In this document: one piece after another, positions 1 through 64,000 of the stretch | Layout of the letters: every line of letters begins with the position of its first letter | Position numbering within the stretch: the stretch's first letter is position 1 | Translations under genes and position numbers: made by a program | Notes under the pieces: model-generated | Databases searched by the model: none | Told to the model about the DNA's origin: nothing | The model's input: only the letters and a program-made list of their open reading frames with translations | Source of the DNA: an uncultured Vicinamibacterales bacterium | GTDB taxonomy: Bacteria > Acidobacteriota > Vicinamibacteria > Vicinamibacterales > UBA8438 | DNA length: 64,000 bases | NCBI GenBank assembly: GCA_958295905.1 | Contig: OY282382.1 | Span: 3,062,001-3,126,000 of the forward strand | Reading direction: 5' to 3'

Positions 1-1
1 G

Positions 2-754
2 GCCCACGAATTCCGCCCCGGCGACCGGCGCGTGATCCACCACGTCATCTCCGAGGTCCTCGAGGACGACGGCCTGCCGGCCACGGCCGAGGTGAAGCTG
101 CAGCGTGACCGCTCGCGGACCCGGGCCCGCGGCGCCAGCGTCGGCGGCTACGTGCCGAACCGGCTGGGCACCGTCTACGAGGACGGCGTCGCGGTGAAGC
201 TGCCCGCGGGGGCGGACATCGAGGCCCAGATGCACTACACCACGATCGGCGAGCCGGTGCTCGACCGGAGCAGTTGGGGCGTGGTGGTGGCGCCGGTGCC
301 GCCGTCGGGCGCGGATCGCCGCCGGGCCGGCGGGGGCGCGGTCGCCAACCTCCTGTTCCGCATCGAGCCGGGGAACCCCGCCTACGAGGTCCGGGCGAAG
401 CGCCGGATCGACGAGCCCGCGTACCTGTCGAGCATGATGCCGCACATGCACGTGCGCGGGAAGTCCGCGAAGTACATCGTCCGCTACCCCGACGGCAGCG
501 AGGAAGTGGCGCTGTGGGTGCCCAACTACGACTTCAACTGGCAGCTCCGCTACCATCTCGAGGAGCCGATTCTCATGCCCGCCGGCTCGACGCTGGAGGC
601 GGTGTTCACCTACGACAACTCGGCCAACAACCGGCACAACCCCGACCCCGCGGCCGCGGTGCGCTGGGGCGACCAGACCTGGGAAGAGATGATGCTGGGC
701 TACTACGGCACCATCGAGGTCCCCGCCGAGGAGACGACGACGAACGAGCCGTGA
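2..754 (+). CDS. Copper type II monooxygenase-like protein, 3' part
   Basis: The reading frame is open from the window edge, so the N-terminus is missing. The visible 250 residues carry a His-His pair (VIHHV, near residue 12 of the fragment) and an HMH triplet in MMPHMHVRG. These match the two copper sites of ascorbate-dependent type II copper monooxygenases, the PHM fold. A downstream gene at 45188-46456 has the same two motifs (VVHHA, PHMHFLG) preceded by a c-type heme domain, so the missing part here probably holds a CxxCH domain as well. It is likely periplasmic. The substrate cannot be read from sequence, and an electron-transfer role is equally possible. Confidence 0.7.
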   Translation, partial: AHEFRPGDRRVIHHVISEVLEDDGLPATAEVKLQRDRSRTRARGASVGGYVPNRLGTVYEDGVAVKLPAGADIEAQMHYTTIGEPVLDRSSWGVVVAPVPPSGADRRRAGGGAVANLLFRIEPGNPAYEVRAKRRIDEPAYLSSMMPHMHVRGKSAKYIVRYPDGSEEVALWVPNYDFNWQLRYHLEEPILMPAGSTLEAVFTYDNSANNRHNPDPAAAVRWGDQTWEEMMLGYYGTIEVPAEETTTNEP

Positions 755-954
755 GGCTTGGGGCAGCGCTTGGCCCGGCTCGGCGGCGTCCCGTGCGCCG
801 GACGCCGCCGAGCCCGGGCGGCCGCCGAGATCCGGCGGCGCGGCGACGACGGCGGCCCCGGCAGCCCGTGGCGAAAGTTTCCGCTGCATCCAGTCGAGCG
901 CTCCCGGCGCCCCGCAGCGTCCGCCCCGGAACAATTATCACCGGACGGCGTTGA

Positions 955-1134
955 TGCAGTGCTGTGTTCAGCATCGACGCGCTTGCCTGTCCCCGCTGCG
1001 GCGGAAGCCTCGCGCCGGCCGCCTTGATCAAGGACCCGGCGGTGACCGCGCGGATCCTGGGCCGCCTCGGGTTGCCGGCGACGATCCCCGAGCCCGGTCC
1101 CGCGCGTTCGCCTCCACGGTTGCCGGCGTCGTGA
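955..1134 (+). pseudogene. IS91-type transposase C-terminal remnant
   Basis: A short open stretch of 59 codons follows an in-frame stop at 952-954. It contains a CPRCGG zinc-type knuckle, then an ILGRLGLP stretch and a proline-rich tail ending in a stop. This is the usual ending of IS91/IS801-type Y2 transposases, in which a C-x-x-C-G-G motif is followed by an I-L-x-x-L-G-L-P stretch. The catalytic part is absent. It marks an old insertion. Confidence 0.5.
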
Positions 1135-1468
1135 ACGGCCGCCGCCCGCGCCGCGAGCGGTCGCCGCGCCCCGGCCCGCCGGTCTCGTCCATCCGAGTCA
1201 CTCCGCTTGAAGTGCGCCCTGCGCGCGATCAACCTGCCTGCGCGCCCCGGACGGTGGCGCGCGCTCGACCTTGACAATCGCCTCCCGCGTGGACAGGATG
1301 AGGCCAATCCACGTGAGGATGCTCGACGATCCGCGCCGTCGGGGGGACGTGAGGTTGACCGGGTTTCCCGCCCGCGGCAGGGTTGAAGAACAGGGAGGGA
1401 TGACCGGAATGGCGCTGACTAATCTCGGCCGCAAGCTCCTCCGGCGGGTCGCGTGACGGTAAGTTTCG
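1135..1468. other. Gap without a recognised gene
   Basis: This stretch lies between the IS91-type tail and the AAA ATPase gene. Short open frames exist on both strands, but none has a ribosome-binding site or a recognisable motif. I see no clear promoter or hairpin. Confidence 0.4.
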
Positions 1469-2644
1469 ATGCGGATTGAGCAGATCGGGATCAAGAACTA
1501 CCGCGTGTTCCGAGACGTCAAACTGACCCATCTGCCGCCCATGGCGGTTCTCATCGGCGCCAACGGAACGGGCAAATCGACGCTGTTCGACGTGTTCTCG
1601 TTCCTGAAGGACGCCCTCGCCGGCAACGCCGCCTCCGCGGTCGCCCGGCGCGGCGGATTCCGGGAGCTGGCCAGCCGGGGGGAGCGGGGTCCGGTCGGGA
1701 TTACGGTAAAATTTCGGGAGAGTGGTGGCCGCTTGGCTACATACATGCTCGAAGTGATGACTGACGGTCACCGAGTGGTGGTTGGTCGTGAGGTACTGCG
1801 TTATACCCGAAAACCAAGCTCAGGTCGCCCGTGGCACTTCGTCGATTTCTCGCATGGCCGGGGCACAGCAATCACCAACGAGTCCGTTTACGGGACGGGC
1901 GCAGACGAAGCACGGGAAGAATACGAACTTGACGATCCCAGCACCCTGGCGATCAAGGGCCTTGGCCAATTCCGAGAATTTCGTGTCGTCTCGGAATTTC
2001 GAAGTTTGATCGAGAACTGGCACATCTCGAACTTTCATATCACCGATGCGCGACCAAGCGCCGAAGCCGGCTACGCCGAACACCTTTCGACCCGGGGAGA
2101 CAACGTGGCGCAGGTCGCCCAATACCTGTACGAGAATCACCGCGAGAGCTTCGAGCGTGTGCTCAAGGCCATGCGCGCGCGCGTCCCGGGCGTGGTGGCT
2201 GTACAGGCCAAATCTACCGAGGACGGCCGCTTGGTGCTGCGATTCCAGGACGGGAGCTTCAAGGACCCCTTCGTTGCCCGGTACGTCTCGGACGGTACGA
2301 TCAAAATGTTCGCCTATCTGGTGCTGCTCCATGACCCGAAGCCGCATCCGCTCCTCGCCGTGGAAGAACCGGAGAACCAGCTTTATCCGTCGCTGCTCAG
2401 CGAGCTGATCGAGGAGTTCCGGGACTACGCACGCCGGGGCGGACAAGCATTCGTTTCGACGCACTCCCCCGATTTCCTGAGCGGCGCGAAGCTCAGCGAA
2501 ATCTACTGGCTGCAAAAGGTGGACGGTTTCTCCGTGGTTCGGCGTGGAAGCGACATCCGGCTCCTGCGCGATCTCGTCGAGGAAGGAGACCTCCCCGGCG
2601 CGCTCTGGAAACAGCGGCTGTTCGAAGGCGCGGATCCGCAATGA
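1469..2644 (+). CDS. AAA family ATPase (AAA_21/OLD-like)
   Basis: This is a 391-residue P-loop ATPase with the SMC-like start typical of AAA_21/OLD-type proteins (IKNYRVFRDV). The Walker A motif GANGTGKST is at residues 30-38. A Walker B-type AVEEPENQLYP lies near residue 298, and the STHSPDFL switch near residue 330. Such ATPases usually work with a partner encoded directly downstream, often in antiphage or plasmid-defence modules. Here the stop overlaps the next start as ATGA, but that partner is cut off after 47 codons, so the module is probably non-functional unless the ATPase acts alone. Base composition is less extreme around 1700-2050 than in neighbouring genes, which suggests recent transfer. 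Confidence 0.85.
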   Translation: MRIEQIGIKNYRVFRDVKLTHLPPMAVLIGANGTGKSTLFDVFSFLKDALAGNAASAVARRGGFRELASRGERGPVGITVKFRESGGRLATYMLEVMTDGHRVVVGREVLRYTRKPSSGRPWHFVDFSHGRGTAITNESVYGTGADEAREEYELDDPSTLAIKGLGQFREFRVVSEFRSLIENWHISNFHITDARPSAEAGYAEHLSTRGDNVAQVAQYLYENHRESFERVLKAMRARVPGVVAVQAKSTEDGRLVLRFQDGSFKDPFVARYVSDGTIKMFAYLVLLHDPKPHPLLAVEEPENQLYPSLLSELIEEFRDYARRGGQAFVSTHSPDFLSGAKLSEIYWLQKVDGFSVVRRGSDIRLLRDLVEEGDLPGALWKQRLFEGADPQ

Positions 2645-2784
2645 CGAAACTCGTCTTTCTGGTGGAAGAACCCTCGATGGCGGACATGCTCGACGGACTT
2701 CTGCCGAGGCTCTTTCCCGCACTCCGGTTCCAGTGCATCCCTCACGACGGGAAGCGGGATCTGGAGAAGAGCATCCCCCGGTGA
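2641..2784 (+). pseudogene. Truncated DUF4276-type partner of the ATPase
   Basis: The start overlaps the ATPase stop by four bases (ATGA), the arrangement expected for a translationally coupled partner. The 47 residues begin MTKLVFLVEEPSM and continue to HDGKRDLEKSIPR before a stop. This resembles the N-terminus of DUF4276/TOPRIM-like proteins, which begin with a hydrophobic strand ending in E-E/E-G-x-S and commonly follow AAA_21 ATPases. These proteins normally have about 200 residues, so most of the gene is lost. The break coincides with the start of a transposase fragment. The family assignment rests on a short segment. Confidence 0.6.
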
Positions 2785-3181
2785 GCTGGTGGAGCGTCCG
2801 TTTGCGCACCTGTTTGAGACCGGTGGGATGCGCCGGGTGCACCTTCGGGGGCATTCGAACATTCTGAAGCGCCTGCTGGTTCACGTCGCGGGCCTCAACC
2901 TCGGGCTGCTTCTGCGCCGGGCGATCGGCACCGGCACGTCCCGCGGGCCTGCGGGCGGGGTGGTATCCGCCGTCTGCGGGCTGCTCGGGCGGTTTGTGGG
3001 CCTGGGGAGCGGTCTGGAGCGTCTCTTGACGCGCATTCGGCGCGGGTCGCCGCACTATCGAGCCATCGGCCCCTTCAGCCAGCCATCTGAACACCGGGGA
3101 CTTCTACCTCGGGCTGCTGAGCTGCCGCGGGCGCCGCGCCGAGCCGGCACCCCGCGAGCAGCACCGCCGCCGCTGCCGTAG
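2783..3181 (+). pseudogene. Transposase C-terminal fragment
   Basis: The frame opens with ELVERPFAHLFETGGMRR and RGHSNILKRLL, followed by LNLGLLLRRAIGTGTSRG. This is the pattern at the end of certain DDE transposases (ERxFAHxxETGGxRR, then N-x-x-KRLL, then an NLGLLxR stretch), seen in IS1182/IS5-like elements. No catalytic domain precedes it. The match fades after about position 3000, and the rest of the frame is low-complexity. The fragment sits between a truncated gene on its left and another on its right, so it is the scar of an element that removed parts of both. Confidence 0.55.
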
Positions 3182-3200
3182 ATCTCGCCATCGCCGTCAT
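3075..3200 (-). pseudogene. Exported protein, 5' remnant
   Basis: A strong ribosome-binding site (GGGAGG, seven bases from the ATG) precedes a classic signal peptide: MTAMARSTAAAAVLLAGC, then an AAPAAAQQ cleavage region. The frame closes after 41 codons, soon after the expected cleavage site. The initiation region is that of a real secreted or lipid-anchored protein whose body was lost at the edge of the neighbouring transposase fragment. Too little of the mature part remains to name it. Confidence 0.45.
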
Positions 3201-3300
3201 GGATTCCCTCCCTTGAAGGCCCGGCCCCAGCCGCGCCGCCCTCGACGAGGCGGTAGCGACCGAGCGTGAACGCCCGGCCGGCGCGTAATACCGTGGCGGG

Positions 3301-3480
3301 ATGGACGCCTTCATGCCGTGGATCACGCCCGCCGTCGTCATTGCAGTGTTCGCGTGGCTGCGGGCCGACATCCGCAACCTCAAGACCGAGCGGTCGGATG
3401 GATCGGATGGAGAAGCGGCTGAACGCCCGCATCGACGCCCTCGACAAGCGCCTCGACGGGCTCGCGGCGCGTGGACCGGT
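3301..3480 (+). pseudogene. Frameshifted small membrane/coiled-coil protein
   Basis: The frame at 3301 reads MDAFMPWITPAVVIAVFAWL, then RADIRNLKTE. The reading then jumps to the next frame near 3395-3405, which continues MDRMEKRLNARIDALDKRL. Together they give an N-terminal hydrophobic helix followed by a charged coiled coil. That is the same design as the intact 102-residue protein at 42664-42972, which starts with a TPALVAALFAWLRSD stretch. The shift lies in a run of near-repeats of the bases tcggatgga, a likely slippage site. It is probably broken. Confidence 0.45.
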
Positions 3481-3535
3481 GCGCGCCAAGAGGCACCGCC
3501 AACCGCAGCCGCCTGTCGAGGCACGTACGCCGCCG

Positions 3536-3961
3536 TCAGTCCCGCACGGTGTCGAGGAGGCGGTTGCAGAGACCGGCGACGTACTCGAGGTTGCCCGCCG
3601 CCCGTTCGGCATCCGTCTCGTCGAAGAGATCCCGGGGGGCGAGGTTCTGGCGCTCGTCGCCGTAGAACGCGATGCCGCGGTCGCCGGCCATCTCCGTCGA
3701 GATGGTCGCGAGGCGGTCGACTTCGGCGCGGAACCACTCGGGAAACCGCGCGGCCTCGCGGCGGAGCAGCTCGGCGACGTCGTGCGTCCGGGTCGGCTCG
3801 ACCGCGACGAGGCGCAGGGTGCCCTTCAGGAACAGCTCGACGCACTCCTGCGCCTCGCGGACGACGGTGGCCCAGAACCTGCGCTCGACGGCGAGGCGAA
3901 CCAGCTCCACCCGGCTCGCGGCTTCCTCGATGTAGAGCCGTCCCATGCGCGAGCTGGTCAT
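3536..3961 (-). CDS. HEPN domain protein
   Basis: This is a 141-residue all-helical protein whose start overlaps the end of the upstream nucleotidyltransferase gene by four bases. It has the helix pattern of HEPN domains, with an AQECVELFLKG helix followed by EPTRTHDVAELL. Paired with a minimal nucleotidyltransferase, HEPN proteins form the widespread MNT/HEPN toxin-antitoxin type, in which HEPN is an RNase or an AMPylated partner. The canonical R-x4-6-H catalytic motif with a following tyrosine is not evident, so RNase activity is uncertain. It lies in a region of broken accessory genes. Confidence 0.75.
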   Translation of the reverse strand: MTSSRMGRLYIEEAASRVELVRLAVERRFWATVVREAQECVELFLKGTLRLVAVEPTRTHDVAELLRREAARFPEWFRAEVDRLATISTEMAGDRGIAFYGDERQNLAPRDLFDETDAERAAGNLEYVAGLCNRLLDTVRD

Positions 3962-4527
3962 ATCTCGACCACCTCGCCGAACCGGAAATCGGGTTTCAGG
4001 TCCCAGTACCAGCTTCCGTCGTCGAGAAACACCCGGCGGCTTCCGAGCTCGCGCATGCGGGTGCGCATGGCGTCGAGCACCGTCTGGAAGAACTGCCCGC
4101 GGTCGACGAGGAGGATGCCGTCCTCGACCATGTCAAGGTAGAGCGGGCTGTGGAACCGCGCCTCCTCCGGCGTCTTCGTCACGAGGTTCCACTCGACGGC
4201 CGGCAGCGCGTGCCGGGCCCGAACGTGCGACCACGCCGCGAGGAGGGGGCGCCGGCGTTCGACCAAGCTGTGCGGGAACCCTTCCGCGACCACCAGCACA
4301 TCGATGTCCGAGCGGGGGGCGCCCTGGCCGCGGGCCACCGAGCCGAAGAGCACCAGCGAGCGCAGGCGCGGGCCGAGGAGCGCGCACCAGGCGTCGGCGG
4401 CGTCGGCGAGCGACGTGCGGAACGGCTCGGCGATCGCCTGCCGGGCAATCCGCGTCCGCACCGCGCGCTTGACGCCGTCGGTGTCGGTGTGACGGGGGAC
4501 GGGCCCGCCCTTTGCGGCTACCTTCAT
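3958..4527 (-). CDS. Minimal nucleotidyltransferase (MNT) of HEPN pair
   Basis: The 189-residue protein carries the nucleotidyltransferase signature GS-x10-D-x-D in GSVARGQGAPRSDIDVLVV, followed by a strand with a further acidic position (AVEWNLV). The start at 4527 is chosen because GGAAGA lies just upstream; the open frame continues further but without supporting motifs. MNT proteins transfer nucleotides to a HEPN partner, and here that partner follows with a four-base overlap. A longer C-terminus (about residues 130-189) is present than in the smallest MNTs. It probably acts as the antitoxin half of the pair. Confidence 0.8.
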   Translation of the reverse strand: MKVAAKGGPVPRHTDTDGVKRAVRTRIARQAIAEPFRTSLADAADAWCALLGPRLRSLVLFGSVARGQGAPRSDIDVLVVAEGFPHSLVERRRPLLAAWSHVRARHALPAVEWNLVTKTPEEARFHSPLYLDMVEDGILLVDRGQFFQTVLDAMRTRMRELGSRRVFLDDGSWYWDLKPDFRFGEVVEI

Positions 4528-4689
4528 CGGTTCGTCTTCCGCATGTCCCGATTCTGTCCCGGCCCTGCGTGTGCGGGCGGACTCTGGAAAGAACGCGGCG
4601 TCTTGCCGTCCGAGCACCGGCGGCGGGCTCGTTGATCCGCGTGTCGGTGTGCGCCGGAGCGACGCCGGATCGCGTCCAGGCTGAGGCGG

Positions 4690-4925
4690 GAGCGCGCCCG
4701 CGCAGTATTCGACGATCCTGGCCAGCTCGTGATTACGGATCTGGCGGCGGATCACCTCGCTGGAGACGTCGAACTCGTGGGCCAAATCTAGATCCGGTTC
4801 CCGCGGTCGAGTACGGACGTGACCGCGGCGTCCCCCGCCGTGATGGAGAGTGCGGCCATCGTGGCTTGGGCGGCTTGGTCGGGCGACGGTCCCGCGTCGA
4901 CCCAGTCGAACTGAAAACGAACGCT
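4690..4925 (-). pseudogene. Decayed gene with ImmA/IrrE-like or HTH-like end
   Basis: Two protein-like stretches lie in different minus-strand frames and meet near 4793. The first reads FQFDWVDAGPSPDQAAQ and then LSITAGDAAVTSVLDR, and closes at a stop. The second reads LDLAHEFDVSSEVIRRQIRN and then HELARIVEY. The second resembles the last helices of ImmA/IrrE-type or HTH regulators. Neither has a start codon with a ribosome site. The simplest reading is one gene that lost its centre, fused out of frame. Family assignment is tentative. Confidence 0.35.
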
Positions 4926-5083
4926 TCATGCCAGACCTCGGACCCGTTGCCCTGGCTCCAGAGGATACCCGCATCGTCTCTCGCCGGGATGAACCGGGCG
5001 CCGGCCCGCGCATCGGGAACCTGCGCGGGCGGGGCGACTCCACCACGACGGGGCGGTGGAACTCACGTCCGGATTCCAGCCGG

Positions 5084-6193
5084 TCACGGGCGCGCGCCGG
5101 GCGCCCGGTTCGGGACCAGGAACAGGTTCGTCATGTCGCCGTCGATGCTGATGGTGCGGAGATAGCGGTAGGTGGACGCCTCGTAGAGGTCGATGGTGGC
5201 GCCCGCCTGATGGACGTAGAGGAGCTGGCCGTTGGTGCTCACGGCCAGCGCCATGCGGGGGCGTCCCTCGATGACCGCGCGCTGCTCGACGCGCCGCTCC
5301 GCGAGGTCGAAGGTCCAGAACTCGTAGTGGCCGATGCGGCGCAGGACCGCGTAGGCCTTGCGCCGGCCCGGCGCGAGGGAGAACGAGGACAGCGGCTCGT
5401 CCGGTCCGAGGGTGTAGAAGTCGACGTCGCGCCGGGCGAGGTCGATGCGCGCGACGCCCATCAGGCGCCGGTTCTGCACCGGGTCCTGCACGCGGAAGAG
5501 GCTCGTGAAATAGCCCGGCTCCTCGTTCGGATCGACGCGGAAGCCGAAACTGAACCGTTCCAGATCCGGCGCCTCGATGCGCGAGAGCTCCCACCGGTCG
5601 ACCTCCTCGAACGACTCGGTGCCGAGGGCGATGATCTCCCGGCCGAACAGGTAGAGCAGCCCGCCGTCGGGCGAGAACAGCATGTTCACGCCGGTTTGTT
5701 CCTCGCCGTCCGGCCACGGGATCTCCCGCATGATCGCGTGCGACGCCAAGTCCACCTGCAGGAGCCGGCGGGGGGCGATCTCGAACCGGTCGCGGTGCTT
5801 GATCGCGGTGTCGGCGAGGAGGACGGCGTAGCGGTCGTCCGGCGACACCACCATGCTGCGGATGCGCACCTTCGCCGCGCCTTCGCTGAGGGTGAAGGTG
5901 TCGATGGTGCTTCGCGTCTCGAGGTCGATGACCTCGATCTGTTCGAACGTCCGGTCGCGCATGTACAGGCGGGAACCGTCCGCCGACATCCGCATGTCGT
6001 TCGGCGGCCCCCCGAGGGTCATCTCGATGGTGTCGACGACCTGCTCGGTCGCCTCGTCGATGACGTAGATGCGGTTGGGGAACGCGCCGACGTAGAAGGT
6101 GCCGTCGCCGCCCGTCAGCCCGCCCGCGGGCTGGGCGATCGCGCTGCCGGACAGCAGGACGAGAACGGCGAAGGTGCGGAACAGCTCGCGCAT
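5084..6193 (-). CDS. qhpB: Quinohemoprotein amine dehydrogenase beta subunit
   Basis: This 369-residue secreted beta-propeller has a signal peptide (MRELFRTFAVLVLLSG, then SAIAQ) and repeated YVTN/WD-like blades such as YVGAFPNRIYVIDEAT, LYMRDRTFEQIEVIDLET and LLYVHQAGATIDLYEA. In QHNDH the beta subunit is a seven-bladed propeller without a prosthetic group that cradles the CTQ-bearing gamma subunit. The identification depends mainly on its place as last gene of a qhpA-D-C-B run, the order known from Paracoccus and Pseudomonas. A 292-bp gap separates it from qhpC, so it may have its own promoter. The protein is periplasmic. Confidence 0.85.
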   Translation of the reverse strand: MRELFRTFAVLVLLSGSAIAQPAGGLTGGDGTFYVGAFPNRIYVIDEATEQVVDTIEMTLGGPPNDMRMSADGSRLYMRDRTFEQIEVIDLETRSTIDTFTLSEGAAKVRIRSMVVSPDDRYAVLLADTAIKHRDRFEIAPRRLLQVDLASHAIMREIPWPDGEEQTGVNMLFSPDGGLLYLFGREIIALGTESFEEVDRWELSRIEAPDLERFSFGFRVDPNEEPGYFTSLFRVQDPVQNRRLMGVARIDLARRDVDFYTLGPDEPLSSFSLAPGRRKAYAVLRRIGHYEFWTFDLAERRVEQRAVIEGRPRMALAVSTNGQLLYVHQAGATIDLYEASTYRYLRTISIDGDMTNLFLVPNRAPGARP

Positions 6194-6292
6194 GGGTCGA
6201 GGTCTCCCGAAAGAGGGACGATCTCCTGGGCGCCTGCGCAGGAGTCCCGCGTCAGCGAACTCCCGCCGCGGCCGCAAGGCCGCGCCGGCCCC

Positions 6293-6336
6293 CGATCGCC
6301 GTCTGCGGCTTCGATGGCCGCCCAGCCAAACCGCCA
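6293..6336. repeat. Degenerate family A repeat piece
   Basis: The sequence includes tgcggcttcgatggccgccc followed by an agccaaaccgcc run, and resembles the core of the family A repeats at 43621-43700 and 44697-44943. It lies in the gap between qhpC and qhpB. Only about 40 bases match. Confidence 0.35.
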
Positions 6337-6485
6337 TTATCGGGGACGCCGATCACTCCGACGCCACGAAACGTCGGGACATGTTTCACGGCAAACGCTC
6401 ATGAGCGGCGCGCCCCTCACCCGATGGCATGAAAGGGCGGTGGTGGAATACCTGCGCCCGCGGCGCCGTTCCAGGGCGCAGACGC

Positions 6486-6854
6486 CTACGGAAAGATCAG
6501 GTCGATGTTGCGCCAGTCCTTCTGGGCGGCGGCGCACTTGCCGGTCCAGTCGGGGGTGTGGTTGAGCTGATCGGGCACGTGCGCGGGCCAGAAGCAGCCG
6601 CGGTGGCAGTCGAACAGGTCGCGCTCGACCGGCTGGCACAACCCGGCCGTGCCGCCGTTGCGGTCCGCCTCCCAGCCCGGCTGGAAGACCAGCGAGCACC
6701 CCAGCGGGATGTGCGGTCCCTCCGGTTGCTGGGGGGGGGCCGAGCCCTGCTGCAGCGCGACGACGTCTCCGGCGGGGGCCGCATCGGGCGGCGGCGCGGC
6801 GACGGTCCGTTCGACGCGGGCGGCCTTCTGGTTGATCGCTCTCAGGTGTCTCAT
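6486..6854 (-). CDS. qhpC: QHNDH gamma subunit precursor (CTQ carrier)
   Basis: This 122-residue precursor is the catalytic subunit that carries cysteine tryptophylquinone. Aligned by its cysteines with the Paracoccus/Pseudomonas mature gamma chain, it has a constant offset of 46. Cys53-Glu62, Cys73-Asp79 and Cys87-Asp95 match the three Cys-to-acid thioethers; Cys83 and Trp89 match the CTQ pair. The residue next to the CTQ tryptophan is Phe instead of Trp (GCFWPAHV). The leader before the mature core is about 46 residues, longer than the 28 known in Paracoccus, and rich in Ala/Pro. GGTGAG lies just upstream of the ATG. The gene starts 14 bases after qhpD ends. Confidence 0.93.
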   Translation of the reverse strand: MRHLRAINQKAARVERTVAAPPPDAAPAGDVVALQQGSAPPQQPEGPHIPLGCSLVFQPGWEADRNGGTAGLCQPVERDLFDCHRGCFWPAHVPDQLNHTPDWTGKCAAAQKDWRNIDLIFP

Positions 6855-6868
6855 GATCTCACCGCCGT

Positions 6869-8311
6869 TCAGTCGAACCGGCGCAGGTACCGGGGGTTCC
6901 GTTCGGCCAGCTCGCCGTAGACGCGCAGGCAGACGTCGGTCCACCCGCGGATCCACTCGCAGTAGTGCAGGTTCGGTCGGGCGCTCGTGCCGTACCGGGT
7001 GTGCGCCTCGTGATAGCACCCGCCCGAGCACAGCGGGCGCGCCCAGCAGGTGTGGCAGTCGGTCTTGTTGGCCAGATGGTGACGTTCCAGGAACGCGTTC
7101 TGGGCGTTCCGGTCGATGCCGTCGTCGACGGTGCCCAGCTTGTGCTCGTCCGAGCCCGCAAACCGGTGGCACAGGGCGACGTCGCCCCCGGTGGCGACCC
7201 CCACCAGCCCCAGCCCCGCTCCGCACGGATAGGCCTTGCTGGCGCCCTTGTGGATCTCCTCGAGGGTCTCGCTCACGTTGGAGAACCCGTGGTGCTTTCC
7301 GGCCAGCGCGGCCTCGAGGAATTCGTCGGCGAGCGCCGTGAACTGCTCCACCATCCGGTCGAACCCCGACCCGTCGAGGGCGTAGGCGCGGCCGGGGGAG
7401 GTCGTCACCGGGGCGAACCCCACCTCCTGGAACCCGATCTCCTCGGTCAGGTGCCGGTAGATGCCCACGACGTCGCTGACCTGCGAGGTCAGGGTCACGC
7501 GGGCCCCGATGGGCCGGCTCGTGTGGCGCCGCAGCAGCTCGCGCACCCGCGGGAGCAGCTCGTCGTAGCTGCCGCGGCCGTCGTGGAACACGCGGAAGCG
7601 GTTCTGCATCTCGCGGGGGCCGTCGATCGACACCGTGACGGAGATGTCGTGCTCGGCCAGGAACTCGATCATCTCGCCGGTCAGGAGGGTGGCGTTCGTG
7701 GTGAGGTTGAACTCGACCTGCTTGCCCCGGGCCTCGGCCTGCTCGCGGGCGTAGGGCACGACGCGGCTCAGGACGGGGTAGTTCATCAGCGTCTCGCCGC
7801 CGAAGAAGCTCACGTGCACCACCCGGTTGCCGCCCGACTCGTTGAAGAGCAGGTCGACGCTCTTGCGGGCGGTCTCCTCGCTCATGAACTTCGGCTGCGC
7901 CCCGTTGGTGGTGTCGACGATCTTGTCCTCGCTGTACTCGTAGCAGTAGCTGCAACTGAGGTTGCACTGGTTCGTGACGTTCAGCACCGCGGTCGTGAGC
8001 GGGAACGGCGTCAATGGGATGATCGCCGGGGCCGGGGCCGGGGCCGGGGTCGGCCGCGGCGGCGCGGCGACGGTGCGCACCGCGTGGACCTGCTCGAGCT
8101 CGTCCAGCGTCTGCGCGAGGTCGGCGTCGGGGAACCGCGGGCCTACCTCGGCGAGGAGATCCCGGCGCGGCACGCGCCCGCCCGCGAGGCCGTCGATGAG
8201 CGCGGCCGCCGGCTCGTCGAGCGCGAACACCGCCGCGCTCGGCACCAGATAGAGGAAGCGCCGGCCCGCCGCGGTGAACGGATGAAACTCTCCCTGCGCC
8301 AACAGGCTCAT
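6869..8311 (-). CDS. qhpD: Radical SAM/SPASM maturase of the gamma subunit
   Basis: This is a 480-residue radical SAM enzyme with the CNLSCSYC cluster motif (Cys116, Cys120, Cys123) and a cysteine-rich SPASM region. The latter includes CHTCWARPLCSGGC near the C-terminus, which binds auxiliary iron-sulfur clusters. In the QHNDH pathway, QhpD makes the three Cys-to-Asp/Glu thioether crosslinks in the gamma subunit in the cytoplasm. An N-terminal domain (about residues 1-80) resembles the peptide-recognition part of such enzymes, and a Pro-Ala run near residues 85-97 links it to the barrel. The start overlaps the qhpA stop (ATGA). An open frame extends further upstream but is the shadow of qhpA. 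Confidence 0.93.
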   Translation of the reverse strand: MSLLAQGEFHPFTAAGRRFLYLVPSAAVFALDEPAAALIDGLAGGRVPRRDLLAEVGPRFPDADLAQTLDELEQVHAVRTVAAPPRPTPAPAPAPAIIPLTPFPLTTAVLNVTNQCNLSCSYCYEYSEDKIVDTTNGAQPKFMSEETARKSVDLLFNESGGNRVVHVSFFGGETLMNYPVLSRVVPYAREQAEARGKQVEFNLTTNATLLTGEMIEFLAEHDISVTVSIDGPREMQNRFRVFHDGRGSYDELLPRVRELLRRHTSRPIGARVTLTSQVSDVVGIYRHLTEEIGFQEVGFAPVTTSPGRAYALDGSGFDRMVEQFTALADEFLEAALAGKHHGFSNVSETLEEIHKGASKAYPCGAGLGLVGVATGGDVALCHRFAGSDEHKLGTVDDGIDRNAQNAFLERHHLANKTDCHTCWARPLCSGGCYHEAHTRYGTSARPNLHYCEWIRGWTDVCLRVYGELAERNPRYLRRFD

Positions 8312-9984
8312 GGCTGCTCCACGGCGGTCGGATCCCAGCGCAGGTAGAGCGGCACGGTGACGAGGAGATGGGCGCGTCCCCGCAGCCCGCCGCCGTCGCC
8401 CGCATCCGGCGGCCAGGTCGCCACCACCCAGACGTCCCCGACGTTGTTCCGGCTGCCGCTGCGCTCCACGTTCGGCCCGTCGACGGCGGGGATGAACCGC
8501 CCGCCGGGCTCGATGGCGCCCACGTAGCGGATGTCGTCGTCCCCGAACGTCACGGCGTACTCTTCGATCGACCAGCGGGCGTCGACCATCCCCAGATCCA
8601 GGTCGTCCTCCGTCGCGGGCTCGCCGTCCGGCCCGTTGTGCCAGGCCCGCGCCTCGAACTGCTGGAACTGCTTGGGGAAACGGACCCCGCCGACCCGCGC
8701 CATGCCCGCTCTCGGGGTCACCTCGATGCGGTCGACGTCGTCGTAGACGGTGAGGGCGCCGGTCGCCGCCGTCTGATCGAGCACGAGGTCCCGGGCGCCG
8801 GTGGCCGCGTCCGGATCGACCCGCACATGCACGTCCAGCCAGTCTCCGGTCGTCCCCGTCACCGCCAGCACCGAGACGCCGGGGCCGAGGTCCGGGAAGG
8901 TGTCGGCCGACTCGGCCGCCGCGGCGAGGTTCCGGCCGTGGACCCGGACCGTCGCGGCGGCGCCGGCCTGGATCGACGGGGGATGCGCCCCGGCCACCGC
9001 CGGCCCCCCCGCGAGGCGCTCCAGGGTGACGTCGATGCCCGTCTCGTCGTAGCCGCCGGTGAACCACCGGCCGCGCATCGTGCGCCGGTCGCGTTCGACG
9101 AACATCACCTCGCGCAGCTCGTCTTCGCCCGGGTCGCCCGGAATCGACCGGCCCCGCCACTGGAAGCCGGTATAGACGATGGCCCGGCCGGTGCGCTCGA
9201 CCTGCCGGCCGGTGCGCGCGTAGGTGTACGTTGCTTCGGTCGTGAACTCGTCCTCGGCGCCGGCCAACGGGGTGATCGTCACCTGTCCGTAGACCGCGCC
9301 GCGGCCGGGGGCGTGCCCCCGCAGCAGCCACGCGCCGCCGAGGCGGGGGGGCCGCATCGTCGCCGACCACGCCGACCACGCCGCGGTCTCGAACGGGAAC
9401 CGTTCCGAGAGGTGGGCCACCGCCCGGTCGACCGCCTGCGGCTTGCCGTCGCCGGGGTCGCCGCGCCGGAACGCCTGGAAGTCGGTGAACGGGTAGTAGC
9501 CGCGGTGCATCGCCATCAGCAGCGACCATTCCTCCCCGGTCCGGCGCTGGCTGATGACCCGCCCCATCGAGTGGCACTGCGTGCAGGTCTCCTCGACGTC
9601 CGCGTCGTCGTAGGGCTGGTCGTCGCTGCGGCGCTCCGCCTCCCAGGCCGCGTCGAGCGCCTCGGCCGGGGCGAGGCCCAGGTTGTTCGCGAGATGGCGC
9701 ACGACGTTGCGGGCCGTCTCCGGGGTCAGGGTCACGCCGTTCAGGGTGACCATGCGGCGGATGGTCTGCTGCCAGCCCTCGGGCGTGGTGCGCCGGAACG
9801 AGATGCGCGACAGCCGCCCCTCGTCGTCGGGCTGGTGGCACGAGCCGCAGGCCTGCCGCACCGTTTCGTCGTCGATGGGAATGCCGGGGCGGTTGGTCTC
9901 CGCCGGCTGGGCGGCGGCGCCGGCCGCCGCGAGCAGCGCGGCGAGCGGAACGCAGCCGAGGAGCTTCAGACGTGGCTGTGGCAT
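8308..9984 (-). CDS. qhpA: QHNDH alpha subunit, diheme cytochrome c
   Basis: This 558-residue periplasmic protein has a signal peptide (LLGCVPLAALLAAAGAAAQ) and two c-type heme motifs, CGSCH and CTQCHSMGR, in its N-terminal third. The rest forms beta-rich domains, as in the QHNDH alpha subunit, which passes electrons from CTQ through two hemes to an external acceptor. The second ATG (9984) is preferred to 10017 because GGCGGAG precedes it and the signal peptide then has a normal length. It is the first gene of the qhpA-D-C-B operon and has a promoter-like sequence directly upstream. Confidence 0.92.
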   Translation of the reverse strand: MPQPRLKLLGCVPLAALLAAAGAAAQPAETNRPGIPIDDETVRQACGSCHQPDDEGRLSRISFRRTTPEGWQQTIRRMVTLNGVTLTPETARNVVRHLANNLGLAPAEALDAAWEAERRSDDQPYDDADVEETCTQCHSMGRVISQRRTGEEWSLLMAMHRGYYPFTDFQAFRRGDPGDGKPQAVDRAVAHLSERFPFETAAWSAWSATMRPPRLGGAWLLRGHAPGRGAVYGQVTITPLAGAEDEFTTEATYTYARTGRQVERTGRAIVYTGFQWRGRSIPGDPGEDELREVMFVERDRRTMRGRWFTGGYDETGIDVTLERLAGGPAVAGAHPPSIQAGAAATVRVHGRNLAAAAESADTFPDLGPGVSVLAVTGTTGDWLDVHVRVDPDAATGARDLVLDQTAATGALTVYDDVDRIEVTPRAGMARVGGVRFPKQFQQFEARAWHNGPDGEPATEDDLDLGMVDARWSIEEYAVTFGDDDIRYVGAIEPGGRFIPAVDGPNVERSGSRNNVGDVWVVATWPPDAGDGGGLRGRAHLLVTVPLYLRWDPTAVEQP

Positions 9985-10007
9985 CGGTCGACTCCGCCGG
10001 ACGGCCC

Positions 10008-10036
10008 TTTGTAACACATGACGGGGCGTCTGTCAG
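10008..10036 (-). promoter_or_regulatory. Sigma70-like promoter for qhpA
   Basis: Read on the minus strand, CTGACA and TACAAA are separated by exactly 17 bases. The expected start point lies about 15-20 bases before the qhpA ATG at 9984. The boxes match the consensus at 5/6 and 4/6 positions. This is inferred from sequence only. Confidence 0.4.
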
Positions 10037-10053
10037 CTTGGCCCTTCACTGCG

Positions 10054-10231
10054 GGCAGGGGCATCCCACGTTGACTGCGCGTGACGGCCCACCCCCGATT
10101 CGAGGGGTCGCCACCGTCTTGCCGACCGGCCGGCGCCGCGTGAGACCCACGATTCCGCCCGTCCGGAGCCCCGGGACCCGCCGCGATTCTGCCTGCGCAC
10201 GGCGGTGACGGGCGTAGGATGGTCCTGCCGC
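10054..10231 (+). repeat. Family B repeat, copy 1
   Basis: A unit of about 175 bp runs from aggggcatcccacgttgact to a gtaggatggtcct end. Its middle contains the palindrome-rich accggccggcgccgcgtgag. Near-identical units occur at 12448, 26931, 27045, 27178, 34667, 36384 and 36789. It is the left border of the AlbA_2/ParA module. Confidence 0.85.
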
Positions 10232-10270
10232 TGCCGTCACCGTGGGCCGACCCGCTGATGTACTCTGGGG

Positions 10271-11467
10271 TTGGAGCGGATCGTGCTGACAGCGGAACAG
10301 TTGCGCGTGTTGATCGCCGATCGGGAGTCCGACCGCGTCGAGCTCATGATCTCGACGACGAATACGGACAAGTTCGGCGAGGCGATCTGCGCCTTCGCCA
10401 ACGACTTTCCCAATCACCGGCAGCCGGGGCGCCTCATCGTCGGCGTCGGCGACGACGGAACCATCGGCGGTCTCACCGTCAACGACCGACTGCTGCGGAG
10501 GCTGGGGGACTTGCGTTCGAACGTCAACCTCGAACCGCTTCCGGTCATGACCGTCCAGAAGTACGTTTTGCCCGAGGGCGGGGTGGCGGTGATCGAAGTC
10601 CTGCCGTCGGACCTGCCGCCCGTGCGCTACAGGGGCAGGGTCTGGATACGGGTCGGTCCGTCCCGTCGTGGCGCGAATCGGCAGGAAGAGCGGATTCTGA
10701 CCGAGAAGAGGACGGCTCTCCAGCGGACCTTCGATGTTCGTCCGTGCCCCGGCTGCACCCTCGACGATCTCGTCCCGGATCTGTTCCGGATCAGCTATCT
10801 GCCCGCCGCCGTGGACCGCGACGTCATTGCCGAGAACAACCGAGGCGACCAGGAGCAGATGGCGTCGTTGCGCTTCTACGACCTCGCCGCCGACTGCCCG
10901 ACCCATGCGGGGGCGCTGTTGTTCGCCAGAGACCCCCTGCGTTGGATGCCCGGCGCCTGGATTCAGTTCGTCCGGTGGGCCGGGACGACGATGGCGGACG
11001 ATCCCGTCGGCGAGAGACGGTTCAGCGGCGATCTGCTCACGGTTCTGAGGGAGGTCGAGGCCTTCGTCTCCCTGCCTGCGCAGGCGCGTCCCGTAACGGC
11101 GTCGGCTCTCCGCGAAAAGACCGAGACGGACTATCCGCCGGCGGCGATTCGCGAGTTGCTGTTGAACGCGATCATGCATCGTTCATACGAATCGAACGCG
11201 CCGGTCCGGTTCTACTGGTACGATGACCGGATAGAAATCCAGAATCCCGGTGGACTGTACGGCATGGCCTCGCCGGAGAACTTTCCGCGTCAGACGGATT
11301 ACCGCAATCCGGTCATGGCCGAGGCCCTGGCGACGTTGGGGTACGTCAACGCGTTCGGGCGCGGGGTCATCCGCGCGCAGGACGCGTTGCGCAGGAACGG
11401 CAATCCGGAGGCGGAGTTCACGTTCGAGCCCTCCCACGTGCTGGCGACCATCCGGAGGGCGCCTTGA
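10271..11467 (+). CDS. AlbA_2 (Schlafen-like) / GHKL ATPase regulator
   Basis: This 398-residue protein has an N-terminal AlbA_2/Schlafen_AAA domain (about residues 1-130, with E-L-M-I and the FGEAICAFAND helix). It is followed by a RecG-C/HATPase_c_4 type ATPase part: RELLLNAIMHRSY is the N box, and IEIQNPGGLYG and GRGVIRAQDA are the later ATP-binding boxes. Such proteins are usually called putative transcriptional regulators or RecG-like helicase-related proteins; no helicase motif is present. The start is TTG at 10271 or GTG at 10283. The stop overlaps the ParA start by four bases, so the two act together. The pair is bounded by family B repeats. Confidence 0.8.
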   Translation: MERIVLTAEQLRVLIADRESDRVELMISTTNTDKFGEAICAFANDFPNHRQPGRLIVGVGDDGTIGGLTVNDRLLRRLGDLRSNVNLEPLPVMTVQKYVLPEGGVAVIEVLPSDLPPVRYRGRVWIRVGPSRRGANRQEERILTEKRTALQRTFDVRPCPGCTLDDLVPDLFRISYLPAAVDRDVIAENNRGDQEQMASLRFYDLAADCPTHAGALLFARDPLRWMPGAWIQFVRWAGTTMADDPVGERRFSGDLLTVLREVEAFVSLPAQARPVTASALREKTETDYPPAAIRELLLNAIMHRSYESNAPVRFYWYDDRIEIQNPGGLYGMASPENFPRQTDYRNPVMAEALATLGYVNAFGRGVIRAQDALRRNGNPEAEFTFEPSHVLATIRRAP

Positions 11468-12465
11468 AGACGATCGCCTTCTTCAACAACAAGGGGGGAG
11501 TCGGCAAGACGACGCTGGTGTACCACTTGGCCTGGATGTACGCCGATCTCGGATTCTCGGTGGTGGCGGCGGACCTCGATCCGCAGGCGAACCTGAGCGC
11601 CGTGTTCCTTGATGAGGAACGGCTTGAGCGGTTGTGGCCCGACGACGGTCATCCCGACAGCATTCTGGGGGCGATGTCGCCCATTCTGAGAGGTCTTGGC
11701 GACATCCGGGAGCCACACCTCGAGCCGATCGCCGACAATCTCGGCCTTGTCGCCGGCGATCTGGGCCTGTCCGGTTTCGAGGCGAAGCTGTCGTCGGCGT
11801 GGCCGGCCTGCATGGAAGGCGACGAGTCGGCGTTCCGCATCGAGTCGGCGTTCCATCGGACGATTCTCGACGCCGCCGATCAGCAGAGTGCCGATTTGGC
11901 GTTGATCGACGTGGGTCCGAATCTGGGCGCCATCAACCGGGCCGCGATCATCGCGGCCAACTTCGTCGTATTCCCGCTCGCCCCCGATCTGTTCTCCCTG
12001 CAGGCGCTCCGCAACGTCGGTCCGACGCTCGGCGAGTGGCGCAACGCATGGCGGGATCGCCTGGAACGCCGTCCGGCGGTTCGCGATCTCGAGTTGCCGT
12101 CGGCCGATATCGTGCCGGCCGGCTACATCGTGATGCAGCACGCGGTGCGTGCGGGGCGTCCCGTTCAGGCGTACCAGAAGTGGATCAAGCGGATTCCGGA
12201 CGTGTATCGCCGGCAGGTGGTACCCGATCTGCCCGGTGGCGGCTCGTCGTCGACTGAAGACGACGAGGAATGCCTGGCCACCCTGAAGCACTACCGCAGC
12301 CTCATGGCCATGGCGCATGAGGCCCGCAAGCCGATGTTCCACCTCAGGGCGGCGGACGGCGCGCTTGGCGGTCACATCTACGCGGTGCAGGATTGCTACC
12401 GGGACTTCGAGAAGCTCGCGAAGGCGATAGCCGCCAAGTGTGACGTCAGGGGCATCTCACGCTGA
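11464..12465 (+). CDS. ParA family ATPase
   Basis: This is a 333-residue deviant Walker A ATPase (NNKGGVGKTT, residues 8-17), with the AADLDPQANLS strand and the DVGPNLGAINRAA loop typical of ParA/MinD proteins. The C-terminal part (about residues 195-300) is longer than in plasmid partition ParA and has no ParB or centromere gene next to it. It starts at TTG, overlapping the upstream stop (TTGA). Its last codons (GISR and stop) lie inside family B repeat copy 2, so the end of the protein was probably set by that repeat. The role is unknown; a paired regulator or defence module is plausible. Confidence 0.8.
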   Translation: MKTIAFFNNKGGVGKTTLVYHLAWMYADLGFSVVAADLDPQANLSAVFLDEERLERLWPDDGHPDSILGAMSPILRGLGDIREPHLEPIADNLGLVAGDLGLSGFEAKLSSAWPACMEGDESAFRIESAFHRTILDAADQQSADLALIDVGPNLGAINRAAIIAANFVVFPLAPDLFSLQALRNVGPTLGEWRNAWRDRLERRPAVRDLELPSADIVPAGYIVMQHAVRAGRPVQAYQKWIKRIPDVYRRQVVPDLPGGGSSSTEDDEECLATLKHYRSLMAMAHEARKPMFHLRAADGALGGHIYAVQDCYRDFEKLAKAIAAKCDVRGISR

Positions 12466-12622
12466 CTGCGCGTGACGGCTCGCCCCCGATTCGAGGGGGG
12501 TGTCGCCACCGTCTTGCCGGCGGGCCGGCGCCGCGTGGGACCCACGATTCCGCCCGTCCGGAGCCCCGGGACCCGCCACGATTCCGCCTGCGCACGGCGG
12601 TGGCGGAGCGTGGGATGGTCCT
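12448..12622 (+). repeat. Family B repeat, copy 2
   Basis: This copy is in the same orientation as copy 1 and supplies the last codons and stop of the ParA gene. It has a small insertion (ggg then tg) after the cgattcgagg core. With copy 1 it bounds a 2.2-kb segment inside the qhp cluster. Confidence 0.85.
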
Positions 12623-12675
12623 GAGTGTGACGTGCGCACCAGTTGACGGAAACGGTCCGAATACGGCCCCAACCT

Positions 12676-12784
12676 CTTCGGCCTGTCGCTCGGCTTCACG
12701 CCCGCGGCTCGCCGCCGTCGATGGGGCTTTTCTCGAACGAGACGATCACTTCGGCCTGTCGCTCGGCTTCACGCCCGCGGCTCG
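12676..12784. repeat. Direct repeat at the qhpG 3' end
   Basis: A 36-base sequence beginning cttcggcctgtcgctcggct occurs at 12676-12711 and again at 12749-12784, offset 73. The second copy covers the last codons and stop of qhpG. It is a short tandem duplication of the gene end. Confidence 0.7.
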
Positions 12785-14307
12785 TCGTCGGCCACTTGCA
12801 GCGCCCCCTTGGCGATGAGCACCGACAGGGCGCCCAGGAAGTCCGGCAGGGGCGCGGGAGGACAGATGCGGTTGTAGGCCTCGTACAGGTCGGGGACCTG
12901 CCGGTGGAGCGGCGCGAGCTCGACCACCCGGACCAGGTCGATGCCGCGGAGGAAGCGGAGGCCCCGGACGGCGCCGGCATCCGGCCAGCCGGGGACGGCC
13001 AGCCGGTCCTCGAGGACGATCCGCCGGGGGGTGATGGCGGGGCGGCGGACGACCGCGAGCCGGTCGCCGCGTTGGAGACGCAGCGCCGGGGCGCGCCGCA
13101 GGGCGTCGAAGGCGGCGAGGACGGCGGGGTCGCGGCGCAGCACGTCGACGGCCGGCTCGGGGGGCGCCGCCCCCGGCATGCCCGCTTCGGCGCGGTCGGT
13201 CCAGAACGGATGGTCGTGCCGGCCCGCCGCCTCCGCGAAGAACTCGGTCGACTGCCGCTCCAGCGCGGTGTGCATCTCCCGCTCCCGCTCGTCGAACAAG
13301 TCGAGCGCGACCCCCGCCAGTCCCGGGTCGGCCAGCGCGGTGTGCGCCGCGACGGCGGCCAGCCAGCCCGACGCCAGGGCCTTCTTGACGCCGCAGGACG
13401 ACAGCGGGTCGATGAACGAGCCCGCGTCGCCGACCAGCAGCATGCCGGGGGCCCCGTACGTCTGCGCGTGGTAGACGGAGGCGTCGCATCCCCAGGGCTC
13501 GACGTTGAGGACGGCCCCGGCGGTCAGGGGGCCGAGCACCGCGGTCTTGGCGAGCTCCGCGTCGTAGCAGGGGGCGAGGGGCCCGCCGCGCTCGAGGCGG
13601 GTGACCCGGGGGTCCACCATCAGGGTGAAGTAGCGTTGCTCCGCCGTCACCGGGACCGACCACGCCCAGCCGTCCCCGTAGCTCTCGACCAGGGTGTGGG
13701 ACTCGTCGTCGAGGCCCCAGCCGCCCCGCCGCGACCAAACCGCGGCGAGGGCCAGCGTCGTGCGCGCGGCCGCGTGCCGGCGGAATCCGCGCCGCGCGAT
13801 GACCCCGGCGCGGCCCGAGCAGTCCAGCACGAACCGTGCCGCCACCGACTTGGGGGCGCCGCCGCCCACGTAGCGTATCGAGGACTCCGTGGCTCCGGTC
13901 GGACCGGACCGGGGCGCCGGATCGACCCGGCGCACGACGGCGTCGGCCTCGACGGCGGCGCCCGCCTGCGCCGCGAGGCGCAGCAGCAGGCGGTCGAGCT
14001 CGCTCCGCCGCACCTGCCACCCGATTCCGCCCCCCGCGAACCGCATCGCCCGCGGACCCTCTCCGCCCCACCACACCGTGTTCCCGGTGCTGCGTAGGAA
14101 GCCCGCCGCCTCGACGTCCCGGGTCACCCCGATCAGGTCGAACAGCTTGCGGCAGCTCGGCGGCAGCGACTCGCCCAGGGTGCGGGCGTCGTCCGCCGGT
14201 TTCGCCAGCACCCGCACCGAGCGGCCCCACGCCGCGAGCAGGCGGGCCGCGGCCGCGCCGGCCGGGCCGCCGCCGATGACGACGACGTCGAGGGGCGCCG
14301 CACTCAT
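12769..14307 (-). CDS. qhpG: FAD-dependent monooxygenase for CTQ formation
   Basis: This 512-residue flavoprotein has a dinucleotide-binding motif (VVVIGGGPAGAAAA, residues 8-21) and a second FAD contact, GDAGSFIDPLSSCGVKKA, typical of tryptophan-halogenase-like and geranylgeranyl-reductase-like monooxygenases. QhpG dihydroxylates the CTQ-forming tryptophan of the crosslinked, still leader-bearing QhpC. The assignment rests on this fold plus qhpF and qhpE next door. It is divergent from qhpF, across a 0.5-kb region of tandem repeats, and 2.8 kb from qhpA owing to the inserted module. The protein is cytoplasmic. The start has few alternatives and matches the family N-terminus. Confidence 0.82.
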   Translation of the reverse strand: MSAAPLDVVVIGGGPAGAAAARLLAAWGRSVRVLAKPADDARTLGESLPPSCRKLFDLIGVTRDVEAAGFLRSTGNTVWWGGEGPRAMRFAGGGIGWQVRRSELDRLLLRLAAQAGAAVEADAVVRRVDPAPRSGPTGATESSIRYVGGGAPKSVAARFVLDCSGRAGVIARRGFRRHAAARTTLALAAVWSRRGGWGLDDESHTLVESYGDGWAWSVPVTAEQRYFTLMVDPRVTRLERGGPLAPCYDAELAKTAVLGPLTAGAVLNVEPWGCDASVYHAQTYGAPGMLLVGDAGSFIDPLSSCGVKKALASGWLAAVAAHTALADPGLAGVALDLFDEREREMHTALERQSTEFFAEAAGRHDHPFWTDRAEAGMPGAAPPEPAVDVLRRDPAVLAAFDALRRAPALRLQRGDRLAVVRRPAITPRRIVLEDRLAVPGWPDAGAVRGLRFLRGIDLVRVVELAPLHRQVPDLYEAYNRICPPAPLPDFLGALSVLIAKGALQVADDEPRA

Positions 14308-14531
14308 GTCGCCATTGTGCGCGAATCCGTCGGCCCGCGGCAAAACGGACCCCGACCCCGCTCATGTTGCCGGTGCGCCGCCCGGGGCCCGCCAGGCTTG
14401 GGACCCCCGGGAATCGCCCCGCCATGTTCAGGCGCGCAGCGGCAATCGCGGGTTGCGCTCTCAATGAAGTTGGCCACGCCATATCGAACACCGGCCCTGT
14501 CCGTCCCGGGGGCCCGGAGACGGCCCGGCGT

Positions 14532-14850
14532 GCCGGCGGTTCCGGCGGCGTGATCGTGGTCGCGCGCCAGCGTGCAGGATGCCATGCTCGTCGGCGGGGG
14601 TCGCGGGCGGTTCCGGCGGCGTGATCGTGGCCGCCAGCGTGCGGATGCCACGCTCCCCGGCGGGGTCGCGGGCGGTTCCGGCGGCGTGAATCGTGGCCGC
14701 GGCCAGCGTGCGGATGCCATGCTCCCCGGCGGGGGCACGGGCGATTCCGGCGGCGTGAATCGTGGCCGCCAGCGTGCGGATGCCACGCTCGCGGGCGGGG
14801 GTCGCGGGCGGTTCCGGCGGCGTGATCGTGGCCGCCGCCGCGGGTTCGGC
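14532..14850. repeat. Five tandem 65-71 bp units upstream of qhpF
   Basis: The phrase tccggcggcgtgatcgtgg recurs at 14541, 14612, 14677, 14746 and 14813. Each unit continues with a cagcgtgcggatgcca segment. Unit lengths vary (71, 65, 69, 67). The units fill the space between qhpG and qhpF. They are diverged tandem copies, not a CRISPR, since no unique spacers separate identical repeats. Confidence 0.8.
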
Positions 14851-14864
14851 ATATTCTGTCACCC

Positions 14865-16649
14865 GTGCTCGACCCGCACTTTCGGCGCGCCCTATCCTAT
14901 CTGAGGCCCTACCGGCGGCCATTGGTCCTGGTGGTGGTGCTCAGCCTCGTTTCCACCGGCTTCTCGCTCGTGGTGCCGCTGCTCTCCCGCACGCTGGTCG
15001 ACGGCGCCATTCTCGCCGGCGACGCCGGCGCCCTGCGCCTAGTCGTGCTGCTGTTCGTCGCGGTCACCGCGGCCGGGTTCGGGCTGAACGTCTGGAGCGG
15101 GCTGCGCTACACGCGGGTGTCGGCCGACATCCTCTTCGACATGCGCCTCGCCCTCTACCGCCACCTGCAGCAGTTGTCGCCGCGGTTCCATGCGCGGACG
15201 CGGTTCGGCGACGTCATGTCGCGGCTGAACAACGACATCGGCGAGATTCAGCGGGTGGCGTCCGAGGTCGTGCTGGCGTGGGTGGGGAACGTGCTGTTCC
15301 TCGTCGGGGCGGTCGTCATGCTGGCGTACCTGGACCTGCAGCTGCTGCTGCTCGGCACCGCGGCGCTGCCCGTCAGCATCTGGGCCCTCGTGCGCTACCG
15401 GCGCCGCCTCGAGACGCGGGTCGCGGTGCTGCGCGAGCGCAGCGCCGACATCGGCAGCTTCCTCATCGAGACCCTGCAGGGGGTCCGGCTGGTCGTCGCC
15501 GCCAACGCCCAGGAGCGCGAGGTGCAGCGCTTTCGCGGCCGGAACGGGCGGTTCATCGACGCTCTGATGGCGATGCAGTGGACGACCTACCTGTCGGGCG
15601 GCCTGCCCGGGCTGGTGCTGTCGGGCAGCACCGCGCTGGTGTTCCTGTACGGGGGGCAACGGGTCATCGACGGGACGTTGACGCTGGGGACCCTCGTGGC
15701 GTTCATGGCCTATCAACTGCGGCTGTTCGGTCCGGTGCAGGCCCTGATGGGGCTCTACGCCAGCTTCGCGACGGTGCGGGTGTCGCTGGGACGGGTGCAC
15801 GAGATTCTGGACGTGGAGCCGGAGGTGGTCGAGCCCCCGGGGGCGGCGGCGCTGCCCGCGGTGCGCGGCGAGTTGGAGCTGGACGACGTCACCTTGTCGT
15901 TCGATCGCGGCTCGCCGGTGCTCGAACGCGTCACCCTCAAGGCGTCGGCGGGCGCCTGTCTGGCCATCGTCGGCCCGAGCGGCGGCGGGAAGAGCACCAT
16001 CGCCGACCTCGTGCTGCGGTTCCTCGACCCCGACGCGGGGACCGTCCGCCTCGACGGGCACGACCTGCGCACCCTCAGGCTGCGCGATCTGCGCGCGCGG
16101 GTCGCGCTCGTGGAGCAGGAGCCGGCGGTGTTCCACGCGTCGATCGCCGACAACATCCGGTACGCGCGTCCCGAGGCGACCGACGAGGAGGTCCGGGCCG
16201 CGGCCGGGGCGGCGGGGTTGGCGGGGCTGCTGGCGGCGTTGCCGGCGGGCTGCGCGACGGTGGTGGGCGAGCGCGGAGCCGCCCTGTCGGCGGGCGAGCG
16301 GCAGCGGCTGGCGGTCGCGCGGGCGTTGCTGGCCGCTCCGTCGGTGCTGGTGCTCGACGAGCCGACGGCGGCCCTCGACCCCGAGTCGGAGCAGCAGGTG
16401 GCCGCGGGGTTCGAAAAGGTCATGCGGGGGCGCACGACGGTCCTCATCACCCACCGGGCGGCCCTGGCGCGGCGGGCGGATCGGGTCGCGGTCCTCGACG
16501 GCGCGCGCGTCGTCGAGCACGGTCCGCCCGAAGATCTGATGGCGCGGGGCGGCCGCTTCGCGCAGTTGTTCGCGGCCGACCGGGAGCGGATCGGGTCGCG
16601 GTCCTCGACGGTGCGCGCGTCGTCGAGCACGGTCCGCCCGAAGATCTGA
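14865..16649 (+). CDS. qhpF: ABC transporter exporting the gamma subunit
   Basis: This is a 594-residue half-transporter with six membrane helices in about residues 1-300, fused to an ATPase domain. Walker A is GPSGGGKST near residue 370, the signature is LSAGERQR near 475, Walker B is VLVLDEPTAALD near 495, and the H-loop is LITHR near 527. QhpF exports the modified gamma subunit to the periplasm. It starts at GTG 14865, with a TATTCT box only 13 bases before it. Its 3' end carries a 110-bp tandem duplication. This shifts the frame, so the last 22 residues are altered and the stop comes 50 bases before qhpE instead of overlapping it. Confidence 0.88.
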   Translation: MLDPHFRRALSYLRPYRRPLVLVVVLSLVSTGFSLVVPLLSRTLVDGAILAGDAGALRLVVLLFVAVTAAGFGLNVWSGLRYTRVSADILFDMRLALYRHLQQLSPRFHARTRFGDVMSRLNNDIGEIQRVASEVVLAWVGNVLFLVGAVVMLAYLDLQLLLLGTAALPVSIWALVRYRRRLETRVAVLRERSADIGSFLIETLQGVRLVVAANAQEREVQRFRGRNGRFIDALMAMQWTTYLSGGLPGLVLSGSTALVFLYGGQRVIDGTLTLGTLVAFMAYQLRLFGPVQALMGLYASFATVRVSLGRVHEILDVEPEVVEPPGAAALPAVRGELELDDVTLSFDRGSPVLERVTLKASAGACLAIVGPSGGGKSTIADLVLRFLDPDAGTVRLDGHDLRTLRLRDLRARVALVEQEPAVFHASIADNIRYARPEATDEEVRAAAGAAGLAGLLAALPAGCATVVGERGAALSAGERQRLAVARALLAAPSVLVLDEPTAALDPESEQQVAAGFEKVMRGRTTVLITHRAALARRADRVAVLDGARVVEHGPPEDLMARGGRFAQLFAADRERIGSRSSTVRASSSTVRPKI

Positions 16650-16695
16650 TGGCGCGGGGCGGCCGCTTCGCGCAGTTGTTCGCGGCCGACCGCGA
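16476..16695 (+). repeat. 110-bp tandem duplication at the qhpF 3' end
   Basis: Positions 16476-16585 and 16586-16695 are nearly identical, with two mismatches noted (c/t near 16512/16622 and g/c at the end). Because 110 is not a multiple of three, the second copy is read in another frame in qhpF. Removing one copy would restore a FAADRES ending whose stop overlaps the qhpE start as GTGA. Confidence 0.9.
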
Positions 16696-16698
16696 GTC

Positions 16699-17514
16699 GT
16701 GAACTCGGAGGCGGGGCGGCATGGGCGTCCGGGAGCGTCCGGGCGGGCGGTGCCCGGCGGCCGCCCGGGTGGGACGGAACGGATGGATCCAGGGCGGGCG
16801 GGAGGCGGAATGGCGGCCGCGGGTACGGCGAGGCCGGTGCGGGTGGCCGTCGTGGACAGCGGCGTCAATCCGTCCCATCCCCACATCGGACGAATCGCGG
16901 GCGGCCTGAGCGTGGCGCCCGGCGCGGCGGCCCGCGGCGACCCTCTCGACCGCATCGGCCACGGCACCGCGGTGACCGCGGCCATCCAGGAACGCGCGCC
17001 GGGGGCCGACGTGTTCATCGTGAAGGTCTTCGACCGGACGCTGTCGGCGTCCATCGACACCCTGGTCGCCGGCATCGACGCGGCGTGGCGGCAGGGGGCC
17101 GACCTCGTCAATCTCAGCCTGGGCACGCCGAACCGCGCGCACGCCGGGGTGCTGCGAGCGGCGGCGGACCGCGCCGGCGGGGCGGGGGCGCTGATCGTCA
17201 GCGCCGGGCGCCACGAGGAAGCGCGGTATCTGCCGGGGGTCCTGGACGGCGTGGTGGCGGTCGAGCTCGACTGGACCTGCCCGCGGCTCTCGGTCGAGGT
17301 GGGAACCGACGCGGACCGGCGGCCGGTCTGCCGGGCGTCCGGCTATCCGCGGCCGGCGCCGGGCATCCCGGCGGAACGGAATCTCAAGGGCCTGAGCTTC
17401 GCGGTGGCCAACGTCACCGGTGTTCTCGCCCGGACGTTGACGGGCGGCTGCCGCCCCACGGTGGACGCCGCGCTGGCGATTCTGCGGGCCCGGCCCGACG
17501 GCGCGCGCCTTTGA
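16699..17514 (+). CDS. qhpE: Subtilisin-like protease trimming QhpC
   Basis: This is a 271-residue S8 protease without a signal peptide or obvious propeptide. The catalytic Asp is in VAVVDSGVN, His in RIGHGTAVT and Ser in GLSFAVANVTG, where classical subtilases have GTSFAAPHVAG. In QHNDH biogenesis QhpE removes the leader of the crosslinked gamma subunit. GTG at 16699 is taken as start because it would overlap the original qhpF stop; ATGs at 16783 and 16810 nearer the first motif are alternatives. The protease is small and lacks inserts, as expected for a dedicated maturation enzyme. Confidence 0.85.
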   Translation: MNSEAGRHGRPGASGRAVPGGRPGGTERMDPGRAGGGMAAAGTARPVRVAVVDSGVNPSHPHIGRIAGGLSVAPGAAARGDPLDRIGHGTAVTAAIQERAPGADVFIVKVFDRTLSASIDTLVAGIDAAWRQGADLVNLSLGTPNRAHAGVLRAAADRAGGAGALIVSAGRHEEARYLPGVLDGVVAVELDWTCPRLSVEVGTDADRRPVCRASGYPRPAPGIPAERNLKGLSFAVANVTGVLARTLTGGCRPTVDAALAILRARPDGARL

Positions 17515-17750
17515 TGGGCCCGCGCGCTTTCGAACCCGCGCCCGGCCCGGCCGCCGCGGCGGAACGGGGGTTACGCCGGCCGCGCCCCGGGTGATGGCCG
17601 GGGCGGCGTCCCGGGCCGGGTGAACAGGAGCGCCCGCGCTCCGCAGGACGTGACCGGGGTCGTCCGCGACGCCAGCCAGGATTCTCGGCCTCGACGTCGA
17701 CCCCGGTCTCGTCGCGCACCTGCCGTACCGGGCTCCTGCGGATCGGCGGG

Positions 17751-18683
17751 TCAGATCGCCGATCCGCGCCGCCGTGGACGCGGGTCCTCCTCTTCTTGGT
17801 CCTCCCGGGCCGGCTCGGCCGTCAGGGACGTCACCGCGCGGTCGCGCACCACGGTGATGTCGAACCCCGCGTCCGGCTCGAGGCGCGCCAGTTGGCGGCG
17901 GAGCTCTGCGAGATCGTCCACCGCCTGCCCGTCAATCGCGGTGATGACGTCGCCGGCGCGCAGGCCCGCGGCCGCCCCCGCCGCGCCGTCGTCGACGTGC
18001 TCGACGAGGACGCCGGCGGTCGTGCCGAAGTACTCGGCGAGCTGTCCGCCGACCGAGTCCGCTCGGACGCCCAATCGAACACGTCCCGGAGATGACGCGA
18101 TGACGTCCCGAAAGGCCTCCGGCCACCGCTGGAAGGCGGAGAATCGCCGCCGGCCGGAGTCATCACGCTCGACCGTCAGCTCTTCCGTTTCCGAAACGCG
18201 ATCCTGGAAGTCGTCGAGGCGCCTGCGGAGGACGTCCATTTGCGGCAGCCGCGCGGTCCAGCCGGGCGCCTCCGCGGGCGTGACGCTCAGCGCCACCGGC
18301 GACCCGTTCCGCAGCACGCGCACCGGCGCGGCGCGGCCCGCCGGCGTCTCTCGGACGAGCCGCGCCAACTGGAGGGCGCCCCGCACCCGCTCGCCGTCGA
18401 ACTCGACGATGACGTCCCCCGGCTCGATACCGGCGGCGGCGCCGGGGCCCTCCGCGCGCACGTCCGTCACCACCGCGCCTGCGCCGCCGGCGCGGGCCGC
18501 GGCCTCCGTCGCGGCCTCGAGGTCACGTACCGCGATACCTATCTCGTTGCGCTCCCGTCCGAATTCGATTCGCGTCCGTACCGTGCGCTCGACCTCCTCG
18601 GAATCCTGTTGCGGCGCCCCGGCCTCCGCCGGGTGCGCGGTCAGGACCGCGAGAAGCGCGCCGCTCCAGAGCAGGCGTCTCAT
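17751..18683 (-). CDS. Secreted protein with two PDZ domains
   Basis: This 310-residue protein has a signal peptide (MRRLLWSGALLAVLTAHPAE) and two PDZ domains. The first contains GAAAGIEPGDVIVEFDGERV near residues 95-115, the second GAAAGLRAGDVITAIDGQAV near 250-270. The HtrA-type protease catalytic domain is missing, so it probably binds peptides or C-termini in the periplasm without cutting. It ends in a highly charged tail (EDQEEEDPRPRRR). The start at 18683 is favoured over 18701 because of the GGAGAGG upstream. Confidence 0.75.
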   Translation of the reverse strand: MRRLLWSGALLAVLTAHPAEAGAPQQDSEEVERTVRTRIEFGRERNEIGIAVRDLEAATEAAARAGGAGAVVTDVRAEGPGAAAGIEPGDVIVEFDGERVRGALQLARLVRETPAGRAAPVRVLRNGSPVALSVTPAEAPGWTARLPQMDVLRRRLDDFQDRVSETEELTVERDDSGRRRFSAFQRWPEAFRDVIASSPGRVRLGVRADSVGGQLAEYFGTTAGVLVEHVDDGAAGAAAGLRAGDVITAIDGQAVDDLAELRRQLARLEPDAGFDITVVRDRAVTSLTAEPAREDQEEEDPRPRRRGSAI

Positions 18684-18913
18684 GCAAGTCGTCCTCTCCA
18701 TGTCGATGATCCCTCCCCGGATCTTGTCGGGCGTGACCGGATGAGCCACCGTGAAAGCCTCGTGGTGGACCGCGGGCACGTGGCGGTGCGGCGATCGGCC
18801 GCGTGCTGCTGTCAGGTTAGGACGCCGCCGCCGCCCGGTTGGTCGGCAACGAACCCGGGGAGCCCCGGCGGCGAACGCCGTTGCGGCGGTCGCGGGGTCG
18901 GGCGGGACGGGTG

Positions 18914-18942
18914 CCGCCGGGGCCGGTCACCGGCCCCGGCGG
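18914..18942 (-). terminator. Strong GC hairpin after the cytochrome gene
   Basis: A perfect 13-base inverted repeat (ccgccggggccgg / ccggccccggcgg) with a tca loop starts 12 bases beyond the cytochrome stop. No clear T-run follows on the minus strand, so it may be a transcript-end stabiliser or a weak terminator. Confidence 0.5.
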
Positions 18943-18953
18943 AGCGAAGAGGG

Positions 18954-19406
18954 CTACTGCGCCTCGGTGATCATGATGGCTTCGAGGTCGTCGGTGTCGC
19001 TCGGAAGCTCCATGGCGCCGGCCGGCACGTTGTTCTTCATGAGCATGTAGGCGGAGATGTCCGCGTAGCCCGACGGGCTCAGGCTGGCCGGAGCGCCCTG
19101 CGGCATGGTGGTGCGGATGGCGGTGTACATGTCGCCGATCGACAGGTCGCTCCACCGGAAGAAGAAGGACGAACCGACCAGAGACGGTGCGATGCCGTCA
19201 CCCATCAGATCGTCGAGGTGGCACGCCGCGCACTCCTGATCGTAGGTGCGCTGGCCGCGGGAGGCCTGTTCCTCGGTATACACGCCGTCCCAGATGGTCT
19301 GGTCCTGGGCGGCGACGTTCGTCGTGAACGATGCCGCAAGGCAGAGTGCCGCAAGCAGGAACACCGCGGGGACGCGGCGACCGGGGTTGATGGACGGATT
19401 CCGCAT
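18954..19406 (-). CDS. Periplasmic c-type cytochrome
   Basis: This 150-residue class I cytochrome c has a signal peptide (VPAVFLLAALCLAASFT, cleaved near VAAQ) and one heme motif, CAACH at residues 59-63. A candidate axial methionine lies in RTTMPQGAP, an arrangement common in the quinoprotein-linked cytochromes of this lineage. GAGAGAA lies just upstream of the ATG. It may serve as an electron carrier for periplasmic dehydrogenases such as the QHNDH encoded nearby, but no operon link shows this. Confidence 0.85.
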   Translation of the reverse strand: MRNPSINPGRRVPAVFLLAALCLAASFTTNVAAQDQTIWDGVYTEEQASRGQRTYDQECAACHLDDLMGDGIAPSLVGSSFFFRWSDLSIGDMYTAIRTTMPQGAPASLSPSGYADISAYMLMKNNVPAGAMELPSDTDDLEAIMITEAQ

Positions 19407-19664
19407 TTCTCTCGTACCTCGTCTGTCTCGGGGCAATCAGAGGCGGCATCGCCGCCCGGTTGACGCCGGTTGCCGAAGGTTGTGCGCCGGCAGACACCGC
19501 CGTATGCGCTCGCACGGGGTCTTGCGCGCCCCCGGCGGCTCGAAGTGACGTAAGCACCTGACCGCGGGCGGCGCGACGAGACCGAACCGGGGACGAACTA
19601 TATCATCCTCGTTGCGATTCACGGCAGGGCGGCGACCGCCGGTGTCGTTCCGCCCCCGGGCCGG

Positions 19665-20681
19665 CTACTTCCCGTCGATGAGGTTGCCGATGCCCAACGC
19701 GTGGTCCAGCACCGAGCCCTCACCCTGCCGGCGCCCGCCGGTCTGCGGCGCCGCCTTGTAGATCCGGTCGGCAAGGCGGCTCAGGGGCAGCGACTGCAGC
19801 CACACCTGGCCCGGACCGGTGAGATTGGCGAAGAACAGCCCTTCGCCGCCGAACAACGCGCTCTTGACGCCTCCCACCCATTGAATGTCGTAGGTCACGC
19901 TGGGTTGCAGGGCCACGAGGCAGCCGGTATCGACCCGCAGCGTTTCCCCCGGCTCCAGGTCCATCTGGTTGACGGTGCCTCCGGCATGCAGAAACGAGAG
20001 GCCGTCGCCCTGGAGACGCTGCATGATGAACCCTTCGCCGCCGAACAGCCCGACCCCGATCTTCTTCTGGAAGGCGATGCCGATCGAGACGCCCTTGGCG
20101 GCGCAGAGAAAGGCGTCCTTCTGGCAGATGATCTCGCCCCCCAACTGGCTGAGGTCCATCGGGAGGATCTTGCCGGCGTACGGTGCGGCGAAGGCCACCC
20201 GTTCCTTGCCGCGGGCGTTGTTGGTGAACACGGTCATGAACAGGCTCTCGCCGGTGAGCAGCCTCTTCCCGGCGCCGAGCAGCTTGTTCATGAACCCGGT
20301 CTGCTCCCGGCTCCCGTCCCCGAACACGGTCTCCATGGCGATGCCGGTGTGCATGTACATCATCCCTCCCGCTTCCGCGACCGCGCTCTCGCCGGGGTCG
20401 AGCTCGATCTCGACGTACTGCATCTCGACGCCCTCGATGCGGTAGTCGATCTCGTGGGCGGCGCGGCCCGCCGGCACCGGCAGCCCGGCGCGGACTTCCT
20501 CCGGCAGATGCGCGCGAAGCCGCGGGACGTCGCCGAGGGCGGTCCAGTTGGCCATGCCGGCGGTATAGACCAGGGTCGATTCGCCGGCGTCGCCGTTCCG
20601 GATGTCCTCGGCCAGATCCGCCTCCGACAGCGGGCCGATCTGTTGCCCGTCCAGGGCCTTGTACCACTGTTGGTCCGACAT
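19665..20681 (-). CDS. GYF-like plus AIM24/TIGR00266 family protein
   Basis: The 338-residue protein starts with a GYF_2 type domain ([20 protein letters not shown], about residues 4-50). It continues as an AIM24-family beta-sandwich (about residues 80-300) with the glycine-rich repeats [17 protein letters not shown] and [17 protein letters not shown]. The family is widespread and its biochemical role is not established; the mitochondrial namesake affects membrane organisation. A membrane-anchoring region is not visible. GGAGAG precedes the ATG. The next gene is divergent, and the region between holds candidate promoters. Confidence 0.85.
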
Positions 20682-20871
20682 CGATTCTCTCCTCGTCGTC
20701 CCGCTGCCGCCGCCGCCCGGCGGGATTGGGGTTCCGCGGGCACGTGCTATTCTGGCAGGCCTCGTCGTCATCAGCCCGCCCCCGACCGGCGCCCGCGCCC
20801 GTCGGTACAGTCTGGGGATACGCGGAGGGCGGCGTCGCGGTTCCCGCCGTCGGCGCACGGAACGGGAGGCA

Positions 20872-21753
20872 GTGACCCGCGTGGAGAGCGTTGGCGGCGT
20901 GGTTCCCGGCGGCCCCGCGTCCGGGACGTGCGCGGTCAGCAGCCGGTTCTTCGCCGACGTGGCGTCGTTCGCCCGCCTCCGGGCCGTCAAGCTGTATCGG
21001 CTTCGGGTCGACGTCGCCGCTGCGGTTCCCCGCCTGCCCTGTCTCGACCACGAGGCGGTGCTCCACGAGGGCGTCGCGCCCCACGCGGCCGCCTACATCG
21101 AGGACCCCGAGACCGGCGAACTGCAGGAGCTGGTGCTGTTCCCGTCCCGGCGCCGCATCGAGGTGGACCCCGCCTCGACGCTGTACGAGCACACGGAGGC
21201 GGGGCGGGACCGGCTGACCGCCTGGCTGCGCACCCGGTTTCCGGACTTCAGGGTGGTGGTCGAGGGGGTGTCCTGGCTCCGCGGCGACCGGCGTGTGGCG
21301 CGGGCGTGCCGGGCCCAGGTCACCCTGCGCGACGTCCTGCTCGGGACCGACTTCGACCGCATGGCCCGCGGCCTGGAACGGCTGCAGACCGTGGCGGCGT
21401 TGATGGAGAAGCAGTCGCGGGTGGCGTCCTGGAGCGTCCGCACCGTCACCGGACCGTTCCTGGCCGCGGTGGGGTTCGTCGTCTACCAGGGCCTCGGACG
21501 CCTCGCGCCGGCGCTGGGCGAAGCGGCGGTGAACGCGCTGCCGGCGCTGGTGCTGGGCGTCGCCGGCGCCGTGTTTCTCTACTACGGCCTGCGCGCGGTC
21601 CACTTGACGGAAATAGCCAATCGGGTCTGGAAGCGGGCGGCGGAATACGGCCTCATCGTCGCCGAGCGCCGGCGGCTGGCCGAGAAGGGGGAGGTCCCGG
21701 AGGGCCTCGATCCACCGGCCGACCGCAGGGGGGCGCGGGACCGTTCCCCATAG
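20872..21753 (+). CDS. Membrane protein of unknown function, IS at its end
   Basis: The protein has about 293 residues, with a soluble N-terminal two thirds and two adjacent membrane segments near the C-terminus ([13 protein letters not shown] and [19 protein letters not shown]). I do not recognise the family. GTG 20872 and GTG 20881 are both possible starts after a GGGAGG. An IS4-like element has inserted into the last codons, so the present stop (TAG, 21751-21753) comes from the left end of the element. The pre-insertion sequence can be rebuilt from the right flank and would have ended DRSPRPDL. Only a few residues changed, so function may be kept. Confidence 0.6.
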
Positions 21754-23143
21754 GCGCTAACTTGTTTTCGCGACGTGGCCGGCGTATCCTGGCATGCGGA
21801 TGCATGACACGGAGACCGGCACAGTGGACGAGGACTGGGAGGTGCTGTTGTCGTTCCTCCCCCGGGACTGGCGCGAGTTGGCGCAGAACACCGGGGCGCT
21901 GAAGGGGCTGCGCAAGGACAAGACGGTCGACAACCTGCTGCGGACGCTCCTGCTGCACCTGGGCTGCGGCCACTCGTTGCGGGAAACGGTGGTTCGCGCC
22001 CGACAGGCGCATCTGGCGGACCTGTCCGACGTGGCGCTGTTGAAGCGGCTGAAGAAATCCAAGGGCTGGTTGCACGCGCTGTGCGTGCGTCTGTTCGAGG
22101 AGCAGGGCCTCGCGGTCGTCCCCGGGGGCGCGTTCCAGGTGCGGGCGGTGGATGCGACGACGGTGAAGGAACCGGGACCGAGCGGGTCGCTGTGGCGCCT
22201 GCACTACAGCGTGGGTCTGCCGTCGCTGACGTGCGACTTCTTCAAGCTGACGGGAACCGAGGGGCCGGGCGCGGGAGAGTCGTTGGCGCAGTTCCCGATC
22301 CGTGCCGGCGACCATGTCCTGGCCGACCGCGGCTATTCGACGGCCCGGGGCATCCGCCACGTCGTGGACGCGGGCGGTCGGCTGATTGTGCGTGTCAATA
22401 CGGGGTCGCTGCCGCTGTACACGGCGTCCGGGCGGCCGTTCGACCTGCTGGCCGCGGTGGGGTCGGTCACGCGTCCGGGCGCCGTCCGGTCCTGGGCGAC
22501 CACGGTCGCGGCGCCGGGTGACGACGGCCGCCCGGCGGGCAACGTTCCGGGCCGGGTCTGCGTGCTCCGCAAGTCGGCGGAAGCCATCCGCTTGGCGCAC
22601 CGGAAAGTCCGTCGGGACGCCGCCCGCAAGGGCAACCGGGTGCAACCGGCGACCCTGCGGTTCGCCGAGTACGTGATCGTCTTCACGACCTTCCCCGAGC
22701 CGCCCTTTTCCGCCGCGGACGTGCTGGAGTGGTATCGCCTGCGCTGGCAGGTCGAATTGGTGTTCAAGCGCTTCAAGTCGCTGGCCCAGTTGGGACACGT
22801 GCCGAAGTACGACGACGACAGCGCCAAGGCTTGGCTCTACGGCAAGCTGTTGGTGGCCCTGCTGGTGGAGAAGCTGGTCCACCATGCTCGCGCGATTTCC
22901 CCCTGGGGCTACGACGTGCCGACGCCGGCTCCCCCGCAGCGCGTGGCGTGACTTCAAGTTCGTGCTCAACCAAGTCACGCACACCATTGAGCCGCCGCTC
23001 CCGCTGGCGCACATGATCAGGGACTGGCGAACGATCTCCGGCGATCTGGCAGAGCCGCCACGTCGCCGACAGTCGCAACTGTCTGCGTATTTCGGCTGGT
23101 ACTGAGCTGCCGGAGGACCAGATCTGAACAAGTTAGCGCCTAT
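21750..23143 (+). mobile_element. IS4-like insertion sequence, 1394 bp
   Basis: The ends are perfect inverted repeats, beginning ataggcgctaacttgtt on the left and ending aacaagttagcgcctat on the right. The element is bracketed by the 13-bp direct repeat gggaccgttcccc at 21737-21749 and 23144-23156, which is a target duplication. Inside is one transposase gene with a frameshift near its end. The exact duplication and perfect ends indicate a recent insertion. Confidence 0.95.
21794..23105 (+). pseudogene. IS4-family transposase with late frameshift
   Basis: The first frame (21794-22951) encodes 385 residues with DDE transposase features: VRAVDATTV for the first Asp, VLADRGYS for the second, and the Y-x2-R-W-x-V-E-x-x-F-K motif (YRLRWQVELVFKRFK) with the catalytic Glu. 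It closes early at PPQRVA. The next frame continues in register with SAWRDFKFVLNQVTH and ends YFGW-Y at 23105. A single-base change near 22944 therefore splits a transposase of about 437 residues. All catalytic residues lie before the break. It may be inactive, or weakly active if frameshifting occurs. Confidence 0.85.
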
Positions 23144-23192
23144 GGGACCGTTCCCCGCGCCCCGACCTCTGATCGGCCGGCGGACCCCGCCG

Positions 23193-23287
23193 GGGAGCGC
23201 CGCCGCGGCGGCGCCGTGCTGTCCCTCAACTGAACGTCGAAGGCGATCTGGGCCGACCCGTCGGGGGAGCGCCGCCGCGGCGGCGCC
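23193..23287. terminator. Two identical GC palindromes
   Basis: An 18-base perfect palindrome, gcgccgccgcggcggcgc, occurs at 23197-23214 and 23269-23286, each preceded by gggga. It lies between the IS and the 3' end of the minus-strand gene at 23321. It could fold as tandem hairpins ending transcription from either side. No T-run is present. Confidence 0.35.
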
Positions 23288-23320
23288 CCCGAAACCGGTG
23301 CGGATCAGTGTCGTGCGCCG

Positions 23321-24091
23321 TCAGGGCTGGTCCGGCAGCGGCAGCAGCAACTGGCTCCCCGGCGGCCGCTGCACGTCGAACGCCTTGAGGGTGTAGTTCA
23401 CCAGCGTGTAGTGGCCGACCAAGCCCACGAGGTCCACTATCCCCTGGTTTCCGAAGAGCCGCCGGGCGGCTTCGAAGGTCTCCGCGCTGAGCTTCGGCTC
23501 GCGGATCAGCTCGCGGGTGGCCTGGATGATCGTGCGCTCCGCTTCGCCCAATCCCGGCAGCCCTTCCCCGTCCTCCACCGGACGGCCGTAGCGGAGCAGG
23601 TCGATGATCTCCTCCTCGAGTCCGGCCCGGCGCCCGAGCCCCTCATGGGCCGACCACTCGTACTGGCTGTCGAGTGAACGCGCCGCGGTCAGAATGGCCA
23701 GCTCCGCCAGCCGCTGGTCCCGCGCGCCGTCCGCGCCGAAGCGCAGATAGGTGCTGGCCGGGAACAGGTGCTCGGCCATCGGCGGGCTGTACATCCACAT
23801 CCCGATGGGGCCGCGCAGTCCGCCCGCGTAGCGGCTGTCCGGATTCACGATGATGTCGAAGACGCGCCGGCCCTCCGCATCGAGCGTTTCGCGCCGCACG
23901 GTGGGCAGCCGCGCCCAGGAGTCCTCCTGGATGTCCGGCGGAATGTCGGCCGGCGTGACCTCGCGGGGCGCGAACGGTTCCTGCCCGGCCGGTTCGCCCG
24001 CCGCGCGGGCCGCGGGGGTCTCCAGGGTGACATACAGGCCGCCCACCGCGAGCAGGGCGGCGGAGCTCGGAATGACGAGCGTACGCAACAT
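23321..24091 (-). CDS. Secreted carboxymuconolactone decarboxylase-like protein
   Basis: This 256-residue protein has an N-terminal signal segment (LVIPSSAALLAVGGLYVTL). It contains an AhpD/CMD-type helical domain: LAELAILTAARSLDSQYEW and HEGLGRRAGLEEEIIDLL are the paired core helices. The CxxC pair of AhpD-type peroxidase partners is missing, so a decarboxylase-like or unknown role is more likely. GGAGG precedes the ATG at a good distance. Similar secreted CMD proteins are common in Acidobacteriota, where no substrate is established. Confidence 0.75.
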   Translation of the reverse strand: MLRTLVIPSSAALLAVGGLYVTLETPAARAAGEPAGQEPFAPREVTPADIPPDIQEDSWARLPTVRRETLDAEGRRVFDIIVNPDSRYAGGLRGPIGMWMYSPPMAEHLFPASTYLRFGADGARDQRLAELAILTAARSLDSQYEWSAHEGLGRRAGLEEEIIDLLRYGRPVEDGEGLPGLGEAERTIIQATRELIREPKLSAETFEAARRLFGNQGIVDLVGLVGHYTLVNYTLKAFDVQRPPGSQLLLPLPDQP

Positions 24092-24492
24092 CGCAGGACC
24101 TCCATCGAAGGCGCCGCGGCCCCGCGGCGCGGTCTGGGACCCGGGGAGCGCGGTACGCGCGGGCGGCCGAACCGCCTGCGCCGCCGGGGTTCCCGCAGGT
24201 CCGGTCGTATGCTCTCCCGGTACGGTCCCCCCTGGCAAGCGCCGGACGCGGCAGCCCGCCGCCGCGGGTCCGGCCGGGGCCGGTTGGGCGGCATGAGGAG
24301 CTGCCGGCGACGCCGTCCGGGCCGGGCGCCCGCGGCAGGCTCCGCGGTTTCAGCACGGGCCCGCGGTCGCCGGCGGAAGTTGCCGCCGCGTTCCGGTGCG
24401 GTGCCGGGCTCTCCTGCCCGGCCACGGCGGCCGCCGCGTACCCGGGCGCAACGTCGGGCCGTTCGCCGCGGTCGGCCGGACCCCGGCGCGAT
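24092..24492. other. Gap without a recognised gene
   Basis: The 400 bases hold only compositional open frames. A stretch near 24275-24310 (ggttgggcggcatgaggagc) faintly recalls family A repeats. The upstream region of the CMD gene lies at its left edge. No convincing promoter was seen. Confidence 0.35.
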
Positions 24493-25071
24493 TCACAGCC
24501 TCCAGCTCGCGAGCCGGTCCCGGCAGGTGCAGAAACGGCCGAGCCGGCAGAGGGCGGCTTCTGCGACCGGAAAGTGGAACGGCGCCGTCGATATCGGCCG
24601 GGGTCCGATGCCGATGGTCACGTGCGGGTCGTAGCGGGCGTAGCTCGAGCGCTCGCGGAACCCCGTGACCCAGGCGGCGTCGGCGGGCCGGGCCGGCGCC
24701 GCGTCCGACTGGAACGCGTCCACGCCGCCCGCGACCTCGTGGCGCCGCAGCGTGTCCATCAACTGCTCGTGAAGCTGCTGGAGCGGTGTGGACGCCTCGA
24801 CGGTCAGGACCTGCGAGGTGCGGCCGGCCCGCGCGCCGGTGACGTGCGCCTCGAACGGATCGAATCGGGCCAACACGTCGCCGACGCGCCGGCGGACCTC
24901 GGCCAGGCGCCCGCGCGCCACGAAGTGCTGGCTCAGGGTGACGTGGGGATGATGCGACCCGTCGAACCGGAACCCGGTGTCGGGCGCGTCCTCGAAGCCG
25001 GCGTTCAGGCGTTCGGCGATGGCCCGGGCGGCGGCCGGGAGGAGAATCGCGACGTCGACGGCGATGGGCAT
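24493..25071 (-). CDS. 2H phosphodiesterase (2'-5' RNA ligase-like)
   Basis: This 192-residue protein has the two H-x-T motifs of the 2H superfamily: HPHVTLSQ at residues 41-48 and DPHVTIGIG near 149. They are placed symmetrically, as in LigT and CPDase-type enzymes. It would act on 2',3'-cyclic or 2'-5' RNA phosphodiester bonds in the cytoplasm. The exact substrate is unknown, and many members are broad-specificity RNA-end or nucleotide phosphodiesterases. It stands alone, 161 bases from hisC on the same strand. Confidence 0.8.
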   Translation of the reverse strand: MPIAVDVAILLPAAARAIAERLNAGFEDAPDTGFRFDGSHHPHVTLSQHFVARGRLAEVRRRVGDVLARFDPFEAHVTGARAGRTSQVLTVEASTPLQQLHEQLMDTLRRHEVAGGVDAFQSDAAPARPADAAWVTGFRERSSYARYDPHVTIGIGPRPISTAPFHFPVAEAALCRLGRFCTCRDRLASWRL

Positions 25072-25232
25072 GCGTGCGGGCCGGGGGCTCCGGGTCTAGA
25101 CTCCTTGAGCGGCCGGGATCTTTACAGTTGAGTCAAGTTTCGATCGTATTTTTATTCGCTGCCATGGGAGCGACCTCAGGTATCGGCGACTGAGCAGACC
25201 CACCGGCTTCGTCGGTCTGAGGCGGAGCCTCG

Positions 25233-26279
25233 CTAGAGGATCCGTTGCAGCGCGTCGAGCAGCACGGCGTGTTGCTCGTCGGTGCCGACGGTGATGCGCA
25301 GGGTGTCCGCCAGCGCCGGCTCGTCGAAGTGGCGCACAAGCACGCCGCACGCTTCGAGTTGCCGGTGGAGGCGGGCGGCATCGCCGGCGGGCGGCCGGAC
25401 GAGCAGGAAGTTCGCCTGGCTGGGCCACACCCGCCACCCCAGCCGCTCGAACTGCTCGGCCAGGGTCTTCCGGCTGCCGACGATCCGGTCGACGACGCGC
25501 TGCGCGTGGGCGGTGTCGCGGATGGCCGCGGCCCCCACCCGGTCGGCCACCGCGCCGACGTTGTAGCTGTCCTTCACCTTCGCGAGCCCCTCGATCACCC
25601 CCGGCGGCGCGATGGCGTAGCCGAGCCGCAGACCGGCCAGCCCGTGGCTCTTCGACAGGGTCCGCAGGATGACGACGTTCGGACGCCGCCGCACGAGGTC
25701 GAGGGCATCGGTGTCGGCGAAGGCGGCATAGGCTTCGTCGATCACCAGCAGGCCGTCGAGCGAGTCGGCCAGACCGGCCAGGGTGGACACCGGCGCGGCG
25801 GTTCCCGACGGGCTGTTCGGGTTGGCCACGAACGTCAGCGCGCCCCCCGCCTCGGCGAGGCCCGCGACGGGTAGGACGAAGTCGTCGTCGAACGGCACCT
25901 CGACCACCGGGGCCTCCTGAATGCCGGCGAGGGTGCGGTACAGGACGTAGGTCGGGGTGGGGTAGACCACCGGCCGGCCGGGGCCGGAGACCGACCGGAC
26001 CAGCATCGTGAGGAGATCGTCGCTGCCGTTGCCGGCGAGGATCCACGCGGGGTCGAGATCGAGGGTGTCGGCCACCGCCCGGCGGAACTCCTGGCTGACG
26101 GGGTCCGGATAGCGCCGCAGCTCGTCCGCCTCGATGGCCGCGAGGGCGGCCTGCGCCCGCGGGCTGGGCGGATACGGATTCTCGTTCGTGTTGAGCTTCA
26201 CGACTCGGGCGCCGGCAGCCGGCTGCCGGCCCGGCACGTAGGGCCGGAGCGTGTCGACGGCGGGACGGAAGAAGGACAC
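25233..26279 (-). CDS. hisC: Histidinol-phosphate aminotransferase
   Basis: This is a 348-residue fold-type I PLP enzyme. The pyridoxal lysine is Lys210 in TLSKSHGLAGLRLGY; the N-terminus KLNTNENPYPPSP, the PNSPSGT loop and the VIDEAYAAF strand are HisC hallmarks. It converts imidazole-acetol phosphate and glutamate to histidinol phosphate and 2-oxoglutarate in histidine synthesis. No other his gene is near, which is common for this enzyme in scattered pathways. A related aromatic-aminotransferase activity is possible. Confidence 0.9.
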   Translation of the reverse strand: MSFFRPAVDTLRPYVPGRQPAAGARVVKLNTNENPYPPSPRAQAALAAIEADELRRYPDPVSQEFRRAVADTLDLDPAWILAGNGSDDLLTMLVRSVSGPGRPVVYPTPTYVLYRTLAGIQEAPVVEVPFDDDFVLPVAGLAEAGGALTFVANPNSPSGTAAPVSTLAGLADSLDGLLVIDEAYAAFADTDALDLVRRRPNVVILRTLSKSHGLAGLRLGYAIAPPGVIEGLAKVKDSYNVGAVADRVGAAAIRDTAHAQRVVDRIVGSRKTLAEQFERLGWRVWPSQANFLLVRPPAGDAARLHRQLEACGVLVRHFDEPALADTLRITVGTDEQHAVLLDALQRIL

Positions 26280-26297
26280 GGCGGTCAGGCGGCGCGC

Positions 26298-27026
26298 TCA
26301 GCGCGTCCAGTCGAAAGCGTGTTCGGCGGTGACGACCCGCGAGCCGCCGAGCGAACTGACGTTGCCGCCGGTCAGGTGCTCGCCGAACGGTCCGTACCGG
26401 ATCCGCACGGGCTCCGGCTGGGGCGCCACCGGGAACTGCACCAGCACGTCGACGCGGCCCGGCGGCCAGTCGGTCGTGTTGAGGCGCGCCCAGTACACGC
26501 CGTCCCGCACCACCGCCGCACCGTCGGTCATCAGGTTCTGCGCGGGCCATTCGCCCCGCGGCAGCTCGTTGGCCGCGCCGTGGGTAATCTGGTAGGTCAC
26601 CACCGCGCCGTCCGGCAGGTCCGTCGCGCCTTCGATGCGCAGCTCCCGCCAGCGCGTCCGGTGGTCGACGGCCAGCATGACCGCCTCGGCGCCGCGGTCC
26701 TCGCCGTCGACGCCGTCTCCGGCCGGGGCCGGCGCGCATCCCGTCCCGATTGCGCCGGCCGCGAGCAGGACGATCGCGGCCGCCGCCGGCCCGGCGCCGC
26801 CGCGCCTCGAGTTTCTGTCGCCGCCGGCCCGGGGGCCGCCCGCGGCCGCCGCGGATCCGGCACCGCGGCGGTCGGGTCCGAACGGCGCTCTGCCGGTCGA
26901 TCCGGCGGAGCGGTCCAGCGGGCAGGGGCATCCCACACGGACTGCGCGTGACGGCCCGCCCCCGATGCGGGGGGTCGCCACCGTCTTGCCGACCGGCCGG
27001 CGCCGCGTGTCCTCCGCAAGGCTCAT
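26298..27026 (-). CDS. Putative lipoprotein of unknown family
   Basis: The C-terminal 150 residues form a convincing secreted domain (for example ITHGAANELPRGEWPAQNLM and VDVLVQFPVAPQPEPVRIRY) behind a hydrophobic segment with a lipobox-like LAAGAIGTGC. The upstream part is odd. The best ribosome site (GGTGAGGAG before ATG 27026) starts MSLAED, which runs straight into codons made by a family B repeat (27008-26931) before reaching the hydrophobic segment. The true start may be an internal GTG nearer the lipobox. Either the repeat inserted into the gene's beginning, or the start was lost and replaced. Confidence 0.5.
   Translation of the reverse strand: MSLAEDTRRRPVGKTVATPRIGGGPSRAVRVGCPCPLDRSAGSTGRAPFGPDRRGAGSAAAAGGPRAGGDRNSRRGGAGPAAAAIVLLAAGAIGTGCAPAPAGDGVDGEDRGAEAVMLAVDHRTRWRELRIEGATDLPDGAVVTYQITHGAANELPRGEWPAQNLMTDGAAVVRDGVYWARLNTTDWPPGRVDVLVQFPVAPQPEPVRIRYGPFGEHLTGGNVSSLGGSRVVTAEHAFDWTR
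26931..27008 (+). repeat. Family B repeat, partial copy 3
   Basis: This copy covers the first half of the unit, from ggcaggggcatcccacac to the ggccggcgccgcgtg core. It lies within the 5' part of the putative lipoprotein gene, read antisense. Confidence 0.8.
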
Positions 27027-27044
27027 GTCCCACTCCTCACCGGT

Positions 27045-27170
27045 CGAGGCGCCACCGTCTTGCCGACCGGCCGGCGCCGCGTGAGACCCGCGATTCCGCA
27101 CGTTCCGAGCCCCGGGACCCGCCACGATTCCGCCTGCGCCCGGCGGTGGCGGAGCGTGGGACGGTCCTGG
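27045..27170 (+). repeat. Family B repeat, partial copy 4
   Basis: This copy lacks the first 45 bases of the unit and begins at the gccaccgtcttgccgacc core. It runs through to the ggagcgtgggacggtcctgg end. Copies 3-5 lie head to tail. Confidence 0.8.
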
Positions 27171-27177
27171 TCCGGCG

Positions 27178-27352
27178 GGCAGGGGCATCCCACGCTGACT
27201 GCGCGTGACGGCCCGCCTCCGATTCGAGGGGTCGCCACCGTCTTGCCGGCGGGCCGGCACCGCGTGAGACCCGCGCTTCCGCACGTCCGGAGCCCGGGAC
27301 CCGCGACGATTCCGCCTGCGGCCGGCGGTGGCGGAGCGTGGGGCGGTCCTGG
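27178..27352 (+). repeat. Family B repeat, copy 5
   Basis: A full-length unit in the same orientation as copies 3 and 4, with a few substitutions (ggccggcaccgcgtgagacc). It ends before the small gene at 27448. Confidence 0.85.
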
Positions 27353-27447
27353 TTCGGCGGGCGGCGGGCGGGATCGCGACGGTCCATGTACTGTATTCTA
27401 CGTGTTCGGCAATTGAGCGGCATCCGCCGGCCTCAATCCGGAGATCC

Positions 27448-27759
27448 ATGACCGACCTGCAGGACGACCGCCTCGCGCCGCTTCGAGAACTCGCGGAAAC
27501 CCTCGACGATCCGCACCAGCTCGCCCTCGTATCCGCCGTCGTCGCGATCGTCGAACAGGATACGTCCCTCGTCCTCGACCAGACCCACGGCGCCCAGGAC
27601 ATCGCGGCGCGGACGAAGGCCGGGGCTTGGATCGGCAATACCGATCTGACCGAGATCCTGGACGACGCGGCCCACTTCCTGAGACGCTACAAGCAGCAGC
27701 GCGACGAGATCGGCCGCATCAAGGCGGCGCTGCAGGCCCGGCTCGACGCGAAGCCGTAG
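27448..27759 (+). CDS. Small protein of unknown function
   Basis: This 103-residue soluble, mainly helical and acidic protein starts at ATG 27448 behind GGAG. No motif is recognised. The sequence LAETLDDPHQLALVSAVVAI and the charged C-terminal helix RRYKQQRDEIGRIKAALQAR suggest a helical bundle with a coiled-coil end. It converges with the M48 protease gene 17 bases downstream. Codon use looks native, and it is likely expressed. Confidence 0.5.
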   Translation: MTDLQDDRLAPLRELAETLDDPHQLALVSAVVAIVEQDTSLVLDQTHGAQDIAARTKAGAWIGNTDLTEILDDAAHFLRRYKQQRDEIGRIKAALQARLDAKP

Positions 27760-27776
27760 CCTTCCGCCGTCGCGGC

Positions 27777-28532
27777 TCAGCCGGCCGGGGCGCGGTCGGA
27801 CGCCAGACCCGGGCGCAGCGCCGCGATGCGGTCGTCGACCGGGGGGTGCGTGGACAGATACGCCCCGAGTCGCCGGCCGCCGTCCGGTTCCAGCGCGCGG
27901 AGCCGCTCGAACAGCCGGAGCGCGCCGTGCGGGTCGAACCCCCCGGCCCGGGTCATCAGCACCGCCAGCGCATCCGCTTCGAACTCCTGCTCCCGCGAGT
28001 ACGCGCGTTCGAGCCATTGGATGCCGATGCGCTGCAGCCACGGCGCGATGACGCCGCGGCCCGGCGTCACCATCGACGCAGCGGAATAGGCGGTCTGGCG
28101 CAGGACCCGGTTGACCGCGTGCCGCCGGATGACGTGGGCCATCTCGTGGGCCACGACGAACCCCAGCTCATCCCGGTCGCGGCCGCACAACTCGGCGAGC
28201 GACGCGGTCACGAAGATGAAGCCGCCGGGCAGGGCGTAGGCGGTCGGATGCTCGTCGCCGACCACCCCGACGTCGAACCGGTGGAGCTTGTTGCGGACGA
28301 CCCCCGCCAGCGCCTGCGCGATCCGGTCGAGCAGCGCCTGCAGGGCCGGGTCGGGCTCGACCCCGCTCTTCTCGCGCACCACCGCCGCCATGTCCGCGCC
28401 TACCCCGTACTCGGCCTCCATCGCCTGGCGCTGGTCGCCGGTCAGCGAGTGCCAGACCCACTTGGCCTTGCGGGCCTTGCCGCCGGCCAGCCGGCCGATC
28501 TTGTAGAAGACGCTGCCGTCGTGTGGGTTCAC
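27777..28532 (-). CDS. M48-family metalloprotease
   Basis: This 251-residue zinc protease has HEMAH at residues 129-133 (VVAHEMAHVIRRH). The downstream glutamate ligand is in EQEFEADALAV near residue 185, the E-x-x-A-D form of M48 peptidases. No N-terminal membrane helices are visible, unlike HtpX or Ste24, so it resembles soluble M48 proteins such as LoiP or YcaL but without their lipobox. It starts at GTG, overlapping the stop of the lipoprotein gene upstream by four bases, so the two are co-translated. Confidence 0.85.
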   Translation of the reverse strand: MNPHDGSVFYKIGRLAGGKARKAKWVWHSLTGDQRQAMEAEYGVGADMAAVVREKSGVEPDPALQALLDRIAQALAGVVRNKLHRFDVGVVGDEHPTAYALPGGFIFVTASLAELCGRDRDELGFVVAHEMAHVIRRHAVNRVLRQTAYSAASMVTPGRGVIAPWLQRIGIQWLERAYSREQEFEADALAVLMTRAGGFDPHGALRLFERLRALEPDGGRRLGAYLSTHPPVDDRIAALRPGLASDRAPAG

Positions 28533-29038
28533 GGCTCCGGGTCGGGCTGGCGGCTCTGGTATCGCGCCCAGGCGTCGGCGAGGGAAGCCGGCCCGCACCG
28601 GGCGGCGATCGTCCGGCCGCGGCTCTCCGCCAGCAGATCGTGGCGCGGCAGTTCCACTTCGCAGCCCCCCACACCCTTGAAGCAGTCGATCCGGGTCTGC
28701 GGGTCGTCGGGGTCCTGCCACTCGGTGCAGTACACCGGGTCGTCGATCGGCTCGCAGCGTTCGGGGGTGGTGTAGCCCGAGTAGCCGGGCAGGGCGCGCA
28801 CGAAGGCGTTGCACGCTTCCCGCGAGGGAAACTCGCCCCGCGTGAAGTCGACCTCGCCCCACGGCAGCAGGTTGATGAACGTCGGCTCCGGTCCGGTATC
28901 GGACTCGAAAGTCCCCGCCGCCACGGGATCGGCGGCGGGGCCGGAGCCCGCGCGGGGCTGTCCGTCTCCGCCGCCGCACGAGGCCGTCAGCAGCATCGCG
29001 AAACCGCCGAGGGCGGCGCATGCGCGTCTCAAGACCAT
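28529..29038 (-). CDS. Cysteine-rich lipoprotein of unknown function
   Basis: This 169-residue protein has a lipoprotein signal (LGGFAMLLTASC) followed by a Gly/Ala linker. The mature part carries cysteines at regular places (EACNAF, ERCEPI, VYCTEW, DCFKGVGGCEV, ARCGPA), suggesting disulfides in a small folded domain. No family is recognised. Its stop overlaps the start of the M48 protease gene, so the protease may act on it or need it as a partner. Confidence 0.65.
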   Translation of the reverse strand: MVLRRACAALGGFAMLLTASCGGGDGQPRAGSGPAADPVAAGTFESDTGPEPTFINLLPWGEVDFTRGEFPSREACNAFVRALPGYSGYTTPERCEPIDDPVYCTEWQDPDDPQTRIDCFKGVGGCEVELPRHDLLAESRGRTIAARCGPASLADAWARYQSRQPDPEP

Positions 29039-29191
29039 GTACCGGGAGTATACGCCGTCTTCCCGTCGGGCGCCGGTCGTGGTCGGGTTTCGCGTGGGGT
29101 TCTCGAAGAGCGCGAGCTCGCCGCCTGAAACTCGACCACCCCGCCGGCCGCCCGTCACCGCGCTGCCCGGCGGGGGTACAATGACGTCGGG

Positions 29192-29310
29192 AGGGAGCTC
29201 CCGGAAGGTTGGCCGGGCGGGATAGAGCGGAGATGGCCACGCGCGACGAGACCCACTCGACCCGGGAGCGGTTCCCGGAAGGTTGGCCGGGCGGGATCGG
29301 GATAGAGCGG
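29192..29310. repeat. Two copies of a 40-45 bp repeat
   Basis: The phrase cccggaaggttggccgggcg followed by ggatagagcgg occurs at 29192-29230 and 29265-29310. The second copy has an added gatcgg. It lies before the TlpA-like gene in a 365-bp gap that otherwise holds no recognised gene. It contains short inverted repeats and could affect transcript structure. Confidence 0.75.
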
Positions 29311-29403
29311 GAGAGGCAAGGCGACGGTTCTCCGGGCGGGCCGTACGGGGGCCGGACGACACACATGCGCACGGCATGCCGAAGGGCAGAGGGAGCGTCT
29401 GAG

Positions 29404-30396
29404 ATGGCAGTGAGCAAGCTGGCGGTGTTCGCAGGGATGGCCGGGTTGGCGTTCAGCGTCGCTTGTGGTCCGGCGCCGGCCGGGGGCGGCGAAGAGGCGC
29501 CGTCGGCGTCGGGCACTCTCGACGTTTCCGAGCTGATCGGCCGGATGCGGGACATGGCGTGGGCGGAAGAGGTCGACGCCGCGCAGGCCCTCATCAAGGC
29601 GCAACGGTCCCGGCACGACACGTCGTCGCCGGGCTGGCTGCTGGCCGCTTCGTGGCTCGGCCGCGGCGCGGGCTTCGCCGGGCGCTGGGACGTGGCCGAG
29701 CGGTACGCGGGCGAGGCCCGCGACGGCAGCGTCGCGCTGCTCGGTCAGCGCGATCTCGACGCCGACCGCGAGCTGCCGCTCGCGCTGGGGGCGGGCATCG
29801 AGGTGCTGGGCCGTGCCCGGGACGCCCGGGGCGACCGCGCCGGCGCCGTCGAGTTCCTGACCGCCGCGCGCGGGCAGTACCGCGGGACGTCCATCGAGAT
29901 GCGCATCCAGAAGAACGTGCTGCTGCTCAGCCTCGAGGGGCAGCCGTTTCCCGTGCTTGACGTCGAGGAGCATCTGGGCACGCCGCTGCCCTCGGCCGAG
30001 AGCCTGAAGGGCAAGGTGGTGGTGGCGTTCTTCTGGGCCCACTGGTGTTCCGACTGCAAGCGGCAGCTCCCGGTTCTCGAGCAGCTCCACGAGACCTACG
30101 GCGACCAGGGGCTGGCCATCCTCGGTCCGACGCAGCTGTACGGGTACGTGCAGCGCGGCGAGGACGCGACGCCCGAGCAGGAACTCGCCTATCTGCGCGG
30201 CGCCTACCAGGAGCGGTTCCCCATCCCGTCGTGGATGAGCGTGCCGGTCAGCCAGCAGAACTTCCTGGACTTCGGCGTCAGCACCACGCCCACCCTCGTC
30301 GTCATCGACCGCGGGGGCATCGTGCAGCTCTACAACCCCGGCGATCTCCCCTACGAGGAGCTGGCGCCGCACGTCGAGCGGCTTCTGGCCGCGTAG
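29404..30396 (+). CDS. TlpA-like thioredoxin-fold lipoprotein
   Basis: This 330-residue lipoprotein (lipobox AFSVAC, Cys21) has an N-terminal helical, TPR-like part of about 150 residues. A C-terminal thioredoxin domain follows, with the redox motif WCSDCK near residue 215 in VVAFFWAHWCSDCKRQLPVL. The cis-proline loop is VSTTPTLVVID. It is likely a periplasmic thiol oxidoreductase anchored in a membrane, involved in reducing cytochrome apoproteins or oxidised partners. GGGAG precedes the ATG. Confidence 0.85.
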   Translation: MAVSKLAVFAGMAGLAFSVACGPAPAGGGEEAPSASGTLDVSELIGRMRDMAWAEEVDAAQALIKAQRSRHDTSSPGWLLAASWLGRGAGFAGRWDVAERYAGEARDGSVALLGQRDLDADRELPLALGAGIEVLGRARDARGDRAGAVEFLTAARGQYRGTSIEMRIQKNVLLLSLEGQPFPVLDVEEHLGTPLPSAESLKGKVVVAFFWAHWCSDCKRQLPVLEQLHETYGDQGLAILGPTQLYGYVQRGEDATPEQELAYLRGAYQERFPIPSWMSVPVSQQNFLDFGVSTTPTLVVIDRGGIVQLYNPGDLPYEELAPHVERLLAA

Positions 30397-30494
30397 CGGT
30401 CTGCGCGGTGGGACGGCGCCGCCTCCCGGCCGGGGGCGCCGGCCCCCCCGGAGCGTCGGCGGGCGGCCCGTGAAGCCGCGGGCGGCGATCGTCC

Positions 30495-30706
30495 GGAGTC
30501 AGCGGCGTGGAACCGTGGGACTGCGGGGAGGGCCGGTTGGGCGGCGCGGAGCCGCAGGCGACGATTGCCGGGGCAGGGGTCTGCGCCCCGGTAACGGTGG
30601 GGCCTCCCGGCGGGCCGGAGTCGGCGGCGTGGAACCGTGGGACTGCCGGGAGGGTCGGTTGGGCGGCGCGGAGCCGCAGGCGACGATTGCCGGGCCGGGA
30701 GCGGGA
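30495..30706 (+). repeat. Family A repeats, two copies
   Basis: Units beginning ggagtcagcggcgtggaacc and containing ggttgggcggcgcggagccg then caggcgacgattgccggg start at 30495 and 30617, 122 bases apart. The same core recurs at 43621, 44697 and 51236. The units sit between two secreted-protein genes. Confidence 0.8.
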
Positions 30707-30715
30707 GGATTAGAG

Positions 30716-32323
30716 ATGGCGAAGCGTCTTGTCGGCACGGTCGTTCTGCTCATGCTGGCCGGGATTCCGTCGGCGGCCCAGGAGTTCCCCCCGGGCTACG
30801 TCGATCCGGCGCCGCTCCTCGCGGCCGTCGCCGAGGAGATCGGCGAGGCCGACCTGCGGTGCATCGCGTTCTCGGGCAGCGGCTACGCCGGTGCGGTGGG
30901 CCAGACGTTCGAGAACGCGGTCAACGTCGACTGGCCGCGCATCGACACGATGGCGAACTACACGCGCGTCATCAACTGGGAGACCGAGACCAGCGTCGAG
31001 ACGTTCGACCGGCAGCCGGGCCTGGCTCCGGCGTCCTGGAAGTACGGGCTCGGCTGGCGGGGCGGCACCCCGACCCAGCGGGAGACCCGGCAGACGCACG
31101 TCACCAACGGTGGTTTCTCCTGGCACATGGACGGCGACGGGCCCCCGGTGGCGGTGCCGCCCGAGATCGCCGAGGTCTACCGGCTCGACATGTGGCTCAA
31201 CCCGCACGGGTTCCTCAAGGCGGCCCGCCTGCCCGGCGCGGACCCGGTGGCGTTCTGGCGCTGGGAGCAGATCGAGAAGGGCCGCGACGGGAACGTGGTG
31301 GCGCCCGAGAAGATGCACGTGGTCGCGATCACGATGTTCGGGAAGTACCGCGTCGACGCGACCATCAACCCCCGGAACCGGATCCAGCGCCTCAAGACGA
31401 CGGTGAACATCCCCGCGCTGGGTGACTTCAACATCGAGCACGAGTCGACGAACCACGTCTCGTTCGGCAACGTCAAGTGGCCCACCAACTGGCATTCGCA
31501 CCAGGGCTGGGACGACAACTGGCAGTTCTACCGCAGGAGCACCGGGCACAACGCCTACGGCGGGACGTTCGCCGACATCGTGCCCAACGCATGCGGCGAG
31601 CCGGTCCCGGTGCCCGAGGCGGTGGCGGCGGCGGACTGGTCGACCGAGGTCACGGTGGAGGAGATGGCCGACGGCGTGTACCGGCTGGGGGGCGGGCCCG
31701 CCAACAGCTACATGGTCGAGTTCAGCGACTTCGTGGCCGTCTTCGAGGCGCCCGGGGACGAGGAGCGCAGCCTCGCCGTCATCGACGAGATCACCCGGTT
31801 GGCCCCGGACAAGCCCATTCGCTGGGTCATCACGTCCCATCCGCACTTCGATCACATCGGCGGGCTGCGCACCTACCTGCACATCGGCTCGACCATCGTG
31901 ACGCACCTCATCAACCTCGACTTCCTGAACCACGACGTGCTGAGCTACGAGCCGAGGACGATCGAGCCGGACATCGTGTCGAAGTGGCCGCCGACGGAGC
32001 TGGCCGAGGGCTACAACTACGAGGCGATTCAGGAGAACTACGTCATCACCGACGACACCCGGATCCTGCGGGTCTACTACGTGCAGCCGCTGGGGCACGT
32101 CACCGGCATGCTGATGGCCTGGCTGCCGGCCGAGCGCATCGCGTTTCAGGCCGACCTGTTCGACACCCACGAGCCGCCGAAGGCGGCCCAACTGCCGGCC
32201 ATGCGCAGCCTGCGCACGCAGGCGCAGCGCATGAACCTCGATGTGGAGACCCTGGCCCCGGTGCACGGGGAACCGGTGCCCTGGAGCGAGTTCCTGGCCG
32301 CGCTCGAGAGCCTCGAGCCGTAG
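30716..32323 (+). CDS. Secreted metallo-beta-lactamase-fold protein
   Basis: This 535-residue exported protein has a signal peptide (LVGTVVLLMLAGIPSAAQ). Residues 1-310 form a large N-terminal domain of unknown type, and a metallo-beta-lactamase fold follows. The zinc motif HPHFDHIGG is near residue 378; a further ligand candidate is in PLGHVTG, Asp is in FQADLFD, and the final His is in PVHGEPVP. Such proteins are common secreted hydrolases in Acidobacteriota. The substrate is unknown. GGGAGG lies nine bases before the ATG. Confidence 0.85.
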   Translation: MAKRLVGTVVLLMLAGIPSAAQEFPPGYVDPAPLLAAVAEEIGEADLRCIAFSGSGYAGAVGQTFENAVNVDWPRIDTMANYTRVINWETETSVETFDRQPGLAPASWKYGLGWRGGTPTQRETRQTHVTNGGFSWHMDGDGPPVAVPPEIAEVYRLDMWLNPHGFLKAARLPGADPVAFWRWEQIEKGRDGNVVAPEKMHVVAITMFGKYRVDATINPRNRIQRLKTTVNIPALGDFNIEHESTNHVSFGNVKWPTNWHSHQGWDDNWQFYRRSTGHNAYGGTFADIVPNACGEPVPVPEAVAAADWSTEVTVEEMADGVYRLGGGPANSYMVEFSDFVAVFEAPGDEERSLAVIDEITRLAPDKPIRWVITSHPHFDHIGGLRTYLHIGSTIVTHLINLDFLNHDVLSYEPRTIEPDIVSKWPPTELAEGYNYEAIQENYVITDDTRILRVYYVQPLGHVTGMLMAWLPAERIAFQADLFDTHEPPKAAQLPAMRSLRTQAQRMNLDVETLAPVHGEPVPWSEFLAALESLEP

Positions 32324-32687
32324 CGGTCCGCGGCAGAAGTTGCGCTGCATCCGGCCGGGGCCGCACTCGGCCGAAGAAACCTGTCGCACAGCGGCCGAAA
32401 TCGCCGAATCCGGCCGATCTGCGCCGTTTCCGCGCCACCGCCGACCAGTCAGTTCTGGCGCGCCGCGGAGTTTGCCACGGGGCTGGGAGAGGAGGGCGTT
32501 GGCCGCGTTGCCCCGGCTGCACGCGCCGGCGGTCCGCGGGCATCGAGCCCGGCGGCGGGGGCCGACGGCGGTGTCGGTCCGTCGCCTGCGCGCCGCCGTT
32601 CGCCGGTCGCGATAAGGATGCAGGACCGAAGACAGGAAGTTCCCGCCCGGGAGATTTCCGCCCGCCGACCCCGAGGGCGTGCCGCCC
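32324..32687. other. Gap without a recognised gene
   Basis: This is the convergent space between the metallo-beta-lactamase-fold gene and the DUF4159 gene. A patch of agttgcgctgcatccggcc near 32338 recalls a similar patch at about 880. No gene, clear terminator or known repeat was found. Confidence 0.35.
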
Positions 32688-33473
32688 TCAGTGGGTCAGC
32701 CCGTAGAGCATGTAGTTGATGCCGATCTGGAATCCCGTGTTCTCGGCTTCGATGGGGAGGAGGCCGCGGCCGGCGAGCCACCAGTACTCGGCGAGGTTCG
32801 TGTTGTAGTTGACGATGGCCATCAGCCGGCCGTTCGGGTCGTTGTCCTCGAACACCCCGAAGTACTCGGGGGTGAGCCCCCCGAGATGGTGGTTGTAGGG
32901 GTTGGGGTTGTCGATCTTGGGGATGCGGAAGAACACGCTGAAGATGGGATGGCCGGCGTCCAAGGTCATGAGCTGGGCGTCGGGGAGCACCCGCCTGAGC
33001 TGGGCCTCGAAGTTGATCCACTGCCGGGTCTCGAAATCGTTGAAGATGACGAAGCCGCCCTTCCGCATGTACGCGCGCAGGCTGGCGGCCTGCGCGTCGG
33101 TCATGATCCAGAACCCGGGCTCCCACATCATGGCGATGGGGTGCTTGAACAGCTCGGGGTCGTCGAGGGGGAGCGTCAGGCTGCCGTCGGTGCGGGCGTT
33201 GACGGCGGTGTACTCGCCGACCACCGACATCAGATTGGCCTCGGCGCCGGGAAACTCGTGGGCCCAGAAGTTGACGCCCATGCCTTCCGGCCGCGCCCCG
33301 TAGGTGCCCCCCGTCCAGCGCAGGCGCACGAAGGTCAAGCGGCCGTCGTAGGGCAGGTCGGGCCGTCCCCAGAGGCGGTAGCCGCGGAATCCGAACTGCG
33401 CGGACACGGCGGTGACGCAGCCCAGGGCCACGACCGCAACCACCGCCGCCGCCAGCATTCTGCGCTTCGTCAC
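32688..33473 (-). CDS. DUF4159 family secreted protein
   Basis: This 261-residue protein has a signal peptide (MLAAAVVAVVALGCVTAVSA) and the DUF4159 pattern: FVRLRWTGG early, then NFWAHEFPGAEANL, and a GGFVIFNDFE strand followed by a DAGHPIF loop. DUF4159 has a glutamine-amidotransferase-like or ThuA-like flavodoxin fold, and members often lie near gliding or stress loci. The enzymatic role is unknown. It ends with a short hydrophobic NYMLYGLTH stretch. The next upstream gene on the same strand starts 44 bases away. Confidence 0.8.
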   Translation of the reverse strand: MTKRRMLAAAVVAVVALGCVTAVSAQFGFRGYRLWGRPDLPYDGRLTFVRLRWTGGTYGARPEGMGVNFWAHEFPGAEANLMSVVGEYTAVNARTDGSLTLPLDDPELFKHPIAMMWEPGFWIMTDAQAASLRAYMRKGGFVIFNDFETRQWINFEAQLRRVLPDAQLMTLDAGHPIFSVFFRIPKIDNPNPYNHHLGGLTPEYFGVFEDNDPNGRLMAIVNYNTNLAEYWWLAGRGLLPIEAENTGFQIGINYMLYGLTH

Positions 33474-33516
33474 GCTGCATCCATCCCGCCGCGGCCCGCC
33501 TGCGGCGCCGATCCGT

Positions 33517-34578
33517 CTATCGCTCCGTCCCGGCCTCCCGCCGCTCCAGGTTGCGGGCGATCTCGAGAATGTGCCGCAGGTCGTGGTTGCCCTCGTGGCA
33601 GGCGTACTCGTACATGGGGCCTTCGGTGGCGACCATCGGAATCTCGGCGCTCCAGGGCCGCGCCCAGGTGGCGGGGTCGTCGGCGGTGAATTCGTAGCGG
33701 ATCGTCTCGGCGTCGACGCGGGTGAACCGTTCGGTCACGCGCAGGGTGGCGGTGGACCCCTGGAAGCGCGTCTTGTCGGTGAAGTTGCCGCTCTCCACGA
33801 CCAGGGTGTCACCCTCCCACCGGCCCCGGGAGTCGCCGGGGATGAGCTGGATCGCGTCGGGCAGGGCGGGGCGTCCGTCCAGCGGAATGATGCGCGGCAG
33901 GCTGTTGTTCAGCTCGGTGAAGATGACGACGTGGTCGGGGGTCTGCAGAATCTGGTGAATGTCGTTGTAGGCCGGGGGCAGCATCGGGGGGCCGTTGTGG
34001 GGCCAGACGATGCAGCGCTCGGAGAGCGGCCGGGTCTCGTGTCCGTGGAACGGGTCGCGGGCCCGCCGGGCCTCGGCCCGCGCCGCCGCCCGCGCCTCCG
34101 CTTCCGGGGCCGGGGCCGGGGCGGGGATGCGGCCGTTCGGGGGATCCGTGATCAGCGAGGTCCGGCGGGTCGACAGGCCCTTGGGGACCGGCGTCCGCAG
34201 CCAGATCTCGTTGTCGTAGTGGACGTAGCTGGGGTCGCGGTTGGTCTGGTACAGCCGTGCCTCCCGCTCGTCGGGGTCTTCGATGTTGATGACGTTCCCG
34301 GCCAGCGGATCGACCCCTTCCGCGGTGAGCTGGGCCTGCAGCGCGGCCCACTCCTCCTCGGAGTGGAACGCCCGGCCGGCGAGATGCTCGGGCCGTTGGA
34401 GCGGGGTGAACGTCTGGGTGGTCCAGAAGCCCTGGAGATCGGGTTGGCCGTCGGGCATGCGGGGCATCGTCCACGCCGACCCGTCGGTGCCCGCGGCCCG
34501 ATCCTGGGCGGCGGCCGGGGCCGGCGGCAGGCCGCCCGCGACGGCGATGATCAGGAACGGCAGTCCGAGATGACGCAT
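33517..34578 (-). CDS. Secreted protein, acidobacterial DGQPDLQG family
   Basis: This 353-residue protein has a signal peptide (LGLPFLIIAVAGGLPPAPAA) and the start PRMPDGQPDLQGFWTTQ. The conserved-looking middle reads WPHNGPPMLPPAYNDIHQIL, and a C-terminal beta-rich part contains GRWEGDTLVVESGNF. Proteins with this layout occur in large numbers in Acidobacteriota and some Proteobacteria, with no assigned function; a periplasmic sandwich binding domain is plausible. An Ala/Arg/Pro-rich linker lies near residues 160-180. GGGAGG precedes the ATG. Confidence 0.7.
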   Translation of the reverse strand: MRHLGLPFLIIAVAGGLPPAPAAAQDRAAGTDGSAWTMPRMPDGQPDLQGFWTTQTFTPLQRPEHLAGRAFHSEEEWAALQAQLTAEGVDPLAGNVINIEDPDEREARLYQTNRDPSYVHYDNEIWLRTPVPKGLSTRRTSLITDPPNGRIPAPAPAPEAEARAAARAEARRARDPFHGHETRPLSERCIVWPHNGPPMLPPAYNDIHQILQTPDHVVIFTELNNSLPRIIPLDGRPALPDAIQLIPGDSRGRWEGDTLVVESGNFTDKTRFQGSTATLRVTERFTRVDAETIRYEFTADDPATWARPWSAEIPMVATEGPMYEYACHEGNHDLRHILEIARNLERREAGTER

Positions 34579-34666
34579 CTGAGCCTCCCTGCGGCGTTTG
34601 ATTCTGCGAACGTGCCCATCATCGCCCAGGACGCCGCCGTTCGCAACTCCGGCCGGTGCCGACCGG

Positions 34667-34803
34667 CAGGACCATCCCATGCTCCGCCACCGCCGGGCGT
34701 AGGCGGAATCGAGGCGGGGCCCGGGGCTCCGGACGTGCGGAATCGTGGGGTCTCACGCGGCGCCGGCCGGCAAGACGGTGGCGACCCCTCGAATCGGGGC
34801 GAG
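34667..34803 (-). repeat. Family B repeat, copy 6, left part
   Basis: Reverse orientation relative to copies 1-5. It is broken at the cgaatcgggg core by the IS1182-like element. The remainder of the unit continues at 36384. Confidence 0.85.
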
Positions 34804-36383
34804 GAGTCTGCGCCGCAGAAAATCGATGCGACAATTGTAGACGAGCCGACGACGAGAGGGAGCTTGATGTCGACCACGTTTCGCCCCTACGTGCCCGAGC
34901 AGTCGCTGTTGTTGCCGCCCGATGTGCGGGAGTGGCTGCCCGAAGGTCACTTGGCGCACCACATCAGCGATCTGGTGGACGGTCTGGATCTGACGGCGTT
35001 CTACGCGCCGTACGAGGGGGACGGTCGTCGCAACGCGCCGTATTCGCCTCGGATGATGGTGAAGGTGCTGCTCTACGCCTACGCGACGGGGGTGTTTTCG
35101 TCGCGGAGGATCGCGAAGAAGCTGGAAGAGGACGTCGCGTTCCGGGTGCTGGCCGCCGGCAACTTCCCGCAGCACCGGACGATTTGCGAGTTCCGTCGCC
35201 GGCACTTGGCCGATTTCAAGCGGCTGTTCGTCGAGGTGGTCGGTCTCGCGCGGGAATTGGGGCTGGCCCGGTTCGGGAAGCTGTCGATCGACGGGACGAA
35301 GGTGCGCGCGAATGCGAGCAAGCGCAAGGCGATGAGCTACGGTCGGATGCAGGAGGAGGAACGGCGTCTGGCCGGCGAGGTCGACGCGCTGTTGCGGTCG
35401 GCGGATGAGGCCGACGTGGCCGAGGACGTGCGGTTGGGTCCGGCGGTACGGGGCGACGAGTTGCCGGCGGAGTTGCGGCGGCGTGAGGATCGTTTGGCGG
35501 CGATCCGGGCGGCGCAGGCGCGTTTGGAGGCGGCGCAACGGGCTGCGGATGCCGCGCGCGGCCGGCAGCCGGGGCGGACCCGGAATCCGAAGGGGGGCCG
35601 GCCGTACAAGCGGGCGTACGGGGAGCCCGACGAGAAGTCGCAGAGCAACTTCACGGACCCGGAAAGCGGGATCATGAAGACGGGCAACGAGGGCTTCCAG
35701 CAGTGCTACAACGCGCAGGCGGCGGTGGACGCCGAGCACCAGTTGTTGGTGGCGACGGATGTGACGGCGAACGCGAGCGACCAAGGGGGGCTGCCGGTGT
35801 TGCTCGACCAGGTGCGGGAGACGTTCGAGACGCAGCCGGAGACGGTGCTGGCCGACGCGGGGTACTGCAACGAGCGGGATTTGGCGGACCTGGAAACGCG
35901 GGGTGTTGACGGTTACGTGGCGGCGGGCCGGGAGGACAAGGGGGTCGCCGGCCGCGATCTGGAGAAGCATCCGGCGACGGGGCGGATGGTGGAGAAGCTG
36001 TCGACGCCGGCGGGGCGGGCGGTGTATGCGGAGCGGAAGTGGTTGTCGGAGGCGCCGTATGGCTGGGTCAAGCACGTGCTGGGCTTCCGGCGCTTCAGCC
36101 TGCGCGGCCTGGCGCAGGTGCGGGGCGAGTGGGACTTGGTGTGCCTGGCGGTGAACGCCAAGCGCCTGCACGCGCTGATGGCGGCGTAAAGGGGGTGGAT
36201 CCTGCCCCCACCGACCGAGAATCGGGTGCGAATCGCGGCGTTTGGAGGGGTGTACGGCCTATTTTCGGTTCACGCCGCCGGCTGGTCGAAAATCACCTGC
36301 TCGTCGACCGCGGAAGACACCTTGACGCCGTGCGTCACGACGTAAGCCACCGGGGTTCCGCGAACTTCCTGCGGCGCAGACTC
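34804..36383 (+). mobile_element. IS1182-like insertion sequence, 1580 bp
   Basis: Perfect 15-base inverted ends, gagtctgcgccgcag at 34804-34818 and its complement at 36369-36383, continue imperfectly inward. The 4-bp sequence cgag flanks both sides (34800-34803 and 36384-36387), consistent with a target duplication. Both flanks are parts of one family B repeat, so the element inserted into that repeat. It carries one intact transposase gene. Confidence 0.88.
34867..36189 (+). CDS. IS1182-family transposase
   Basis: The gene encodes an intact 440-residue DDE transposase. The N-terminal domain reads FRPYVPEQSLLLPPDVREWL and continues to the RRIAKKLEEDVAFRVLAAGN helix-turn-helix region. The catalytic core has LSIDGTKVRANAS (first Asp), TVLADAGYCNERDL (second Asp) and a C-terminal YAERKWLSEAPYGWVKH (Glu). 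Between them is a long charged coiled-coil insert (about residues 155-245), typical of IS1182 members. No frameshift was seen, so it may be active. Confidence 0.92.
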   Translation: MSTTFRPYVPEQSLLLPPDVREWLPEGHLAHHISDLVDGLDLTAFYAPYEGDGRRNAPYSPRMMVKVLLYAYATGVFSSRRIAKKLEEDVAFRVLAAGNFPQHRTICEFRRRHLADFKRLFVEVVGLARELGLARFGKLSIDGTKVRANASKRKAMSYGRMQEEERRLAGEVDALLRSADEADVAEDVRLGPAVRGDELPAELRRREDRLAAIRAAQARLEAAQRAADAARGRQPGRTRNPKGGRPYKRAYGEPDEKSQSNFTDPESGIMKTGNEGFQQCYNAQAAVDAEHQLLVATDVTANASDQGGLPVLLDQVRETFETQPETVLADAGYCNERDLADLETRGVDGYVAAGREDKGVAGRDLEKHPATGRMVEKLSTPAGRAVYAERKWLSEAPYGWVKHVLGFRRFSLRGLAQVRGEWDLVCLAVNAKRLHALMAA

Positions 36384-36507
36384 CGAGCCGTCACGCGCCG
36401 TCAGCGTGGGATGCTCCTGCTCCGGTCGCAGGACCATCCCACGCTCCGTCACAGCCGTGCGCAGGCGGCATCGTGGCGGGTCCTGGGGCTCCGGACGTGC
36501 GGAATTG
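36384..36507 (-). repeat. Family B repeat, right part of copy 6 and partial copy 7
   Basis: The first 40 bases complete the unit interrupted by the IS (ccgtcacgcgccgtcagcgt). A second, partial unit then starts with the caggaccatcccacgctcc end at 36429 and runs to tccggacgtgcggaatt. The reverse-orientation copies were therefore also head to tail. Confidence 0.8.
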
Positions 36508-36788
36508 TTGCCGAACGCGTGAAAGCGATCGATTCGAGCCCGGTGCCGACCCCAAGATGTTGTGGTGGCCGGGGCATCGTCCGACCGACAGCTTCGGCGT
36601 GTGCTCGCCGCCGTCAAGGCGCGTCGCTTCGCTCCGCCCCCGCTTCGCGGGGCTCTCGGCCTGGACGGCGGCTCCGCGCACGCCTGTCCAGACCGGGCAT
36701 TTATCGGACGATGCCCAACCCTGACTCCCTACATCTTGTGGTCGACGACCTGTCCAGATTGACGCACTTTCGGGCGACTGTTGACAGC

Positions 36789-36890
36789 GGAATCGTGGGT
36801 CTCACGCGGTGCCGGCCGGCAAGACGGTGGCGACCCCTCGAATCGGGGGCGAAGCCGTCACGCGCAGCCAGCGTGGGATGCCCCTGCTCC
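36789..36890 (-). repeat. Family B repeat, partial copy 8
   Basis: Half-length copy in reverse orientation, from ggaatcgtgggtctcacgcg to gtgggatgcccctgctcc. It lies just before the promoter of the DUF1592 gene. The 280 bases between this copy and copy 7 hold no recognised gene. Confidence 0.8.
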
Positions 36891-36904
36891 GGTCGGCCCG
36901 ACCC

Positions 36905-36933
36905 TTGACGACGGGGCGTGCTGCGCCTACACT
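36905..36933 (+). promoter_or_regulatory. Sigma70-like promoter for the DUF1592 gene
   Basis: TTGACG and TACACT are separated by exactly 17 bases, with matches of 5/6 and 4/6 to the consensus. The predicted start lies about 65 bases before the ATG at 37007. This is sequence evidence only. Confidence 0.5.
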
Positions 36934-37006
36934 CGCGGCGAGACCGTGTGCAGTCCGGCGCGCTGGCCGCGATCGGGGCGGTTGCGCCCGGGGGCAGGAG
37001 GACGAG

Positions 37007-39499
37007 ATGGTCCGACCGGCGAGGTTCGGTTCCGGCGCGTGCATCCTGCTGTGGCTGGCGGCCGGCGTCGGGGGGACGCCCGGCCCCGCCGCGGCGTCCC
37101 CGCAGGCGGAACCGTCGCGCACGGCGGGTGAGGCGTCCCCGCCCGCCGCCGCCCCGTCTCCGGATGCCCGCGCCCTGCTCGACGAGTACTGCGTCGCGTG
37201 TCACAACGCCCGCACCCGGACCGCCGGCCTGCTGCTCGACCGCGCCGACGTCCGCCAGGTCGCGGCCGGGGCCGAGACCTGGGAGAAGGTGGTGCGCAAG
37301 CTGCGGAGCGGCGCGATGCCGCCGCCCGGCCGGCGCCGTCCGGATCCGCGGACCCTCGACGCCTTCGTCTCGGGACTCGAGGCCGAGCTCGACGCGGCCG
37401 CCGCCGCCCATCCGAACCCCGGCCGTCCCCCCGATCACCGGCTGAACCGGTTCGAGTACGGCAACGCGGTGCGGGATCTCCTCGATCTGGAGATCGACGC
37501 GGCGGCCCTGCTGCCGCCGGACGAGTCGGACCACGGCTTCGACAACATCGCCGAGGTCCTCTCGATGTCGCCGACCCTGCTGGGCCGCTACCTGTTCGCG
37601 GCCCGCCGGATCAGCCAGCTCGCGGTCGGCGATCCGTCCACGGGGCCGGCGGTCGAGACGTTCCGCGTTTCGCGGGGGCTGCGGCAGGATGAACGGATGA
37701 GCGGGGACCTGCCGCGCGGCACCCGCGGCGGGTTGGCGGTGCGCCACTATTTCCCGCTCGACGGCGAGTACGTCGTCAAGGTCCGTCTGGGACGGAACTT
37801 CACCAACTCGCAGATCCGCGCCATCGCCACCCACGAGGAAATCGACGTGCTGCTCGACGGCGTCCGGATCACCCGGTTCGCCATCGGGGGCCGGTGCGCG
37901 GATGCCGCCGCCGACCCCGCGTGCACGGGGTCCGGCATCTACCGCACGTCGCGCTACCAGTTGACGGCCGACGAAGCCCTGGAGGTTCGCTTCCGGGCGC
38001 CGGCGGGCATGCGCACGCTCGGGGTCGCGTTCGTCAAGAAGAGCGTCCTGACCGAGGGGCCGCCGCCGACCCTGCTGCCGCCGCGGCATACCAGCTCGAC
38101 CTACGAAGCTCCGCGCATGGACGTCGACTATGTGCGGCTGGAGGGTCCGTTCGATCCGACCGGCCCCGGGGACACCGCGAGCCGGCGGCGCATCTTCGTC
38201 TGCCGGCCGGCGGAGACCACCGCCGAGGCGGAAGCGGCGTGCGCGCGTCAGATCCTGACCGGGCTCGCCCGGAGGGCCTATCGCCGCCCCGTCACCGATG
38301 CCGACGTCGAGACGCTGCTGGCGTTCTACCGTGCCGGCCGGAGCGACGGGGGCTTCGAGCGCGGCATCCAGGAGGCGCTGGTCCGGCTGCTGGTGTCGCC
38401 GCAGTTCCTGTTCCGCGTCGAGCGCGATCCCGTGAACGTCCAGGCCGGCGGCATCTACCGCATCAGCGACCTCGAGCTGGCGTCGCGGCTGTCGTTCTTT
38501 CTCTGGAGCAGCATTCCCGACGATGAACTGCTCGAGGTGGCGGCGCGCGGCGCCCTCCGGGAACCCGGGATGATCGAGGCGCAGGTAAGCCGCATGCTCG
38601 CCGATCCGCGGGCCTCGGCGCTGGCGCAGAGCTTCGGCGGGCAGTGGTTGTTCGTCCGGAACCTCGCGGCGGTCGATCCGGATGCGAGCGCGTATCCCGA
38701 GTTCGACGACAACCTGCGCGAGGCGTTCCGGCGCGAGACCGAGATGTTCCTCGAGCATCAGATCCGCGGGGATCGCCCGCTCGCCGAGCTGCTGACCGCG
38801 GACTATACGTTCCTGAACGAACGGCTGGCGCGGTTCTACGGCGTCCGCAACGTCTACGGGGCGCATTTCCGGCGCGTCCCGTTGCGGGACCCGCGGCGCG
38901 CCGGGCTGCTCGGGCACGCCAGCATCCTGACCGTGACGTCCTACGCGACGCGGACATCTCCCGTGGTCCGGGGCAAGTATCTCCTGGACAACATCCTCGG
39001 GGCGCCCCCGCCGCCTCCGCCGCCCGACGTGCCGGCTCTGGAAGAGACCGCCGCGTCCGGCCGCGGGGCGTCCGTCCGAGAGCAGATGGAGCAGCACCGC
39101 CGGAGCCCCGCCTGCGCGTCGTGCCACCAGCGGATGGACCCGCTCGGCTTCGCGCTGGAGAACTTCGACGGGATAGGGCAGTGGCGCGACACCGACGGCG
39201 GGGCGCCGATTGACGCCTCCGGAGTCCTGCCCGACGGCGCCACGTTCGCGGGTCCCGCCGAGTTCCGCAAGGCGCTGCTGGAGCGCCGCGGGGAGTTCGT
39301 CCGCACCGTCGCGGAGAAGCTGCTGACCTACGGGCTCGGCCGCCCCGTCGGGGTCCACGAGATGCCCGCGGTCCGGCGGATCATGCGCGGGGCGGCGTCC
39401 GCCGACTATCGGTGGTCGTCCCTCATTCTCGGGATTGTCAAGAGTCAGCCGTTTCAGATGAGGATGGCGCAGGAGGCCGCGGCGGCGACCGCGCCGTGA
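37007..39499 (+). CDS. DUF1592/DUF1587/DUF1588/DUF1585 heme protein
   Basis: This 830-residue secreted protein is built like the planctomycete/acidobacterial cytochrome-domain proteins. A signal peptide is followed by a CVACH heme motif near residue 62. DUF1587 (HRLNRFEYGNAVRDLL near 145), DUF1595 and DUF1592 (YRISDLELASRLSFFLWSS near 485), DUF1588 (ASILTVTSYATRTSPVVRGK near 645; SPACASCHQRMDPLGFALE near 700) and a C-terminal DUF1585 follow. The second CxxCH (CASCH) suggests a further heme. Function is not established; links to polysaccharide or amine oxidation are speculative. It is followed by its usual partner, a DUF1552 gene. AGGAGG precedes the ATG. Confidence 0.88.
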   Translation: MVRPARFGSGACILLWLAAGVGGTPGPAAASPQAEPSRTAGEASPPAAAPSPDARALLDEYCVACHNARTRTAGLLLDRADVRQVAAGAETWEKVVRKLRSGAMPPPGRRRPDPRTLDAFVSGLEAELDAAAAAHPNPGRPPDHRLNRFEYGNAVRDLLDLEIDAAALLPPDESDHGFDNIAEVLSMSPTLLGRYLFAARRISQLAVGDPSTGPAVETFRVSRGLRQDERMSGDLPRGTRGGLAVRHYFPLDGEYVVKVRLGRNFTNSQIRAIATHEEIDVLLDGVRITRFAIGGRCADAAADPACTGSGIYRTSRYQLTADEALEVRFRAPAGMRTLGVAFVKKSVLTEGPPPTLLPPRHTSSTYEAPRMDVDYVRLEGPFDPTGPGDTASRRRIFVCRPAETTAEAEAACARQILTGLARRAYRRPVTDADVETLLAFYRAGRSDGGFERGIQEALVRLLVSPQFLFRVERDPVNVQAGGIYRISDLELASRLSFFLWSSIPDDELLEVAARGALREPGMIEAQVSRMLADPRASALAQSFGGQWLFVRNLAAVDPDASAYPEFDDNLREAFRRETEMFLEHQIRGDRPLAELLTADYTFLNERLARFYGVRNVYGAHFRRVPLRDPRRAGLLGHASILTVTSYATRTSPVVRGKYLLDNILGAPPPPPPPDVPALEETAASGRGASVREQMEQHRRSPACASCHQRMDPLGFALENFDGIGQWRDTDGGAPIDASGVLPDGATFAGPAEFRKALLERRGEFVRTVAEKLLTYGLGRPVGVHEMPAVRRIMRGAASADYRWSSLILGIVKSQPFQMRMAQEAAAATAP

Positions 39500-39577
39500 C
39501 GCGCGGGTCTCCGGCTGCCAGGAGTTGCGCCGTAGAACAGCGGCGCCCGGCCGCAAGCATGCAATGAGGAGTGTCAC

Positions 39578-40939
39578 ATGCTGATCACGAAGAAACACCT
39601 GTCCCGCCGGACCGTGCTGCGGGGAATCGGGGCGAGCGTGGCGCTGCCCCTGCTCGACGGGATGGTGCCGGCCCTCCGGGCCACGCGGCTCACCGCGGCG
39701 CGGCCGGTGAAGCGCCTGGGGGCGGTGTACGTGCCCAACGGCATGAGCATGCCCTACTGGTTGCCGGCCGCCGAGGGCAGGCTTGAGCTCAGCCCGATTC
39801 TCACCCCGCTGGCCCCCGTCGAGGACCGGCTGCTCGTCCTGAGCGGCATGGCCAACCAGGAGGCGAAGCAGTGGCTGGACGAGGGCGACGGCGACCACTC
39901 GCGCTGCCAGGCCGCGTTCCTCACCGGGGCGCACGCCCGCAAGGCGTCGGGGACCGCGAACACCACCCTCGAGGTCGGCGTGTCGATGGACCAGCTCGCG
40001 GCCCGCGATCTGCGGGAGGACACGCAGCTCGCCTCGCTCGAACTGTCGCTCGAGGCCAACGATCTGGCCGGCCAGTGCGAGGACGGCTACGGCTGCGCGT
40101 ACAGCGCCACCCTCGCCTGGCGCGACGCCAACACTCCGTTGCCGATGGAGACGAACCCGCGCGCGGTGTTCGAGCATCTGTTCGGGGCGGTCGGCAGCAC
40201 CGAGACCGAGGCGCGGCTGCGCGCGCTGCGCCGCGACCGCAGCATTCTCGATTCGGTCAGCGCCGAGATCACCGACCTGCAGCGTCAACTCGGCCGCGGC
40301 GACCGTTCCAAGCTCGGCGGCTATCTCGACTCGATACGCGACATCGAGCGCCGGATTCAGATCGCCGAGAGCCAGAGCGGCCGGGAGCTCCCGGAGGTGG
40401 CGCAGCCGGCCGGCGTTCCGGCCCGCTTCGAGGAGTACGCGGACCTCATGTTCGACCTGATGCTGGTCGCGTATCAGGCCGATCTGACCCGGGTCTGCAC
40501 GTTCCTCGTCGGCCGCGAGAAGAGCGTGCGCACCTTCCCCGAGATCGGGGTGGCCGACCCGCACCATCCGACCTCGCACCACCGGCAGCGGCCCGAGCAG
40601 CTCGCGAAGCTGTCGAAGATCAACACGTTCCACATGCAGATCTTCGGGCGCTTCCTCGAGAAGATGGCGGCGACCCCGGACGGCGACGGCTCGCTGCTCG
40701 ATCACTCCGCGATGGTCTACGGGGCGGGCATGGGGAACAGCAACGCGCACGACCCGCTCGACCTGCCGATCGTCCTGGCCGGCGGCGGGGGCGGCACCCT
40801 CAAGGGCGGGCGGCACGTGCGGCTGCCGGAGGGGACGCCGCTGGCCAACATGCACCTGACGATCCTCGAGAAGATGGGGATTCCGGCCGAGCGGCTCGGC
40901 GACGCGACCGGCGATCTGCCGGTCCTGTCCGGTGTGTAG
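39578..40939 (+). CDS. DUF1552 family protein
   Basis: This 453-residue exported protein has an N-terminus of Tat-like type (KKHLSRRTVLRGIGASVALP, with a twin Arg before the hydrophobic stretch). DUF1552 features follow: RLGAVYVPNGMSMPYWLPA-like start and FLTGAHARKASG. Near the end, the HPTSHHRQRPEQLAKL stretch precedes a GNSNAHDPLDLPIVLAGG core. The proteins are related in fold to the DUF1501 sulfatase-like group. DUF1552 genes almost always follow DUF1592 genes, and the two products probably act together in the periplasm on an unknown substrate. GAGGAG precedes the ATG. Confidence 0.88.
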   Translation: MLITKKHLSRRTVLRGIGASVALPLLDGMVPALRATRLTAARPVKRLGAVYVPNGMSMPYWLPAAEGRLELSPILTPLAPVEDRLLVLSGMANQEAKQWLDEGDGDHSRCQAAFLTGAHARKASGTANTTLEVGVSMDQLAARDLREDTQLASLELSLEANDLAGQCEDGYGCAYSATLAWRDANTPLPMETNPRAVFEHLFGAVGSTETEARLRALRRDRSILDSVSAEITDLQRQLGRGDRSKLGGYLDSIRDIERRIQIAESQSGRELPEVAQPAGVPARFEEYADLMFDLMLVAYQADLTRVCTFLVGREKSVRTFPEIGVADPHHPTSHHRQRPEQLAKLSKINTFHMQIFGRFLEKMAATPDGDGSLLDHSAMVYGAGMGNSNAHDPLDLPIVLAGGGGGTLKGGRHVRLPEGTPLANMHLTILEKMGIPAERLGDATGDLPVLSGV

Positions 40940-40980
40940 CCGGAGTGCCGGCGGCGGCCGGTCGGCGTATGGACGAACCG

Positions 40981-40998
40981 CCCCGGCGCGCGCCGGGG
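40981..40998. repeat. Perfect 18-bp palindrome
   Basis: The sequence ccccggcgcgcgccgggg lies between the DUF1552 stop and the ankyrin gene start. As RNA it would form a tight hairpin with little loop; it may be a cruciform-type site or a weak attenuator. Confidence 0.5.
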
Positions 40999-41019
40999 CC
41001 CATGGCAGAGGACGTGACG

Positions 41020-42495
41020 ATGCGTATCAACAGCAGATCGGCGATCGGCGTCGGGCTCGGCCTGCTCTTCGCGGCCCGCGTTTCCGGCGCCGCCCCCGCC
41101 GATGACCTCCCGCTCGTCGAGGCGGCTCGGCAGCAGCACGCCGCGGCCGTGCGCGGTCTGCTGGCGGAGGGCGCCGCGGTGGACGCGAGCCGGCCGGACG
41201 GCGTCACCGCCCTGCACTGGGCGGCGCAGTGGGACGATGCGGAGATCGCCGGGCTGCTCATCGACGCCGGCGGGGACGCGGGCCGCGCCGACCAGTACGG
41301 CGTGACCCCCCTGGCCCTGGCCTGCACGAACGGCAGCTCGGGGATGGTCCGGCGGTTGCTGAAGGCCGGCGCCGATGCCAACGCCACTCAGGCGAACGGC
41401 GAGACGGCGCTCATGACCTGCGCGCGGAGCGGGGTGAGAGGCGCCGTCGACCGGCTCGTGGCGGCCGGCGCCGACGTGAACGCCAGCGAGATCCACCACC
41501 GCCAGACGGCGCTGATGTGGGCCGCCTGGGAGGGGCACACCGAGGTCGTCGAGGGACTCATCGAGCACGGCGCCGACGTCGATGCGCGGACCACCACCGG
41601 CTACACCGCCCTCCTTCTCGCGGCGCGGGAGGGCTACGGCGCGGTGACTCGGGCCCTGCTCGACGCGGGGGCGGACGTGAACGCGGTGGCCGGGGACTGG
41701 ACCACCGCGCTCGTCGTCGCCACCATCCGCGGGCACGTCGACTACGTCGACCTGCTCCTGCGCCGCGGCGCCGACCCCAATCTCGGGCCCGGGTTCACCC
41801 CGCTCCACTGGGCGGCGGGCGAGTGGGACACCGAGCTGAACGACTTCTCAAACGGGGTCGCCGAGGGGAACCAGTGGAGCATCTTCGGCGGGTTGCCGGC
41901 GGCCGACCGGTTGCGCACCGTCAAGGCGCTCCTCGACCACGGGGCGGATCCCAACGCCCGCACCAACCGCACCCCGGGGTTCGGCATCAAGGTGAAGGGG
42001 CACTTGGGCAACATCACCGGGGGGACGCCGTTCCTGATCGCGTCGCGGGCGAACGACGTCGCGGTGATGCGTCTGCTGATCGAGCACGGCGCCGACCCGT
42101 TCATTCCCACCGCCAACGGCACGACCCCTCTGATGATGGCGGCGGGGGTGGGGCACGAGCCGGGCATCACCCGGTCGGCCGAGCACGAGGCCGTCGAAGC
42201 GGTCTACATGCTGGTGGAGCTGGGCGCGGACGTGAACGCGGTCAACGAGGCCGGCGACACCGCCCTGCACGGCACCGCGTGGCGCGAGCGCGCCGACTCT
42301 ATCGTCCAGTTCCTGGTGGACCGTGGCGCCGACGTGGATGCGAAGAACCACCGGCGCTGGACCCCGCTGGTCATCGCCGAGGGCATCCACACCGGCGGGA
42401 ACTTCATCAAGTCGGACACCACTGCCGCGCTGCTGCGGACGCTGGGGGCCGAGCCCAGTCCCCCGGACATCTCGCGGGAGCCGGACGCGCGATAG
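41020..42495 (+). CDS. Secreted ankyrin-repeat protein
   Basis: This 491-residue protein has a signal peptide (IGVGLGLLFAARVSGAAPA) and about ten ankyrin repeats, for example DGVTALHWAAQWDDAEIAGL, TGYTALLLAAREGYGAVTRA and AGDTALHGTAWRERADSIVQ. Insertions lie in the region of residues 265-330. It would be a periplasmic protein-protein interaction scaffold. It follows the DUF1592/DUF1552 pair by 80 bases on the same strand, an arrangement common in Acidobacteriota, and may belong to the same functional unit. AGAGGA lies before the ATG. Confidence 0.85.
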   Translation: MRINSRSAIGVGLGLLFAARVSGAAPADDLPLVEAARQQHAAAVRGLLAEGAAVDASRPDGVTALHWAAQWDDAEIAGLLIDAGGDAGRADQYGVTPLALACTNGSSGMVRRLLKAGADANATQANGETALMTCARSGVRGAVDRLVAAGADVNASEIHHRQTALMWAAWEGHTEVVEGLIEHGADVDARTTTGYTALLLAAREGYGAVTRALLDAGADVNAVAGDWTTALVVATIRGHVDYVDLLLRRGADPNLGPGFTPLHWAAGEWDTELNDFSNGVAEGNQWSIFGGLPAADRLRTVKALLDHGADPNARTNRTPGFGIKVKGHLGNITGGTPFLIASRANDVAVMRLLIEHGADPFIPTANGTTPLMMAAGVGHEPGITRSAEHEAVEAVYMLVELGADVNAVNEAGDTALHGTAWRERADSIVQFLVDRGADVDAKNHRRWTPLVIAEGIHTGGNFIKSDTTAALLRTLGAEPSPPDISREPDAR

Positions 42496-42663
42496 GGGCC
42501 GGCCCGACGACCGGCCCGTGGCGCCGCCTTCCGGCATGCGTCCGGGCCCGCCGTCGGGCTTCCAACGCTTGTCGTCACGGATGTGGCGACGCGCGAACGG
42601 GTGCGCATCGACCCGTGGCAGGCGGCGGCTTTACCCTGCCGGTCGCTTTCTGACGGGAGGGGC

Positions 42664-42972
42664 TCAGGCTGCGTCGCGGTCGCGGCGCCCGGCCAGGAAG
42701 CCTTCCAGCGAGCCCTCCATCTTCGCCATGCGCTCTCGCAAGTCGGCGATCTCCCGCAGCACCGCATCGAACCGCTTGTCCAGGCGCTCGTGGATGTCTC
42801 TGGTCGACGCGTCGAGGCGCTCGTTGAAGCCCCTCGCGGTTGCGTCGAGGCGCTCGTTGAAGCCCTTCGCGGTTGCGTCCAGGCGGTCGTGCAGCTTCCG
42901 TACGTCGCTTCGAAGCCATGCGAACAGGGCGGCCACCAAGGCCGGTGTGAGCAGGTCCGTGATTTCCGGCAT
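42664..42972 (-). CDS. Small membrane-anchored coiled-coil protein
   Basis: The 102-residue protein has one N-terminal hydrophobic helix (LLTPALVAALFAWL). A long coiled coil follows, built from 11-residue units (DRLDATAKGFN, ERLDATARGFN, ERLDASTRDIH, ERLDKRFDAVL). Its design resembles DUF1640-like or hemolysin-XhlA-like small proteins. A related but frameshifted copy lies at 3301-3480. Function is unknown. Confidence 0.65.
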   Translation of the reverse strand: MPEITDLLTPALVAALFAWLRSDVRKLHDRLDATAKGFNERLDATARGFNERLDASTRDIHERLDKRFDAVLREIADLRERMAKMEGSLEGFLAGRRDRDAA

Positions 42973-43014
42973 CTTCCCGACCCTACCGCGTGATGCCGAG
43001 ATGGCCGGGCTCGG

Positions 43015-43503
43015 TCACCCTCGTTCGTGGGATGGGCCGAGGGCGTCGAGATGCCGCATGAAGTGTTCGTTGAACAGCGCCCCGGCGCGCCGCGCGCGCA
43101 GTTGGCGGACCACCTGCGGCCCCGGCATGCCCAGCCGGTTGAGGATCAGGCCGGCCACCAGCGCCGAGCGGTTGAATCCCATCCCGCAGTGCGACAGCAC
43201 GCGATGTCCCTGGCCGACGAGGGTGGCGCCCAGGGCGGCGACGGCGTCGAGCTTCTCGATATTGGGCAGGTCCTCGTCAAGGATCGGGAAGTAGACGTAG
43301 AGGATCTGGTTGGGCACGGTCGGCACCCCGATGTCGAGACCGCCCTCCAGATCGATGATCGTGTCGATACCGCGGGACGAGACCGCGTTCCAGTCGTGTA
43401 TGACCGGTGAGATGAACAGCCGCCCGGCGTCGTCCACCTGGGTCACCTGGAACAGATCGGGCGGGAGCCCGTGCTCCGATGCGCCCGGTCGGTCGTCGGT
43501 CAC
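43015..43503 (-). CDS. Dual-specificity protein phosphatase-like enzyme
   Basis: This 162-residue cytoplasmic enzyme has the phosphatase P-loop HCGMGFNRS (Cys106 nucleophile, Arg112) and a likely general acid, Asp76, in PILDEDLPN. Length and order match small bacterial dual-specificity or tyrosine phosphatases. It could remove phosphate from proteins, RNA ends or inositides; specificity cannot be told. Upstream on the same strand lies only intergenic repeat sequence. Confidence 0.82.
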   Translation of the reverse strand: MTDDRPGASEHGLPPDLFQVTQVDDAGRLFISPVIHDWNAVSSRGIDTIIDLEGGLDIGVPTVPNQILYVYFPILDEDLPNIEKLDAVAALGATLVGQGHRVLSHCGMGFNRSALVAGLILNRLGMPGPQVVRQLRARRAGALFNEHFMRHLDALGPSHERG

Positions 43504-43620
43504 GTCTCCGTTCCCATCGATTCCCCTCTGGGAGTCCGCGCCGCAGGAAAAATCAGCCCCACCTTTATAGTGGCGTTGAAGGGTCTACGACTGCGATATA
43601 CAGGGGTCTAATCTAATCGT

Positions 43621-43700
43621 GCCCGGAACGTCGCCTGCGGCTCCGATGGCCGCCCGACCAACCCTCCAGGAATCCGCGCCGTTCTACGGCGCAGACCCCC
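43621..43700 (-). repeat. Family A repeat, single copy
   Basis: An 80-bp unit from gcccggaacgtcgcctgcgg to ttctacggcgcagaccccc. It is the reverse complement of the layout at 30495 and 51236. The 297-bp gap around it holds no gene. Confidence 0.75.
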
Positions 43701-43800
43701 TGGCTGACATCGTGACGGGCCGGCCGCCATTCGCCGGACCCGTCAACCCCCGCGTTGGGCTCCGTTCGCCGTCCGCTCCACCTTCCGGGGGCCCGCGCCG

Positions 43801-44682
43801 TCATCCGCCGAGCCGCTGCACGAAGGCGGCCACCGCCTGTCCGATCTCGTCCGGAGCGTCCTCCTGGATGAAGTGCCGGCCGGGGACGGTCACCTCCTGC
43901 TGGTTTTTCCAGCCCCGGCAGAATTCGCGCTGCGGCCCGGTCAGGATCGCCCCCGGGTCGGCGTTGATGAACAGTTTGGGGAGGTCGTTCCCGCTCATCC
44001 ATTCCGCATAGTCCCGCACGATGCGGGTGACGTCCGCGGGCTCGCCGTCGATGGGGATTTCGCGGGGCCAGGTCAGGGTGGGCCGCCGCGACTCGCCCGG
44101 CTCGGCGTAGGGGGCGCGGTAGACGGCCATCTCCGCCTCGGTGAGCGCCCGCAGGATCGAGCCGGGCAGGACCCGCTCGACGAAGACGTTGTTCTCAATG
44201 ACCATCTGCTCGCCGGCATCCGAACGAAGTCCCCGAAAGACCCGCCGCGCCGCCTCGGGCCACTCGGCCCACGTCACCGGCCGGACCAGCGCTTCCATGT
44301 ACGCGATGGCGCGGGTCGCCCCCCGGTGCCGGTTCGCCCAGTCGAACCCGAGTGCGGACCCCCAGTCGTGCACCACCCAGACCACGTTCGACGCGACGCC
44401 GAGGGCGGCGAGGGCGCCGTCGAGGAACCCGCGGTGCTCGACGAAACGATACCGTCCCGGCCCCGGGTCATCGAGCTTGTCGGAAGCGCCCATGCCGATC
44501 AGATCGAGGGCGATGCAGCGCCCCAGCGGGGCCACGTGGGGCATGATGTTGCGCCAGAGAAAGGACGAGGTCGGGTTGCCGTGCAGGAAGACGACGGGGT
44601 CGCCCCGGCCCATCTCGACGTACGCCATGCGCTTGCCGAGCACCTCAACCGTCTGCTTCCGGGGCGCCGCGTCCGACATCAT
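43801..44682 (-). CDS. Haloalkane dehalogenase-like alpha/beta hydrolase
   Basis: This 293-residue enzyme has the full HLD-II set. [11 protein letters not shown] contains halide-binding Asn36. Nucleophile Asp106 lies in [11 protein letters not shown], with Trp107 as the second halide contact. Glu130 in [11 protein letters not shown] is the catalytic acid, and His270 in [14 protein letters not shown] completes the triad. It would hydrolyse carbon-halogen bonds of haloalkanes to alcohols in the cytoplasm. HLDs are frequent in marine bacteria. Natural substrates are often unknown, and epoxide hydrolases share the fold, but Asn36/Trp107 favours dehalogenase. Confidence 0.9.
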
Positions 44683-44696
44683 GTCCGGATTCTAGC

Positions 44697-44943
44697 CCGG
44701 AAATCGCAGCCTGCGGCACCGATTACCGCCCCACCAACCCTCCAGGCGTCCGCGCCGTTCCACGGCGCCGCCGCCTGCCCCGGAAACCGCTGCCTGCGGC
44801 ACCGATTACCGCCCCACCAACCCTTCAGGCGTCCGCGCCGTTCCACGGCGCCGCCGCCTGCCCCGGAAATCGCAGCCTGCGGCACCGATTACCGCCCCAC
44901 CAACCCTCCAGGCGTCCGCGCCGTTCCACGGTGCCGCCTCCTG
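44697..44943 (-). repeat. Family A repeats, three tandem 83-bp copies
   Basis: The units start at 44699, 44782 and 44865 with ggaaatcgcagcctgcggca or close variants. Each runs through accgccccaccaaccctcc to gcgccgttccacggcgccg. Spacing is exactly 83 bases. They fill the gap between the dehalogenase start and the promoter of the next gene. Confidence 0.9.
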
Positions 44944-45074
44944 GCCGTCGCCGGTAGCGCCCGCGTCGCACGGAGACCGCCGGTCGAGGGCGGCGGCGCT
45001 CCTGCCGGAGGCGGCTGGGCCCCCTCCGGGGTTCCCGAAATGCCCCGTCGATCGGCCCCGTCCGGGATTCGGGG

Positions 45075-45103
45075 TGGACAGCCTGCGCCGAGATCGCTAC
45101 ACT
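45075..45103 (+). promoter_or_regulatory. Sigma70-like promoter for the copper/heme protein
   Basis: TGGACA and TACACT are spaced by 17 bases. The predicted start is about 75 bases before the ATG at 45188. The layout closely copies that of the DUF1592 promoter at 36905. Confidence 0.45.
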
Positions 45104-45187
45104 ATAGGACCACACGTGGTCAAACGTTCGGGCGAGCCGCGCGTCCGGCCGCCTGCTCGGCGATTTCAGAGTATGGAGGTGAGGGGA

Positions 45188-46456
45188 ATGAGAAACGCCA
45201 GATTCGTGCTTGGCTGTCTGGCGGCAGCAGCGGTGATGGTCCCGGCCCTGGCCGCGGCCGAGGCGCCCGAGAACCCGACGTTCCACAAGGACATCGAGCC
45301 GATCCTGCAGCGCTCCTGCCAGGTGTGCCACCGGCCCGACAACATGGCGCCGATGTCGCTGATGACCTATCGGGAGACCCGGCCGTGGGCGCGGTCGATC
45401 CGGACCAAGGTCGAAGCGCGCGAGATGCCCCCGTGGCACATCGATCCCAAGGTCGGCCTGCAGAGCTTCAAGAACGACAAGTCGCTGAGCGACGACGAGA
45501 TCGCGACGATCGGCAACTGGGTGCAGAACGGCGCGCCGCGGGGCAACCCCGAGGATGCGCCGGCCGCGGTCGAGTTCCAGCAGTTCGGGGCCTGGACCAT
45601 CGAGCCCGACGTGATCGTGACCTCGCCGCCGCACACGGTGCCGTCCGAGGCGGGCGACTGGTGGGGCGACTACATCGTGCCGTCGGGCATTCCGAACGAC
45701 CGCTACATCCAGGCGATCCAGACCAAGGCGGGCGACCTGCGGGTGGTGCACCACGCGCTGACCTACGCGGTCACCGATCCCGACGCCCTGCTGAACGACA
45801 GCTCCGAGGATGCGTTCCTGAACGAGTACGCGGTGGGCAAGAACGCCGACGTGTATCCGGACGGGACGGGACGGCTGTTCCCGGCCGACTCGCGGGTGCG
45901 GTTCAGCTTCCACTACCACTCGGTGGGCGAGGAAGTGACCGACCAGACGGACCTGGGGCTGGTGCTCTATCCCGAGGGCTACGAGCCCGAGCACATCCTC
46001 TACTCGCGGCAGTTGGGCCAGGCCGGCGAGCTCGACATCCCCGCCGGACAGGTGACGCGCCACGACGGTTACCAGAAGATGTACCTGCCCGGCAAGCTGA
46101 CCGGTTTCCAGCCCCACATGCACTTCCTGGGGACCCGGCAGTGCCTGGAGCTCATCTATCCCAACGGGTCGACGGAGATGGTCAACTGCGCCAACTTCGA
46201 CTTCAACTGGCACATCGTCTACAACTACGAGGACGATGCGCAGCCGGTGTACCCGGCCGGCACGACCCTGCACGTCATCAGCTACCACGACAACACGCAG
46301 GCGAACCGCGGCAACCACGACGCGAAGAACTGGACCGGCGGGGGCAGCCGCACCGTCGACGAGATGGCCTTCGCCTGGATCAGTTGGCACGATCTGAGCG
46401 ACGAAGAGTACGCGGCCGAGCTCGAGGCCCGGAAGGCGAACGCCGACAACGACTAG
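45188..46456 (+). CDS. Heme c and copper monooxygenase-like protein
   Basis: This 422-residue secreted protein has a signal peptide (FVLGCLAAAAVMVPALAAA) and one c-type heme motif, CQVCH at 44-48 with NMAPMSL after it. A type II copper monooxygenase-like region follows, with VVHHALTY near residue 187 and QPHMHFLGT near 308. A FHYHSVG motif lies between. It is a full-length paralogue of the truncated gene at the left edge. A heme domain fused to a PHM-like domain suggests a periplasmic oxidase fed by cytochromes. GGAGGTGAGGGG precedes the ATG. Confidence 0.85.
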   Translation: MRNARFVLGCLAAAAVMVPALAAAEAPENPTFHKDIEPILQRSCQVCHRPDNMAPMSLMTYRETRPWARSIRTKVEAREMPPWHIDPKVGLQSFKNDKSLSDDEIATIGNWVQNGAPRGNPEDAPAAVEFQQFGAWTIEPDVIVTSPPHTVPSEAGDWWGDYIVPSGIPNDRYIQAIQTKAGDLRVVHHALTYAVTDPDALLNDSSEDAFLNEYAVGKNADVYPDGTGRLFPADSRVRFSFHYHSVGEEVTDQTDLGLVLYPEGYEPEHILYSRQLGQAGELDIPAGQVTRHDGYQKMYLPGKLTGFQPHMHFLGTRQCLELIYPNGSTEMVNCANFDFNWHIVYNYEDDAQPVYPAGTTLHVISYHDNTQANRGNHDAKNWTGGGSRTVDEMAFAWISWHDLSDEEYAAELEARKANADND

Positions 46457-46493
46457 CAGCGGTGGCTGGTCTCGCGTTCGGGTGGAATGCATG

Positions 46494-46534
46494 CCCTCTG
46501 CGGGGAGCCGCGGCTCTCCGCAGAGGGTTTTTTT
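46494..46534 (+). terminator. Rho-independent terminator
   Basis: The stem ccctctgcgg / ccgcagaggg continues through gagccgcggctc and is followed directly by seven T residues. It is the clearest terminator in the window and ends the transcript of the 45188-46456 gene. Confidence 0.9.
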
Positions 46535-46563
46535 GCAGCAGCAGGAGGGAAGCGGAAGTGATC

Positions 46564-47547
46564 ATGCAGTTTCTCGGTCGACGGGCCCCGCGGCGATGGC
46601 TCGCCGGGGGGGCGGGGGCGGTGCTGGTGCTGGCGTTCGCAGCGAGCGTGTCGGCGCAGGTCAATCGCCGGGACGTGCCGATCGTGGCGCAGCCCCAGCA
46701 ACGGTTCAACTCGGGACAGGACATCCAGCCCATCTTCGAGGGGTGGACCCGGAACGAGGACGGGAGCTATCAGTTCCACTACGGCTATCTGAACCGCAAC
46801 TACCGGGAGCGGCCGCACGTCCCGGTGGGCCGGGACAACTTCTTCTCGCCGGGCGAACCCGATCGCGGCCAGCCCGCGTACTTCTATCCCCGCACCAACC
46901 GGTACCAGTTCGACGTGACGGTGCCCGCGGACTTTCCCCTCGACGCCGAGTTGATCTGGGAAGTGACCCGGCAGGGGAGCACCCAGCGGGCCTACGGCTG
47001 GCTGCAGCCGGAATGGGAGATCGACGTCAACACGATCACGTCGAACGCCCGGACGCAGTTCGGACGCGGGGTGGACGAGCTGTACTCCAACATCGCGCCG
47101 GTGGTCAGCGTCGAGGCGAGCCGCGACACCGTCGCGGTGGGGACGCCGGTGACCCTCACCGCGCGGCTGACCGACGACGATCTGCCGACCCCGGTCCCGG
47201 AACGGGACGACAGCCTGCCGCGGCGCCGCCGCGACCCGACGCTGGTGGCGCCGCCCGGCGCGCCGCAGATTCCCGACAACATTCCCAGCTATACCCGGCC
47301 GACGCCGACCCGGAATCACCTGTCGGTGTTGTGGGTGGTGTATCGCGGACCTGCCGACGCCGAGTTCGAGCCCTACGGCTACCAGGAATGGGAAGAGGGG
47401 ATGGACGGCGACGGATGGACGTCCGGCACGTTCGAGACGACCGTCACCTTCGACGAGCCGGGTGCCTACACGCTGCGCGCCTTCGCTTGCGACGCGATGC
47501 TGATCTCGCACGCGAACATCGAGATTACCGTGACCGCGGCCGAGTAG
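46564..47547 (+). CDS. Secreted protein of unknown function
   Basis: The 327-residue protein has a signal peptide (WLAGGAGAVLVLAFAASVSA). The mature part is beta-rich: FHYGYLNRNYRERPHVPVGR, then PRTNRYQFDVTVPADFP, then a C-terminal Ig/PKD-like strand set (VSVEASRDTVAVGTPVTL, FETTVTFDEPGAYTLRAFA). I do not recognise the family, but this layout recurs in Acidobacteriota. A GTG at 46558 is an alternative start. A terminator separates it from the upstream gene. Its last 23 bases overlap the convergent membrane protein gene. Confidence 0.7.
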   Translation: MQFLGRRAPRRWLAGGAGAVLVLAFAASVSAQVNRRDVPIVAQPQQRFNSGQDIQPIFEGWTRNEDGSYQFHYGYLNRNYRERPHVPVGRDNFFSPGEPDRGQPAYFYPRTNRYQFDVTVPADFPLDAELIWEVTRQGSTQRAYGWLQPEWEIDVNTITSNARTQFGRGVDELYSNIAPVVSVEASRDTVAVGTPVTLTARLTDDDLPTPVPERDDSLPRRRRDPTLVAPPGAPQIPDNIPSYTRPTPTRNHLSVLWVVYRGPADAEFEPYGYQEWEEGMDGDGWTSGTFETTVTFDEPGAYTLRAFACDAMLISHANIEITVTAAE

Positions 47548-48037
47548 ACGCCGGACGGGCGGGCGGCGGAGCGGCGCCGGCGGCGCTCCGCCGCCCTTCC
47601 CCCGCCGCGGTGCCGCGGGCCACCAGGAACACGCCGATGGCCAGGCAGGCCGCCCCCACCGGCACCACCGCGACGCCCAGGCCCGGATCCCCGCCGTAGA
47701 GCCTGACGCCGCCCGCGAAGAACCCTCCCGGCAACAGCACGCTCGCCCCCATGAGGCACCGCGAGACCACCCGCCGATGGCCGTCGCCGAGGTCGGGGAA
47801 GACGCGCAGGCACAGCGCGAACGCGATGTGGACGAGCCCCAGAAGGACGCCGTGGGCGTGAGCCAGGGTCCACATGAGCCGCCGCGTCTCGTTCGTGACG
47901 TCCAGATAGAAGCCGGCCTTGAACCCGTGCAGCAGCTCGAGGACGAAGCCGACGCACAGAAACACCAGGAGCGACCACCAGCCGAATCGGAGGTGGCGAC
48001 CCGCGTAGTCGACGTTCCGGCCGGTTCGCTGAGCCAC
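47525..48037 (-). CDS. Small four-helix membrane protein
   Basis: This 170-residue integral membrane protein has about four hydrophobic segments: WWSLLVFLCVGFVLELL, AHGVLLGLVHIAFALCL, CLMGASVLLPGGFFAGGV and GVAVVPVGAACLAIGVFLVA. Conserved-looking His residues (HGFKAG, LAHAHG, LVHIAF) lie at helix ends, as in small quinol or cytochrome b-type subunits. It starts at GTG, overlapping the stop of the octaheme cytochrome gene by one base, so it is probably that protein's membrane partner. The 3' end overlaps the convergent gene. Confidence 0.7.
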   Translation of the reverse strand: MAQRTGRNVDYAGRHLRFGWWSLLVFLCVGFVLELLHGFKAGFYLDVTNETRRLMWTLAHAHGVLLGLVHIAFALCLRVFPDLGDGHRRVVSRCLMGASVLLPGGFFAGGVRLYGGDPGLGVAVVPVGAACLAIGVFLVARGTAAGEGRRSAAGAAPPPARPASTRPRSR

Positions 48038-50043
48038 TATTCTCGGAGAAAGAGGGGCCGCCGGTCGCGGGCGTCGAACAGCCGCCGCATGGCGTCGACC
48101 CGCAGCTCGCCGCGTTGATCGACCAGCAGCTCGGGTTCGCGCCGGAGCCGGGCGGCGGGCGAGGCCCGCCACTCCCGGAGCACGCGGACCGCGGTGTCGA
48201 CGCGGGCCTGCCGGGGGCCCGTGAAGTCGAACGCGAGGTTCGCGTAGCCGGGCAGGCTGCGCAGTGAGCGGGCCGCGATGAACCGCACCGCGTCGTAGGG
48301 GTCGCCGAGGGCCTCGCCCAGGTGAGGGACCATCCAGGTGGTGCCGGAGGCCTCCTGGGCCGGCCCCCAGCCCATGCTCCAGGCGGTCAGGGCCCGCTGG
48401 CCGGCGTCGCCGGCCAGCATCCAGCGGAGCCCCGCCGCCACCGTCCGGTCGCCGTCCCGCAGCGGCGGGGCGGGAACGCCGTACCACGCGTCGAGCCGTT
48501 CAGCGGTCCACGCCAGGGTCTTGTCGAGGTGGCACAGGTTGCAGGCGTTGGGTCGTCCCACCTCCGCCGTCTCGGCCGCCGACGGGCTGCCGACGGTGTG
48601 GCTGCGTATCGCCTTCAGCAGCCCGTAGCTGGTGTAGGGCATGTGGCAGTTGTAGCAACGGCTGCCCGCCGACTCCGGCGCGTGCCGGGTGTGCGCGGCG
48701 GGGTCCGCGCGGAGCGGCTCGTGACACTGCAGGCACGCTTCGTCGCCGTCCATGCCCGCCGACACCTGGTGGGTGTCGGCCCACGCCGCGACGGTTCGCG
48801 GGTCGTCGGGCGTCTTGTGCATGGTGTGGCAGGAGAAGCAGCTCAGCGTGCGTTCCGGGGTCTCCGCATCCCGGAAGCAGGGGGAGTCGAGCAGTCCGTT
48901 GTACTCGCGGCCCGACACGCGGATGGTACCGTCGCGCCAGAACGATCCGCGGACGAACTCGGGGTCGGCGGCGACCAGGGCGCGGATGTCCGCCGAGGTG
49001 CGGTCGACCGCGGGCTGGACGACGAAGCGGGTGTCCCGCAGCTCGTCGCCGGGGCGGTAGGGAAGCCCGTCGCGGCTGGCCCGCCGCTCGTCCTCGGGGT
49101 CGTAGTACTCCCACACGCTGTGGCACTGGCCGCAGACCTGCGACGATCGCCGTGGATCGAGGTCGACCGGCTGGACGATGGTCGGGTCTCCGTTTCCGGC
49201 GAGATGGCGTCGGTAGCGGCGCAGGGGGCTGCGGTTGGCTTCGACATGGGCCCGGGCGGGGCCGTGGCACGACTCGCAGGCGACGCCGAACTCCGCGACG
49301 GTGGTGTCGACGGCCTGCTCGGCGAACGGCGCGGAGCGGTAGGGGGTATCGAAGGCGGTGCGGCCCAGCGTGGTGTGGCACACGATGCACACCGCGTTCC
49401 AGTGCCCGTCGAGCATGGCGAGCGACTGCCCCGGCGGGTGCAGCACCAGCGCGCTGCGCGGCACCCACCGCCGCTCGGCCAAGAGATACGCGCCGGGCAG
49501 GACGTTCAGCCCGCGGTCGTGCCCGGTGGCGTACCAGTAGATGTTCTGGTGATGCGACCCCGTCATCAGGACGACCCGCCGCCGGATGCGGGGGCGTTCG
49601 GCGTCCGGTCCCTCCCAGCCGGGGTCGTCGAACTCCGCCCACAGCTCGTCTCCCCGGCGCTCGAGTGCCATCGGGCTCCCGTGCACCGCGTCGACCCGCA
49701 CGCCGTCGAAATCGGCGCGGACGGTGTCGGGCGCGGCGACCTGCGTCATCGTCCGGTGATACGACCCGCGCCAGGTCTCGTACTCCGCGGGATGGCACGC
49801 CCGGCACGTGTCCGACGAGACATAGCCGTCGCCGGTCACCTGAACGGGACGATCGACCACTTCCGATTCCGGCGCGGGCCGGCTCGTGGTGACGGCCAGG
49901 GTGACCCCGAGGCCGGTCGAGGCGAAGAGGACGAGGACCGCCGGGGCGTAGCGGAGGGCCGGCGATGACCGTACCGCCCGCGGGACCCCGCCCGCCGGCG
50001 ATGCGGGGTCCGATGCGGGCCGCGGGCGGGAGGATCGAGGCAT
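48037..50043 (-). CDS. Octaheme cytochrome c with HEAT-like C-terminus
   Basis: This 668-residue protein has an N-terminal membrane helix (YAPAVLVLFASTGLGVTLAV) and eight CxxCH motifs: CRACH, CIVCH, CESCH, CGQCH, CFSCH, CLQCH, CYNCH and CNLCH. The first part resembles cytochrome c-554/NrfA-like multiheme domains. The C-terminus (about residues 540-640) has helical repeats including YDAVRFIAARSLRSLPGY, HEAT-like. It may be an oxidoreductase or an electron conduit; an octaheme nitrite- or tetrathionate-reductase type activity is only a guess. It is co-translated with the membrane protein downstream. Confidence 0.85.
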   Translation of the reverse strand: MPRSSRPRPASDPASPAGGVPRAVRSSPALRYAPAVLVLFASTGLGVTLAVTTSRPAPESEVVDRPVQVTGDGYVSSDTCRACHPAEYETWRGSYHRTMTQVAAPDTVRADFDGVRVDAVHGSPMALERRGDELWAEFDDPGWEGPDAERPRIRRRVVLMTGSHHQNIYWYATGHDRGLNVLPGAYLLAERRWVPRSALVLHPPGQSLAMLDGHWNAVCIVCHTTLGRTAFDTPYRSAPFAEQAVDTTVAEFGVACESCHGPARAHVEANRSPLRRYRRHLAGNGDPTIVQPVDLDPRRSSQVCGQCHSVWEYYDPEDERRASRDGLPYRPGDELRDTRFVVQPAVDRTSADIRALVAADPEFVRGSFWRDGTIRVSGREYNGLLDSPCFRDAETPERTLSCFSCHTMHKTPDDPRTVAAWADTHQVSAGMDGDEACLQCHEPLRADPAAHTRHAPESAGSRCYNCHMPYTSYGLLKAIRSHTVGSPSAAETAEVGRPNACNLCHLDKTLAWTAERLDAWYGVPAPPLRDGDRTVAAGLRWMLAGDAGQRALTAWSMGWGPAQEASGTTWMVPHLGEALGDPYDAVRFIAARSLRSLPGYANLAFDFTGPRQARVDTAVRVLREWRASPAARLRREPELLVDQRGELRVDAMRRLFDARDRRPLFLRE

Positions 50044-50299
50044 GGGAACCGAAGCGGGTCAGCCGCCCGGGCGATCGGTCGGGACCGACCGCCCGGGCGC
50101 TGCCGGAGCACGGCGCGGTGCCGCGCGGCGGGCATCCGGGGTGGACGCGCGCCGTCGCCGGCGCAGACGCCTAGTGGCCCGTCACGCCATAAGTTTCGGA
50201 CAGACGGACTTGAGTCGAACGACGTATTTCTTCTGCATAGGACTCTTTGCGGTTCGAGGTGAATGCCCCGACGATCCTATCTTTAGCGGTGGCGATGCA

Positions 50300-50947
50300 C
50301 TAGTTGGCGGCGAAGCAGTAGAAGTAGCCGTTGCCCCCCGTCGCCTGCAGGTTGGCCTGGCTGCAGCCGCGTGAGCCGTGGGCCGAGTTCCACGAGTTGG
50401 GGTTGGCGCCGCCGCCGGTGCGGTCGAAGTGGCCGACCATGGCGCTGCCCTCGCCGTCGGCGTTCGACATCCAGTTGCCGCAGGTGGTGTCCCCGTCGCC
50501 GTCGACGGCGGTGCCGTCGAGATACGATCCGGTCAGGATGTCGTGCTGGTTCGGGGTGTCGCCCCGCCCGTTGGTCATCCCGCCCTGCTCGTTGAGCACG
50601 GTCTCCTTGGTCAGGTTGTTCTCGTAGTGCAGCACGTCGAGGTCGCGCGCGACGACCACGCCGGCGGCGTTCTGCCACGGACCGGCGCCGATGCGGTCGC
50701 GCGCATTGACGCCGCCCTCGCCGGTCGTGCTGAGATACGCCCGCCACATCTTGTCCCCGGCTCCCACCGCCGCGGCCAGCGACTGGCAGTGGGCGTCGGC
50801 CCCTTCGAGCCCGCCGAGGTTGGCGCCGTCCCCGGGACCGGCGCTGGTCAGGAAAAAGGTCATGTCGGCGGCCTGCGCCTGGGCGGGAGAGGCGGCCGCG
50901 AAGCTCACGAGCAGCGCGGCGCCGAAAAGCGGCAACATCTTCTTCAT
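50300..50947 (-). CDS. Secreted lectin-like protein
   Basis: This 215-residue exported protein has a signal peptide (MLPLFGAALLVSFAAASPAQ) and a C-type-lectin-like domain common in Acidobacteriota. Motifs include MTFFLTSAGPGDGANLGGLE, ADAHCQSLAAAVGAG, a CGNWMS loop and GYFYCFAAN at the C-terminus. Four cysteines could form two disulfides. The Asp/Asn-rich loop DGDGDTTCGNW may bind calcium. The ligand is unknown. The start at 50947 follows GGAGAAA; an ATG at 50965 is less likely. Confidence 0.75.
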   Translation of the reverse strand: MKKMLPLFGAALLVSFAAASPAQAQAADMTFFLTSAGPGDGANLGGLEGADAHCQSLAAAVGAGDKMWRAYLSTTGEGGVNARDRIGAGPWQNAAGVVVARDLDVLHYENNLTKETVLNEQGGMTNGRGDTPNQHDILTGSYLDGTAVDGDGDTTCGNWMSNADGEGSAMVGHFDRTGGGANPNSWNSAHGSRGCSQANLQATGGNGYFYCFAAN

Positions 50948-51025
50948 CGGTGGTTTCTCCTTCATCGAGTCCCGTACGCAGGACGATGCCTGTGACGAAT
51001 GTGACGTGAGGCCGATTATACCGCG

Positions 51026-51226
51026 GGGCCGGCGGCGCGTTCCCGGTCGGCCCCGCACCTGCGTATACACCGCCGCCGGCCCGGCAGGCGGGGGCACTGG
51101 TGCAGCGAGGCGCGTTCCGGCCGGCGCCTCGCGCGGGTCAGCCAGAGCAGCGGGCGCAACGGGAAGGGGCACTGGTCCAGACTGGTGCAGCGAGGCGCGT
51201 TCCGCCGGCGCCGCACCTGCGTATAC
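51026..51226. repeat. Imperfect direct repeats
   Basis: The phrase gcgaggcgcgttccg occurs at about 51108 and 51190, and gcacctgcgtatac at about 51055 and 51211. This suggests tandem copies of an 80-bp unit with rearrangement. No gene is present in this 0.6-kb gap. Confidence 0.6.
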
Positions 51227-51235
51227 TGTCGGCCA

Positions 51236-51532
51236 GGAGTCTGCGCCGTGGAACGGCGCCGCCTCCCCCCGGAGGCGCCGAACCCCCCTGGAGAGGGTTG
51301 GTTGGGCGGCAATCGGAAGCCGCAGCGCGACCTTGCGGTCGCGTTCGGAGTTTCGCTGGCGCGAAACTCCTACGGCGACGATTTCCGGGCTGGGAGCCTG
51401 CGCCGCAGGACCGCGCCGCATCGGGCCGGCGGTGGACGCCGGCCCGGGCGCTGGCTCCGGGCGGCGTCGCCGGCTACGTCGGAGGGGTCGGCCGGGGCGG
51501 CGGCGGATCCGCAGGCGGCGATTTCCGGGCCG
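51236..51532 (+). repeat. Family A repeat and a degenerate second unit
   Basis: The first unit (51236-51332) begins ggagtctgcgccgtggaacg and contains ggttggttgggcggcaatcg. A diverged unit follows from gagcctgcgccgcaggacc to aggcggcgatttccgggcc. Their outer ends resemble the terminal repeats of the IS1182-like element (gagtctgcgccgcag). Confidence 0.65.
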
Positions 51533-51625
51533 CGGTCCCTTCGCGGGGCGCGGGAAAAGACGACCGGCGGCGGGACCGCGGCCGGGCGCGGGACGGGCGT
51601 CCGACGGCAGGAGTGAGGTGAGATC

Positions 51626-52261
51626 ATGGTGATGAGCGTTCGGTCATCTTTCCGGAGCGCGGCGGTCGTCCTGCTGCTCGCGGCCGGGGGCACCGGCGGC
51701 GGGGCCCAGTCGGCGGGGCAGATCATGCGGCAGGCCGAGGCCGATTTTCTCGCCGGGCGCATCGAGGAATCGGTGGCCGGCTTCGACCAGGTGGCGCGCG
51801 CGCGCCCCGACGCGGCGCCCCAGTTCTGGCAGCGGGGCATCGCCCTCTACTACGCCGGACGCTACGACGATTGCCGCCGGCAGTTCGAAGAGCACCGCAT
51901 CGTCAACCCGAACGACGTCGAGAACGCGGCGTGGCACTTCCTGTGCGTCGCGCGCGGCGACTCGCCGGAGGCGGCGCTGGCGGCGCTGCTGCCGGTGGGG
52001 CGGGACCCGCGCCGGCCCATGCGCGAGATCTACGAGATGTTCCGCGGGCGGATGTCTCCCCAGGACGTCCTGTCCGCGGCCGGCGCGCAGGCCGGCGCGC
52101 GGTTCTACGCGCATCTGTACCGTGGTCTCCACCACGAAGCCTGGGGGCGCACCGAGGCGGCGCGGGAGGAGATCTTCCTGGCCGCCGACGCCCGTTTCGC
52201 CCGGTTCGGCGGCTACATGCATGGCGTCGCGGTCGTGCATCGGAACCTGCTGGACCGGTAG
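51626..52261 (+). CDS. Secreted TPR-type protein
   Basis: The 211-residue protein has a signal peptide (AAVVLLLAAGGTGGGAQS). TPR-like helix pairs follow: QIMRQAEADFLAGRIEESVA, FWQRGIALYYAGRYDDCRRQ and HLYRGLHHEAWGRTEAAREE. It is likely a periplasmic interaction protein. It lies 11 bases before drmA and could be co-transcribed with it, but its periplasmic signal makes a direct role in DNA defence unlikely. GGAGTGAGGTGAG precedes the ATG. Confidence 0.7.
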   Translation: MVMSVRSSFRSAAVVLLLAAGGTGGGAQSAGQIMRQAEADFLAGRIEESVAGFDQVARARPDAAPQFWQRGIALYYAGRYDDCRRQFEEHRIVNPNDVENAAWHFLCVARGDSPEAALAALLPVGRDPRRPMREIYEMFRGRMSPQDVLSAAGAQAGARFYAHLYRGLHHEAWGRTEAAREEIFLAADARFARFGGYMHGVAVVHRNLLDR

Positions 52262-52272
52262 CGCGCCCGGCC

Positions 52273-55200
52273 ATGGGTCACGACGACACCCCGGCCGATG
52301 CGGGCGCCGCGTCTGCGGGGACGGCGCCGGCCGGGGCGTCGGCGCTGAGCCGGCAGCGGCGGCGCCTGGTCGACTGGATGCGCAGCCAGCTCATCGGTCC
52401 GGCCGGTTCGGGGTGCCTGTCCGGTTCGCCCGTCGAACGTTATCCGACCGGCGTGCTGCATCCCGTCGATCCGGGGGGGCGGGGCATGACCGGGCTGGAT
52501 CCTGCGGAGGAGGACGAAGATGGACCCCGTCCCGGCCCGGCGGGGCAACCCGTCGAGCCGCCGGCCGCCGACGGATCCGAATCCGCTGCGGTCCTGCCGG
52601 ATGACGAGGAGGACGAGTCGCCGGACGGCGCCGACGGGACGCCGGGCGGCGTCGCGGCGCAGCCGGCAGGCCGGCGCCGCTACGTGCCGCCGTCCTCCGT
52701 CGGCGTGTCCTTCTGTGTGCGCGGCGATGCGCGCTTGCGCGTCACGGCTTCTGCGGCAAGCTACCGGCGGGTGCGCGAACGCGACGCGTCGGGCCGGTTC
52801 GTGGCCTCCCGGCCGGACACCGAAGATGCCTTCGGCGACGGCGGAGAAACGGACGCCGACGGCCGGGCCCGCGCACGCTACGAGCGCACACCCTTGGCGT
52901 TCGGCCTGATCTGGCCGGAGGGCGAAGGCGGGACTCCGCCCGGCGTGAGACGGCAGGTGCGCCGCCGGCCGTCTCGGGATGGCGACCTGCTGACCGCGAC
53001 GTTCTCCGAGCGGGCCGAGACCTCGGCGTGGGAGACACGGATCGACGTGCGCCGCCGGCCGTACGGGGACGGCCACATCCTGACGGTGGTCTTCGCGAAC
53101 CGCCGGCGCGAGGCGCCGCGCGGCGTCGACCGCGCGGAACGGCGCCTGTTCGAGGCCCGTCTCGAGTGCGCGGTCGAGGCGGGCGAACTCGTCGAGTACC
53201 CGCGCGTGGACCCGGCCCTGCTCACCGACGAGGAACAGGAAATCGAACTCCGATACCGCGGCCGGCGCATCTACGCGATCGGCCACGGCGCGGCGGCCGA
53301 CTGGGCGGTGGAGCCGGGCCGCCCGCCGCGCATCTGGTCCGAGCACATGCCGGCGGTGGACGTGCCGCTGGTGACGACCCGGGTGGACGGCGTCGACGAC
53401 GGCGTGCTGGTGATGCGCGACATCGCCGGGCGGGAGACGTTCCCGGAGTGCCTCCACCGGTTCGAGGCGTTCGCAGCCGCCTACGGCGCGTGGGTCGGCC
53501 GGCAGCGCGCGGCGGCGAGCCGGTTCACGGCCGGCGAGGGGGCGGCGGCGAAGCGCATCTGCGCGCGGATGGACGCGGCGTGGGAACGGATGCGGGGCGG
53601 GGTGGAGCGGCTGCGCCGCGACGACGACGCGGCTCTCGCGTTCCGGCTGGCCAACCAGGCGATGCTGGACCAGATGCGCCAGCACGACAGCGCAGAGGGT
53701 CGGGACCGGGACCTGCGGGACTACCGCTGGCGGCCGTTCCAGTTGGCGTTCCTGCTCGCCGTCATCGAGTCGACCCTCGACGAACAGGACATCGGCCGGG
53801 ACGTGCTGGACCTGATCTGGTTCCCGACCGGCGGCGGCAAGACGGAAGCCTACCTGGGGCTGATCGCTTTTCTCATCGTCTGGCGGCGGCTGCGGCACGG
53901 CGAGGCCGGCGGCGGCACCGCGGTGCTGATGCGCTATACGCTGCGGCTGCTGACGCGGCAGCAGTTCGAACGGGCCGCGCGCCTCGTCTGCGCGCTCGAG
54001 CGGCTGCGCCGGCAGGGCGCCGCGCCGCTGGGTGAAGAGCCGATCACGGTCGGGTTGTGGGTGGGGGCGGCGGCCAGCCCCAATACCTTCGAGGAGGCCG
54101 CGAAGCAGGTCGCGGGCGCGGCGCGGCCCGACGCCGGTCCCGCTGCGGCGCCGGCCGTTGCCGGGCCGGAGTCCGCCGAACCGCCGGCGGAAAACGGCGA
54201 TCTTCCCGATACCTTCAAGGAGGCCGCGAAGCAGGTCGCGGGCGCGGCGCGGCCCGACGCCGGTCCCGCCGCGGCGCCGGCCGTTGCCGGGCCGGAGCCC
54301 GCCGAACCGCCGGCGGAAAACGGCGATCTTCCCGATACCTTCAAGGAGGCCGCGAAGCAGGTCGCGGGCGCGGCGCGGCCCGACGCCGGTCCCGCCGCGG
54401 CGCCGGTCGTTGCCGGGCGGGATTCCGCCGAACCGCCGGCGGAAAACGGCGCTCCAACGGCCGCGGCCGGGGCCGGCCCGCTCCTCGGGTTGCAGGCCTG
54501 CCCTTGGTGCGGCCGGGGGTTCGCCGCGCCGTACGGCTACCGCGCCGGCCCGCAGGAGTCCGGCTTTCTGTGCGGAAATCCCGCGTGCGCGTTCGGCGAC
54601 GGGCGTCCGTTGCCCTGCCACGTGGTGGACGAAGCGCTGTACGAGCGACCGCCGGCGCTGCTCATCGGCACCATCGACAAGTTCGCGCGGCTCGTCTGGG
54701 ATGAGCGCGCGGCGGCGTTCTTCGGCCGCGGCGTCCGCCGGCCGCCGGAACTGGTGATACAGGACGAACTGCATCTGGTTGCGGGGCCCCTCGGGTCGGT
54801 GGCCGGCGTCTACGAGGCGGCCCTCGACACGGTGCTCGAACGGCGCGGCGTGCGTCCGAAGTACATCGCCTCGACCGCCACCATTCGCACCGCCCGCGAT
54901 CAGGTGCGGCGGCTGTACGGCCGCGGCATGGCCGTTTTTCCGCCGCCCGGCCTGTCCGCCGACGACTCGTGGTTCGCCCGCACGGACCGCTCGCGGCCGG
55001 GACGGCTGTACGTCGGCTACCTGGCGCCGGGGCTCGACCAGCAGCGCTGCCTGGCGCCTCTCGCCGCCGTCCTGCTGGCGGCGCCGCGGGCGGTGTTCGA
55101 GGGCCAGCCGGACGCGGACGACCTGCTCGACGCGTGGTGGACGCAGGTGGTCTATCACGGCAGCCTTCGCGGCGTCGGGGCCAGCCACAACGCCTTCGTC

Positions 55201-56109
55201 ACCGACGTGCGCACGCTCCTGCGGCGTCTCGACGCGGAGCGGGCTCAGGCGGCCCGCGGGGGCGCGGCGCCGGCGTCCGGTTCCTCCGGCTCCGCCGCGG
55301 CCGCGGCCGGCGCGCGCCTCCAGCCGGCCGTCGCCCAGCTCACCAGCCGGTCGTCGGCGCAGGAGAACGCCCGCACCTTCGACCGGCTGGCCGCCCCGCG
55401 CGGCGCGCCGGACTGCCTGGACGCGGTGCTGGCGACCAACATGCTCTCGGTCGGCGTGGACGTCGACCGGCTGGCCGCGATGGTCATCAACGGCCAGCCG
55501 CTCACCACCGCCGAGTACATCCAGGCCAGCAGCCGCATCGGCCGCGGCGGCGTGCCGGGCCTCGTCGTCGCCAACTACTTCCGCCATCAGGCGCGCAGCC
55601 TGTCGCACTACGAGAACTTCCGCCCCTACCACGAATCGTTCTACCGCTTCGTCGAGCCGACCAGCGTGACGCCGTTCACCTACCAGGTGCGCAAGCGCGC
55701 GCTGCACGCGGCGCTGGTCACCGCCCTGCGCCACGGCTGCGGCGACCTGACCGCCAACGACGCCGCCGGCCGGTTTCGGAGGGACGACGCCCAAGTGCAG
55801 GCTGCCGTCGAGGCGTTGAAGCGGCGCTGCCGCCGGGCGGCCGGCGACGCGGCGGACGACACGGCCCGCCACCTCGATCGGCTGGTCGACGAATGGCACG
55901 ACGAGGCGGCCCGCTGCCGCCGCGAGAATCGCGGGCTGCGCTACGATTGCCGGGATCAGAGCGCCGACCGCCTGCTGGGCACGTTCGACGGCGCGCGGCC
56001 GGGCCGCTGGAAGACGCTCAATTCGATGCGCAACGTCGAAGACACCACCCTGCTGTCGGTGAAGCAGCGCGATGCCGGGCGGCGCGCCGGCTCCGCGGGC
56101 AAGGTGTGA
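52273..56109 (+). CDS. drmA: DrmA-like DISARM helicase
   Basis: This 1278-residue SF2 helicase matches DISARM DrmA in order. An N-terminal region with YVPPSSVGVSFCV (about 138) is followed by the P-loop FPTGGGKTEAYLG near residue 520. A zinc-ribbon-like CPWCG with CGNPAC and a DKFARLVWDE stretch lie near 740-810. The DEXH-type box QDELHLVAG is near 829, STATIRTARDQ follows, and the C-terminal helicase motif TAEYIQASSRIGRGGVPG is near 1080. DrmA with DrmB restricts incoming unmodified DNA in known systems. The protein has a 3 x 42-residue repeat at about 605-730. The acidic, low-complexity region at about 75-130 is unusual. drmB overlaps the stop. Confidence 0.88.
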   Translation: MGHDDTPADAGAASAGTAPAGASALSRQRRRLVDWMRSQLIGPAGSGCLSGSPVERYPTGVLHPVDPGGRGMTGLDPAEEDEDGPRPGPAGQPVEPPAADGSESAAVLPDDEEDESPDGADGTPGGVAAQPAGRRRYVPPSSVGVSFCVRGDARLRVTASAASYRRVRERDASGRFVASRPDTEDAFGDGGETDADGRARARYERTPLAFGLIWPEGEGGTPPGVRRQVRRRPSRDGDLLTATFSERAETSAWETRIDVRRRPYGDGHILTVVFANRRREAPRGVDRAERRLFEARLECAVEAGELVEYPRVDPALLTDEEQEIELRYRGRRIYAIGHGAAADWAVEPGRPPRIWSEHMPAVDVPLVTTRVDGVDDGVLVMRDIAGRETFPECLHRFEAFAAAYGAWVGRQRAAASRFTAGEGAAAKRICARMDAAWERMRGGVERLRRDDDAALAFRLANQAMLDQMRQHDSAEGRDRDLRDYRWRPFQLAFLLAVIESTLDEQDIGRDVLDLIWFPTGGGKTEAYLGLIAFLIVWRRLRHGEAGGGTAVLMRYTLRLLTRQQFERAARLVCALERLRRQGAAPLGEEPITVGLWVGAAASPNTFEEAAKQVAGAARPDAGPAAAPAVAGPESAEPPAENGDLPDTFKEAAKQVAGAARPDAGPAAAPAVAGPEPAEPPAENGDLPDTFKEAAKQVAGAARPDAGPAAAPVVAGRDSAEPPAENGAPTAAAGAGPLLGLQACPWCGRGFAAPYGYRAGPQESGFLCGNPACAFGDGRPLPCHVVDEALYERPPALLIGTIDKFARLVWDERAAAFFGRGVRRPPELVIQDELHLVAGPLGSVAGVYEAALDTVLERRGVRPKYIASTATIRTARDQVRRLYGRGMAVFPPPGLSADDSWFARTDRSRPGRLYVGYLAPGLDQQRCLAPLAAVLLAAPRAVFEGQPDADDLLDAWWTQVVYHGSLRGVGASHNAFVTDVRTLLRRLDAERAQAARGGAAPASGSSGSAAAAAGARLQPAVAQLTSRSSAQENARTFDRLAAPRGAPDCLDAVLATNMLSVGVDVDRLAAMVINGQPLTTAEYIQASSRIGRGGVPGLVVANYFRHQARSLSHYENFRPYHESFYRFVEPTSVTPFTYQVRKRALHAALVTALRHGCGDLTANDAAGRFRRDDAQVQAAVEALKRRCRRAAGDAADDTARHLDRLVDEWHDEAARCRRENRGLRYDCRDQSADRLLGTFDGARPGRWKTLNSMRNVEDTTLLSVKQRDAGRRAGSAGKV
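54085..54462 (+). repeat. In-frame 126-bp triple repeat in drmA
   Basis: Units starting accttc at 54085, 54211 and 54337 each encode 42 residues beginning TF(E/K)EAAKQVAGAARPDAGP and ending PAENGD or similar. Identity between units is very high, so the expansion is recent. It lies in a loop between the P-loop half and the zinc ribbon of the helicase. Confidence 0.95.
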
Positions 56110-58079
56110 TGGCTGCCGGGGCGTCGGCCAAGTCCGGATCCGGCGGCGGGCCGCCGCGCGGGCGGGACGCGATGGCTGACGAACCGATTCCGGTACGTGC
56201 CGACCGCGGCGGCACTCACCTTGCCCAGGTAGGGCGGAACGCGACGGCTGACGAACCGATTCCGGTACGGCTGTCGCACCTGCTGCGGTACTGCGGCGTC
56301 GGGGCGGTGGTGCGCGGTCCGGACTACCTGGTGACGGTGAAGGATACGCGCACCTGGACATGCGGGGTCGAGCACCAGATTCAGCATGTCGAGCAGGTGC
56401 GCGCGGTTCTCGGGATCGACAGGACGCTGCGTTCACCGCCGGTGGCGCGGATCGAGGACGGCAGGCCGACGGGGCGCCCGATTCCCGCCATGCGGTTCCC
56501 CGGCTGGATGCGTTGCGCGCGGTGCGGACTGCTGCGCTACCGGCCGTGGCGGCGGGCCTCCGGGGCGGCTCCGGACCCGCCGCGCCGGCCGCCCGGCCAG
56601 TCCTCGGTCTGCGCGGACGGGGACCGCCCGGCGTGTCCGGGCCGGCTGGAGCAGGCGCCGTGGGTCCTCGCCCACGCCTGCGGCTATCTCGCGGACGTGC
56701 CCTGGCACCGGCTGGCGCACGCCGGAAGCAGGCATCCGGACCAGCGCGGATGCCGCGCCGACTGGGAAGACCCGTACCTGCGCGTGGTGGCGGCCGATCG
56801 CGGCTACACGGTTCGATGCAGGCGGTGCGGCGCATTCGGGCCGCTGCCGCAACGTTTCCCGTTCGGGGAGGGGGCGTGGCGGCAACCGTGGTTCCCCGAG
56901 CCGGCGGGACCGCTGGACGAACCGGCCTGGGTGCTCGAAATCAACGACGTGCGCGTCCACGCGCCGGATACGGTCACCGCGCTGGTGATACCGCCGGAGT
57001 CGCGCATCCGCCGGGGCACGGTGGTCGATCGTCTGTTCGGCAGCGCCGACCAGCAGGCGGCTCTGCGCGGCGCCCGCGCCGGCCTGCAACGGAAGACCGT
57101 GTTGCGGCGCATCGCGAGGGACCTGCGCTGCGCGCCGGATGACGTCGAGGAGGCGCTGGCCGGAATCGACCGGGGGTATCCGCTCTACGGGCAGTCCATC
57201 GCCGGCGGTGACCTGCTGCGGAGCGAGTACCGGGCCCTGGTCGCGGCGATCCCGAACCTGCGCGAAGACGAGGACTTCGTGACTGCGCACCACACCGAGG
57301 CGTGGTCGGCGCTGGTCGGCGCCCGGGACGGCGCGGCCGGGCGCATCGCCGGCGCCGTCGACCGGCTGATCGCCGTCGAGCGTCTCAAGGAGATCCTGGT
57401 GTTCAAGGGGTTCCGGCGGCTGGGCGGAGAGACCGTGACGCCGCCGGACCTGACCCGCGGCAGCGGCTGGCTGCCGGCGTTGGAGCTGTACGGCGAGGGG
57501 ATCTTCTGCACCCTGCGCGAAGACCGGCTGCGGCGCTGGGAGGCCGACGACGCCGTGCGCAGCCGGGCGCAGGCGTTCGGCGACCGGCTCGCCGGCGGCC
57601 CCGTGCGCCTGCCGGCGCCGCCGCAGGTCTCGCCGCGTTTTCTGCTGCTGCACACGCTGGCCCACCTGCTGATCCGCGCGCTGGAGAGCGATGCCGGCTA
57701 TCCCGCGGCGTCGTTGAAGGAGCGCATCTACAGCCGTACCGGCGGCGAACCGGACCAGCCCCCGCTGGCCGGCATCCTCATCCACGTCGCGGTGGCCGAC
57801 ACCGAAGGCTCGCTCGGAGGCTTGGCGCAACAGGCGCAGCCGCGCCGGTTCCTCCGCCTGCTCACGGCCGCGGTGGAGGCGGCGGGCTGGTGTTCGATGG
57901 ACCCGGTCTGCGGCGAGCGGGAGGGCCACGGCCCCGGGCTGCTGAACGGGGCCGCCTGCCACGCCTGCGCCCTCGTGCCGGAGCCGAGCTGCGCTTACGG
58001 CAACGTGCTGCTCGATCGGGCCTTCGTGGCGGGCGGGGCGGACGGGTCGGTCCCGGCGTTTTTCGGCGGCGGCGCGTGA
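56109..58079 (+). CDS. drmB: DrmB-like DUF1998 protein
   Basis: This 656-residue protein starts inside the drmA stop (TGATG). It has a zinc-type MRCARCGLLRYRPW near residue 138 and a C-terminal DUF1998 region. The latter reads LLHTLAHLLIRALESDAGY, LIHVAVADTEGSLGGLAQ, then the cysteine cluster WCSMDPVCGE, GAACHACALVPEPSC. These are the DrmB hallmarks. DrmB and DrmA form the core of DISARM. The N-terminus has a 24-codon duplication (ADEPIPVR occurs twice, 56171 and 56243). Its last codons are repeated downstream as a tandem array. Confidence 0.88.
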   Translation: MAAGASAKSGSGGGPPRGRDAMADEPIPVRADRGGTHLAQVGRNATADEPIPVRLSHLLRYCGVGAVVRGPDYLVTVKDTRTWTCGVEHQIQHVEQVRAVLGIDRTLRSPPVARIEDGRPTGRPIPAMRFPGWMRCARCGLLRYRPWRRASGAAPDPPRRPPGQSSVCADGDRPACPGRLEQAPWVLAHACGYLADVPWHRLAHAGSRHPDQRGCRADWEDPYLRVVAADRGYTVRCRRCGAFGPLPQRFPFGEGAWRQPWFPEPAGPLDEPAWVLEINDVRVHAPDTVTALVIPPESRIRRGTVVDRLFGSADQQAALRGARAGLQRKTVLRRIARDLRCAPDDVEEALAGIDRGYPLYGQSIAGGDLLRSEYRALVAAIPNLREDEDFVTAHHTEAWSALVGARDGAAGRIAGAVDRLIAVERLKEILVFKGFRRLGGETVTPPDLTRGSGWLPALELYGEGIFCTLREDRLRRWEADDAVRSRAQAFGDRLAGGPVRLPAPPQVSPRFLLLHTLAHLLIRALESDAGYPAASLKERIYSRTGGEPDQPPLAGILIHVAVADTEGSLGGLAQQAQPRRFLRLLTAAVEAAGWCSMDPVCGEREGHGPGLLNGAACHACALVPEPSCAYGNVLLDRAFVAGGADGSVPAFFGGGA

Positions 58080-58455
58080 GTGCGGGGGACGAATGGCGGG
58101 GCGGCCGGGTTCGGCGCGGCGTTTTCGGCGGCGGCGCGTGAGCGCGGAGGACGACGGGCGGGGTGGACGGGTCGGTCCCGGCGTTTTCGGCGGCGGTGCC
58201 TGAGCGCGGGGGACGATGGGCGGGGTGGACGGGTCGGTCCCGGCGTTTTCGGCGGCGGTGCCTGAGCGCGGGGGACGACGGGCGGGGTGGACGGGTCGGT
58301 CCCGGCGTTTTTCGGCGGCGGTGCCTGAGCGCGGGGGACGACGGGCGGGGTGGACGGGTCGGTCCCGGCGTTTTCGGCGGCGGTACCTGAGCGCGGGGGA
58401 CGGAAGGGTGGGGCGGCCGGGTTCGGCCCGGCGTTTTTCGGCGGCGGGGCGTGAG
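58079..58455 (+). repeat. Six tandem 62-64 bp units derived from the drmB end
   Basis: Each unit repeats the drmB terminal sequence gggtcggtcccggcgttttc and ggcggcgg, then tgagcgcgggggacga. Units begin near 58078, 58139, 58201, 58263, 58325 and 58388, ending about 58452. They separate drmB from the third gene by 411 bases. Because they copy the gene's own stop region, they look like slippage or unequal-crossover products. Confidence 0.92.
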
Positions 58456-58490
58456 CGCGGGGGACGGGTCGGGCCCGGCGGCCGGCGGCG

Positions 58491-59777
58491 GTGCCTGATT
58501 CCTCGAAGGCCGGCGGCCGGCGGAGATTCGGACGCGGCGGGACGTTCAGGGTGGATCGGAACCGGGAGGGGGGGATCGGTCGCGCCCCGGCGGCGAGACG
58601 CCGGCGGTTCGCGTTGCCGGGTGTCCAGGACCTGAGCAAGGAGCAGGAGGCGGTGCGCGCCCTGCCGACGGAGGGCCAGCACCTGATCGTCGGCGGCCCC
58701 GGCACCGGCAAGACGGTCGTGGCGCTGCTCCGCGCCCGTCGACACCAACGAGAGCGGAATCCCTACGTCTTCCTGGTCTTCAACCATCTGCTGAAGCGCG
58801 CCAGCGACCAATTGTTCCGCGACGAACTGTTCCCCGGCGAACTGTCGGGCGCCACGTGGTGGGGGTGGTTCCGCGACCGATTCGAGGCGATCACCGGCGA
58901 GGCCCTGCCGCGGAAGCCGCCCGGGCCCGACGGGTTTCGACCGATCGACTGGGATGCGGTGGGGGAGATCGTTTCCGGCCGACCCGCGTCCGGCGGACCC
59001 CGGAGCGCCGCCGCCCCGCTGGTCGTCATCGACGAAGGCCAGGACATGCCGCCGCAGTTCTACCGGACGCTGGTCGAGTTCGGCTTCGAGCGGTTCTTCG
59101 TGGCCGCCGATCAGAACCAGCAGATTCTCGACGACCACAGCAGCCGCCAGTCCATCGAAGACGAGTTGAACATCAACCCCGGGAACGTCTTCAAGTTGAG
59201 GCACAACTATCGCAACTGCGGCCCGGTCGCGAAGCTGGCGCGCGCCTTCTGGACCGGCGACCCGGCCAGCCCCCCGGTCGACCTGCCGTCGAGACCTGGT
59301 CCCGCCGCGTGGCTGTGCGAATATGCCGAAAGGCGGTTCGCGGACATCTGCCGGAGCATCGTGAAGATCGTCGACCGGGATCCGGCGAAGCTCATCGGCG
59401 TGATCGCCCCGAACAACGAAGTCAGGCGACGCTACGTCGACGGACTGCGCGCCGCGGCCTGCCTGGACAACGGCGCGCCCCGCATCGAGACGTTCTTCGG
59501 CCGGCGCCGGCCGGACGTGCGGTTCGACGAGGGCGGTATCCTGGTCATCAACGCCCAGGCCTGCAAGGGCTTGGAGTTCGACGTCGCGGTGCTCGCCGAC
59601 ATCGACGGGCACCGCGTCCCGCCGACCGATCCGGACGCGGTGAGGAAGCGGTTCTACGTGATGGTGGCGCGGGCCCGCGAGCAGGTGATTCTGCTCAGGC
59701 GGCGCGGCGTGACGAGTCGAATCGACGAGATCCTGCCGGACGATCCCGCCGTGCTGCGGCGGAAGGACGTCGTGTAG
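58491..59777 (+). CDS. SF1 (UvrD/Rep-like) helicase of the DISARM-like operon
   Basis: This compact SF1 ATPase has up to 428 residues. Q-motif-like LSKEQEAVRALP and Walker A GGPGTGKT (Lys74) are followed by motif II VVIDEGQDMPPQFY near residue 180 and motif III FVAADQNQQIL. LRHNYRNCGPVAKLA lies near 240, CKGLEFDVAVLADIDGH near 360, and the final YVMVARAREQVILL motif near 388. It is far shorter than UvrD and lacks its 1B/2B insertions, resembling the small ATP-binding helicases found in defence loci. GTG 58491 is the longest start; GTG 58551 is equally possible. It follows drmB across the tandem array and is ten bases before the next gene. Confidence 0.85.
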   Translation: MPDSSKAGGRRRFGRGGTFRVDRNREGGIGRAPAARRRRFALPGVQDLSKEQEAVRALPTEGQHLIVGGPGTGKTVVALLRARRHQRERNPYVFLVFNHLLKRASDQLFRDELFPGELSGATWWGWFRDRFEAITGEALPRKPPGPDGFRPIDWDAVGEIVSGRPASGGPRSAAAPLVVIDEGQDMPPQFYRTLVEFGFERFFVAADQNQQILDDHSSRQSIEDELNINPGNVFKLRHNYRNCGPVAKLARAFWTGDPASPPVDLPSRPGPAAWLCEYAERRFADICRSIVKIVDRDPAKLIGVIAPNNEVRRRYVDGLRAAACLDNGAPRIETFFGRRRPDVRFDEGGILVINAQACKGLEFDVAVLADIDGHRVPPTDPDAVRKRFYVMVARAREQVILLRRRGVTSRIDEILPDDPAVLRRKDVV

Positions 59778-59786
59778 AGGAGCAGG

Positions 59787-61532
59787 ATGACCACTCCGGA
59801 GCTCCCCGGCCTGTTGGGCGGCCTCCATCCCCAACCCGGCTCGGGTGACCAAGACGCCCGCGAACGCGCCGTTCAACGACCTGACCGCCGGGGCGGCGCG
59901 CAGCCGCCGTCGGCCGCGGCCCGAGCGGTCCCCGAACGCGGCTGCCTGGTCACCAATCACCTCAACCTGATGTACATGCTCGCAGCCGGCCTGGTGCTGC
60001 CCAGCAGCGGTTTCGGCGGGAAGTACTATCGCGACACCCTTGAGGCTTGTCCGGGCTGGATACCGTTGTTCACCGGCCATGCGGGCCGCGCCGCCGTCGA
60101 CCATTCCATCGCCGAGGCCGCGCACCTCAGGCCGTGCCTGGTGGTCATCTCGTTGCGGGAGTGCGCCGGTCCGGTCCTGGTTCCCACCCCGGACGGTGTC
60201 GAGAAGCGCCGCTGGCCGCACGAGGCGGCCCGCGCACCGCTGATCTTCGTCCCCGCCCCGCTGCCGGTGTCGGCCATCGAGGAGATCGTGTTCCGCTCAG
60301 CCGGCGACTCGACGACCTGCCAGGCCGACGCGCTGGATTTCGGCAACGTGCCGCTGGCCGACTTCGAGACCGCCGCAGACCGCAGATGCCTGGGCCGCGC
60401 CTCGGGACCGGCGTGGCCCCCGCCGCACCGGCCGCCCGAACGCCTGGCGCCGCTCGAAGCGGCCCAGGCCGCTGGCGGCATGTTGGCCATGCTGCGGCTG
60501 CTGGCGCAACGGGATGGAGGCGCAGTCCTGGAGGGCGGCGAGCCTCTGGGCCTGGCCGCCTGCCGGGCCGCGTTCGACCCCGAGGCGGATCCGCCGTCCG
60601 GCCTGTCCGCGACCTGGGCGGCGGGGCTGGCGGCCTGGATGCGGACCGGGCCGTCGCCGTCGCCGGCCGCCCTGCCCGGTATCGACCGCGGCGATGCCCG
60701 GCATCTGTTCTGGGGCGCGGTCGACACGCTCGCGGCGCAGGCCGGCGCGGCCGGGGTGGACGAAGCCAACGCCCGGCTGCTCGATTACCTCGACCGCGCG
60801 TCGACGGACGTCGACGAGCCGATGCGGAAGCACGTCGTCGAGCTTCGCGAGACGCTCGATTCCCTGACCGGGTTGGCGGATCTGACGGTGTCCGACCTCT
60901 TCGATCGGTTCAGGACGCCGTTTCCGCGGGCGATGGCGCTGTTGTTCCTGCGGTCGACCTGCGCCGATCTGCTGGCGTTCGAGCACGAAGCGCTGACCGC
61001 CGACGACCGGCTGGCGGCGGCGCTGCTGTTCGGCGCCCGTGCCGGCTGGCTCGGGTTGCCGCTGTCGCTGCGCGGGGGGGCGGCGGCTTCCGCCGCCGTG
61101 TCGCACCGCATGGCGGCGCTGAGCCACCGGCTGGCCGACACCGGCTTCGAGCTGGGTCCGGCTCCGGCGCGTCCCAAGCCGCTGGCCGAGCTGTTCGCGG
61201 GGGACTGGAACGCCCGCCGGCGGAGCGCCGCGGTCGATCTCGCGCGGGCGCAGAAGTGGGACTGCCTGCGGACGCGGGTCAAGCTGAGTGTGGGCGACTA
61301 CGTCGTGAAGGTCGGACGCGGCGGGACCGAGATCGTCTTTCCGGGCGAGGCGCGCGCCGTCGAGACCGAGGTCGACCGTCCGCGTTTCAGGGCGCTGCTG
61401 GCTGCGGCCTCCATCGATCCGGAACACGAAGCGGCGGTCGTCGAGATGCTGGCGGACGGCGGCGCAGCGACACCGCGCGGGCGCCGCCGCAAGGATCGCC
61501 GCCGCGGCGGAGACCGGCGGGTCGGAGGATAG
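59787..61532 (+). CDS. Unknown protein of the DISARM-like operon
   Basis: This 581-residue protein has no recognisable motif. A recognisable folded part starts at CLVTNHLNLMYMLAAGLVLP (about residue 52), the preceding 50 residues being low-complexity. It continues with strands such as CLVVISLRECAGPVLVP and LIFVPAPLPVSAIEEIVFRS, then helical segments (residues 330-470), and ends in a basic tail (RGRRRKDRRRGG). GAGGAG precedes the ATG and only nine bases separate it from the helicase stop, so the two are co-translated. It may be a nuclease or effector whose active site is not visible, or a DNA-recognition subunit through its basic tail. No function is claimed. Confidence 0.75.
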   Translation: MTTPELPGLLGGLHPQPGSGDQDARERAVQRPDRRGGAQPPSAAARAVPERGCLVTNHLNLMYMLAAGLVLPSSGFGGKYYRDTLEACPGWIPLFTGHAGRAAVDHSIAEAAHLRPCLVVISLRECAGPVLVPTPDGVEKRRWPHEAARAPLIFVPAPLPVSAIEEIVFRSAGDSTTCQADALDFGNVPLADFETAADRRCLGRASGPAWPPPHRPPERLAPLEAAQAAGGMLAMLRLLAQRDGGAVLEGGEPLGLAACRAAFDPEADPPSGLSATWAAGLAAWMRTGPSPSPAALPGIDRGDARHLFWGAVDTLAAQAGAAGVDEANARLLDYLDRASTDVDEPMRKHVVELRETLDSLTGLADLTVSDLFDRFRTPFPRAMALLFLRSTCADLLAFEHEALTADDRLAAALLFGARAGWLGLPLSLRGGAAASAAVSHRMAALSHRLADTGFELGPAPARPKPLAELFAGDWNARRRSAAVDLARAQKWDCLRTRVKLSVGDYVVKVGRGGTEIVFPGEARAVETEVDRPRFRALLAAASIDPEHEAAVVEMLADGGAATPRGRRRKDRRRGGDRRVGG

Positions 61533-61749
61533 CAGGCGGAGCGGCGCGGGGATGCCCCGCGGCGGGACCGAGGCCACGGATGCGGGACACGATGAATCCC
61601 GCTTTGAAACGTCGGTCATCAGTTACCCGACCGCCAGATCGTCGCGGGATTCACCCTCCCGTTCTGGGCATCGTCATGCCGCACCTCCTCTACTGAGGAG
61701 TGCGCAAACGCCGACGGGGGCGGGCTCACAGGTGGTCGACGACGTCGCG

Positions 61750-61878
61750 TCAGAGGAACACCCGGCCGAAGAGCAGCATCAGGCCGTAGGTCACGACGAA
61801 GAGGGTGATGACGACGGCGGCCACGCAGACGAGCACGACCAACACGGTGGCGGCGTCCTTGGCGAGGGTCTTCAGCAT
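61750..61878 (-). CDS. Small single-span membrane protein, 42 aa
   Basis: A GGGAGG lies nine bases before an ATG that starts MLKTLAKDAATVLVVLVCVA, then AVVITLFVVTYGLMLLFG, ending RVFL. It forms one long hydrophobic helix, or a hairpin, after a basic N-terminus. It is too short for homology-free naming. The strong ribosome site and coherent membrane span make it credible. No neighbour shares its strand. Confidence 0.5.
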   Translation of the reverse strand: MLKTLAKDAATVLVVLVCVAAVVITLFVVTYGLMLLFGRVFL

Positions 61879-62072
61879 GGCGATTTCCTCCCAACCCGCC
61901 TTGGTTAAGGGTCCGCGCAAAAACAACTTCCTTCCGAGGCCGCAATCACGCCGTAATGGGAGCGCCGCCGAATGCGACAGATGCGCGGCATGGATGCGGC
62001 TGAAGTGAAACTGCGCCCGAAACCGATGCAGCGAAACCGGGAGTTGCCGGGAGTTTATTCTTGCGCCGAGCC

Positions 62073-64000
<1,928 letters not shown>

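Follow-up and report, generated by a model that had tools for sequence, protein, structure and literature searches.

A mobile AlbA_2–ParA gene pair in the qhp cluster of a Vicinamibacterales bacterium and the IS1182-derived MITEs around it

The gene pair and the flanking repeats

The analysed window is a stretch of 64,000 nucleotides from a genome of 6.3 Mb in three contigs, whose proteins have their best matches in Vicinamibacterales, Acidobacteriota. In its qhp cluster, qhpA, encoding the QHNDH alpha subunit (8308–10017, reverse strand), and a gene for a qhpG-like flavin monooxygenase (12769–14343, reverse strand; 199.5 bits with NCBIfam QhpG, below the cut-off of 240) are separated by two genes on the forward strand. 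The first of them (10283–11467) encodes a protein with an SLFN_AlbA_2 domain (PF04326, 1.2e-13, 52.1 bits at a gathering score of 25.3) and a GHKL-like HATPase_c_4 domain (PF13749, 8e-16). The second (11464–12465) encodes a ParA/Soj-type ATPase of 333 aa (ParA/AAA_31, PF13614, 8e-23). The genes overlap by 4 bp (11464–11467); both the tight coupling and the domain assignments given in the preliminary description of this locus are confirmed. Judging by homology, translation of the AlbA_2 gene probably starts from GTG at 10283 (394 aa) rather than from TTG at 10271 (398 aa). About 17 bp upstream of this start there is a conserved motif, CTGATGTACTCT (10255–10266, forward strand). The same position is occupied by CTGATGTACGCT or one of its close variants (TGTTGTACGCT, TGCTGTACGCT) in a genome of the same genus (G001) and in genomes of the family that carry the pair elsewhere, and we consider the motif a putative promoter.

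Two copies of a repeat in the same orientation (forward strand) flank the pair, as described earlier; their exact ends are 10056–10227 (172 bp, between qhpA and the AlbA_2 gene) and 12447–12623 (177 bp). The right copy is inserted in the 3'-end of the ParA gene. The ParA stop codon (12463–12465) lies inside it, also in agreement with the earlier description; homology with relatives stops at ...CDV, and the last residues are encoded by the repeat. A separate 10-bp target duplication, AGTGTGACGT, flanks this copy (12437–12446 and 12624–12633, forward strand). No clear target duplication is left around the left copy.

The repeat ends are terminal inverted repeats, CAGGRNCATCCCACGCT. The 17-bp terminal motif has 14 matches in the window compared to 1.65 expected. 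Genome-wide, the terminal 17-mers occur 528 times with at most one mismatch (266 forward and 262 reverse; the reversed control yielded 0 and 0), and hence the host genome contains approximately 264 elements; at least 49 repeat copies were found in it at E≤0.001. For the target-duplication test 29 copies were collected and 28 parsed, the unparsed one being the left copy of the window. A duplication of about 9 bp was observed in 26 of the 28 parsed copies, with the mean score of 8.2 versus 0.59 for shuffled flanks (the maximum of 500 shuffles was 1.70). An autonomous parent of the repeats, 1753 bp long, is located in the same window (34667–36419, forward strand). It has the same ends and encodes an IS1182-family transposase (34867–36189; NF033551, 364 bits against the cut-off of 270). 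The 177-bp copy matches, with its positions 33–177 and 1–36, the two ends of this IS (the first 137 and the last 36 bases); the repeat is thus the IS minus its central part. Terminal inverted repeats, target duplications and IS ends minus the transposase are shared with other IS1182-family MITEs, and nothing is unusual in the window repeats but their high copy number in this genome. Adjoining the IS copy is its 458-bp non-autonomous relative (36429–36886) with an exact 9-bp duplication CTCCGGTCG. Two further MITE copies lie in tandem (26923–27169 and 27180–27351); tandem copies elsewhere in the genome have a common target duplication, a hint that a single site was hit by insertion more than once or underwent recombination.

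The preliminary description viewed the pair as a composite cassette bounded by the direct repeats and moved by recombination between them. Two direct copies do flank the pair, but the same site is occupied in the congeners without them. In G001 the order qhpG–ParA–AlbA_2–qhpA is retained on one contig, and the 152-bp gap before qhpA does not contain the window's repeat. G002 has the pair and, after it, qhpG on a single contig; qhpA lies on another contig, whose last 15 bases are identical to the beginning of the former. Thus, each of the three genomes of the genus has the pair at the qhpA–qhpG position, and in the two besides the host these repeats are missing; this is the very observation that the preliminary description had named as contrary to its proposal. 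At the threshold of 1e-5 the repeat was not found in any of 39 relatives (two genomes of the same genus and 37 others); assemblies of relatives from short reads may under-represent repeats, and the two junctions concerned were read directly. Moreover, the right copy has an independent target duplication and cuts into the end of the ParA gene, and the MITEs, about 264 in number, are scattered over the whole genome. Given that the congeners have the pair at the same site without these repeats, the repeats neither bounded nor moved a cassette, and we reject this scenario. With approximately 264 elements in 6.3 Mb, simple Poisson arithmetic predicts about 25 neighbouring element pairs at most 2.4 kb apart, half of them in the same orientation, so two copies this near each other are unremarkable. 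Amid so many MITEs, direct repeats flanking a gene are uninformative on how the gene moved. The repeats represent a late MITE burst: IS1182-derived MITEs were inserted on either side of the pair after its entry into the qhp cluster.

G002 carries a short insert of another kind between qhpA and the AlbA_2 gene (L174, approximately 7025–7150); its ends are inverted (GTGCACGTCAG...CTGACGTGCAC), and it apparently belongs to another MITE-like family. Beside the qhp cluster of the window, a HEPN gene (3536–3961, reverse strand; PF05168) overlaps a nucleotidyltransferase gene (3958–5046, reverse strand; PF01909; the real start is probably near 4600), an arrangement typical of MNT-HEPN toxin-antitoxin pairs; G001 and G002 have the HEPN gene as well. 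The 3'-end of qhpF is spanned by a 110-bp tandem duplication (16476–16695, 98%), and short tandem arrays are located at 58031–58466 (unit of about 62 bp), 54079–54456 (about 126 bp) and 44696–44946 (about 83 bp).

The pair in the qhp cluster and at a second site

In all ten other qhp clusters of the family that were examined, qhpG and qhpA are adjacent and the pair is absent. It is therefore foreign to qhp, as had been suggested, and is a guest in this cluster. In the simplest reading, qhp acquired it a single time, in the ancestor of the genus, and the MITEs followed afterwards.

A close pair with AlbA_2 proteins 81–84% identical was found at another common locus, flanked by GCS2/VOC genes and MBL-fold genes, in seven other genomes of the family representing three genera. 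At this second locus the AlbA_2 gene of G023 carries a deletion and matches in two pieces, and the ParA frame is broken in G026. The locus is empty in G017, a congener of two of the seven genomes. The alignment of the occupied site (G022) with the empty one (G017) yields an insert of approximately 2.4 kb, which consists of the two genes and short flanks only; no transposase or integrase is present within this unit. The promoter-like motif before the AlbA_2 gene is common to both locations of the pair in the family. The pair is a conserved two-gene module, strict in gene order and translational overlap, and has passed as a unit of about 2.4 kb both among distant bacteria and from one chromosomal site to another.

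These data bear on two alternative functions. According to the first, the AlbA_2/GHKL protein senses ATP or the amine state and, together with ParA, sets the expression of qhp. Retention of the pair between qhpA and qhpG in three of three genomes of the genus would fit such a role, and COG2865-type proteins are frequently annotated as regulators. On the other hand, the pair is missing from the ten other qhp clusters and occupies a different locus in seven genomes of the family, the protein has no wHTH domain, and the AlbA_2 gene of G001 is shortened to 72 codons although qhp there is intact. We thus consider a qhp regulator unlikely. The preliminary description had suggested a regulatory or defence unit; of these, a defence-type role is plausible.

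The second alternative, a remnant partition or maintenance module of a plasmid or an integrative element, is suggested by the fold of ParA. The closest structures to its AlphaFold2 model (pLDDT 91.9) are DIP2308 (3pg5, Z 28.4) and then Soj proteins (Z 26–27). However, among 72,556 plasmid records only two match at E≤1e-40, both with 33% identity, IMG/VR provides a single match (60% identity), and the occupied and empty chromosomal sites differ by the pair only; this makes a partition module very unlikely. One of the distant ParA relatives (33% identity) has suggestive surroundings: it is encoded on a Vibrio plasmid, with a type I restriction system nearby. Plasmid or phage origin of the pair was considered and rejected, the ParA matches being distant apart from the one in IMG/VR.

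Distribution, decay and genomic neighbours of the pair

A scan of a genome collection with the ParA query produced 161 relatives, of which 80 loci were retained. In 79 of them the AlbA_2 gene immediately precedes the ParA gene, the remaining one being at a contig edge. Among 74 measured pairs the overlap equals exactly 4 bp in 72 and 1 bp in two, and the lengths are 393–410 codons for AlbA_2 and 325–343 codons for ParA. Most loci have no third conserved partner gene. The tree and motif sets comprised 44 or 45 of the 80 loci, plus the window; the 45-row tree covers 14 named phylum-level groups, some of whose bin labels may be wrong. In the host's own phylum, a close ParA is present in only 10 of 396 genomes. 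AlbA_2 matches were obtained, among the matches listed, in 23 of 100 genomes including the host itself, and many of these are distant paralogues. The AlbA_2 and ParA distances are correlated (Spearman 0.33; none of 2000 permutations was as high), with only partial agreement of the trees. Two AlbA_2 subtypes are spread across ParA clades, which implies that partners were sometimes exchanged. A literature search in open-licence PMC papers returned no description of such a pair; it is undercharacterised and widely distributed.

In total, 92 instances of the pair were compared. Both genes are intact in 81, AlbA_2 alone is broken in eight (one of these, L082, is at a contig edge, and L087 possibly has a divergent N-terminus), both are broken in two, and ParA alone in one. 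The deletions in the AlbA_2 genes of G001 and G023 are in frame, with the 4-bp overlap kept and ParA intact. They fit the loss of a harmful effector first, but also an independent role of ParA. Decay biased towards AlbA_2 is not proven, since 80 of the 92 instances were found through ParA; errors in draft assemblies are also possible. Beyond contig-edge cases, ParA lacks an intact AlbA_2 partner in seven loci, and because it persists there it may have its own role. Conversely, the host genome (G000), G001, G002 and G020 contain solitary AlbA_2 relatives (42–44% identity), with no ParA gene in the examined stretch. ParA is thus not always needed, and these solitary paralogues argue against an obligatory antitoxin. 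The host genome also contains two more distant AlbA_2–ParA pairs less than 11 kb apart (contig C1, approximately 4.587 and 4.597 Mb; L226, 6855–8957 and 15671–17850), the AlbA_2 gene of one having an internal TGA; a solitary AlbA_2 gene is located in L227.

Neighbours of the pair, which the preliminary description had proposed to record, are mostly housekeeping genes (for instance, gyrA, serC, recX, alaS and uvrB) and not defence genes. Names of serC and some other neighbours were read from the sequence rather than from the scan. One nearest gene per side was considered, with a single locus contributing two downstream genes. The set excluded 11 near-duplicate loci, those lacking a called neighbour or a ParA gene, and a small number of others. 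In it the closest gene upstream is HmaA in 7 of 57 cases, and the closest one downstream is HmaB in 5 of 54. In contrast, no PADLOC family matched more than one of 57 control genes (out of 102 sampled distant genes) taken from the same loci at least four genes away. Other neighbours are RloB/AAA_21 (L081), YhcG (L129) and an HsdR-like protein (L145); a helicase lies more distantly in L073. Preference for insertion into tight operons was not above background: the neighbour is codirectional in 59 of 71 upstream and 55 of 65 downstream cases (background 77%), and the gap does not exceed 30 bp in 29 of 71 and 19 of 65, respectively (background 41%). A strongly conserved neighbourhood, with the pair between gyrA and serC, is observed in Gallionellaceae/Nitrosomonadales (L088, L095, L097, L107 and L117); judging by the serC side, the same site is occupied in L106, L108 and L111.

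The Hma neighbours allow for the pair being an accessory of Hma (BREX-related, DUF499) systems, which regulates or backs up HmaA–HmaB–HmaC, the solitary copies being relics. HmaA and/or HmaB sequences, intact or remnant, adjoin the pair in 13 of the 80 loci, and proteins combining Schlafen, histidine-kinase and wHTH domains are tied to BREX/BR loci in at least 1017 taxa (PMC12839542). However, roughly five sixths of the loci lack any Hma gene within the examined stretch, and intact pairs occupy housekeeping sites, such as gyrA–serC in several of the Gallionellaceae/Nitrosomonadales loci. No Hma system was found beside the window copy, whose neighbours are qhp genes. We consider a purely accessory role rather improbable.

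Predicted activities and relation to known systems

The AlphaFold2 model of the AlbA_2 protein has pLDDT of 88.5. Its best structural match is DIP2311 (3lmm) with Z 22.3 but rmsd of 13.8 over both domains. The N-terminal domain taken separately matches the tRNase domain of SAMD9 (9o0d; Z 9.9, 3.5 Å over 139 residues), 2kyy (Z 10.2) and SLFN11, SLFN5 and SLFN13 (Z 8.8–9.0). The putative active-site acids E19 and E24 are present in 45 of 45 rows, D61 in 37 and D62 in 24, so the third predicted acid is not invariant. Their spacing (5 and 37–38 residues) resembles that of the SLFN13 active site E205/E210/D248. Taken together, the sequence and the model suggest that the AlbA_2 protein is a probable Schlafen/SAMD9-like RNase with E19, E24 and D61/D62 as the putative active site. 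Matches of the same protein to PADLOC models of pAgo reflect the common AlbA_2/Schlafen domain (PMC6299218). The C-terminal domain matches ATPase domains of histidine kinases and PDK (Z about 9) and is likely an ATP-binding GHKL-type regulatory domain. A C-terminal wHTH is absent: the window protein ends directly after HATPase_c_4, and all 74 measured homologues have only 393–410 aa. In ParA the deviant Walker A and the Walker B residues are kept (K10 in 45, K15 in 44, D37 and D39 in all of 46 rows).

Based on these sequence and model features and on analogy with described systems, the pair may be a ParA-controlled Schlafen-type RNase module of the toxin-antitoxin or abortive-infection type; we judge its chances of being right and wrong about equal. 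In such a module the ParA/Soj ATPase, a nucleotide-dependent and probably DNA-bound partner, would hold the RNase inactive or aim it. Once triggered, for example by infection, the RNase would stop growth by cutting tRNA or other RNAs. The module could act by itself or serve Hma systems as an accessory. More tentatively, it might be a self-sufficient anti-phage module that is widely transferred, with DNA-bound ParA sensing invading or disturbed DNA and freeing the Schlafen RNase; ParA would then be an immune sensor and not a partition protein.

The one related prediction of an RNase controlled by ParA that we found concerns dyads of HEPN (MAE_18760) and ParA/Soj ATPase, predicted to be toxin-antitoxin systems with the ATPase as the proposed antitoxin (Anantharaman et al. 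2013, PMC3710099). Both there and here two genes encode a predicted RNase and a ParA/Soj ATPase, whereas the RNase candidate here is Schlafen AlbA_2 with HATPase. The BREX/DUF499 (BR/Hma)-linked Schlafen-kinase-wHTH proteins, as presented in the corresponding part of PMC12839542, resemble the AlbA_2 protein in the order of the AlbA_2 and GHKL-like domains, and the pair is sometimes located beside HmaA/HmaB; it differs from them by the lack of wHTH and the addition of a dedicated ParA partner. If the proposed module is real, bacteria have a relative of the antiviral SLFN/SAMD9 RNases that a ParA ATPase controls. The pair is small, intact in many genomes and easily cloned, and therefore the question of an immune system composed of a Schlafen RNase and ParA is directly testable.

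The best structural matches of the two proteins, DIP2308 and DIP2311, come from the same organism, C. diphtheriae, and are three locus tags apart, which suggests a related pair there. DIP2311 (583 aa) is longer than the AlbA_2 protein of the window. Finally, orf23 of the P22-like Salmonella phages ST160 and SE1 encodes a ParA of the same kind, similar over nearly the full length with 25% identity; unlike the window ParA it has no adjoining AlbA_2 partner. It is located beside the c2 repressor, the surroundings of which in prophages are a frequent site of immunity genes.
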